This document shows, one piece after another, positions 1-33,164 of a stretch of 33,164 nucleotides of DNA (position 1 is the stretch's first letter; every line of letters begins with the position of its first letter). Position numbers and translations under genes: made by a program. The notes below the pieces were generated by a model. The model saw nothing but the letters and a program-made list of their open reading frames with translations. It ran no database searches and had not been told where the DNA came from. Source of the DNA: an uncultured Mycoplasmatota bacterium (lineage in GTDB: Bacteria; Bacillota_I; Bacilli_A; RF39; UBA660). Where the stretch lies: NCBI GenBank assembly GCA_947365915.1, contig CANAXT010000001.1:71347-104510 (forward strand), read 5' to 3'.

Positions 1-45
1 TATATTTTATGCAAAAGTACAAATATTCCCTCAGTTTTCTAAAAA

Positions 46-783
46 TTACTCACTTTCTTCTAATCTTTTTTCTATATCTTCAATACTTGGTAAAGTATTT
101 TCCAAAAACTCTGGTATCTCTGATAATATTTTATATTCACTGACTCCAATAGGTTTATTAATATCCTTTAATGCAAGTTCTGCAGTTACTTTTTTCTTAT
201 CTTTACAAAGCAAGATACCAAATGTTGGGTTATCATTTTCATCTTTAATATACTTATCAACAGCACTTAAATAAAAATTTAATTTACCAGCATATTCAGG
301 TTTGAACTCAGTTGTTTTTAATTCAATTACTACATAACTTCTAACTTTCAAATTGTAGAATAACAAATCAATATAGTAATCTTCATTTTCTATTTCTAGA
401 TGATATTGCCTTCCAACAAAAGCAAATCCATTTCCAAGTTCTAATAATAATTTTGTTATATTAGTCGTTAGTTCTCTTTCAATATCTAATTCTTTCAAAT
501 CTTTATTAGCAGTTATAAAATCAAATATATAAGGATTTTTTAATAACTCTTTTGCTTGTTCATTAGTTGGAGTTGGTAATGTTTCATCAAAATTAGTGGT
601 TTTATTTTCTAGTAATGCTTGTCTTTCATATAATTTACTTGCTATTTGATGAGTTAGTATTGAAACAGACCATCCATTTTCTATTGTTTCTTTTGCATAC
701 CATTTTCTGATTTCTTTATCCTTAACTTTATCTAATAATACTTGATTATGATTCCAAGACAATTTTGCAAGGACTCCTTGCAA
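46..783 (-). pseudogene. YhcG-type PDDEXK nuclease, 5'-truncated
   Basis: This is the C-terminal two thirds of a YhcG/DUF1016 protein, a family of PDDEXK-fold nucleases found in defence and mobile regions. The catalytic block is present: YYIDLLF (D139), then VVIELKT (E154, K156), then the conserved YAGKLNFYLSAVD stretch. Full-length relatives are about 340-370 residues; here 245 remain and most of the N-terminal DUF1016_N region is missing. The reading frame opens at a TTG at 783, four codons after an in-frame TAA at 796-798, with no good ribosome binding site. The residues just after that TTG (LAKLSWNHNQVLL) already match the middle of the family, so the break is a real truncation and not a wrong start choice. 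It is probably a decaying gene, although the nuclease core itself is intact. Confidence 0.8.
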
Positions 784-798
784 AAATTCATCATTTTA

Positions 799-934
799 GA
801 AATCACTTTATTAGGAAAATCATTTCCTAATAAATTTCTAGAATCTTCCTAGTAAATTTTATAACAAGTATTGATTAAATAATAAAATTATCATATATTC
901 TAATTAACGAGTGAGGGATATTTTTAAGATTTTA
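799..934. other. Non-coding stretch with small repeats
   Basis: No gene is visible between the truncated nuclease and the ASCH gene. A perfect 8-bp hairpin lies at 811-830 (TTAGGAAA / TTTCCTAA, 4-base loop). A 14-base near-direct repeat, TTCCTARTAAATTT, occurs at 824-837 and 846-859, 22 bases apart. I could not recover the missing 5' part of the nuclease gene here in any frame. Confidence 0.4.
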
Positions 935-963
935 GGTTTAAAACCCTATTATCATCTGCTCCA
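935..963 (+). other. tRNA-Gly-like 3' tail, possible att remnant
   Basis: The plus strand ends in ATCATCTGCTCCA (951-963), preceded by a GGTTTAAAACCC T-arm-like segment. A 3' end CATCTGC-T-CCA with T as discriminator is what glycine tRNAs of the form GCAGATG... would have. The upstream 45-50 bases do not fold into a D-arm and anticodon arm, so this is not a working tRNA. A 3'-end fragment followed by a terminator is what an integrating element leaves when it uses a tRNA gene. The T-stem pairing is imperfect, so the call is tentative. Confidence 0.35.
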
Positions 964-973
964 TATTGAATTT

Positions 974-1000
974 AAAAGAACTGTAATAAGTTCTTTTTTT
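974..1000 (+). terminator. Intrinsic terminator, possibly bidirectional
   Basis: AAAAGAAC (974-981), an 8-base loop and GTTCTTTT (990-997) form a perfect 8-bp stem that runs into a T tract. On the plus strand it directly follows the tRNA-like tail. On the minus strand it could end the ASCH transcript from 1106. Confidence 0.6.
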
Positions 1001-1105
1001 GTAATCCATATAAAGTCCTCCACATAAATAATCATTGATTTTGATATCATTTTCAAAATTTTAATTTTTCCCTTTCAAAAGCAATTAAATAACATCATAT
1101 TTATA

Positions 1106-1480
1106 TTAATTTGTTAAATATACATAAGATTGAGGATAATAATCAATTCCAAAATCTTTTAATGTTTTTGGAGAGTCGTATACAATTACTTCTCCTAATT
1201 TGTAAGCAAAAGCAATATTTTTATTTTCAAAATATTTCATATATTTAGTCTTTGAAATACCAGAATAATCCTTTGTATCTTTCCATAGTTGGTTAGGTGA
1301 ATTAGAAATTATTTCTTTGACCTCCACTTCTGCTATGACTTTCTTTATAGGAGATGTACTATAGATAACAATTCTATCTACTTCTTTCTTACATTTAGTT
1401 TTTCTATACTCATATAATTTAGTCTGTTCTATAATTTTATTCGCATACTCTGGTTTAATAGGTAATAAAATAGTACACAT
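1106..1480 (-). CDS. ASCH-domain protein
   Basis: This 124-residue protein is a single ASCH domain, a PUA-like fold thought to bind RNA or modified nucleic acid. The family pattern is clear: an LLPIKPEYANKI opening, EYRKTKCKK with the conserved basic residues, IVIYSTSPIKKVIAEVEV, the segment LW...YSGISKTKYMKYF, and a closing DFGIDYYPQSYVY. It starts at an ATG behind GGGAGG, about 10 bases upstream. It lies 63 bases downstream of the PIN-GNAT-ASCH gene on the same strand and has its own extended -10 promoter, so the two are neighbours but not strictly one transcript. The substrate is unknown; small ASCH proteins of this type are common beside toxin-like and mobile genes. Confidence 0.8.
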   Translation of the reverse strand: MCTILLPIKPEYANKIIEQTKLYEYRKTKCKKEVDRIVIYSTSPIKKVIAEVEVKEIISNSPNQLWKDTKDYSGISKTKYMKYFENKNIAFAYKLGEVIVYDSPKTLKDFGIDYYPQSYVYLTN

Positions 1481-1505
1481 GCTATCTATCCTCCCATCTA
1501 TTATA

Positions 1506-1514
1506 ATTATAGCA
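1506..1514 (-). promoter_or_regulatory. Extended -10 promoter of the ASCH gene
   Basis: Read on the minus strand the site is TGC-TATAAT, a perfect -10 with the TGN extension, and no good -35. The surrounding string TGTGCTATAAT is also present before the PIN gene (3028-3038). Confidence 0.6.
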
Positions 1515-1543
1515 CAGAACTTGATTGTTTTTTATTCCTAATT

Positions 1544-2995
1544 TTAACAGTTTACAAGTTTTTGTACTTTACTTGAGTCTACTTTGACTATTGATATAGG
1601 AACATTTATAAGTATCTCGTTTTCAATCAATTTATTATATGATATAGGATTTTCAAGTGTTGTGTAATACTTAAATAATATCAGTTTGGAATTTGAGGAA
1701 AAATTAGACTTGATTTCATTTAGTGAATATACAGTTCTTTTTTTTGCCATATTATATAAATCCCCAGGAAATAAAAAATTAGTAAATATGGCATCTACAA
1801 TGCCTATCGTAGTAATACTCCTTTTATACTCGCTGGCATAAAAGAGCAAAATATCGCCTGGTCTTATCTGCTTTGTATGTGCTTTACAGATGTATGCTTT
1901 TTTAATAGCATTTGCATATGTATTCATTCCATTTAGATCACCGAAAGAAAGCTGATTGAAAGTTTCAGATTCAGGAAATAACATTTCATGATATTGTTGT
2001 CTAATTGGTACAATGAACGTATTTCTATTTGACCAATTAAAGTTAGGATAAGTATTATCATTCATATTTTTTACAAGGACTAGCTCTTCTTCAATGGTCG
2101 AATCTGATTTCTCAGTCATTTTCGTAGTTTTTTGTACAAAGCCATATTCAGAAAGTAAATATATTAAAGCTTCTTGTTTTTCAAACACAGTAACATATAT
2201 CTCATTAACTTTATTTTTTATTGCTTCGTTAATGATTATTCTTATATAACTCTCACCAATTCTATTTCCTGTATTAGCAACTTTAAACGTTGCTATTTTT
2301 AATCTAATATTTTTTTCAAATGGTTCCTTAAAATTTGAATAATCTTCATTCTCATTTTCGATTTTAGTCATTAAAAATGAGGATACATTATTTTTGTCAT
2401 CACGAGTTATATATGCCTTTTTTCCTTCTTGAGATTTCTTTTTATACCAATTTTCAAATCCTTTATAGTCACTTTTTAGAGAATCAAAAAACACGTCATC
2501 TAAATCTATATTATATAAATATTCAGATTGTATAAATGCTGGCGTTCTGATTTCTTTTTCTTCTAAGGGCTTAAATAATTTTATTGCGTCATCAATGCTT
2601 AATACTCTATTTCTGAGATTTATTTTTTTCGCTTTATTTCTTAATTTGCTATCATTAGTAATAAAATAACTAACACAATCTTTATACACTGCATATAGCA
2701 AATTATTATCGATTAAATCATTAGGTATTTTTGAGCAACCGACTAGTTCATTAAAATCATCAGTTGCCTTTGGTGGTCTGTCTATTATATTGTAAATTTT
2801 AACTTTACTATAAAGTATATTTCTTTCATTAGAGTTTTTTATATGACTCAAATCCTCTAGGGTTGATGGATGAATTACAATTTTATATTTATTAGAATCA
2901 TATAGAATCTTTGTAAGTTCCAGTACTCTTTCGTCTACTATTGAATGGTCTTCTCTATATATTAATAGGTTTGTATCCAGTAATATTTTTATCAT
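1544..2995 (-). CDS. PIN-GNAT-ASCH/EVE three-domain protein
   Basis: Three parts are visible; numbering here is from the upstream GTG. Residues 3-142 form a PIN ribonuclease domain with all four acidic metal ligands in place: D8 in LLDTN, E48, D97 and D116 in TND. Residues about 165-310 look like a GNAT acetyltransferase, with a motif-A-like KIATFKVANTGNRIG and a C-terminal EALIYLLSEYGF strand and helix. Residues about 325-484 form an ASCH/EVE PUA-like domain (IVPIRQQYHEMLF, then IRPGDILLFYAS). A GTG at 2998 opens the frame, but AAGGAGG sits 6 bases before the ATG at 2995, which I take as the start (483 residues). This combination suggests a protein that recognises, modifies and cuts RNA, perhaps a toxin or defence effector. 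The domain calls are moderately sure; the role is inference. Confidence 0.75.
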   Translation of the reverse strand: MIKILLDTNLLIYREDHSIVDERVLELTKILYDSNKYKIVIHPSTLEDLSHIKNSNERNILYSKVKIYNIIDRPPKATDDFNELVGCSKIPNDLIDNNLLYAVYKDCVSYFITNDSKLRNKAKKINLRNRVLSIDDAIKLFKPLEEKEIRTPAFIQSEYLYNIDLDDVFFDSLKSDYKGFENWYKKKSQEGKKAYITRDDKNNVSSFLMTKIENENEDYSNFKEPFEKNIRLKIATFKVANTGNRIGESYIRIIINEAIKNKVNEIYVTVFEKQEALIYLLSEYGFVQKTTKMTEKSDSTIEEELVLVKNMNDNTYPNFNWSNRNTFIVPIRQQYHEMLFPESETFNQLSFGDLNGMNTYANAIKKAYICKAHTKQIRPGDILLFYASEYKRSITTIGIVDAIFTNFLFPGDLYNMAKKRTVYSLNEIKSNFSSNSKLILFKYYTTLENPISYNKLIENEILINVPISIVKVDSSKVQKLVNC

Positions 2996-3027
2996 CACTT
3001 TCCTCCTTTCAAGAATTTTTTCCTATT

Positions 3028-3036
3028 ATTATAGCA
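3028..3036 (-). promoter_or_regulatory. Extended -10 promoter of the PIN-GNAT gene
   Basis: On the minus strand TGC-TATAAT lies about 33 bases before the ATG at 2995, with no convincing -35. An AAAGGAGG ribosome binding site follows at 3002-3009. Confidence 0.6.
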
Positions 3037-3102
3037 CATTAATTCAAAAAAGTATGACTATATCTTGAAAGAATCGTAATATCTGTTATAACTATTTATC
3101 AG

Positions 3103-3130
3103 TTGATTGAATCAATTTTTGGAGTATAAT
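3103..3130 (+). promoter_or_regulatory. Plus-strand sigma-A promoter
   Basis: TTGATT (3103-3108), a 16-base spacer and TATAAT (3125-3130). It points into the cationic-peptide frame at 3163 and the structured RNA beyond it, with no terminator in between. Confidence 0.6.
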
Positions 3131-3162
3131 TTTTCACATATGATTATTCATAGGTAAAGTTT

Positions 3163-3249
3163 ATGTATGGGAAGTTAAAGAAAGTGAAAGAAAAGCTTGC
3201 GAAGCTGAAAAAAATACTTAATTTCAAAAAAAACAATGGTAATATTTAA
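3163..3249 (+). CDS. 28-residue cationic amphipathic peptide (candidate)
   Basis: A short frame, ATG at 3163 to TAA at 3247-3249, encodes 28 residues with a heptad-like lysine and leucine pattern (KLKKVKEKLAKLKKIL). It has 11 lysines and one glutamate, so it would be a strongly positive amphipathic helix. A promoter lies 33 bases upstream. The ribosome binding site is weak (TAGGTAAAG). Such peptides can be membrane-active toxins, nucleic-acid binders or accidental frames in an RNA leader. No family is recognised, and A-rich DNA makes lysine-rich frames by chance. Confidence 0.35.
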   Translation: MYGKLKKVKEKLAKLKKILNFKKNNGNI

Positions 3250-3330
3250 GATTTCAAACTCTGTTACAGTTTTCGGTTGGTATAAAAATTTATAGAATAA
3301 TTATATTTATATGAGTTACCAGTCGTAAAC

Positions 3331-3545
3331 TACAACAGGGTTGTATTTTAGATAAAATGAAAGATACACTCAAGTTGTATAGGCATTGGAAATGCCTATT
3401 GTATTCAAAACATTTGCCGTTTTTATTATTATCATAATCTCGGCAAATGTTGTAGAATACCTGCACCTCAGCAGAGACATGTGAGAAATCACATTTCTGC
3501 GATAAATTTATTACAGATTTTCAAAATCTGTAATGTGCATTTTTT
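3331..3545 (+). ncRNA. Structured RNA with multi-hairpin fold and terminator
   Basis: Five paired elements follow in order. TACAAC/GTTGTA lies at 3331-3345. A perfect 9-bp hairpin is at 3379-3399. A two-part stem comes next: GTATTC 3401-3406 with GAATAC 3455-3460, enclosing ACATTTGCCG 3410-3419 with CGGCAAATGT 3441-3450. A hairpin with a GAAA tetraloop is at 3479-3494, continued by GCAGA 3471-3475 with TCTGC 3496-3500. A 10-12-bp hairpin is at 3510-3534. TGCAC (3462-3466) can pair with GTGCA (3535-3539), closing the last two hairpins into a three-way junction directly before a T6 tract (3540-3545). No long frame runs through it. The density of perfect stems and the U tract on one strand argue for a transcribed RNA. 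I do not recognise the family. Confidence 0.55.
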
Positions 3546-3569
3546 CTTTATAAAATAAGAGATAATTCG

Positions 3570-3598
3570 TTTACTACTACATTGGAATGTGGTATAAT
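3570..3598 (+). promoter_or_regulatory. Promoter of the small toxin mRNA
   Basis: TTTACT (3570-3575), a 17-base spacer and TATAAT (3593-3598), with a TGG extension directly before the -10. The expected transcription start is near 3605, giving a leader of about 67 bases before the peptide ATG. Confidence 0.75.
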
Positions 3599-3636
3599 AT
3601 ATTTGGAATACAAGACTTTGTTGGGTGTTTGCCGAA

Positions 3637-3663
3637 CTTCCATTCTTATGGATAGAAGGGAGG
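3637..3663 (+). promoter_or_regulatory. Hairpin hiding the toxin ribosome binding site
   Basis: CTTCC-A-TTCT (3637-3646) pairs with AGAA-GGGAG (3654-3662) around a TATGGAT loop, with a single bulged A and one G-T pair. The GGGAGG Shine-Dalgarno (3658-3663, 8 bases before the ATG) lies in the 3' arm, so translation would be blocked in the folded mRNA. Type I toxin mRNAs such as fst use the same device. Confidence 0.65.
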
Positions 3664-3671
3664 CTTGAGAT

Positions 3672-3764
3672 ATGAAAAAAAGAGTTTTTATTATAAAGAT
3701 TCTAAATAACATTATTCTCATTTTGTTCCTTCTACTTTTATTAGTAGTCGAGATAAAGAAATAG
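3672..3764 (+). CDS. Small hydrophobic peptide, candidate type I toxin
   Basis: A 30-residue frame runs from ATG 3672 to TAG 3762-3764. It has a basic start (MKKR), a hydrophobic stretch of about 20 residues rich in L, I and V, and a charged end (VVEIKK): one membrane helix. Every expression part is in place: an extended -10 promoter, GGGAGG at 8 bases held in a hairpin, and a strong terminator at 3804-3844. An antisense promoter on the other strand faces it. The size, composition and layout match type I toxins (Fst, Ibs, TxpA and BsrG classes), which depolarise or disturb the membrane. The sequence does not clearly belong to any one of these families, so the toxin role is inference. Confidence 0.7.
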   Translation: MKKRVFIIKILNNIILILFLLLLLVVEIKK

Positions 3765-3867
3765 CACCCTAATTCAGTGAATTAAGGTGCAAACCAATTT
3801 GGCGAGCACTCAACTTTGCTTACAAGTCAAGTGTTCCACTTTTTATTTTATGAGGTTTTCCTCATCT
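3752..3867 (-). ncRNA. Antisense RNA, candidate antitoxin
   Basis: A transcript from the minus-strand promoter at 3874-3902 would start near 3867. It would run through the complement of the toxin 3' untranslated region and stop after the hairpin at 3764-3790 (GCACC/GGTGC and TAATTC/GAATTA), which on this strand is followed by a loose U-rich stretch (TATTTCTTTAT). It would cover about 90 bases of the toxin mRNA, including the stop codon and terminator. This 3'-overlapping convergent layout is that of txpA/RatA and bsrG/SR4 in Bacillus. The ends are estimates. Confidence 0.65.
3804..3844 (+). terminator. Terminator of the toxin mRNA
   Basis: GAGCACTCAACTT (3804-3816) pairs with AAGTCAAGTGTTC (3824-3836) with two mismatches and one G-T pair, followed by CCAC and T5. 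Confidence 0.65.
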
Positions 3868-3873
3868 GTATAC

Positions 3874-3902
3874 ATTATACTAGATTTTTTTATTTTATGC
3901 AA
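3874..3902 (-). promoter_or_regulatory. Antisense RNA promoter
   Basis: On the minus strand: TTGCAT (3902-3897), a 17-base spacer and TATAAT (3879-3874). It is close to consensus and points at the toxin gene. No coding frame begins downstream of it, so its product is most simply an antisense RNA. Confidence 0.75.
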
Positions 3903-3926
3903 GTTTTCGAGTTGGAAATTTTTTTG

Positions 3927-4838
3927 TTAATTATCACATTTAATTGTAGATACTCCCTTAGCTTTTTTGATTTTATATTTCTTCCACATATTATTATATA
4001 TGAAATAGAAAATTATCATTCCCGAAGTGCACAATATTAAATCATCTACATCTGCAACACCGATTTGAAATATAAATTGAGTTATTTCAATTATAGAAAT
4101 AATTCCTAAAGATAACATAAAGTTCATAGTAAACTTTTTCACTTTAAACAATTCCATTAAGAAATATTCTAGTGGCATAAATATGAATAAGTTTCCAAAT
4201 ATATTTATTATGATCGAATATAAATTTCCATTTTTTAAAATTTCAATTATCGTTTTTAATGGTATTAAATTTATGCTTTCAATATGATGATATCGTGCAA
4301 ATAGTACCATGTTAAAAAGTAAAATTATGTAATATATAAAAACAATAATTTGCGAAAATTTTGTTACTTTCTTTTTATCTTCTATTTTTTCAACGTAATT
4401 ATCATTATAAATTTTATTTCCTAGTATGATACATATAGAAGCCATTATCATTATCAATAATCTTATAAAATAATTTACTTCTATACTAGAATTGTATTCT
4501 AATCTTAAATAGAAAAGAAACAAAAAAATAGATAATATATATAGCAGTATTGTCAATTTAAAATGTGTGTTAAATTTGTTTGATTTATTTATCTTCTCAT
4601 ATTCAATTAATTGTTCTACTTCGTTTTTATTTTCCTCTCCATTCAACAGTTCTGAAATCTCTATATTCAGTACTTCAGATAGTGGTATTAATAATGATAT
4701 ATCTGGTGTTCCTCTACCTGTTTCCCATCTGGAAATTGCTTTTTCAGTAACAAATAATTTTTGGGCTAGTTCCTCTTGTGTAATTCCTAATTCTTTTCTT
4801 TTTTGTTTCAATAAATTAGATATTTTACTTAGATCCAT
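3927..4838 (-). CDS. XRE regulator fused to VanZ-like membrane domain
   Basis: Residues about 4-60 form an XRE/Cro helix-turn-helix (KRKELGITQEELAQKLFV, then EKAISRWETGRGTPD). After a linker come several membrane helices, and the last 110 residues resemble VanZ: NIFGNLFIFMPLEYFLMELF, then IEITQFIFQIGVADVDDLIL. A GTG at 4850 opens the frame, but GGGTGGGG lies 6 bases before the ATG at 4838, so I use that start (303 residues). It overlaps the end of the upstream membrane-protein gene by 14 bases, so the two are likely translationally coupled. A DNA-binding head on a membrane body suggests a membrane-tethered regulator that senses an envelope or lipid-like signal; the signal is unknown. Confidence 0.8.
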   Translation of the reverse strand: MDLSKISNLLKQKRKELGITQEELAQKLFVTEKAISRWETGRGTPDISLLIPLSEVLNIEISELLNGEENKNEVEQLIEYEKINKSNKFNTHFKLTILLYILSIFLFLFYLRLEYNSSIEVNYFIRLLIMIMASICIILGNKIYNDNYVEKIEDKKKVTKFSQIIVFIYYIILLFNMVLFARYHHIESINLIPLKTIIEILKNGNLYSIIINIFGNLFIFMPLEYFLMELFKVKKFTMNFMLSLGIISIIEITQFIFQIGVADVDDLILCTSGMIIFYFIYNNMWKKYKIKKAKGVSTIKCDN

Positions 4839-5475
4839 TACTATCCCCACCCTTTAATTGACAATAATTTGTTTTTAAATATTCTTCATATTTATTTTTA
4901 GATACTTCGTTTCGTTCGTGATAAGATATCCATATTATATCATCGATATTCAGAATTTCATAATATTTGCCAATACTATAATGAAATTTATCCATCATCC
5001 CAGCTGAATAAGTATACACTTCATCATTGTTTTCACAATAATAGTGCATATCTTCATAGATATCAGTTCTTCTAGATTCTTCATTTATGTTTGTCCCAAT
5101 CCATAATAAAAATATAAAATATAATGGAAGAAAAAATATTGTTGTCACTATTGAAATGCTAATTGAAAACATTTTCATAAATTTACTTTCTCGAAATCCC
5201 ATGATACATAGAATTATGATATTAGAGAAATTAAAGTAGCATTGTAAAACATTTTTGGAGCTTATCCATATTAAAGAATAGATAACACATACTGCACTTT
5301 TATATTTTATTTCTTTATGAAAAATAGCAATAACCGGCATGTTTATCATTATTAATAGACTCATCATGATTTGATATAATCTTCCACCAATGATTAAGTT
5401 TTTAAATATTAAATTATAAACGATAAATAATATTTCTACTATTACAGCATAATAACGAATTAACCTTTTTTTCAT
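4825..5475 (-). CDS. Multi-pass membrane protein, unknown
   Basis: This 216-residue protein has about four hydrophobic segments in the first 130 residues. A soluble tail of about 85 residues follows, rich in Y, E and D (for example YEDMHYYCENNDEVYTYSAGMM). It starts at an ATG behind AAGAAGGAA and has its own promoter at 5499-5527. Its 3' end overlaps the XRE-VanZ gene, so the two probably act together, perhaps as partner or sensor. I do not recognise a family. Confidence 0.65.
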   Translation of the reverse strand: MKKRLIRYYAVIVEILFIVYNLIFKNLIIGGRLYQIMMSLLIMINMPVIAIFHKEIKYKSAVCVIYSLIWISSKNVLQCYFNFSNIIILCIMGFRESKFMKMFSISISIVTTIFFLPLYFIFLLWIGTNINEESRRTDIYEDMHYYCENNDEVYTYSAGMMDKFHYSIGKYYEILNIDDIIWISYHERNEVSKNKYEEYLKTNYCQLKGGDSNGSK

Positions 5476-5498
5476 TCGGATTCCTTCTTTCTGACATC

Positions 5499-5527
5499 AT
5501 CATATTATGAATACCAAAAGAAGTCAC
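5499..5527 (-). promoter_or_regulatory. Promoter of the membrane protein / XRE-VanZ pair
   Basis: On the minus strand: GTGACT, a 17-base spacer and TATGAT, about 24 bases before the ATG at 5475. Confidence 0.55.
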
Positions 5528-5594
5528 CCTATGAATCGTAGAATTTTAAAAAAATTTTTTATATGTATATTTCTCATAATTTTCATTGTAATTA

Positions 5595-5621
5595 TGTTAT
5601 AATATAAATAATTACAGGAGG
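5595..5621 (+). promoter_or_regulatory. Extended -10 and RBS for the plus-strand gene
   Basis: TGT-TATAAT (5595-5603) with no good -35, then a perfect AGGAGG at 5616-5621, 7 bases before the ATG at 5629. The leader would be only about 20 bases. Confidence 0.6.
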
Positions 5622-5628
5622 CTTTTAT

Positions 5629-6213
5629 ATGGAATTAAAAGAAAAACTAAAAGAGTTAAAGTTAAGAATTTTGGACTTACCTAATTCTACAAATAGAGGG
5701 TACGAATTTGAAGCTGAGCTTAAAGATCACCCCATTGGTAATCAACACATTTACAAGCTTCATTATGTTCAATATTATAGAATGGGTGAACGCTATGGAT
5801 GGCATGAAAATAATATCGGTATGGTCGATTGGCCATGTAGTCCTTTTATGCTACCTGAGAAAATGAGCAGAGAGGATGCTTTTAAAGTTTTATCCTATTT
5901 AACCGACTTTGTAGAAGCTAAATTACATTTACGTCCATGTTCGTATCAAAGCGTTTCCACATTAGATGGTATATTAAACTTAGAGAGACTTGGTTTTACA
6001 AGGCCACATTCAGATCCAGCTCCTACTGAAGTACTCTCTTTATTTACAGTGGATGGAAGAGTCCAACTTTTCAAAAAAAGTAGATATTATAGAAACTATT
6101 TTGAATGGTATACAGAGAATGTTACATTAGATGAAGTAAAGGACATCTATCAAAGATGTGGAATTGAATTTTATGATGTAAAGTTTAACAATCGACAATT
6201 TGTAAAAAAATAA
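5629..6213 (+). CDS. Hypothetical soluble protein
   Basis: This 194-residue protein has no signal peptide or membrane helix. It is rich in aromatic residues (HYVQYYRMGERYGWHENN, YYRNYFEWYTENV) and has an amphipathic helix (SREDAFKVLSYLTDFVEAKL). It is the only long gene on the plus strand in the window and has its own extended -10 promoter, an ideal AGGAGG and a strong terminator, so it is a complete one-gene unit. No catalytic motif or family is recognised. Confidence 0.7.
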   Translation: MELKEKLKELKLRILDLPNSTNRGYEFEAELKDHPIGNQHIYKLHYVQYYRMGERYGWHENNIGMVDWPCSPFMLPEKMSREDAFKVLSYLTDFVEAKLHLRPCSYQSVSTLDGILNLERLGFTRPHSDPAPTEVLSLFTVDGRVQLFKKSRYYRNYFEWYTENVTLDEVKDIYQRCGIEFYDVKFNNRQFVKK

Positions 6214-6237
6214 TCAATTCATACTTTATTTTTATTC

Positions 6238-6269
6238 AAAAAATTAGAACAACTCGCTTCTAATTTTTT
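6238..6269. terminator. Bidirectional terminator
   Basis: AAAAAATTAGAA (6238-6249) and TTCTAATTTTTT (6258-6269) form a perfect 12-bp stem around an 8-base loop. It serves the plus-strand gene ending at 6213 and the minus-strand MFS-like gene ending at 6295. Confidence 0.8.
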
Positions 6270-6294
6270 GTTTATACTTATTTACTTACCAATC

Positions 6295-7461
6295 TTATTT
6301 ATCAAAATCTTTTTGACAATATTTATTATAAATTATCATTTGCAATAATATACTGAAAGATAAAATGGCTGCAACAATTCGTAGATTATTTAAATTAAAA
6401 GCATATAATACTGATACTAATAGGATCAATTCACTTACTGCCTTCCCAAGTCCATGAATCACTTCACTTAGGTAAGTATATTCCAATCGATATGTTGCTA
6501 ATGTTTTATTGGAACTAATATTAAATACTGCGGTATCTACCAAAATCTGAGTAATTTTATAAGCCATATTAAACACGATATTATAAATAATAAACATAGC
6601 AAATGAATTTGTAAAAATAATTGGAATTGTTACTATGAATATGGCAATAGCTGATACAAAAAAAGCATTTTTGTTTTCTTTTTCTTTTAAATATTTTTTG
6701 ACAAATAAAGAGGTTATTAATCCAAGGAATGCGAAAATAGCATTTAGGTTACCCAAACTGGATTCCGAACCCAAGGTTAAAAAAATAATAAATGTAATGG
6801 TAGTATCTAATCCTCCTCTAAATCCCATTCCTTCTAAGAACACAATCTTATATATTTCTTTTGCTTGTTTGTCCTTAAGTGCATACTTTATATTTGACAA
6901 TTTGATTGGACTCAAATTAAATTCATATTTATCCAGGTGAAAACTTGACAGTACCGCAAGCAATACTAATAAAATTATGATGACTAATAATATGGAATAT
7001 GAGGCATTTACAATGATATAGCCCATTCCAATTGTTGAGGCAATCGATATGATACTAGTAACAATACTATTATAAGAAAATATCTTTTTAAACTGAGTAT
7101 CATTTTTAAAATTATATAAAATCATCTTATATGGAGACCAATATAATAAATTTGTAGCAGAATCTAAAAGTGCATATAGATATATATAGTCTCGAATGTT
7201 ATGACCAAGACATAATAAGACAAATAGGCATAATCCATTTGAGAATAGCCCTAGACGGTAAACATTTAATACATTTTTTTTATTTAATAATTTTAAAGAT
7301 AGAAACGAAAATATTCCAATTACTGAATATTTTAGTGTATAATACAAAACCACACTAGCGAAATTACCATCTGTAATTTTTAAAAAATAAATGGCTAGAA
7401 ATAGTGAGGTAAATTTGCTTACAATGCTATTAATAGAATGCGTAAATACTATTTTTTCCAT
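6295..7461 (-). CDS. MFS-like membrane transporter (copy 2)
   Basis: This 388-residue, strongly hydrophobic protein has about 11-12 membrane helices and short basic loops, in the manner of the major facilitator superfamily. It is a diverged paralog of the protein at 9357-10541. Shared landmarks are an aromatic Y-W-(S/F)-P-Y segment at the end of a helix near residue 108 (LLYWSPYKMILYN; the other copy has SAYWFPYNLFVIN) and an E(G/F)-F-G/TGMN-GG loop near the middle. The start is an ATG behind AAAGGAGT. It is last in the gene order that begins at 11368 and follows the X remnant. The substrate is unknown; linkage to an ABC exporter suggests export of, or immunity to, a small molecule or peptide. 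Confidence 0.65.
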   Translation of the reverse strand: MEKIVFTHSINSIVSKFTSLFLAIYFLKITDGNFASVVLYYTLKYSVIGIFSFLSLKLLNKKNVLNVYRLGLFSNGLCLFVLLCLGHNIRDYIYLYALLDSATNLLYWSPYKMILYNFKNDTQFKKIFSYNSIVTSIISIASTIGMGYIIVNASYSILLVIIILLVLLAVLSSFHLDKYEFNLSPIKLSNIKYALKDKQAKEIYKIVFLEGMGFRGGLDTTITFIIFLTLGSESSLGNLNAIFAFLGLITSLFVKKYLKEKENKNAFFVSAIAIFIVTIPIIFTNSFAMFIIYNIVFNMAYKITQILVDTAVFNISSNKTLATYRLEYTYLSEVIHGLGKAVSELILLVSVLYAFNLNNLRIVAAILSFSILLQMIIYNKYCQKDFDK

Positions 7462-7500
7462 GCTTTTACTCCTTTATATTGAAAAATGTGTCTATAGTCT

Positions 7501-7614
7501 TTAAATCTTGTTAATTTTTTTATTGTTCCCTCTTCTTTGTTGTAAACTTTCTATTATTACAACTTTTCCAGTATATATGTGATTTCTACATACTACATAG
7601 TTTCTATTTTTCAT
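7501..7614 (-). pseudogene. Internally deleted copy of gene X
   Basis: The 5' end encodes MKNRNYVVCRNHIYTGKVV, nearly the same as the start of the 207-residue protein at 11624-12247 (MKNRNYVVCRDNIYVGEVV). About 60 bases later the DNA matches that gene's 3' end in a different frame: NKEEGTIKKLTRF against NQEEGPIKKLTML. About 500 bases are missing and the join is out of frame, so the 37-codon frame left has no likely function. It sits 3 bases after the ABC transporter stop and before the second MFS-like gene. Confidence 0.8.
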
Positions 7615-7617
7615 AAT

Positions 7618-9351
7618 CTAATTTTCATTTTCAATTCTTTCAAAGTCAATTTTGTCATATTTTGGAATGATATCTTCTGGTTTTCCACTATCAATGATGT
7701 TTCCATTATCAATGACAATAATGTCGTCCATATCTTTTAATGTAGATAATCTATGGGCAATACATATTATAGTTTGATCCTGAAAATATTGATGAATATT
7801 TTGCTGAATTTTGAATTCCGTATTGTTATCTAAACTACTTGTAGCTTCATCAAATACAACAATTTTTGCATCTCTCAAAAAAATTCTTGCTAATGCGATT
7901 CTTTGTCGTTGTCCTCCAGACAGTTTAATGCCTCTTTCTCCAACAATGGTATTATATTGATCATCTAATTTTTCTATAAACTCATGTAGTTCCGCTTTTT
8001 TTGCTGCATTTATAATTTCTTCCTCACTCGCACTTGGTTTTGCAATTTTAATATTTTCATATATCGTTGTATGTAATAATATGGTTTCCTGCGGAACATA
8101 CGTTAATTTTTCATATATAGATAATGTATTATAATCATAAATATTTTTTCCATCAATAAAAATTTTTCCTTTTTGTGGTTTATAGAATTTAAATAGCAAA
8201 TTTACAAGTGTCGTTTTTCCACTTCCACTTACACCAATAATTCCTATTTTTTGTTTTTCTTTTATGGTTAAGTCGAAATTTTCTAAAATATTATTTTTGG
8301 AATATTTAAATGTTACGTTCTGAAATTCTATGTTTCCATGATCTACTACAATGTTTTCTTTCTGACCATCTTCTATATTGATATCATCATATAATAAATC
8401 ATAACAGTTTTTGAGTACAACTAGGTATTCTCCAATATGAATATAAGCCCAGCTGAAACTTGTAGTTGAGGTTTTTAATGATATCATGGCATTAATAAAG
8501 AAAATAAGGCTTCCCAAAGTCATTAAGTGATTGCCATATTGATGGATGGAATATAATAATAACATGACAAATGTAACAATATAAGCAAGATTGGCTAGGG
8601 CACCATATGTAAATTCCTTGGTAGATGCCTTGTTTCTATAATCGTTCACCTCTTCTTTTTTGTTTTTTAATGTTTTAGAAAAGCTTTCTACTGCGCTATA
8701 GACTTTTAAGGTAGTGAAATTCAGTACTGCATCATTCAATACTCCATCATATTCTCTACTAATTTCTTGTGATTTTTGAATGAGTGGCAAATATGCTTTC
8801 GAAAAATATATGACCCTTGTGATGATAATTCCTATAAATAAAATGGATGCTGTTAAAAATATTTTTAAGTCGATTGTGTATAATATAATGAGACTACTAA
8901 TCATAGAAGTTAATAATGAGACAAATCCAGTTGTCATTCTGGTATTCAATTCTCCTATTTTTTTATTGACTTCATTGATGGAAGAGGTAATTTTTCCACT
9001 AAAGTTATTTATAAAAAAAGAATAACTTTTTTTATTTAAATGGCTAAACAGCTTTTGAGATATATATGGGGTTTGTTTTTTGACCATATGAATGGTTCTT
9101 ACAATATTAGAGATATAATAAAATAGTAGTTCTAATATGATAATCAATATTAATGTAATTGCTACCTGGTAAAGATTAGGAACTTCGAAATTGGGATTGC
9201 TTGGGAGATCAATCATTCCTTTTATAATATACTGTTTTATTAGGTTAAATATTTGTGATATGATCATACTAAAGATCATAACAAACGTTAATAGTTTAAC
9301 TGGTTTATACAAAGAAAGCAAAAAATGAATGAAGTCTTTATTTTTTTTCAT
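7618..9351 (-). CDS. ABC exporter, fused permease and ATPase
   Basis: This is a type I ABC half-exporter: about six membrane helices in residues 20-320, then a nucleotide-binding domain. Numbered from an upstream GTG at 9360, the Walker A GVSGSGKTT is at 376-384, the Q-loop VPQE at about 424, LSGGQ at 480-484, Walker B IVVFDE at 500-505 and the H-loop histidine at 536. All catalytic residues are intact; it would work as a homodimer or with another half. The GTG overlaps the upstream TGA, but GAGGAG lies 8 bases before the ATG at 9351, which I prefer (577 residues). It has no C39 peptidase domain. It is coupled to the MFS-like gene upstream. The substrate is unknown. Confidence 0.9.
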   Translation of the reverse strand: MKKNKDFIHFLLSLYKPVKLLTFVMIFSMIISQIFNLIKQYIIKGMIDLPSNPNFEVPNLYQVAITLILIIILELLFYYISNIVRTIHMVKKQTPYISQKLFSHLNKKSYSFFINNFSGKITSSINEVNKKIGELNTRMTTGFVSLLTSMISSLIILYTIDLKIFLTASILFIGIIITRVIYFSKAYLPLIQKSQEISREYDGVLNDAVLNFTTLKVYSAVESFSKTLKNKKEEVNDYRNKASTKEFTYGALANLAYIVTFVMLLLYSIHQYGNHLMTLGSLIFFINAMISLKTSTTSFSWAYIHIGEYLVVLKNCYDLLYDDINIEDGQKENIVVDHGNIEFQNVTFKYSKNNILENFDLTIKEKQKIGIIGVSGSGKTTLVNLLFKFYKPQKGKIFIDGKNIYDYNTLSIYEKLTYVPQETILLHTTIYENIKIAKPSASEEEIINAAKKAELHEFIEKLDDQYNTIVGERGIKLSGGQRQRIALARIFLRDAKIVVFDEATSSLDNNTEFKIQQNIHQYFQDQTIICIAHRLSTLKDMDDIIVIDNGNIIDSGKPEDIIPKYDKIDFERIENEN

Positions 9352-9356
9352 ATTGA

Positions 9357-10541
9357 TCACTCCTCAAATTTTTCTATTTTTGTAATATTAAGCCCCATGA
9401 TAAAAATAGATAATGTTAGCAATATCATAACTAAATTTAATAGTGTTTCATTTCCTGTGACTCCTGCTAGTAGTAATAGCGTATATCCAATGATTCTACC
9501 ACTATTTAGCATTCCTTCTCGAATTGCGAAAAATTCGCTTTGATGGTTTTCTTCTACGATTTTACTATTTGATAAGTTGAATAGTCTAATTTCTTTGGTC
9601 ATAACTAAAAGTGTCGCAAATACAACATAACAAATGTTATAAAGAATCACTGTGATGTTATTTTTAAAAAGTAATAAAGCAATCACAGATAAGATTGGTA
9701 ATATACTGGAAAGGACAATGATGTTTTTATCACTTTTATTTTTGTATATTTTTCCATATATTTTGATCATTATCATCGATATTATGGTTGTAATGGAGGT
9801 GATAATACCTAGGTTCATATTGGTTTTAAACGATTGAAATATCAATATAGTAATTAATATTTTCAAGGCTCCTCCACTAATATTCATGCCAGTAAAGAAT
9901 TCTACAATGCACATTTTTTTTATTTGGGCATTGTTTCTTAATAATTCCCATGTTTTTTTGGGATTAAATTGTTCTAGTTCAGTTTTCTTTTCTGGCATTA
10001 ATATAAATGATAATATTATTTGAATGATTGATATCAGTAATATGATGATGGCTGTTAATTCATAATTGGTAACAGTAATGATTGATCCTAATATAATTGG
10101 ACAAAGGATACCGACAATGGAAGATACCGTTTTCATTCTTACTGTGAACTCTGTTCTTTCAGGGTTATCTATTCTATTGATGACAAATAGGTTGTATGGA
10201 AACCAATAAGCGCTACAGGATATTCCGTATAATAGTGATATCAATAATAAATGGTTTACTATATTTTCTTTTAATATAATAATGGTTAAAATATATAAAT
10301 AGTTTAATATAATACCAAGTCGAAACATTCCAATTCTGAATTTACGTTTGATAATACTTGCGATTAAAAAGCTCCCCAAAGCTAGTAATAGGTATGAGAA
10401 TATATAGTATATGGATAGGTCTGTAATACTTTCTTGCGACGTTTTGATAAAGTATGTTGTTAAAAATGGTCCTAGAAACAGATCCATGATGTCTCTCATT
10501 GCGGTAATGGCTATGATGATATTTCCTTCTAATTTTTTCAT
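9357..10541 (-). CDS. MFS-like membrane transporter (copy 1)
   Basis: This 394-residue protein has about 12 membrane helices and resembles the 388-residue protein at 6295-7461 along its length, including the YWFPY segment near residue 113 and the FFTGMNISGG loop near 215. It starts at an ATG with AAGGA about 9 bases upstream and lies 14 bases after the DUF5684-like gene. Its TGA overlaps the possible GTG start of the ABC exporter, so the genes are in one operon. It may be an exporter or an immunity-type permease; no substrate motif is visible. Confidence 0.65.
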   Translation of the reverse strand: MKKLEGNIIIAITAMRDIMDLFLGPFLTTYFIKTSQESITDLSIYYIFSYLLLALGSFLIASIIKRKFRIGMFRLGIILNYLYILTIIILKENIVNHLLLISLLYGISCSAYWFPYNLFVINRIDNPERTEFTVRMKTVSSIVGILCPIILGSIITVTNYELTAIIILLISIIQIILSFILMPEKKTELEQFNPKKTWELLRNNAQIKKMCIVEFFTGMNISGGALKILITILIFQSFKTNMNLGIITSITTIISMIMIKIYGKIYKNKSDKNIIVLSSILPILSVIALLLFKNNITVILYNICYVVFATLLVMTKEIRLFNLSNSKIVEENHQSEFFAIREGMLNSGRIIGYTLLLLAGVTGNETLLNLVMILLTLSIFIMGLNITKIEKFEE

Positions 10542-10555
10542 ATGTGAATTCCTTT

Positions 10556-11368
10556 TTATGCTTTACTATATTTTGAATCATCAAATGCTAGTAAAGGGCA
10601 GAAGATGGTTGAAAAAAACATTAGTAATATGCAATCAGTTTCATCTTTTTGAAATGATTTTCCTAGGTAATAATGGAGGAACAATGAAAATACTAAATTC
10701 CCAATTGGAATAAATAAGAGAGGCGCATACCATGGGGATCCTAGTACATCTTTTGTTAGGCATCCCACGTTATAAAATGGGATTAAGGCAATCCATCCTT
10801 TGTTTCTGATTTTCTTTTCAATTCCCCATATGCTTACGATATAAATCAGTATAATCATCAATATTGGTACTAAAAACCACCAACAGGCTTTGAAGTTTAA
10901 TTGATATCGATAACCAAAGTGTTTGAATAAATCGATAATTTCTTTTTTGTATTCTTTGTTTGCGCTTGCATATAATATAGAGTTTTTATTTTGTGTGACT
11001 TTTTTGTATTTTTCTCCACTTGTGGTTAATTCTGAATATACGGAAAAAATATCAATGTTAAAGTTACCTATCACATTGTAATTGTTTGCAACATCATTTT
11101 TTTGGTTTAGCAAAATTTGGTTTCGTTTGTCTGTATTTTTTGTCACAATATAATTAATATTAATGGGACAATTTTCTGTTGCTAGGTTAATTTCATTGAA
11201 TTCTGCGATATCTGCCATATCGCATCCTTTTGTTTTCATATATCTTATGAGTTCATCTTTTTCTATTTCTTTTGGAAGATGGAACCAAAATAAGGAAATA
11301 AACCCTATGATTGTACTAATTACTATAATTGCGTTACAAATGATTGTAAAAATTAATCCTTTTTTCAT
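10556..11368 (-). CDS. Membrane protein with DUF5684-like C-terminus
   Basis: The protein has an N-terminal membrane helix, an external domain of about 130 residues, and a C-terminal membrane part resembling DUF5684 (KGWIALIPFYNVGCL, then SPWYAPLLFIPIGNLVFSLFLHYYLGKSF, then CPLLAFDDSKYS). A frame opens further upstream at TTG 11419, but a TTGAAA-N17-TATAAT promoter overlaps that stretch and AGGAG (11376-11380) lies 7 bases before the ATG at 11368. The real product is therefore 270 residues starting MKKGLIF. It is first in the operon that continues to the MFS-like and ABC genes. It could be a membrane scaffold or chaperone for the exporter; function unknown. Confidence 0.65.
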   Translation of the reverse strand: MKKGLIFTIICNAIIVISTIIGFISLFWFHLPKEIEKDELIRYMKTKGCDMADIAEFNEINLATENCPININYIVTKNTDKRNQILLNQKNDVANNYNVIGNFNIDIFSVYSELTTSGEKYKKVTQNKNSILYASANKEYKKEIIDLFKHFGYRYQLNFKACWWFLVPILMIILIYIVSIWGIEKKIRNKGWIALIPFYNVGCLTKDVLGSPWYAPLLFIPIGNLVFSLFLHYYLGKSFQKDETDCILLMFFSTIFCPLLAFDDSKYSKA

Positions 11369-11390
11369 TTTACTACTCCTAACTGGTTCC

Positions 11391-11419
11391 ATTATATCAA
11401 ATTTTCTTTCATTTTTCAA
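11391..11419 (-). promoter_or_regulatory. Promoter of the export operon
   Basis: On the minus strand: TTGAAA (11419-11414), a 17-base spacer and TATAAT (11396-11391). It fixes the start of the downstream gene at 11368. Confidence 0.75.
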
Positions 11420-11596
11420 AAAATAAGCTCTATCCTAATTGCTAGGAGTAATATTAAAAGTAAAGGAAACAATTGTACCTTAGAACCTAGGTTGTATCAG
11501 ATTCCCCTTTGCGAACTAGTACACAGCTAAAAAATATATATCGTTTTCGTGAATTTGGTATTATTCAGGTTTTAAGAAAGCTATTTTCCTTCTTCT

Positions 11597-11632
11597 AAAA
11601 AAAATGATCTTAAATATGTCTGATCATTTTTT
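11597..11632 (-). terminator. Terminator of gene X
   Basis: AAAAAATGATC and GATCATTTTTTTT form the stem on the minus strand, with a 12-base loop. The TGA stop of gene X (11624-11626) lies inside the stem. The next 170 bases, up to the export-operon promoter, hold nothing else I can support. Confidence 0.8.
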
Positions 11633-12247
11633 AAGCATTGTTAATTTTTTTATTGGGCCTTCTTCTTGGTTCGGAGTAAAAACGCCCATTCCATCGTCTG
11701 AATATCCAGCCAAATCCATTAATGTTTTATCTCCTCTATCATCTAAAAGATCCCAATAGTCTTCTGGAAATACGGCCTTTTTTAAACTAGAAAATATTCT
11801 ACCACTTTTTGAATTTCCAGTAATTACTTCTTTCCAACCGAATAATTCACAATGATCTTTCGCAAACCTTCCTGTAAAGAAAGTTTCACGGATTTTTATG
11901 ATATCTTCCCATTTTAAATCTTTTTCATATCCATAGTATTCTAAAAGAAGTCCTAGACTGCATACTTTATTAATTACGATACCATTTTTTGAGCTTAAAC
12001 AAGTTTCATCGGCTGTCAAATTTAAAATTGGATAATTTGGAGATTGATATAGTAAATCATTTGCTCTTTTACTTTCATCTAAGGTGAATAGCATGCTTCT
12101 ATAGGGTCTTCCAAAATTAACGTTTAATTGTCCTGGTTTGGTTCCAAAGAAAATACTTTCTCCTTCATAACGATATATGCGAAAAGCTTTTACAACTTCT
12201 CCAACATATATGTTGTCTCTACATACTACATAGTTTCTATTTTTCAT
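11624..12247 (-). CDS. Unknown 207-residue protein X
   Basis: This is a soluble protein of 207 residues with no signal peptide. A basic, aromatic start (MKNRNYVVCRDNIYVGEV) is followed by mixed alpha/beta-like sequence. Its late part, AGYSDDGMGVFTPNQEEGPI, is acidic and glycine-rich. It has its own strong promoter (12308-12336), an AAGGAG ribosome binding site and a terminator overlapping its stop, so it is a monocistronic gene. A shrunken second copy lies at 7501-7614 between the ABC exporter and the second MFS-like gene, which ties X to this transporter set by history. I recognise no family; regulator, immunity or modifying roles are all possible. Confidence 0.65.
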   Translation of the reverse strand: MKNRNYVVCRDNIYVGEVVKAFRIYRYEGESIFFGTKPGQLNVNFGRPYRSMLFTLDESKRANDLLYQSPNYPILNLTADETCLSSKNGIVINKVCSLGLLLEYYGYEKDLKWEDIIKIRETFFTGRFAKDHCELFGWKEVITGNSKSGRIFSSLKKAVFPEDYWDLLDDRGDKTLMDLAGYSDDGMGVFTPNQEEGPIKKLTMLKK

Positions 12248-12307
12248 TAGTTTCTCCTTCTATTAAAGTCTTTTGCTACTTTTTTCGCGTTTTTTTATTT
12301 CGGAGCT

Positions 12308-12336
12308 ATTATACTAAATAAGTTACGGTTTTACAA
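12308..12336 (-). promoter_or_regulatory. Promoter of gene X
   Basis: On the minus strand: TTGTAA (12336-12331), a 17-base spacer and TATAAT (12313-12308), about 60 bases before the ATG. Confidence 0.7.
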
Positions 12337-12355
12337 GTCCTTTTACAAAATAAAT

Positions 12356-12949
12356 TCAAATACCAGAGTCTTTAGAAATCTCTAATTCTAGCCAATTCAT
12401 TAATTCCTTTAAAACTTCTTCTCTATTTTTTGAGGTATCATAATATTTGATTCCATATTTTGGACATTCTTTTTTTAGCATTTCATTTTTTGAATGCCAA
12501 TCAATGGCGTGTTGTTTTATGTAATCTTTGGATAATCCAAATGTCCAATCTTCCTCTGTATCGTGTTGGATACAAAGTTCTACTATCTCTTCTACGCTTA
12601 AATCTCCAAGTCCTAAACATACTACAATTGTATTTTCAAAATGAATCATTTCATGTACTAGTTTTGGATGCAATTGCCCACTTTCTAGTATATATCCATA
12701 TTGATTATCATCTGAAATACAGGCATTAAAAAATTCTAATAGTGTCTTTTGAAAGTATTCACTGTGTTCAAATTCTTTTTGCTTATCTACATGTGCTCTA
12801 TAGTATGCTTCTTTGTTTTGTGCTCTTATCATTGCCCATTTTAGGGTATCACTATGTATTAGGTTGGAAGTTTTGAATTTTTTTTTCAGCATTCTACTGA
12901 GTGTGGTTTTTCCGGCTCTTCCAATTCCTATGATTAAAATATTTTTCAT
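12356..12949 (-). CDS. P-loop kinase-like ATPase
   Basis: This 197-residue protein has a Walker A GIGRAGKTT at residues 7-15 and a nucleoside/adenylate-kinase-like fold: IHSDTLKW after the first helix, YILESGQLHPKL in the middle and KYGIKYYDTS near the end. It probably phosphorylates a small molecule or acts as a topology-modulation-type kinase; the substrate cannot be read from the sequence. Its ATG overlaps the TGA of murC (ATGA), so it is translated with murC and may respond to the same need. Confidence 0.75.
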   Translation of the reverse strand: MKNILIIGIGRAGKTTLSRMLKKKFKTSNLIHSDTLKWAMIRAQNKEAYYRAHVDKQKEFEHSEYFQKTLLEFFNACISDDNQYGYILESGQLHPKLVHEMIHFENTIVVCLGLGDLSVEEIVELCIQHDTEEDWTFGLSKDYIKQHAIDWHSKNEMLKKECPKYGIKYYDTSKNREEVLKELMNWLELEISKDSGI

Positions 12950-14250
12950 TTTGCTTCTTTCAATCGTTTTTCATATTCTTCTTGTAAGACATAAATGTCT
13001 TTACTACTCATAAATATTAAAACAGCGTTTTCATATTGTAATAATTGGTCTACAGAGTCTATAGAAATATATTTTCCATGGTCTAGTTTGTCTAGAATCA
13101 CTTCATATGTAACATCGTCATATCCTGTTTCTTCTCGGTCAACCCCAACATCCATAATGTAAGATTCATCGGCTAGATTTAAAGCTTCTGCGAATTCGTC
13201 TGCAAATTCTTTGGTCCTTGATAATGTGTGGGTTTTTAAAATGGCAATAATTTTTTTATTTGGATATTTTTGTCTGGCTGCTTTGATGGTTACTTTGACT
13301 TCAGTTGGATGGTGGGCATAGTCATCAATGGTTACGATGTCACCGATTTCTTTTTCTTTAAATCTTCGTTTGGCTCCTTCAAATGATTTTAGATGTTTGG
13401 CGACTTCTTTGGCTTCTAGTCGTTCATAGTAACAAACGCCAATGACTGCTAACGCATTTAAAAGCATGTGTTTTCCATAAAGGGGCAAGTCAAAGTGTCC
13501 ATAATAGTTTCCTTCTACGAAAACATCGAATTCGGTTCCTGAATCTTTATATTCGACATCTTTTGCGATGATATCGTTATCTTCTTTGAGTCCATAATAA
13601 AATATAGGTGGGTTTACTTCTAGTGTATGAGTATATGGATCATCTCCACAAGCAAGTACCATTTTTTCAGCTTTGTTTGCAAAGCTTTGATAAGCGTCAA
13701 TCACATCATCGATGTCTTTATAATAATCGATATGATCCAATTCTATGTTGGTTATTATGGCATAGTTTGGATCATAGTCTAAAAAGTGTCTTTTGTATTC
13801 GCAGGCTTCTAATGCGAAATATTGGTTTTCTTTTTTGGCGAAACCTGATCCATCTCCAATTAGGTAGTTACAACCAATCATATTTTCTAAGACATGAGAC
13901 ATCATCGCTGTTGTTGTTGTTTTTCCATGACATCCTGATATGGCAATGGTTTTAAATTTATTGGTTAATTTCGCAACCATTTCTTGATAAGTATAAATTT
14001 TAAGGTCTAAATCCATTGCTTTTTGTACTTCTATATTGTGTTCATTAAAGGCGTTTCCTTTTACAATAATCATTCCAGGTTCAATATTATTTTCATCAAA
14101 TGGAAGAATTCGAATTCCTTTTTCAATCAAGTCTTTTTCGGTAAAGAAATGGTCTGGTTTATCACTTCCTTGTATTTCATAACCTAAGTCTTTCATAATT
14201 TGTGCTAGTGCACTCATACCAGTCCCTTTTATTCCTATAAAATGATACAT
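12946..14250 (-). CDS. murC: UDP-N-acetylmuramate--L-alanine ligase
   Basis: MurC joins L-alanine to UDP-MurNAc with ATP, the first peptide step of cell-wall precursor synthesis in the cytoplasm. Seen here: the N-terminal UDP-binding loop GIKGTGMSALA (6-16), the P-loop GCHGKTTTT (106-114), TNIELDHIDYY with H173, the central ALEACEYKRHFL segment, and DDYAHHPTEV in the C-terminal domain. Length 434 is at the short end for the family. It starts at an ATG with GGGAG 8 bases upstream. It lies between the Tad operon and a kinase gene rather than in a dcw cluster. Confidence 0.93.
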   Translation of the reverse strand: MYHFIGIKGTGMSALAQIMKDLGYEIQGSDKPDHFFTEKDLIEKGIRILPFDENNIEPGMIIVKGNAFNEHNIEVQKAMDLDLKIYTYQEMVAKLTNKFKTIAISGCHGKTTTTAMMSHVLENMIGCNYLIGDGSGFAKKENQYFALEACEYKRHFLDYDPNYAIITNIELDHIDYYKDIDDVIDAYQSFANKAEKMVLACGDDPYTHTLEVNPPIFYYGLKEDNDIIAKDVEYKDSGTEFDVFVEGNYYGHFDLPLYGKHMLLNALAVIGVCYYERLEAKEVAKHLKSFEGAKRRFKEKEIGDIVTIDDYAHHPTEVKVTIKAARQKYPNKKIIAILKTHTLSRTKEFADEFAEALNLADESYIMDVGVDREETGYDDVTYEVILDKLDHGKYISIDSVDQLLQYENAVLIFMSSKDIYVLQEEYEKRLKEAK

Positions 14251-14269
14251 ATTTTCATCTCCCTAATCT

Positions 14270-14275
14270 ATTATA
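14270..14275 (-). promoter_or_regulatory. Possible murC -10 element
   Basis: TATAAT on the minus strand about 20 bases before the murC start, within the 30-base gap after tadC. The -35 region is poor (TTAATT at 17 bases), so murC may also be read from the Tad operon. Confidence 0.4.
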
Positions 14276-14281
14276 CTGCAT

Positions 14282-14986
14282 TTATCCTAAAAAATTAAGA
14301 ATAAATGGTCCTAAAATCAGCATCATAATGAGTGGTACAACAAATAAAACGGAAACAATACTAATTTTATTTGGAATTTTATTGATTTGTCCTTTAATTT
14401 CTAATATTTGTTTGTCTCTTAAAAATGCGATTTGATTATACATGGTATCTAAGATACTATTTCCAAAGATATTGGTTTGTGTAATGTTTAAGATAATGTT
14501 GTTGACGGTTTCTGATGGAATCCGTTTTTTCATGTCTTCTAATGCTTCTAGTAATGATTTTCCAAAGTGTACTTCTAATAGTGATCGTTTGAATTCATCA
14601 GATAGTTCTGAGTTCACATTAGCAACGGTTACTTCTAGCGAGTTTTCTAGGTTTCTTCCAGATTCTAGTGTAAGTGTTAGAATTTCAAAAAAGTATAATG
14701 CTTCATGGTCCAGTTTTCGAATGCGTTCTTTGAGTGGTTTTGTGAGCACTATATAGTAATAAGCATAATACCAGACAAGGGTAATGGCAGGTGCGAAAAT
14801 ATAGGCATGTTTTGATTGATATAGGACAATCAAAAAGACAATCAGTGAAGATAAAAGTCGTAAGTTAATGAATGTTGTGGCATCAAATTTGGCTTTTTTG
14901 CCCAACATGTTAATTCGCATTCCAATGTTTTCTAAGTCTTCTTCACGGTAAATTTTTCGAATGAAATTGTTTTTCACGGTTTTCAC
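14282..14986 (-). CDS. tadC: TadC-like type II/Tad secretion inner-membrane protein
   Basis: This 234-residue protein has a T2SSF (GspF) domain: two helices near the start (residues 40-85), a cytoplasmic four-helix core with the conserved ILTLTLESGRNLENSLEV and HFGKSLLEALEDM, and a C-terminal helix with VPLIMMLILGPFIL. Together with TadB it forms the membrane platform of a Tad machine. The frame opens at a GTG that overlaps the TadB stop (GTGA); a second GTG three codons later is also possible. It is the last gene of the Tad operon. Confidence 0.8.
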   Translation of the reverse strand: MKTVKNNFIRKIYREEDLENIGMRINMLGKKAKFDATTFINLRLLSSLIVFLIVLYQSKHAYIFAPAITLVWYYAYYYIVLTKPLKERIRKLDHEALYFFEILTLTLESGRNLENSLEVTVANVNSELSDEFKRSLLEVHFGKSLLEALEDMKKRIPSETVNNIILNITQTNIFGNSILDTMYNQIAFLRDKQILEIKGQINKIPNKISIVSVLFVVPLIMMLILGPFILNFLG

Positions 14987-16494
14987 ATCCTAACTGTCAT
15001 AATTTTTCTAACACAAATGATATATACAACATAGAAAATGACGATCACAAATGATAATAGTATTCCTAGTGGTGTTGTAAAGAATGGTAAGAAGTATTCT
15101 TTGTTTACTAGGCTTACGAAAATAACAAATAAGATTGGTACACAGAATAATACATACATAATCAGTTTGGAACTGCTAGTAAGTGATTCTAATTCTAACC
15201 ATAGTTTCTTTTTGTTGAAAAGTGATAGTTCAATGGAAGAAAATACTTTGATGATATTCCCTCCTGTTTTGTTTAAAATACTTAATGAGGCGGTTAGATA
15301 GTTTACTTCTTCTAGTTTGATTCGGTCTGCGAATCGTTCGAATACAGTTTCTATGGATAATCCATAAGAAAGTTCTGATCTCATTTTTCTAAATTCTTTG
15401 GCGATTGCTCCATCTAGTTCTGTCATAACGAGTTCAATTGCTTGGGTAATACTTCTTCCTGATTTGAATGCATTATTCATGATGATAATGGCTTGTAATA
15501 GGTCGTTTTCAATGTGTCTTCTATGAAATTTATATTTTGATATGTAAATAATGTCTGGGGCGAAAAAGCCTAGGAAAAATGGAAAGACAATTTCATATGG
15601 ATTCATCAGTTCTAGTTGAATGGTTGAAGAAATCACTGCGATCATTACAAAGATGAAAGCGATTAGAAATTTGGCTGATACAAAGTCAATTCCTGTCCTT
15701 GTTTTTGCTCCCATGATTCCTACATATTTATCATATCGATTGGCGTATTTTTTTAAGAATACTGATTTTGATAGTGATTTACTGATTTTTGATAAGAGGT
15801 TACAGTATTGGTTATAATATTTATCAAATAGTGATAGTGAGTTATCGTTGATGGGTTCAATACTGTATTTTCGAATTCTTTTTTCTAGTTTTACGCTTCT
15901 TCGGTAAGATAGTATGGCTAGAATGATGGTTGTTAGGGCAATAATCATTCCAAGTTGAATTAAAATGACACCAAATGTATCATTTTTGACGACGTTAATG
16001 GTCATACTTTTGGTGGTGGTATTGCCTGCTTGGTCCGTTACGGTATATTCTAGTTTTTTGATTCCTAGTTCTTCAAAGTTTAATTCATCAATGTTTGTTG
16101 TGACTTGATTTAGTAAGTCTCCATCTTGATTGTCATAGGCTTTTACATCTGCCATTGGATATAAGGGGGTTCCTATTTTCATTTTCATTGATTCGTTTTC
16201 TAGTTTGATGATTGGTGGATCTTTGTCGATTTTATAGATTCCACTTTCTATGATGGTTTTGTAGTTATAGTAATCAAATGTTTGAACTTTGATTTGATAA
16301 GTTCCTGTTTCTTCTAATACAATATTCACTGGTTTTACTTGGTCTATGCTTTCTGATTTGATGGGAACTCCATCTTTTGAAACGGTATATTCATATCTCC
16401 TTACTAATGCGTTTGGAGTAAATACAATGTTTAGGTTTTGATTGGTTGGTTCTGTATGGGAACCTAGGCTAAAGTTGGAGTTGATTCCATCCAT
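14983..16494 (-). CDS. tadB: TadB-like platform protein with Ig-like N-terminal region
   Basis: Residues 1-170 look like two Ig-type domains; the second resembles DUF5011 (DPPIIKLENESMKMKIG, KAYDNQDGDLLNQVTT, KLEYTVTDQAGNTTTKSMTINV). A membrane helix follows at about 177-197, then a basic segment, then the GspF/TadB core (LLQAIIIMNNAFKSGRSITQ, ELSYGLSIETVFERFADR). The Ig-like part should be outside the cell, yet no signal peptide precedes it, so the protein would have to insert N-out through its first helix. A GTG at 16503 follows the TadA stop directly in the same frame; the ATG at 16494 with AGGTGA before it is the better start (503 residues). An ordinary TadB is about 300 residues. Confidence 0.8.
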   Translation of the reverse strand: MDGINSNFSLGSHTEPTNQNLNIVFTPNALVRRYEYTVSKDGVPIKSESIDQVKPVNIVLEETGTYQIKVQTFDYYNYKTIIESGIYKIDKDPPIIKLENESMKMKIGTPLYPMADVKAYDNQDGDLLNQVTTNIDELNFEELGIKKLEYTVTDQAGNTTTKSMTINVVKNDTFGVILIQLGMIIALTTIILAILSYRRSVKLEKRIRKYSIEPINDNSLSLFDKYYNQYCNLLSKISKSLSKSVFLKKYANRYDKYVGIMGAKTRTGIDFVSAKFLIAFIFVMIAVISSTIQLELMNPYEIVFPFFLGFFAPDIIYISKYKFHRRHIENDLLQAIIIMNNAFKSGRSITQAIELVMTELDGAIAKEFRKMRSELSYGLSIETVFERFADRIKLEEVNYLTASLSILNKTGGNIIKVFSSIELSLFNKKKLWLELESLTSSSKLIMYVLFCVPILFVIFVSLVNKEYFLPFFTTPLGILLSFVIVIFYVVYIICVRKIMTVRM

Positions 16495-16503
16495 GTTACT
16501 CAC

Positions 16504-17844
16504 CTACGCTTTCTTTTTTTGAACAAATATGTCGTCTAGGGTATCGTTTCCTCTTGATTTGATTGTTTGATATACGTTTGGAATTCGTTTGTGTAATATA
16601 AATTCTCCTAATACTTCTCCGTTTTCTTTGACTCCGTCTTGTTTGAATTCAAATATTTCTTCTAGTTGAATGGTGTTATCTACAATTCCTGTTATTTCAC
16701 TGATACTGGTTACTTTTCTTCTTCCGTCGGTTAGTCTTGAAATTTGTACGACTATGTTAATGGCTCCTTCGATATATTCTCGAATGGCTCTGATTGGTAT
16801 TTCCATTCCTGCCATTAAAACCATTGTTTCTAAACGGTTTAAGGCGTCTAATGGACCGTTGGCATGCATAGTCGTTAATGATCCATTATGTCCTGTGTTC
16901 ATGGCTTGAAGCATATCAAATGCTTCTTTTCCTCTGACTTCTCCGACGATGATTCGGTCTGGTCTCATACGCAATGAGTTGATGACTAGGTCTCTGATGG
17001 TGATGGCGCCTTCTCCTTCATAGTTGGTTAGTCTTGTTTCTAGTGAGATAACGTGTTCTTGTTCTAGTCTTAGTTCTGCTGCGTCTTCGATGGTAATGAT
17101 TCTTTCTTCTTTTCCGATAAAGGAAGATAATACGTTTAATAGTGTTGTTTTCCCGCTTCCTGTTCCTCCGCATATGATGATATTGAGTTTGGCTTTTACG
17201 CAAGCTTCTAGAAATCTTGCCATATATGGGGTAAGTGATCCTGTTCTTAGGTAGTCTTCGATGTTGGCAAGTTCTTCTTTGAATTTTCGAATGGTTAGGA
17301 TTGGTCCGTTTAAGGATAATGGTGGGATTACAGCATTTAATCTCGATCCATCTGCGAGTCTGGCGTCAACCATTGGGTTGGCTGTATCAATGGTTCTTCC
17401 GAGTGGTTGAATCATTCTTTGAATGGTTCTTAGGATATGGTCTTCGTTGATGAATGAGATACTATTATCTCTAACGACTCTTCCTTCTAGTTCGATATAA
17501 ATCTCGTTTTTTCCGTTTACCATGATTTCGGTAATGTCTTTGTCTTCTAATAGTTCAGTCAGTGGTCCACTTCCTGTAATTTCGTTGTCGATTAGGTTAT
17601 ATAGATAGTTTCTTTCGACGTTAGATAGGTCATATCCGTCAATGGTTTTGTCTATTTGGGTTCGGACAAAGTCGGTCATGTCTCTTGCTTTTGTGATATT
17701 ATTGTCGATTAGGTTTTGTATGATTTTAGTTCTAAGTTCGTCTAAAAGAATTTTGTTTGGAAATGCTTCATAGTCTGAGATATAGGAAACTTGTGGGGTT
17801 TCTATTTCTACTTCGAATTCTTCTACAAATTTTTTCTTTGCCAT
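16504..17844 (-). CDS. tadA: TadA/CpaF secretion ATPase
   Basis: This hexameric ATPase of the type II/IV secretion superfamily powers assembly of Tad pili or related fibres. Over its 446 residues it has Walker A GGTGSGKTT (226-234), an Asp box TIEDAAEL (251-258), Walker B RIIVGEV (298-303) and a His box TTMHANG (324-330). The N-terminal domain has GSGPLTELLEDKDITEIMVNG, typical of CpaF. It starts at an ATG with AGAGG at 7 bases, 2 bases after the tadZ stop. Confidence 0.93.
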   Translation of the reverse strand: MAKKKFVEEFEVEIETPQVSYISDYEAFPNKILLDELRTKIIQNLIDNNITKARDMTDFVRTQIDKTIDGYDLSNVERNYLYNLIDNEITGSGPLTELLEDKDITEIMVNGKNEIYIELEGRVVRDNSISFINEDHILRTIQRMIQPLGRTIDTANPMVDARLADGSRLNAVIPPLSLNGPILTIRKFKEELANIEDYLRTGSLTPYMARFLEACVKAKLNIIICGGTGSGKTTLLNVLSSFIGKEERIITIEDAAELRLEQEHVISLETRLTNYEGEGAITIRDLVINSLRMRPDRIIVGEVRGKEAFDMLQAMNTGHNGSLTTMHANGPLDALNRLETMVLMAGMEIPIRAIREYIEGAINIVVQISRLTDGRRKVTSISEITGIVDNTIQLEEIFEFKQDGVKENGEVLGEFILHKRIPNVYQTIKSRGNDTLDDIFVQKKKA

Positions 17845-17846
17845 GG

Positions 17847-18587
17847 TTACCTCTTTTCTAGTAATGCTATCATGTTTTTAAATGTGCTGATGGTTTTTTT
17901 GTGTTTGTTATTTAAAATTGGGATTTTCCCATCTAATATGTATTTGTCGATGTTTTTTGTGTGAAAGCTTTTTGGTATGATGAAGTCAATGTTGTTTTTT
18001 ATGATGTTTTTGATGTCTACTTTTGAGAAATAGTCTCTACCTGTTATGGATTCATTTAATATAATTTGGTAGTTTTCTTGTTCCATGTCTTTATGAATGG
18101 ATACTCTTGTTGCCATATTTTTTAAGTCTAGTGGATCATTGTTGATAATATATAGGATTTGGTCACTGGCGTCTAGGGCGACTAGTGTAATTGGGTTTAG
18201 GAAGTGGTTGGTATCGATTAAGATGAAGTCATATCGGTAAATGATTTTTGATAGGACAACAGAGATATATTTACTGTTGATTTTGCTTGCGTTTCTTGGG
18301 TCTTTTGGGGCTGGTATGACATCGATATAGTCGTTATATTTTACTAGGTAAGAATCAATTTTTTCAAAGCGATTGCTTCCAATATCATCTACTAGGCTAT
18401 AGATATCTGGGTCGTTTGCGATGTTTAAAAATGGTGCGATTGCTCCTGCGTAAAGGTCTAAGTCTAGTATAAGTACTTTCTTTTTTTGGGTGCTTAAGAT
18501 ACCTGCTAAATTTAGTAGTGTGGTGGTTTTTCCGGTTCCGCCTTTTACTGATGTAATGGTTACAATTTTTGCTTTTTCTAATGCCAT
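17847..18587 (-). CDS. tadZ: TadZ/CpaE-like ParA-family ATPase
   Basis: This 246-residue MinD/ParA-type protein has a deviant Walker A KGGTGKTT (15-22), Walker A' DLDLYAGAIAPF (about 42-53) and the switch DFILIDTNHFLN. In Tad systems TadZ marks the site of assembly at the membrane. No receiver domain is present, unlike many CpaE proteins. The start ATG has AGAGGG at 6 bases. It is read after the TadG-like gene and before TadA. Confidence 0.82.
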   Translation of the reverse strand: MALEKAKIVTITSVKGGTGKTTTLLNLAGILSTQKKKVLILDLDLYAGAIAPFLNIANDPDIYSLVDDIGSNRFEKIDSYLVKYNDYIDVIPAPKDPRNASKINSKYISVVLSKIIYRYDFILIDTNHFLNPITLVALDASDQILYIINNDPLDLKNMATRVSIHKDMEQENYQIILNESITGRDYFSKVDIKNIIKNNIDFIIPKSFHTKNIDKYILDGKIPILNNKHKKTISTFKNMIALLEKR

Positions 18588-18596
18588 GTTATCCCT

Positions 18597-18971
18597 CTAT
18601 TCTTTGGTTATTATTTTTTTTCCATCTATGATTTTTCCTTGGTATTGTAGTTTAATTATTCCTTTGTTTTTGGTAAAAATATAGTTTGTTCTTTTTTCTA
18701 TGTTGATGGTTATAATTTCGTTTTCTATGGTTAGTCTTAGGTCATAGATATTTTTTATGTTTTCGTTTAATAGGTATGTCATGTTGGTTTTGAGTGCAGT
18801 TTCGTCTTGGTCTAAGTGATCTAGTGCGTAGTAAATCGTTTCTTCGGTTGCTCGTTCGATGTTTCTTTTTTCTATGTAAGAAAGTCCTACATCAATAATT
18901 AGGCTTGCACTAATGAGTAAAATTGGTAGTAGTAAAACAAATATGGCCAGTACTTGTCCTTTATGGTTCAT
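18597..18971 (-). CDS. TadG/TadE-like pseudopilin
   Basis: This 124-residue protein has the short basic start and hydrophobic helix of TadE/TadG-like pilins (MNHKGQVLAIFVLLLPILLISASLIIDVG), then a small extracytoplasmic domain. Unlike its neighbour, it lacks the glutamate five residues after the conserved glycine (GQVLAIF, isoleucine there), so processing by a prepilin peptidase is doubtful. It overlaps the tadE stop by 11 bases and has GGGTGA before its ATG. Confidence 0.75.
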   Translation of the reverse strand: MNHKGQVLAIFVLLLPILLISASLIIDVGLSYIEKRNIERATEETIYYALDHLDQDETALKTNMTYLLNENIKNIYDLRLTIENEIITINIEKRTNYIFTKNKGIIKLQYQGKIIDGKKIITKE

Positions 18972-19299
18972 TTAGGATCACCCTTTTGGCTTCTATTTGG
19001 TAGTTTTTCCCTAGTATTTTGTTTAGTCCTGGTGTGTTAATGGTTATTTTTTTGGTTAGTGTGATCGATGTTGTGTCTGAATTGGCTTCGATATTAGAAG
19101 TTAAGTTGTTTTGTTTGATGTAGGTATTGATTCCTGCTTCGTTTTTTTGTTTAACTAGGTTTACTATTTGGTCTAGGTCATTTTCTAAGGTGTATTTTTT
19201 ATAGATAATATTTCCAAAGTCTATGATTCCTAACAGAAGTAGTAATAGTATTGGTAATATTATAATAAATTCTACTAGGGCTTGTCCTTTGTTTTTCAT
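18961..19299 (-). CDS. tadE: TadE-like pseudopilin
   Basis: This 112-residue protein begins MKNKG/QALVEFIIILPILLLLLLGIIDFG, a textbook TadE leader with glycine at -1 and glutamate at +5, the pattern cut by Tad prepilin peptidases. A small domain follows that would face outside. It is first in the Tad operon, behind an extended -10 promoter at 19328-19356; its ribosome binding site is weak (GGTAAG). No Flp major pilin or prepilin peptidase is in this window, so those would have to be elsewhere. Confidence 0.82.
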   Translation of the reverse strand: MKNKGQALVEFIIILPILLLLLLGIIDFGNIIYKKYTLENDLDQIVNLVKQKNEAGINTYIKQNNLTSNIEANSDTTSITLTKKITINTPGLNKILGKNYQIEAKRVILNEP

Positions 19300-19327
19300 C
19301 TTACCACACTCGCATATTCTATATAAA

Positions 19328-19356
19328 ATTATATCAAATAATTGTGTTGTTCACAA
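19328..19356 (-). promoter_or_regulatory. Promoter of the Tad operon
   Basis: On the minus strand: TTGTGA (19356-19351), a 17-base spacer and TATAAT (19333-19328) preceded by TGA, an extended -10. The leader is about 23 bases. It can drive tadE to tadC, and perhaps murC. Confidence 0.75.
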
Positions 19357-19715
19357 GATAAAGTGTGTTTTTTTTGTTGTGTTTGTGTATAGGTCAAAAA
19401 TTGCTTTTATTTTCATTTGTAAATCCATATTTGAAATGTTGAATGTCCTTTAATTTATATTTATTTTGTTTGGGTTTGACTTTTTGTGTAGATAATTTTT
19501 TATTTTAAATAAATTACATGGTCGAAAAATGATCAAATAATTCAGTAATTAATTTAAGGCTAGTCTTTTTTTTATTTACATTTTAGAAAATTTTCAGACT
19601 GTAAAGTATAAGGTGGCTTCCAATATTTCCAATATTTTTATTTAAATTAGAATACTTATTTATAAAGTAAATTACCACAATTGATTGTGATAATTTACTT
19701 TAATTTTTGACGAAT
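19357..19715. other. AT-rich intergenic stretch with a long hairpin
   Basis: No gene is visible here. The main feature is an inverted repeat at 19664-19701: AAAGTAAATTA and TAATTTACTTT plus CACAA and TTGTG around a TTGA loop, 16 bp with one mismatch. On the plus strand AATTTTT follows it, so it could be a terminator or an operator. A T8 tract lies at about 19567-19574. Confidence 0.5.
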
Positions 19716-19742
19716 AAAAAAAGAATCTTTCGATTCTTTTTT
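19716..19742 (-). terminator. Terminator of the surface-protein gene
   Basis: AAAAAAGAATC and GATTCTTTTTT form a perfect 11-bp stem around a GAAA loop on the minus strand, 3 bases after the stop at 19746. Confidence 0.85.
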
Positions 19743-19745
19743 AGA

Positions 19746-20258
19746 TTACGCTTTTAAACTACGTCTTTTACGAACAATCACAATGATTAATGCTAATGAA
19801 ATAAGTGCAGTTGCTGCTAATGGAAGTATATATGTTACCTCTCCTGTTGCTGGACTGGTTGCTTCCCCTACTTTTTTATATTTTACACAAATTGAATGAT
19901 CTCCAGTCATGTTGTCAAATGTGTAAGTTCCATCTGCACTGATCTCTACATATCTACGGTCCATTAATACACTTTCAATTTCGTATCCTTGTGCTACTTC
20001 AACTTTGAAAGTTTGTGTACAACCTTCTGCTACTTCTACAAATACTTCTTTTCCTGAAGCAATTGTAATAAGTCCTGTTGCATCTGCTTCTGTAATTGTA
20101 CAACTATTTTTTGTTGTTGTAATTGTACCATAGTTAATTCCACTTGCATCTTGTCCATTAATGACATCAATTTTACCTGCTTTTGCTACTCCTGAACCAA
20201 TTCCTAAGGCACAAAAAGCAATTGCGAAAAAGCTCATCATTTTTAAAGTTCTTTTCAT
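19746..20258 (-). CDS. Sortase-anchored surface protein, SPATG signal
   Basis: This 170-residue protein has a signal peptide (basic start, hydrophobic core, likely cut after AKA at 26) and an external domain of about 105 residues. It ends in a cell-wall sorting signal: SPATG at 135-139, a hydrophobic stretch and RKRRSLKA. SPATG departs from LPXTG and fits a dedicated sortase. The external part has two cysteine pairs at most and beta-rich repeats (FKVEVAQGYEIESVLM, DGTYTFDNM), like a small adhesive or structural domain. It has a near-perfect promoter and a strong terminator, so it is likely made in quantity. The class B sortase gene is 65 bases upstream and is the obvious partner. Confidence 0.82.
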   Translation of the reverse strand: MKRTLKMMSFFAIAFCALGIGSGVAKAGKIDVINGQDASGINYGTITTTKNSCTITEADATGLITIASGKEVFVEVAEGCTQTFKVEVAQGYEIESVLMDRRYVEISADGTYTFDNMTGDHSICVKYKKVGEATSPATGEVTYILPLAATALISLALIIVIVRKRRSLKA

Positions 20259-20287
20259 AAAACACTCTCCCTTATTCTTATGTTATT

Positions 20288-20316
20288 ATTATCCTACAAA
20301 ATAGAAATAATGTCAA
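20288..20316 (-). promoter_or_regulatory. Strong promoter of the surface-protein gene
   Basis: On the minus strand: TTGACA (20316-20311), a 17-base spacer and GATAAT (20293-20288), followed by AAGGGAG before the ATG. It lies directly after the sortase stop, so substrate and enzyme are controlled separately. Confidence 0.8.
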
Positions 20317-20323
20317 TCCTATT

Positions 20324-22705
20324 TTACTCACTTGACACATTTTCTGGTTGTAAATAGGAATATAATCTTTTTGCTATTAAAACAAGACGTTTGTTTTTTT
20401 CGTTTTCATCACATGTTGACAGTGTTAAAATATGATCCTCTAAATTTACTTCTAAGTTGTTGGATACAATCGGTTCTATGTTTTCCAAATAAGATTGGAA
20501 AGAGGTCTCACTATTAAAATTAAATACATAATGGTCCTTAGAAGCATCAAATTCATATACCATGTATATCTCATATTGGTAAGTTGCTTTTGGTGTCATA
20601 ATCCATACATATTTATGATTATTTAAAAATTCTAAGTCTTTGTATTTCTTTAATGATCCAAACATGGTTCCATTTTTTAAATTGTGTCCATATAATACGG
20701 TATTGGTAGAAGTAAAGTCAGATCCATTTCTGTAATCTCCAAATATAGAACCACTGATGTTGTATTTTTTATTGTAAAGATGGGTTAAATAGTATTCATT
20801 GTCAGATCCTTGTACTACTGGATAGTTGATTGGTGTGTCATCAATCCATATCCAAGCGATTGTTTCCTCATTTTCTTTTTTTACTTCTGTAAAATCCATT
20901 TGAGGAATGCTATCGTTGATCGGGAATTCTTTTTGGTTTGGATCTGGATCTAAAATTGGTAGTTTCCATTTTCCTTCTATTTTTCCATAACTATTTGAAG
21001 CACTCCAATATTGGTATACTGTTTTTGCTAGTAAGAATAGTGAGACTGAAAAAATTAAAATTAAAATAATCAATACTACCATAGATACTTTTTGACTGAT
21101 AATCTTTTTCTTTAATACATTTCTTCTAATGTCTCTTGCTTCATTTAAGTCTAATACTTGTGTTAAAGAAAGATCGGATCCTTCATATAATTTTGGATTG
21201 GTCATATATTGAACATTTCCATATAGTCGATTTAAGTGTGTGTTACAAGCAAGCCATTTTTTTTGATCTTTTACAATATACTTACTAATTTCTTTTTGTT
21301 TGATCTCATAAAATTTCAGCATATATTGATTTAATTTGGAAAGAAGTACTTCTAATTCTTTGGGTGCTAAACGTTTGGTTTGGATATTTAAATTAATTTC
21401 TCTTACAAAATATTCTCTAAAAATTTTGTCTAATAGGTTTTCTGTTTTATTGTCTTTTATTTCATAGTGTAGTAATGAAACAAATTCCTCTATAAGTCGT
21501 TCTATCGTTAAATGAGATTCCAATATGGTTCTTTCACAGTAAAAAGCTTCTTGTTCATATAAATCTAATAATTCTGCTATTTTTTTTCGGCTTCCTTTTG
21601 AATCATATTCGTCTTTTAAATATGGTTCGTTCTCAATGACTTCATTTGCTGTTTTTACCGTTTGATCTAATAAGTCATTCTGTGTAATGATTAGGGTATC
21701 TGGTTGTTCTGAAGTGTCTCCCCCACTTTTCATTTGTAATTCATAGTCAGCCATTTTTTGCTCATAAATTTGGGGTGCTACTTCTTTTAAAAAGCGGAAA
21801 TAATAAATAAGACTCCAATATTTCATTTCACTTTCTATGCTTAAGTAAGAATATTCTTCGTAAAAGAAGGTAGATCCAATTATTTTTTTTATGGTATCTT
21901 GCTTTTTACTTTTAATTTCTTCATATTTATTATGTCCCAAAGACTTCATTTTATATCTTTTTTCGACAAGTTCAAATAAGTGTGGTAAATAATTTGTATT
22001 TTCTTCTAGTGTTTCTTTGATGACATTCAAATTGATATACCATTGTTCTTCTTTGTAAAGAAATGGTTTGTTATCATCAATGGAATCTATTTTTACAGTT
22101 TCTTCTATTTTTAATTGATGAAATAAGTCTAGTATTAAAAATCTTAAAATTTCTGCATAAATGATTGGCTTTAATTTTTGATCTTTTTGAAATAAGTTCC
22201 AAAATATGTAACAGACGTATTCATGTGGAATATGGTGATTTTTGTAAATCATAAAATAAGTTAAAAAGTCTCTTAATTCATAGTCATTTAATGGTTTTCT
22301 TTTTTTTACTTGTTTTTGGTAAAATAAGCCAATTTCGTTTCTTGATTTTTCAAAGTTTATGTTTTCTAAAAAGGTTTTAAATTCTTTGCATTCTTTTGGA
22401 TATTGTTCTAATAGTTCTAGTAATTCAACACAAGCTTCTGTTTCATAAAATAAGAAAGGGTTTTGTTTTAGTTTTTGTAAGTATAATTGATTTAATATTT
22501 TTAGTGCGATTCCTAGGTATTTAAAGTTCATTGTCTTTTCTAGTTTCAATACTGAGGCATCCAATAATTGTTGAAAGTTTTTTAAGTAGTATGATTTTGT
22601 TCCATTTAAAAAAGGGCAATCATTTGGATCTAACAATTGCTTACATAAGTCATCATTTTCTAATATTTGTAATAACTCATTAATTGTAATATTCCCTTTT
22701 TTCAT
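20324..22705 (-). CDS. Class B sortase with large cytoplasmic domain
   Basis: The last 230 residues form a class B sortase: a single membrane helix at about 540-562, a WIWIDDTPINYPVVQGSDNEYYL segment, catalytic H674 in YGHNL, C765 in TLSTC and R773 in KRLVLIAKR. It cleaves a sorting signal outside the membrane and transfers the protein to the wall or another subunit. The first 535 residues are an unrecognised, very helical, charged region with no signal peptide, which must lie in the cytoplasm; known sortases are 200-300 residues with a tail of a few residues there. The start ATG has GGAG 7 bases upstream, inside the end of the 58-residue gene, so the two are coupled. Its likely substrate is the SPATG protein next door. 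Confidence 0.85.
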   Translation of the reverse strand: MKKGNITINELLQILENDDLCKQLLDPNDCPFLNGTKSYYLKNFQQLLDASVLKLEKTMNFKYLGIALKILNQLYLQKLKQNPFLFYETEACVELLELLEQYPKECKEFKTFLENINFEKSRNEIGLFYQKQVKKRKPLNDYELRDFLTYFMIYKNHHIPHEYVCYIFWNLFQKDQKLKPIIYAEILRFLILDLFHQLKIEETVKIDSIDDNKPFLYKEEQWYINLNVIKETLEENTNYLPHLFELVEKRYKMKSLGHNKYEEIKSKKQDTIKKIIGSTFFYEEYSYLSIESEMKYWSLIYYFRFLKEVAPQIYEQKMADYELQMKSGGDTSEQPDTLIITQNDLLDQTVKTANEVIENEPYLKDEYDSKGSRKKIAELLDLYEQEAFYCERTILESHLTIERLIEEFVSLLHYEIKDNKTENLLDKIFREYFVREINLNIQTKRLAPKELEVLLSKLNQYMLKFYEIKQKEISKYIVKDQKKWLACNTHLNRLYGNVQYMTNPKLYEGSDLSLTQVLDLNEARDIRRNVLKKKIISQKVSMVVLIILILIFSVSLFLLAKTVYQYWSASNSYGKIEGKWKLPILDPDPNQKEFPINDSIPQMDFTEVKKENEETIAWIWIDDTPINYPVVQGSDNEYYLTHLYNKKYNISGSIFGDYRNGSDFTSTNTVLYGHNLKNGTMFGSLKKYKDLEFLNNHKYVWIMTPKATYQYEIYMVYEFDASKDHYVFNFNSETSFQSYLENIEPIVSNNLEVNLEDHILTLSTCDENEKNKRLVLIAKRLYSYLQPENVSSE

Positions 22706-22709
22706 CTTT

Positions 22710-22886
22710 CTACTCCGCTTTTTCTTCTTTTATTGTTTGACTTAATTTTCGGTAATGATTTGCGTAATGAAGAAAGTAGTTTGCTTCATCGTTTTTTTTA
22801 CATTTTAGTGCTTCTTTATATTTTTCAAAGTAGTAAACCATTTTTTCTAAATCATTTAAGTTTTGTTCAAAATAATTTTTCTCCAT
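22710..22886 (-). CDS. Small helical protein upstream of sortase
   Basis: A 58-residue, highly charged protein (MEKNYFEQNLNDLEKMVYYF opening, EEKAE end) is predicted to be two helices. The ATG at 22886 is preceded by AGGGTGA, and its TAG is 4 bases before the sortase ATG; the sortase ribosome binding site is inside its last codons. It has its own promoter at 22909-22937. Size and position suggest a soluble partner of the sortase's cytoplasmic domain. No family is recognised. Confidence 0.65.
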   Translation of the reverse strand: MEKNYFEQNLNDLEKMVYYFEKYKEALKCKKNDEANYFLHYANHYRKLSQTIKEEKAE

Positions 22887-22908
22887 ATCATCACCCTATG
22901 ATATATTT

Positions 22909-22937
22909 ATTTTAACACACAATGATATACAAATCAA
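22909..22937 (-). promoter_or_regulatory. Promoter of the sortase operon
   Basis: On the minus strand: TTGATT (22937-22932), a 17-base spacer and TAAAAT (22914-22909) preceded by TGT. Confidence 0.65.
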
Positions 22938-22957
22938 TGAAATATTTTGTGTTTTCC

Positions 22958-23007
22958 ATTCCAAAAAAACTCCACAATGGAGTTTTTTTGGAATGATTTT
23001 CTTTTAA
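22958..23007. repeat. Terminator repeat, copy 1
   Basis: A 50-base sequence with a perfect 17-bp stem (ATTCCAAAAAAACTCCA / TGGAGTTTTTTTGGAAT, loop CAA) plus 13 flanking bases that include the TAA stop of the ATPase gene (23004-23006). It is 48/50 identical to 24312-24361. The stem and T7 tracts on both strands make it a bidirectional terminator. Confidence 0.85.
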
Positions 23008-24254
23008 TAATTTAAGCTTTCTGGATCCAATAAAAAATCAAATACACTCATTGTTATAATTCCAAATTCATTTCTTGTTCTTTTTATATAATCTTTCACA
23101 ATGATAATCTTTTTGAATGAATCGTTAATTTTTAGTAGTGGGCGTTCTTCTTGTTCTATCTTTTCTTCTGTTGGCATATGAAATGCAGATTGGATATAAA
23201 TTTTATTATTTCCTTTATTTGCAATAAAATCTACTTCTAATTGTTTGTATACAAATTCTTTTTCTTTTCTAGTTTTTAATTCCACAACTCCAACATCAAC
23301 TTCGTACCCTCGCCTTTTTAGTTCTAAATATATTACATTTTCCATTATATGAGTTTCTTCATATTGTCTAAAGTTAATAAAAGAATTCCGAAGTCCTAAA
23401 TCACTAAAATAAAATTTGTATGGGGTACTCATATATTTTTTTCCTTTTACATCATATCGTTCTGCTTTTTCTATTAAAAAAGATTCTTCTAAATATTTTA
23501 AATAGGCACTAATGGTTTTTGGATCTATATTTAATCCCGCAGTTGATTTAAATGTATCTGAGAGTTTTTTTGGATTGGATAATGAGCCAATGCTTGATGA
23601 AATAATTTCTATTAAATTGATTAGTTCTGCATCATTTTTTATGTCATTTCTTTCTACTACATCATTGATATATACATTTTTTTGTTGTTCTTTTAGGTAA
23701 TTCATTTTCCTTTCATCGCTATTCATAGATACAACTAGTGGTAATCCACCATAGGTGATGTATTCAACCCATCCATCTAGTTTGTCACCTTTATAAACGG
23801 ACATAAATTCACAGAATGAAAGTGGATAGATTCTAATTTCTTCTCCACGTCCTCTAAATTCTGTAACAATATCAGTCGATAAAAATTTGGAATTGCTTCC
23901 AGTTACGTAAATATCAATGTTTGGAATTCTTAATAATCCATTTAGTACTCCTTCAAAGTTGTCTACTAATTGAATTTCATCTAGTATTACGTAATAGGTA
24001 CTGTCATCTATTATTTTTTCTTTTATATATTTACTTAAGTTTTGTGGAGTCCATAAATTTTCATTATCGGAATCATCTAGTGCGACTTTGATGATATGGT
24101 TTTTATTTACTTTATTTTTTAAGAGATATTCATAAAATATGGTGTTTAGTAAATAGGATTTTCCACATCTTCTTATCCCTGTTACTACTTTTATCAGTCC
24201 ATCATTTTTTGCTTCTATTAGTTTATTTAGGTAGTAATCTCGTTTTATTTGCAT
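23004..24254 (-). CDS. AAA ATPase with DUF4143 domain
   Basis: This 416-residue protein belongs to a widespread family of AAA_14 ATPases with a C-terminal DUF4143 region of PDDEXK-like fold. Walker A GIRRCGKS is at 26-33, Walker B YYVILDEIQ at 87-95, and sensor TGSNSKFLS at about 118-126. The end has the nuclease-like YEVDVGVVELKTRKEKEF...LEVDFIA and IYIQSA. Its role is unclear; members are often transferred between genomes and sometimes linked to defence or toxin-like genes. It starts at an ATG behind AGGAGAGG with its own promoter. It sits alone between two copies of the same terminator repeat, which suggests it was inserted after RNase R. Confidence 0.85.
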   Translation of the reverse strand: MQIKRDYYLNKLIEAKNDGLIKVVTGIRRCGKSYLLNTIFYEYLLKNKVNKNHIIKVALDDSDNENLWTPQNLSKYIKEKIIDDSTYYVILDEIQLVDNFEGVLNGLLRIPNIDIYVTGSNSKFLSTDIVTEFRGRGEEIRIYPLSFCEFMSVYKGDKLDGWVEYITYGGLPLVVSMNSDERKMNYLKEQQKNVYINDVVERNDIKNDAELINLIEIISSSIGSLSNPKKLSDTFKSTAGLNIDPKTISAYLKYLEESFLIEKAERYDVKGKKYMSTPYKFYFSDLGLRNSFINFRQYEETHIMENVIYLELKRRGYEVDVGVVELKTRKEKEFVYKQLEVDFIANKGNNKIYIQSAFHMPTEEKIEQEERPLLKINDSFKKIIIVKDYIKRTRNEFGIITMSVFDFLLDPESLNY

Positions 24255-24277
24255 ATTATCATTCCTCTCCTATATTC

Positions 24278-24306
24278 ATTTTATATTATTTTGTGAATTT
24301 TATCAA
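24278..24306 (-). promoter_or_regulatory. Promoter of the DUF4143 ATPase gene
   Basis: On the minus strand: TTGATA (24306-24301), a 17-base spacer and TAAAAT (24283-24278). Confidence 0.6.
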
Positions 24307-24311
24307 TCTCT

Positions 24312-24361
24312 ATTCCAAAAAAACTCCACAGTGGAGTTTTTTTGGAATGATTTTCTCTTAA
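24312..24361. repeat. Terminator repeat, copy 2
   Basis: This copy has the same 17-bp stem as 22958-23007, with two base changes (A to G in the loop, T to C just before the stop). The TAA of RNase R (24358-24360) has the same offset within the repeat as the ATPase stop has in copy 1. Confidence 0.85.
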
Positions 24362-26250
24362 AATATTTTTTTCATAGATTCTAGACAATATGTTTTTGCC
24401 ATATTTGGTTCAATAATTTGAAATGAAACAGTTTTTGGGTCTTTATTTTTTACGAGTTTTACTTTTAAATGACTTCCTAATTGACAAAGTAATGGAGAGT
24501 TAAAAAATGTATAGTGTCCTGATTCATGATAGGTTCCATCAATTTGGTCTTTGTCTATCCATTGTTCGATACAATTTCTAAGTTCTATTAAAATGCCTTT
24601 GTCACTACAGTCTTTGACTACTGCATCCATGGTTTCTCCAATATGTGATAATAAGTATTCTTTGCTTTTCAGTGCGAATACTTGTTCTTCACAGCTATTA
24701 ATTCTTTTTTCAGATCTGGTACTTTCAAATAACAGCATTTCTAAATCGTCTATTTCTTCTTCTGTTTGTGGTTTTTTGCCAAGATAGTTTTTGCGAATAA
24801 TTCTATGTACAGCAAGGTCTGGATATCTTCTAATTGGTGATGTAAAGTGTGTATTTCTAGATAAGCCTAATCCAAAGTGACCTAAATCATCTATTGAATA
24901 TTTGGCTCGTCTCATGCAGCTGATTAATAAGTCGGCTATGAGTGGATAGTTTGGGTGACTTCTATATTGGCTTAATACGAAGTTGAATGCAAGAGAACGA
25001 TTTTGGGCTTTCCATATTGGTTCAATCGATACTCCAAGACTGGTTAATTTTGGTTCTACCCCTTTTAATTTTACAAGATCTGGTTCTAAATGGATCCTGT
25101 GTGGGTATACGAGTCCTGACTCATGTAACATATCGGCTACACTTCTATTAGCTGCTAACATAAATTCTTGAATGATAAATTCGGCTTTGCCTCGTTTCCG
25201 TGGGTAGATGTCAACTGTTCTTCTTTGATTATCTAATACGATTGTTGGATCTGATCGTTCGAATTCAATGGCTCCTTTTTGGAGTCTATTTTGATACAAT
25301 TTTTCAGAAAGTATATACATTTCTTGTAAGGTATCTCGAAATGGTTGATATCCTTCTATTTTTTGTCCATCTAATACAAGATTGGTGTCTTCATAAGTCA
25401 TTCTTTTTTTTGATTCAATTGATGCTAGGTAACAAGAGGCATCTAAAATTTCTCCACTTTTGGAGATTCTCATTTCATGAGTGAGTGTATATCTTTCTAC
25501 ATGTTCTTTTAGGGAGCATAAACCGTTAGAAAGCGATTCTGGTAGCATGGGGATCACGCATCCTAAAAGGTAAGCGGTCATTCCTCGTTTTCTGGCTTCT
25601 ATGTCTAATGGGCTTCCTTCTTTTACATAATATCCCACATCAGCTATATGAGTTCCTAAAATGTAAGTTCCGTTTTCTTCTTTTAATGATACAGCATCAT
25701 CAAAGTCTTTTGAGGTGCTTCCATCAATTGTAAATATTTCTTGATTTGTTAGGTCTATACGTTCTGGGTCCCCTTTTGTTGGTTCTTTAAAATGGGAAGC
25801 CTGTCTAATGGCTTTTTTTGGAAACATGGTTGATAGTCCTTTTCGTTCTGCTAGTTCCATAATTTCTGGGTCTTCTGCTTCATTTTCTAAGATTTTATAT
25901 ATCATTGCGTTTTTCCCATTTTCTAGTCTGAAACGAACTTGGGCTCCTTGATAAAGATTTGGAATGTTATTACATGGTATTAACGTTTTTCCTTCTTGGT
26001 GTTTTATTTCTACAAATGGTTGATTGTTTTCTAATACGAATTTCCCGATTTGTGTTTCTTTAAATGTGTATATTCTTTTAATTCTGGTTTTATGTTTTTC
26101 GTTTTCCCAAAGTTTACACAATATGAATTCTCCTATTTTAATGTTTCCTAAGTTTTTTTTCGTAACAATCATGCTTGGTCGTTCTATGAAGTGTACACAA
26201 ACTTGATTTTGATCTTCTAATTCTAAAATTTGTCCTATTAATATTTCCAT
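24358..26250 (-). CDS. rnr: Ribonuclease R family 3'-5' exoribonuclease
   Basis: RNase R degrades structured RNA from the 3' end. The RNB active site is IDGSTSKDFDDAVSL with the metal-binding aspartates, followed by THIADVGYYV, YLLGCVIPMLPESLSNGLCSL, GLGLSRNTHFTSPIRRYPDLAVHR and a C-terminal S1 domain. Cold-shock-type OB folds precede the RNB domain. The frame extends upstream to 26298, but GGGAGGG lies before the ATG at 26250, giving 630 residues. That is shorter than the usual 700-800, since there is no N-terminal helix-turn-helix region and no long basic tail. An extended -10 (TGG-TATGAT, 26269-26277) lies just upstream. Confidence 0.9.
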   Translation of the reverse strand: MEILIGQILELEDQNQVCVHFIERPSMIVTKKNLGNIKIGEFILCKLWENEKHKTRIKRIYTFKETQIGKFVLENNQPFVEIKHQEGKTLIPCNNIPNLYQGAQVRFRLENGKNAMIYKILENEAEDPEIMELAERKGLSTMFPKKAIRQASHFKEPTKGDPERIDLTNQEIFTIDGSTSKDFDDAVSLKEENGTYILGTHIADVGYYVKEGSPLDIEARKRGMTAYLLGCVIPMLPESLSNGLCSLKEHVERYTLTHEMRISKSGEILDASCYLASIESKKRMTYEDTNLVLDGQKIEGYQPFRDTLQEMYILSEKLYQNRLQKGAIEFERSDPTIVLDNQRRTVDIYPRKRGKAEFIIQEFMLAANRSVADMLHESGLVYPHRIHLEPDLVKLKGVEPKLTSLGVSIEPIWKAQNRSLAFNFVLSQYRSHPNYPLIADLLISCMRRAKYSIDDLGHFGLGLSRNTHFTSPIRRYPDLAVHRIIRKNYLGKKPQTEEEIDDLEMLLFESTRSEKRINSCEEQVFALKSKEYLLSHIGETMDAVVKDCSDKGILIELRNCIEQWIDKDQIDGTYHESGHYTFFNSPLLCQLGSHLKVKLVKNKDPKTVSFQIIEPNMAKTYCLESMKKIF

Positions 26251-26283
26251 ATTCACCCTCCCATATTTATCATACCACAAATG

Positions 26284-26309
26284 AAAAAGGAACATCAATG
26301 ATGATGTCC
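26284..26309 (-). terminator. Terminator after the ZIP gene
   Basis: On the minus strand GGACATC and GATGTTCC pair with one bulge, then T5. The TGA stop of the transporter (26295-26297) lies inside it. Confidence 0.55.
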
Positions 26310-27044
26310 AATTTGTGTACTAATGATTAAAATTAAAATTCCAAGTATCAATCCATAAATGGTTTCTTTTTTGTTTTTGGTATTGATAATTTGTTCTAGG
26401 AGTTCTGCTAGGGCGATATAGAGAATCATTCCTAATGTGATACTAAGTAGTATTCCTAGAATGAAGTCTTGGTTGATCCATCCTCCTAGTAAAAACATAA
26501 TGAGGCCACCTAGGAATGTGGAGATGGAAATGAGAAAGCTCATTATTATTGGATGTTTATTTTCTAGTGTGGATCCGATAATAATTCCCATTGGAATGTT
26601 ATGTAGTCCTACGCCAATTCCTACTAGTATTCCTGCGGATACGGAATTGGTGGTCGTTCCAAAGATGGCCATTCCTTCGATTATGTTGTGTAGGATCAGG
26701 GCAATACTAGAAATAATTCCTATATGGTTTAGGTGTTCTCTATGTTCTTTTTTGGAGTGTTTTTTTCCTTCGTCATGGGCATGATGTGGAATAAAATGGT
26801 GAAGAAATTTCAAAATGATTATTCCTATTATGGTGAATATTATTAATATGAAGTATGATTTTTCTAAGTGCTCTATTGCTTCTGGTAAGAGTTCTAAAAA
26901 GGAAAGTCCCATCATTACTCCAAAGGCTAGGGAAATGGAAAATGAAACAAATTTTTCGCTATTTTTTGTTTTTAATCCGATTATTGTTCCAATTATGATA
27001 AATAGTCCTAGTATGAGTGTTAATATGAGGGCAATCCATTCCAT
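26295..27044 (-). CDS. ZIP-family metal transporter
   Basis: This 249-residue protein has eight membrane helices. The binuclear metal-site motifs are HNIIEG at 119-124 (helix IV) and HNIPMG at 148-153 (helix V). A histidine-rich cytoplasmic loop (about 82-107) lies between helices III and IV. It moves Zn2+ or a similar divalent ion into the cytoplasm. It starts at an ATG behind AAGGA, 38 bases after the lipoprotein stop, and no separate promoter is visible, so it may be read through from the lipoprotein gene. Confidence 0.88.
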   Translation of the reverse strand: MEWIALILTLILGLFIIIGTIIGLKTKNSEKFVSFSISLAFGVMMGLSFLELLPEAIEHLEKSYFILIIFTIIGIIILKFLHHFIPHHAHDEGKKHSKKEHREHLNHIGIISSIALILHNIIEGMAIFGTTTNSVSAGILVGIGVGLHNIPMGIIIGSTLENKHPIIMSFLISISTFLGGLIMFLLGGWINQDFILGILLSITLGMILYIALAELLEQIINTKNKKETIYGLILGILILIISTQIGHHH

Positions 27045-27060
27045 TATGATCCTTCTTTCT

Positions 27061-27083
27061 AAAAAGAGCGTTTTTTACGCTCT
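27061..27083 (-). terminator. Terminator after the lipoprotein gene
   Basis: AGAGCGT (27065-27071) and ACGCTCT (27077-27083) form a perfect 7-bp stem; on the minus strand T5 follows. The TAG stop (27082-27084) overlaps the stem. Partial readthrough would feed the ZIP gene. Confidence 0.7.
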
Positions 27084-27948
27084 AGTTCCATAAGCTTTTT
27101 ATTTTTTCTTTGGCTTTTCCATATGTGTCTTGTATTTTTGGTTTCGCACTTTCATATAGTTCTCCTGCTTTTTCGATTCCTTGTTCTACTTTTGGTATGG
27201 CTTTTTCTATGAAAGGTTCTATTTTGTCTGATACTTTGTTACTGAATGCTTCTCCTTTTTGATAGATAGAGGTGCTTTCTACATAGTCACAGAAATTACT
27301 TAGTCCGTCAATCATAGAAACAGTATCTATTCCATCAAATCGTTCTTGAAGGTCATCTATAGTTTGTTCTACATCAAAGTTATCTAAGTTCTCTTCTCCA
27401 CTTTGTATTTTAGAAATGCAATAACTACTGACTTGGTTGGTTTTGTAGTGTGTTCCAATTTGGTCATATGCGCTTTGGTCATATGCCACATAGGTTACGT
27501 TTGGATAAAGAAGAGATATGGTTTGTTCTCTACTTTCTCCTTCTTGGGTTCCACAGTAGTAGATTTGTACCATTGGGTTCTGTTCTAAGGTTTGTGTGAA
27601 GATTTCTTCGCTATAATCTTGGTCTTGTTCTAATTGATTTCTGATGTCTTGTGGATTCGCTGATTCATTTATCAATTTTTTTCTTTCAGAACTCGTGCCT
27701 GTGTAAATACAAACTTGGTTGTCACCTTCTAATGAGGTTAGATATTCTATGATTTCTTCTTTTTCTTCTTCTTTGCTTGGTGCGATTACTTTTGAAATGT
27801 TTACTGCATAGTCATTGATATTTGCTAGTTCTTGTTTGGTCGTAATCACTGGTTCTGGTTCATCATATTTGTTTTCTTTGGTTAATGTACATCCTGATAG
27901 TAATAATGAGGCAGTTAATGCGAAAACGACTATTTTTTGTTTTTTCAT
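27082..27948 (-). CDS. Lipoprotein, unknown function
   Basis: A lipoprotein signal peptide with lipobox LLLSGC (C20) is followed by a soluble external protein of 288 residues in total. The middle part is acidic, with a Rossmann-like pattern (NQVCIYTGTSSERKKL, PMVQIYYCGTQEG, VTYVAYDQSAYDQIG). The end is an amphipathic repeat of short helices (IEKAIPKVEQGIEKAGELYE, AKPKIQDTYGKAKEKIKSLW). The start ATG is behind GGGGGAG. Its promoter lies in the terminator of the upstream ATPase. No family is recognised. Confidence 0.78.
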   Translation of the reverse strand: MKKQKIVVFALTASLLLSGCTLTKENKYDEPEPVITTKQELANINDYAVNISKVIAPSKEEEKEEIIEYLTSLEGDNQVCIYTGTSSERKKLINESANPQDIRNQLEQDQDYSEEIFTQTLEQNPMVQIYYCGTQEGESREQTISLLYPNVTYVAYDQSAYDQIGTHYKTNQVSSYCISKIQSGEENLDNFDVEQTIDDLQERFDGIDTVSMIDGLSNFCDYVESTSIYQKGEAFSNKVSDKIEPFIEKAIPKVEQGIEKAGELYESAKPKIQDTYGKAKEKIKSLWN

Positions 27949-27970
27949 TTTTTCTCCCCCTGACGGAAAT

Positions 27971-27999
27971 ATTATATAACAAAAAAAGGTTTTTGTAAA
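27971..27999 (-). promoter_or_regulatory. Lipoprotein promoter inside a terminator
   Basis: On the minus strand: TTTACA (27999-27994), a 17-base spacer and TATAAT (27976-27971). The -35 is made by the 5' arm of the P-ATPase terminator hairpin. Confidence 0.65.
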
Positions 28000-28002
28000 C
28001 CT
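27981..28002 (-). terminator. Terminator of the P-type ATPase gene
   Basis: AGGTTT and AAACCT pair around a short ACAA loop on the minus strand, followed by T7. Confidence 0.75.
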
Positions 28003-28007
28003 GATTT

Positions 28008-30335
28008 CTATTTGCGTAGTTGCTTCCCTGTTCTTCTTATTTGGGCTTTTACGAGTTCTGTAAATAGTTTGAATGCAATTAAGGAAATCATCATAAGTCC
28101 TGCTAGTAAAATGGTCATTTTAAGGTTTAACCATACTAAGGAATAAAGTTTTCTTAGGAATATGATTTGTAATATAAATAATAGTATCATACTTGTAAAT
28201 AATGTTTTTTTGAGTGGATTAAATGGAATACAAAGATGATATAGTAATCGGAATCCAACAAATGCGTTCATAAAGACACAAAGTGTAGATATTTGTGAGT
28301 CTGTGAAATAAAATAGTTTGCTTGCTAGCATGATTAATAGAATGTTAAAAACAATGGTTAATGCACTTGGTATGGATTTACTAAAGACGTTTTTTAGGAA
28401 GTTTCCTTGAATTCTATTTTTGTTTGGTTCTAAAGCTAGTACAAAGGATGGTATTCCAATTGTTACTACACTAGTAAGGGTTAATTGAATTGGAATAAAT
28501 GGATATTGAAGTCCTAGGACTGCGAAAACGACGGCTAAAATGGTGGCATATGTTGTTTTGGTTAAGAAAAGGGTTGCAGATCGTTCTATGTTGTTTACGG
28601 TTTTTCTTCCTTCTGCTACTACCATTGGCATGGAGTCAAAGTTAGAGTCTAATAAAACTAGTTCTGAAACGTTTCTAGCGGCGTCTGTTCCACTATTCAT
28701 AGCAATACTACAATCAGATTCCTTCAAAGCTAGGACATCGTTTACTCCATCTCCAGTCATGGCAACGGTATGTCCTTGTTCTTTTAGCGCTAAAATGAGT
28801 TGTTTTTTTTGTATTGGGGATACTCGTCCAAAAATGGTGTATTTTTTGGCTGCTTCTTTTAGTTCTTTTGATGTTTTTATGGTACTCATATCGATCATAG
28901 ATTGATAGTTTTCAATTCCTGCTCTTTTGGCGACGTTGGAAACAGTTTGGACATTATCTCCTGATATGACTTTGATATCTACGCCTTGTTCTTTAAAGTA
29001 TTTTAAAGTAGAGGCTGCTTCTTTTCTAATTTTATCGCGAATTAATATTAGGGAGATTGGTTTTATTTTATTTGGAATTGTTCCTGTCCAATTTTCGGTA
29101 TGAACTAATACTAGAACACGGTTTTCTAAGACGTACTCTTCTAGTTCTTTTTCCATGATTTTATATTTTTCCCCTAGTAAGTATTCTGGAGCTCCTAAAA
29201 GGTAAGTTCCTTGGTTTTTAAATTCTACTCCAGAGTATTTTCGTTCTGATGAAAATGGAATTTTGGTTTTTACTTCCCAGTTTACTTTGCTATGATATTT
29301 TTGTTTTAAGGCGTTAAAGGTTGGGTTTTCGTCTTCTAATGTTTCTGTTATGGCGCACAAAATTTGATTGATTTGTTCTATGCTCGTTCCTTCATAGGGA
29401 ACGGTTGCATATACTTCCATGTTTCCTTCGGTTAGGGTTCCTGTTTTGTCTAGGCAAAGAGTGTCGATACGTGCTAGTGTTTCGATACAGTAAAGGTCTT
29501 GTACTAATACTTTATATTTAGATAGTTTTACGACACTGACTGCTAGAACGGTACTTGTAAGGAGAACTAGTCCTTCTGGTATCATTCCTAGAATGGCTGC
29601 GACTGTGTTTACGACTGCACTTGAAAAGTTGTTGTCTTCAATTCCAAGTTGTCTTAGGAATAGAATTATTCCAATTGGTATAATAGAAATCGATATCATT
29701 TTGATGATTTTTTTTAAGGAAGTCATCAAAACAGAGTTTACTTGTTTGATATAGCGGGCTTCTGCTGATATTTTGGCGGTATAGTTTTCTAGTCCAATAT
29801 GGGTTACTTTGGCGTAAGTACTACCACTTACAATAAAACTTCCTGATAATAATTGGTCTCCTTCTTTTTTGATAATTGGTATGGCTTCGCCTGTGATAAA
29901 GGATTCGTTTACTTCTACGGTTCCTGTTTGAATGATAGAATCAGTTACTACTTGACTTCCAAGTGATAGGTATACGATGTCATCTAAGACAATTTCGTTA
30001 TGATTGATTTCTTCTATGATATCATTTCTTAACACTTTTGATTTTTTAGAGGTGATTACCGATAATTTATCAATGGTTCTTTTGGCATTTATTTCTTGTA
30101 TGATACTGATGATGGTATTACAAAAAACAACTCCTAAAAAAAGTAAGTTTTTATAAGATCCAACTAAGATTAGGGATAGCGCTAAAGCGAAGTTTAAGAA
30201 GTTAAATAGTGTGAAAATGTTCATACAAATGATTTGTTTGATGCTTTTGGTTGGTACTGTGGTGTCATAGTTCACTAAGTTTTTTTTGATTCGTTCTTCG
30301 ACTTCTTCTCTTGTTAGTCCTGTTAGTTCTTTCAT
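28008..30335 (-). CDS. Cation-transporting P-type ATPase (Ca/Mg type)
   Basis: This is an E1-E2 ATPase of the P2/P3-like group. Numbering from the ATG at 30335 gives ITGEA at 147-151, PEGL at 253-256 in helix M4, and the phosphorylation motif DKTGTLTEG with D296. Further on are KVISGDNVQTVSNVAKRAG and MTGDGVNDVLALKESD. The PEGL motif and length (775) fit Ca2+/Mg2+-type pumps such as the streptococcal Exp7 group; there are no heavy-metal CxxC domains. An upstream frame exists, but AGGAGG lies 7 bases before the ATG at 30335 and only 1 base before the ATG two codons earlier. It is a monocistronic gene. Confidence 0.88.
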   Translation of the reverse strand: MKELTGLTREEVEERIKKNLVNYDTTVPTKSIKQIICMNIFTLFNFLNFALALSLILVGSYKNLLFLGVVFCNTIISIIQEINAKRTIDKLSVITSKKSKVLRNDIIEEINHNEIVLDDIVYLSLGSQVVTDSIIQTGTVEVNESFITGEAIPIIKKEGDQLLSGSFIVSGSTYAKVTHIGLENYTAKISAEARYIKQVNSVLMTSLKKIIKMISISIIPIGIILFLRQLGIEDNNFSSAVVNTVAAILGMIPEGLVLLTSTVLAVSVVKLSKYKVLVQDLYCIETLARIDTLCLDKTGTLTEGNMEVYATVPYEGTSIEQINQILCAITETLEDENPTFNALKQKYHSKVNWEVKTKIPFSSERKYSGVEFKNQGTYLLGAPEYLLGEKYKIMEKELEEYVLENRVLVLVHTENWTGTIPNKIKPISLILIRDKIRKEAASTLKYFKEQGVDIKVISGDNVQTVSNVAKRAGIENYQSMIDMSTIKTSKELKEAAKKYTIFGRVSPIQKKQLILALKEQGHTVAMTGDGVNDVLALKESDCSIAMNSGTDAARNVSELVLLDSNFDSMPMVVAEGRKTVNNIERSATLFLTKTTYATILAVVFAVLGLQYPFIPIQLTLTSVVTIGIPSFVLALEPNKNRIQGNFLKNVFSKSIPSALTIVFNILLIMLASKLFYFTDSQISTLCVFMNAFVGFRLLYHLCIPFNPLKKTLFTSMILLFILQIIFLRKLYSLVWLNLKMTILLAGLMMISLIAFKLFTELVKAQIRRTGKQLRK

Positions 30336-30354
30336 GTCCATCCCTCCTTTTTTT

Positions 30355-30396
30355 ATTATAACAAATTTTGTTTTAAATAGCATGACAATTTTGTCA
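30355..30396 (-). promoter_or_regulatory. P-ATPase promoter with inverted repeat
   Basis: On the minus strand TGT-TATAAT (extended -10, 30363-30355) lacks a good -35. Just upstream at 30383-30396 lies TGACAA-TT-TTGTCA, 6-bp arms with a 2-base centre, a size and place that fit a dimeric regulator site. Confidence 0.5.
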
Positions 30397-30665
30397 GAAA
30401 AAATTTTTATTTTCTAATTTACTATAGAAATCAAAAAAACCTCGATAACGATGTCTTTTCATGTTTATTTAATCAAGAGATCAGAATTTTCATTTTAGAT
30501 ATTTTAACTAGGTATTACTACCTGGAGTGAGATTGTATTTTGCGATAAGTATGCTACCATTCCTCTGCTCGATGGGGGGGTTAATTTTTATAATGTTTTT
30601 CAAGTTATTTGGTTTTCATAATTTAATAGACAAACAAGCTATATATTTAGTCTAAATAACATAAA
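30397..30665. other. Intergenic stretch, one small hairpin
   Basis: No gene or tRNA is visible. CTAGGTA-TTAC-TACCTGG (30508-30525) can form a short hairpin, and a G7 tract lies at 30574-30580, unusual in such AT-rich DNA. Confidence 0.35.
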
Positions 30666-31535
30666 TTACTTATTTTCTATCAATGTGTCATTCTTTGTAT
30701 CTAATTTTTGAATACCAATAATATTTTTATCATTTACTAATATTTCTAATTCCTTTCTTGCCATTTCATTTAATTTTTCTATTCTTTGGCTTTGAGGAAT
30801 ATTATTATCAATCATACTAGCATTTAAAACTTCAAGATTACTTAAAACTACTAAATGAAGAATATCACTATAATCTCTTATATTACCGCTTAAATTTGAA
30901 TTTTGTTCTCTCCATTCTTTTGCTGTCATACCAAATAAAGCTACATTTATTACATCAGCTTCGCTTGCATAAATAAATTGTTTTTGTTTTTCAGTAAGTT
31001 TAGGAACAATATTTTCTTTAATACTATTAGTGTGTATTCTATAATTAGTTTTAGATAAACTTCGTCTAACAGACCATTCTACTTTTTCTTGATATGCCTC
31101 ATTTGATTTCAATCTTTCAAATTCTTGTATTAAATACAATTTAAATGCGGTATCAATCCAAGAAGCAAACTCTAGTGCTATATCAGGATGTGCAAAAGTT
31201 CCACCATCATATTTTCCTCTTTTACTAATAAAACCTTTTGAATTAGTCATATTTATCCATCTTGAAGGACTCATCGTAAATGACTGATTTGAAGAATCAT
31301 TTTTAAACTCGCGAGATTCCGCTAGTTTAAAATTTTCATTAAATAACTCTTCCCAAAGACAATAAAAGTCAAATGAGCTCTTATTGCTCATCCATTTGAT
31401 AATTACATCTCCAGGGTTATTAGGATTCTTATATCTTGCTAAGTCTGTTAATGAAATATAATCAATATTATTTATTCTAAGCACATTAATCAAGTTTTCT
31501 TTTACATTCATCGTTGCTGTAACTTTATTATTCAT
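30666..31535 (-). CDS. KilA-N domain protein
   Basis: This 289-residue protein has a KilA-N DNA-binding domain in its first 135 residues: NNIDYISLTDLARYKNPNNPGDVIIKWMSNKSS in outline, then the typical GKYDGGTFAHPDIALEFASWI. The C-terminal part is helical with a conserved-looking EADVINVALFGMTAKEWR. KilA-N proteins are common in phages and as lone mobile genes. The frame extends further upstream, but GAGGAG is 7 bases before the ATG at 31535. It lies beside IS605-family debris, and its plus-strand composition (poor in G) differs from the G/T-rich region to its left, suggesting acquisition. Confidence 0.85.
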   Translation of the reverse strand: MNNKVTATMNVKENLINVLRINNIDYISLTDLARYKNPNNPGDVIIKWMSNKSSFDFYCLWEELFNENFKLAESREFKNDSSNQSFTMSPSRWINMTNSKGFISKRGKYDGGTFAHPDIALEFASWIDTAFKLYLIQEFERLKSNEAYQEKVEWSVRRSLSKTNYRIHTNSIKENIVPKLTEKQKQFIYASEADVINVALFGMTAKEWREQNSNLSGNIRDYSDILHLVVLSNLEVLNASMIDNNIPQSQRIEKLNEMARKELEILVNDKNIIGIQKLDTKNDTLIENK

Positions 31536-31597
31536 ATCATTTCTCCTCTCTTTGTATTTACTTATTGATAATATGATTTGCAAAAAACTATTTCAAA

Positions 31598-31748
31598 TCA
31601 AACATGATATTGATACTTACATTTAAATCTCTTTCTATAATTGTTTTTGATTTTGATAGATTCTAAAGATATATCCTTTTAATTGTTTTCCCACTGATAT
31701 CACCCCTGATATATTCATCATGCCACACAAACATAAGTTCGTCAATAC
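31598..31748 (-). mobile_element. Internally deleted IS605-family tnpB remnant
   Basis: About 110 bases (31639-31748) match the left end and first codons of the intact tnpB (GVISVGKQLKGYIFRIYQNQKQL here, GVISLEKQLKGYIFRIYPNQNQKQL there). They are joined directly to about 40 bases (31598-31638) matching its last codons (ERDLN and onwards). About 1 kb is missing and the right end is absent. It abuts the right end of the intact element. Confidence 0.8.
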
Positions 31749-31760
31749 ATTTAAAAAAAA

Positions 31761-31903
31761 TTGAACTTTCTCCTTATGAAGAACAAAAGTCAAAATAAAT
31801 TTTGACGCCCTTATCTCACGATAAGGTTTTTCTGCTTCAATGAAACTAAGTTTCTCCACAGACCAATGTCGGATAGTCGCTCCCCTATTTTTTTATCTAC
31901 TTT
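31761..31903 (-). ncRNA. Right-end RNA (omega RNA-like) of the tnpB element
   Basis: After the tnpB stop the minus strand carries GGGGAGCGACTATCC, then hairpins GAAAC-TTA-GTTTC (31854-31842), CCTTATC-GTGA-GATAAGG (31826-31809) and GTCAAAA-TTTA-TTTTGAC (31806-31789). TnpB proteins use an RNA from exactly this position, overlapping the 3' end of the gene and the right end, with the guide taken from flanking DNA. The RNA is inferred from position and folding. Confidence 0.45.
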
Positions 31904-33046
31904 TTACATGACTTCTAGTTCTTTCATATATTTTTTAATTCCTTCAAACATGATATTAATACTTGCATTTAAATCTCTTTCTAATTCGGTTTTACATTCT
32001 TCACATATCCAATTTCTAATTTTTAAATCTTTTAGTTTTTTATTTCTATGTCCGCAATGGTTACATATTTGTGAACTCGGGTAATAGGTTTCTATTTGAT
32101 AAAATTGTTTTCCTTTCCATTTTGTTTTGTATTCTAGTTGCCTTAGTAATTCATTCCATGAAGCATCGTAAATTGATTTTGAAAGTGATTTCTTTTTTAC
32201 CATTTCTGTAATTTTTAGTTTTTCTGTTACTACAATATCATGTTCTTCTGTTAGTTCTCTACTAATACTATGTAGGTAATATTTTCTAGCATTTTTTAGT
32301 TTTTGGTAAGCTCTTGCTAATTTTTGTTTGATTTTGTATCTGTTTTTACTTCCTGGGGTTGCTCTTGATAACCATCGGTTTAATCCTTTTATTTTTTTCT
32401 CATATCTTTTGATTTGTTTTGGATTTTTATATATTTTTCCGCTTGATGCTGTTACTAATGTTTTGATTCCTAAATCTATTCCTACGATACTCGTTGGTAT
32501 TTGTTTTGGTATTGTTGTTTGTTCTTCTATACATAGGCTCACATAATATTTGTTTGCTTCCTTATATACTGTTGCATTGATAGTTCTTCCATCTATTTTT
32601 CTTAATTTTCGATATCCTCTAATTTTCATTTCTTTTAGTTTTGGTAAGGTGATCATTCTTTTTTCTAAATCTAGTTTGATACTTTCATATGTTATTTTTT
32701 TATATGTGTTAATAATATTATTCGTTCTATAACTATTTCTACTTCTATTTTTACTTTTAAATTTTGGTTTTTCTCTTTGTTCTTTATAATGTTTTTGATA
32801 AGCATTATCCAAATCAAATATACTTGTTCTGAGTAGACAGCTGTCTACTTCTTTTAACCATTCATATTGTTTTATTAGTTCTGGTATTTGTTTAATAAAT
32901 GTATAAGCACTCATTTTTTCTGTTTTACTTTTTTCTAAGAAGTAGTTATAAATAAATCTATTAACTCCAAAGCTTTTATTGATTAATTGTTTTTGATTTT
33001 GGTTCGGATAGATTCTAAAGATATATCCTTTTAATTGTTTTTCCAA
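31904..33046 (-). CDS. tnpB: TnpB RNA-guided nuclease, IS605 family
   Basis: The protein opens KQLKGYIFRIYPNQNQKQLI, the standard TnpB N-terminus. The RuvC-like parts are SIVGIDLGIKTLVTAS (first Asp), DIVVTEKLKI (Glu) and ERDLNASINIM (last Asp). A four-cysteine zinc ribbon CNHCGH...WICEECK lies between the last two. All look intact. TnpB cuts DNA using an RNA made from the element's right end and helps the element persist. The best start is the TTG at 33046, with AGGGGTG at 6 bases (380 residues); an upstream ATG at 33070 is less well placed. Confidence 0.88.
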   Translation of the reverse strand: MEKQLKGYIFRIYPNQNQKQLINKSFGVNRFIYNYFLEKSKTEKMSAYTFIKQIPELIKQYEWLKEVDSCLLRTSIFDLDNAYQKHYKEQREKPKFKSKNRSRNSYRTNNIINTYKKITYESIKLDLEKRMITLPKLKEMKIRGYRKLRKIDGRTINATVYKEANKYYVSLCIEEQTTIPKQIPTSIVGIDLGIKTLVTASSGKIYKNPKQIKRYEKKIKGLNRWLSRATPGSKNRYKIKQKLARAYQKLKNARKYYLHSISRELTEEHDIVVTEKLKITEMVKKKSLSKSIYDASWNELLRQLEYKTKWKGKQFYQIETYYPSSQICNHCGHRNKKLKDLKIRNWICEECKTELERDLNASINIMFEGIKKYMKELEVM

Positions 33047-33068
33047 TGATATCACCCCTGATATATTC

Positions 33069-33097
33069 ATGATATCATACAAACATAGGTTCGTCAA
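33069..33097 (-). promoter_or_regulatory. tnpB promoter
   Basis: On the minus strand: TTGACG (33097-33092), a 17-base spacer and TATCAT (33074-33069) preceded by TGA. The -35 is kept in the deleted copy at 31737-31746. Confidence 0.6.
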
Positions 33098-33164
33098 TGT
33101 TTTTTTTCTAAAAAACGCACTTTGTCGAGTAGACAAACTCGACTTACCTCTCTTTCCTCATTGT

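Follow-up and report, generated by a model that had tools for sequence, protein, structure and literature searches.

A class B sortase with a probable cytoplasmic pseudo-peptidase domain in an uncultured Mycoplasmatota bacterium

Results

A three-gene sortase module and its conservation

We analyzed a window of 33,164 nucleotides from an uncultured Mycoplasmatota bacterium, in which an ORF of 58 aa (22710..22886), a 793-aa sortase ORF (20324..22705), and the gene of a 170-aa secreted protein (19746..20258) follow one another in this order on the minus strand. All features of these three genes given below lie on that strand. The 58-aa ORF was separated from the sortase start by 4 nt in the window and by 5 nt in four other genomes of the genus.

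The product of the second ORF was assigned to class B by domain searches, scoring 197.6 bits against TIGR03064 (cut-off 153.75), and its sortase domain was matched by PF04203 at 3.8e-14. The catalytic domain covers residues ~603-777 (20375..20899; TIGR03064, PF04203, PDB 5jcv), and its nearest solved structures were Listeria Lmo2181 (5jcv, 2.4e-37), B. anthracis SrtB, and C. difficile SrtB. H674, C765, and R773 were present and invariant across five orthologues, those of the window and the four other genomes. From the hydropathy profile, a single transmembrane helix was located at residues 542-560 (21026..21082) with the basic stretch RDIRRNVLKKKIISQK on its N side, and no signal sequence was detected at the N-terminus. 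Because of these three features an N-in topology is expected, which would place residues 1-541 in the cytoplasm. At the level of sequence, we showed that this is an intact class B sortase sharing its sortase domain, H-C-R triad, and single N-side transmembrane helix with other members of TIGR03064, including the three enzymes of known structure. Unlike those enzymes, it carries 535 cytoplasmic residues with a putative pseudo-peptidase domain before the membrane helix and is co-translated with the 58-aa protein.

Enzymes of this class cut their substrates at a C-terminal motif and link them to peptidoglycan. It was noted that the 170-aa product has the features of such a substrate, with a signal peptide, an SPATG motif at residues 135-139 (19842..19856; aligned with SPNTG in the orthologues), a transmembrane segment, and an RKRR tail. 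Its C-terminal arrangement of xPxTG, transmembrane segment, and basic tail was recognized as an LPXTG-type sorting signal by TIGR01167 (17.4 bits, cut-off 15.9), and PF00746 scored 16.2 bits, below its cut-off of 20. A gene encoding SPATG or SPNTG adjoins the sortase in all five genomes. The substrate promoter TTGACA-N17-GATAAT (20288..20316) agrees with the consensus at 11 of 12 positions and was found with the same hexamers and spacing in all five genomes, so that a separate promoter is supported by conservation beyond the consensus. The stretch AAGGGAGAGTGTTTT in the ribosome-binding region before the substrate ATG was identical in the five genomes, and a terminator-like hairpin with a T-run 3' of the gene (19714..19743 in the window) was seen by eye in each of them, with no match in a terminator scan. 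The SP[AN]TG motifs of the module resemble the SPKTG cleaved by C. difficile SrtB, which uses meso-DAP (PMC4371152). A MurC gene is present in the window, which indicates that the bacterium has at least part of peptidoglycan synthesis. In a published survey, most of the order RF39 was predicted to have peptidoglycan walls, and srtA/B were reported as missing from RFN20 and ML615J-28 (PMC10868615).

Of the five other genomes in the genus, four yielded the full-length sortase, and these four also contained the complete set of 58-aa protein, sortase, and SP[A/N]TG substrate. Identity among the sortase orthologues was 54-55% overall, with 51% over the N-terminal 535 aa and 62-69% over the sortase domain. 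The 58-aa protein, which is helical and rich in Lys and Glu, was 69-76% identical in the four genomes with 34 invariant columns. Its dN/dS values were 0.09-0.18 among the three closest orthologues and mostly 0.09-0.25 overall, with a highest value of 0.37, and the substrate showed 0.07-0.09 among the three closest orthologues. The fifth genome (G005), which is 97% complete, lacks the fused sortase, so members of the genus can do without the module. Across 193 genomes of the bacterial family, convincing matches to the 58-aa and substrate profiles were limited to this genus, and the 58-aa profile otherwise gave scattered matches at E 1e-3 to 0.1, many of them in other or broken frames. When genome contigs were searched, the single protein returned no match and the genus alignment returned only four MAGs of the same genus.

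These data support reading the three genes as one dedicated class B sortase module that most of the genus has kept. Co-translation and co-conservation make the 58-aa protein a candidate partner of the sortase N-terminus. A first-pass annotation of this DNA had described the catalytic triad, a cytoplasmic part of about 535 residues without signal sequence, a 58-residue protein translated just before the sortase, and an SPATG substrate made from a strong separate promoter; all four points were confirmed, and the survey for the three-gene set that it had proposed gave the distribution above. We also observed that an AAA_14/DUF4143 ATPase gene lies upstream of the module (window 23004-24254) and was not seen next to it in the orthologous loci, and that the window includes an IS200/IS605-type TnpB RNA-guided nuclease gene (31904-33136).

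Layout and selection of the cytoplasmic N-terminus

We divided the cytoplasmic part of the sortase into three regions. Residues 1-148 (22262..22705) form a helical N-terminal part in front of the hhalign match described below, which starts only at residue ~146-149, and relatives of these residues were not found outside the genus. Residues 149-330 (21716..22261) correspond by profile comparison to a zincin-like core homologous to free-standing HExxH proteins. Residues 331-535 (21101..21715) make up a helical C-terminal part in the predicted model, with hhalign homology extending to about residue 475-495. Searches of Pfam and NCBIfam returned nothing above cut-off for this N-terminus. A HEPN identity was rejected, as PF18729 (STY4199-like HEPN) reached only 17.3 bits against a cut-off of 25 and in only one of the five members.

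The N-terminus was retained at full length in all five genomes. Its dN/dS among the three closest orthologues was 0.06-0.09 over 555 codons, compared with 0.03-0.04 for the sortase domain; values were higher in more distant pairs, reaching 0.48 in residues 331-535. The 51% identity to the orthologues together with the low dN/dS indicates that these 535 residues are real and not a chance reading frame, and the domain probably still does something in the cell. All five fusions share H161, H258, H490, E262, E263, and E291. Within the cytoplasmic part, the longest stretch without any change is HNKYEEIKS (residues 258-266; 21908..21934), equal in length to the longest such stretch of the sortase domain (TMFGSLKKY). 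HNKYEEIKS begins 9 residues past a degenerate motif at residues 245-249 and is not conserved among the free-standing HExxH proteins. The plain reading is that HNKYEEIKS may form a new binding surface beside a former active site.

Homology to free-standing HExxH proteins and loss of the zinc motif

Using the five orthologues, we built a profile of residues 1-535, which recovered from other genera five proteins that lack a sortase domain (E 5.8e-10 to 2.9e-4), all of which possessed HExxH followed some 40-60 residues on by an invariant Glu. In the reverse direction, a profile of those five free-standing proteins alone recovered the window protein at 1.9e-9 and the orthologue of genome G002 at 1.8e-19, and members were found in 39 of the 193 genomes of the bacterial family. 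Comparison of the genus profile with the free-standing profile by hhalign gave a probability of 98.8% (E 1.1e-16) over columns 149-495. By these comparisons, residues ~149-495 descend from the family of free-standing HExxH proteins, which bear a zincin-type zinc-peptidase signature, and this descent is reported here as new.

HExxH was found in 34 of the 36 free-standing matches that were recovered as ORFs, the other two being short pieces of 173 and 194 aa, and no transmembrane segment was detected in any of the 36. In the alignment of 39 sequences, the 34 free-standing rows had H/E/H at the three key positions of the motif, against [ED]/L/K in each of the five fusions; since the free-standing rows were picked for having HExxH, their agreement holds by construction and 34 of 36 is the independent figure. 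The fusions read ELVEK, DLFEK, or DLLEK at this site (ELVEK at 21959..21973 in the window) and so do not carry the zinc-binding and catalytic motif. The equivalent of the third zinc ligand, E291 (21833..21835), was Glu in 39 of 39 rows and formed the only invariant column of the alignment. The zinc ligands and catalytic Glu of HExxH have thus been lost from the sortase N-terminus.

In the tree, the five sortases grouped together (100/100), and a long stem with 2.2 changes per column led to their clade. A single clade indicates a single fusion event and, in the simplest case, that the zinc motif was lost once, and on a branch of that length the domain may have taken on quite a different job. 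Given the homology and the contrast between HExxH in the free-standing proteins and [ED]LxEK in the fusions, the N-terminus is most likely a pseudo-peptidase domain that was fused once to a sortase. It shares with the free-standing proteins about 345 homologous residues, the same Glu, and a motif of the type P-x-L-x-x-EY-x-x-DG-x-x-K after that Glu. The free-standing proteins differ in being soluble, in keeping HExxH intact, and in occurring in scattered gene neighborhoods.

These relatives also qualify earlier expectations. The first-pass annotation had regarded the three genes as a dedicated anchoring system and had held that this reading would fall if the N-terminal part occurred as a separate gene in another context or lacked conservation. 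Separate genes of this kind literally exist as the free-standing HExxH proteins, so the N-terminus is not without relatives; conservation is present, as the dN/dS values and the spread of the module through most of the genus indicate. Since the separate-gene relatives keep an intact motif, they explain the origin of the domain while the module itself stands. The HExxH kinship gives the domain a different identity but leaves the module as real as before.

Predicted structure of the N-terminus

Profile comparison and structure prediction of residues 1-535, both proposed in the first pass, led to the HExxH relatives and to a well-scored model without a significant fold match. AlphaFold2 gave a pLDDT of 55 for the whole 793-aa protein with five orthologues and a pLDDT of 86.9 with pTM 0.70 for the 535-aa N-terminus with 34 relatives added; both the sequence length and the alignment differed between the two runs. 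The body of the model was mostly helical, with strands at residues 204-225, a helix at 240-256 that contains the old motif, and a further helix at 290-309 that starts at E291. This strand-helix-helix order is the one expected for a zincin core.

When the whole 535-aa model was compared with PDB and viral models by Foldseek and VIA-align, only helical-repeat look-alikes were returned and none were significant. Searches of PDB sequences with the N-terminal and HExxH profiles gave best E-values of 0.077 and 0.25 (proabylysin), which we did not take as evidence. As no significant solved relative emerged from Foldseek and VIA-align, we infer the zincin fold of the N-terminus from the sequence motif, the homology, and the predicted secondary structure.

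Long-N-terminus sortases in other genera

It had been suggested that the large N-terminal part has no counterpart in known sortases, and this holds only in part: long cytoplasmic N-termini of other kinds occur on class B sortases of the same bacterial family. In a first sample of 31 genomes of other genera, at least 17 encoded a class B sortase within an open frame of ~400-660 aa. Eleven such sortases (L017, L038, L040-L043, L045, L046, and L049-L051) share a common N-terminal domain of ~270 aa before the transmembrane helix, and several long-N-terminus sortases of other genera adjoin a protein ending in NPxTG or TPxTG. Like the window protein, they are class B enzymes with a large cytoplasmic part before the membrane helix and often a neighboring [NT]PxTG substrate. 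Unlike it, they carry a ~270-aa domain of unrelated sequence, for which kinship with the window N-terminus was rejected (hhalign probability 0.1%) and only weak leucine-rich-repeat-like PDB matches were obtained. Class B sortases of only 245-300 aa, whose N-terminus is short, were also common in the bacterial family. One genome encodes a second, short class B sortase (L002:1258-2076; 272 aa) that scored 151.9 bits, just below the TIGR03064 cut-off.

Proposed role and alternative explanations

To our knowledge, sortases have been viewed as enzymes whose cytoplasmic tail is short and which act after export of the substrate. We consider it reasonably probable that the whole locus is best explained as a dedicated module in which a cytoplasmic pseudo-peptidase domain binds a partner and anchoring is thereby localized or gated from the cytoplasm. 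The sortase would cross the membrane once, cleave SP[AN]TG on the outside, and join the protein to a peptidoglycan precursor. Inside, the pseudo-peptidase domain would not cut but bind its partner, with the 58-aa protein as the first candidate and a cytoplasmic or secretion-machinery element as another, and contact could be made through the conserved surface that surrounds the old active site (HNKYEEIKS, E291). The domain would then probably serve in sensing or docking. The constant co-occurrence of the sortase with the 58-aa gene and the substrate hints that anchoring is steered from inside the cell, and we infer control or localization of the sortase from this side. A more specific version is tentative: that the domain is a receptor gating anchoring, that the 58-aa protein is its ligand or adaptor, and that in this bacterial family cytoplasmic receptor domains arose on class B sortases more than once from unrelated folds.

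The genomic surroundings raise a different explanation, in which the domain would be a scaffold linking the sortase to Tad/Flp pilus machinery, and the SPATG protein would belong to the pilus base or otherwise associate with the pilus. Domain searches identified Tad/Flp genes (TadE, TadE/G, CpaE, CpaF, TadB, and TadC) as neighbors of the module at 14282..19299 on the minus strand. In the window and in three further genomes of the genus, tadE-tadC comes after the module; neither the fused sortase nor the Tad ATPase CpaF occurs in G005; and G211 has a free-standing HExxH gene immediately upstream of tadE (L089:7294-8475 and 2185-7243), the site of the sortase module in the window. These arrangements make the module-Tad link suggestive only. 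The substrate gene and tadE are separated by up to three variable genes or by none, the substrate gene comes with a promoter and a terminator-like hairpin of its own, and in G004 the module and the Tad genes sit on different contigs. Moreover, about 28 other Tad loci of other genera, some in short stretches, showed no sortase or HExxH gene upstream of tadE; with G211 alone among the Tad loci surveyed, an HExxH gene beside tadE was rejected as a general pattern. We therefore regard the scaffold as rather improbable. It was separately observed that the TadB-like T2SSF protein of the window (14983-16503) has a large N-terminal part with an Ig-like surface domain (PF16403).

Somewhat less improbable, though still doubtful, is a special case of the partner-binding explanation in which the domain would sense or deliver the substrate inside the cell and couple the Sec/signal-peptide stage to the sortase; the 58-aa protein would then act as an adaptor or chaperone specific to that substrate. 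The 58-aa and substrate genes always occur together in the set, and long-N-terminus sortases of other genera also often stand beside an [NT]PxTG substrate, but sortase and substrate are under separate promoters. Retention of enzymatic activity with a changed active site, for example a metal held by H258, E262, and E291 or other chemistry, appears quite improbable. The six invariant His and Glu residues and the unbroken HNKYEEIKS run would fit it, but all three HExxH positions are replaced, no known catalytic pattern was recognized, and the N-terminus gave no Pfam or NCBIfam match above cut-off; a changed catalytic site is less likely than a new binding surface near HNKYEEIKS. We give the least credit to the domain being a passive remnant of an accidental fusion, retained only as an appendage for expression or folding: other genera manage without the domain and many class B sortases of the family have only a short N-terminus, but the domain is full length in five genomes and its dN/dS in close pairs is low.

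In the open-licence literature, we found no text on sortases with large cytoplasmic or pseudo-peptidase domains. If the partner-binding explanation is true, a sortase with a 535-residue ex-peptidase domain would offer a direct route from the cell interior to surface-fixed proteins, and a cytoplasmic receptor domain on a sortase would be a mode of regulation for which no description was found in that literature.

The free-standing HExxH family was examined in its own right. No Pfam, NCBIfam, or PHROG family matched it above cut-off; three to four members gave sub-threshold matches to SprT-like (PF10263) and DUF6782 (PF20573) at E 0.003-0.04, and neither family matched the window protein. A class-wide search outside the bacterial family returned only weak matches, some of them to HExxH proteins of ~160 aa. 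These soluble HExxH...NY...ExDA proteins (L089-L125, e.g. L091:7992-9230 and L090:2544-4328) were encountered in about a fifth of the sampled family genomes and represent an undescribed group of putative metallopeptidases.
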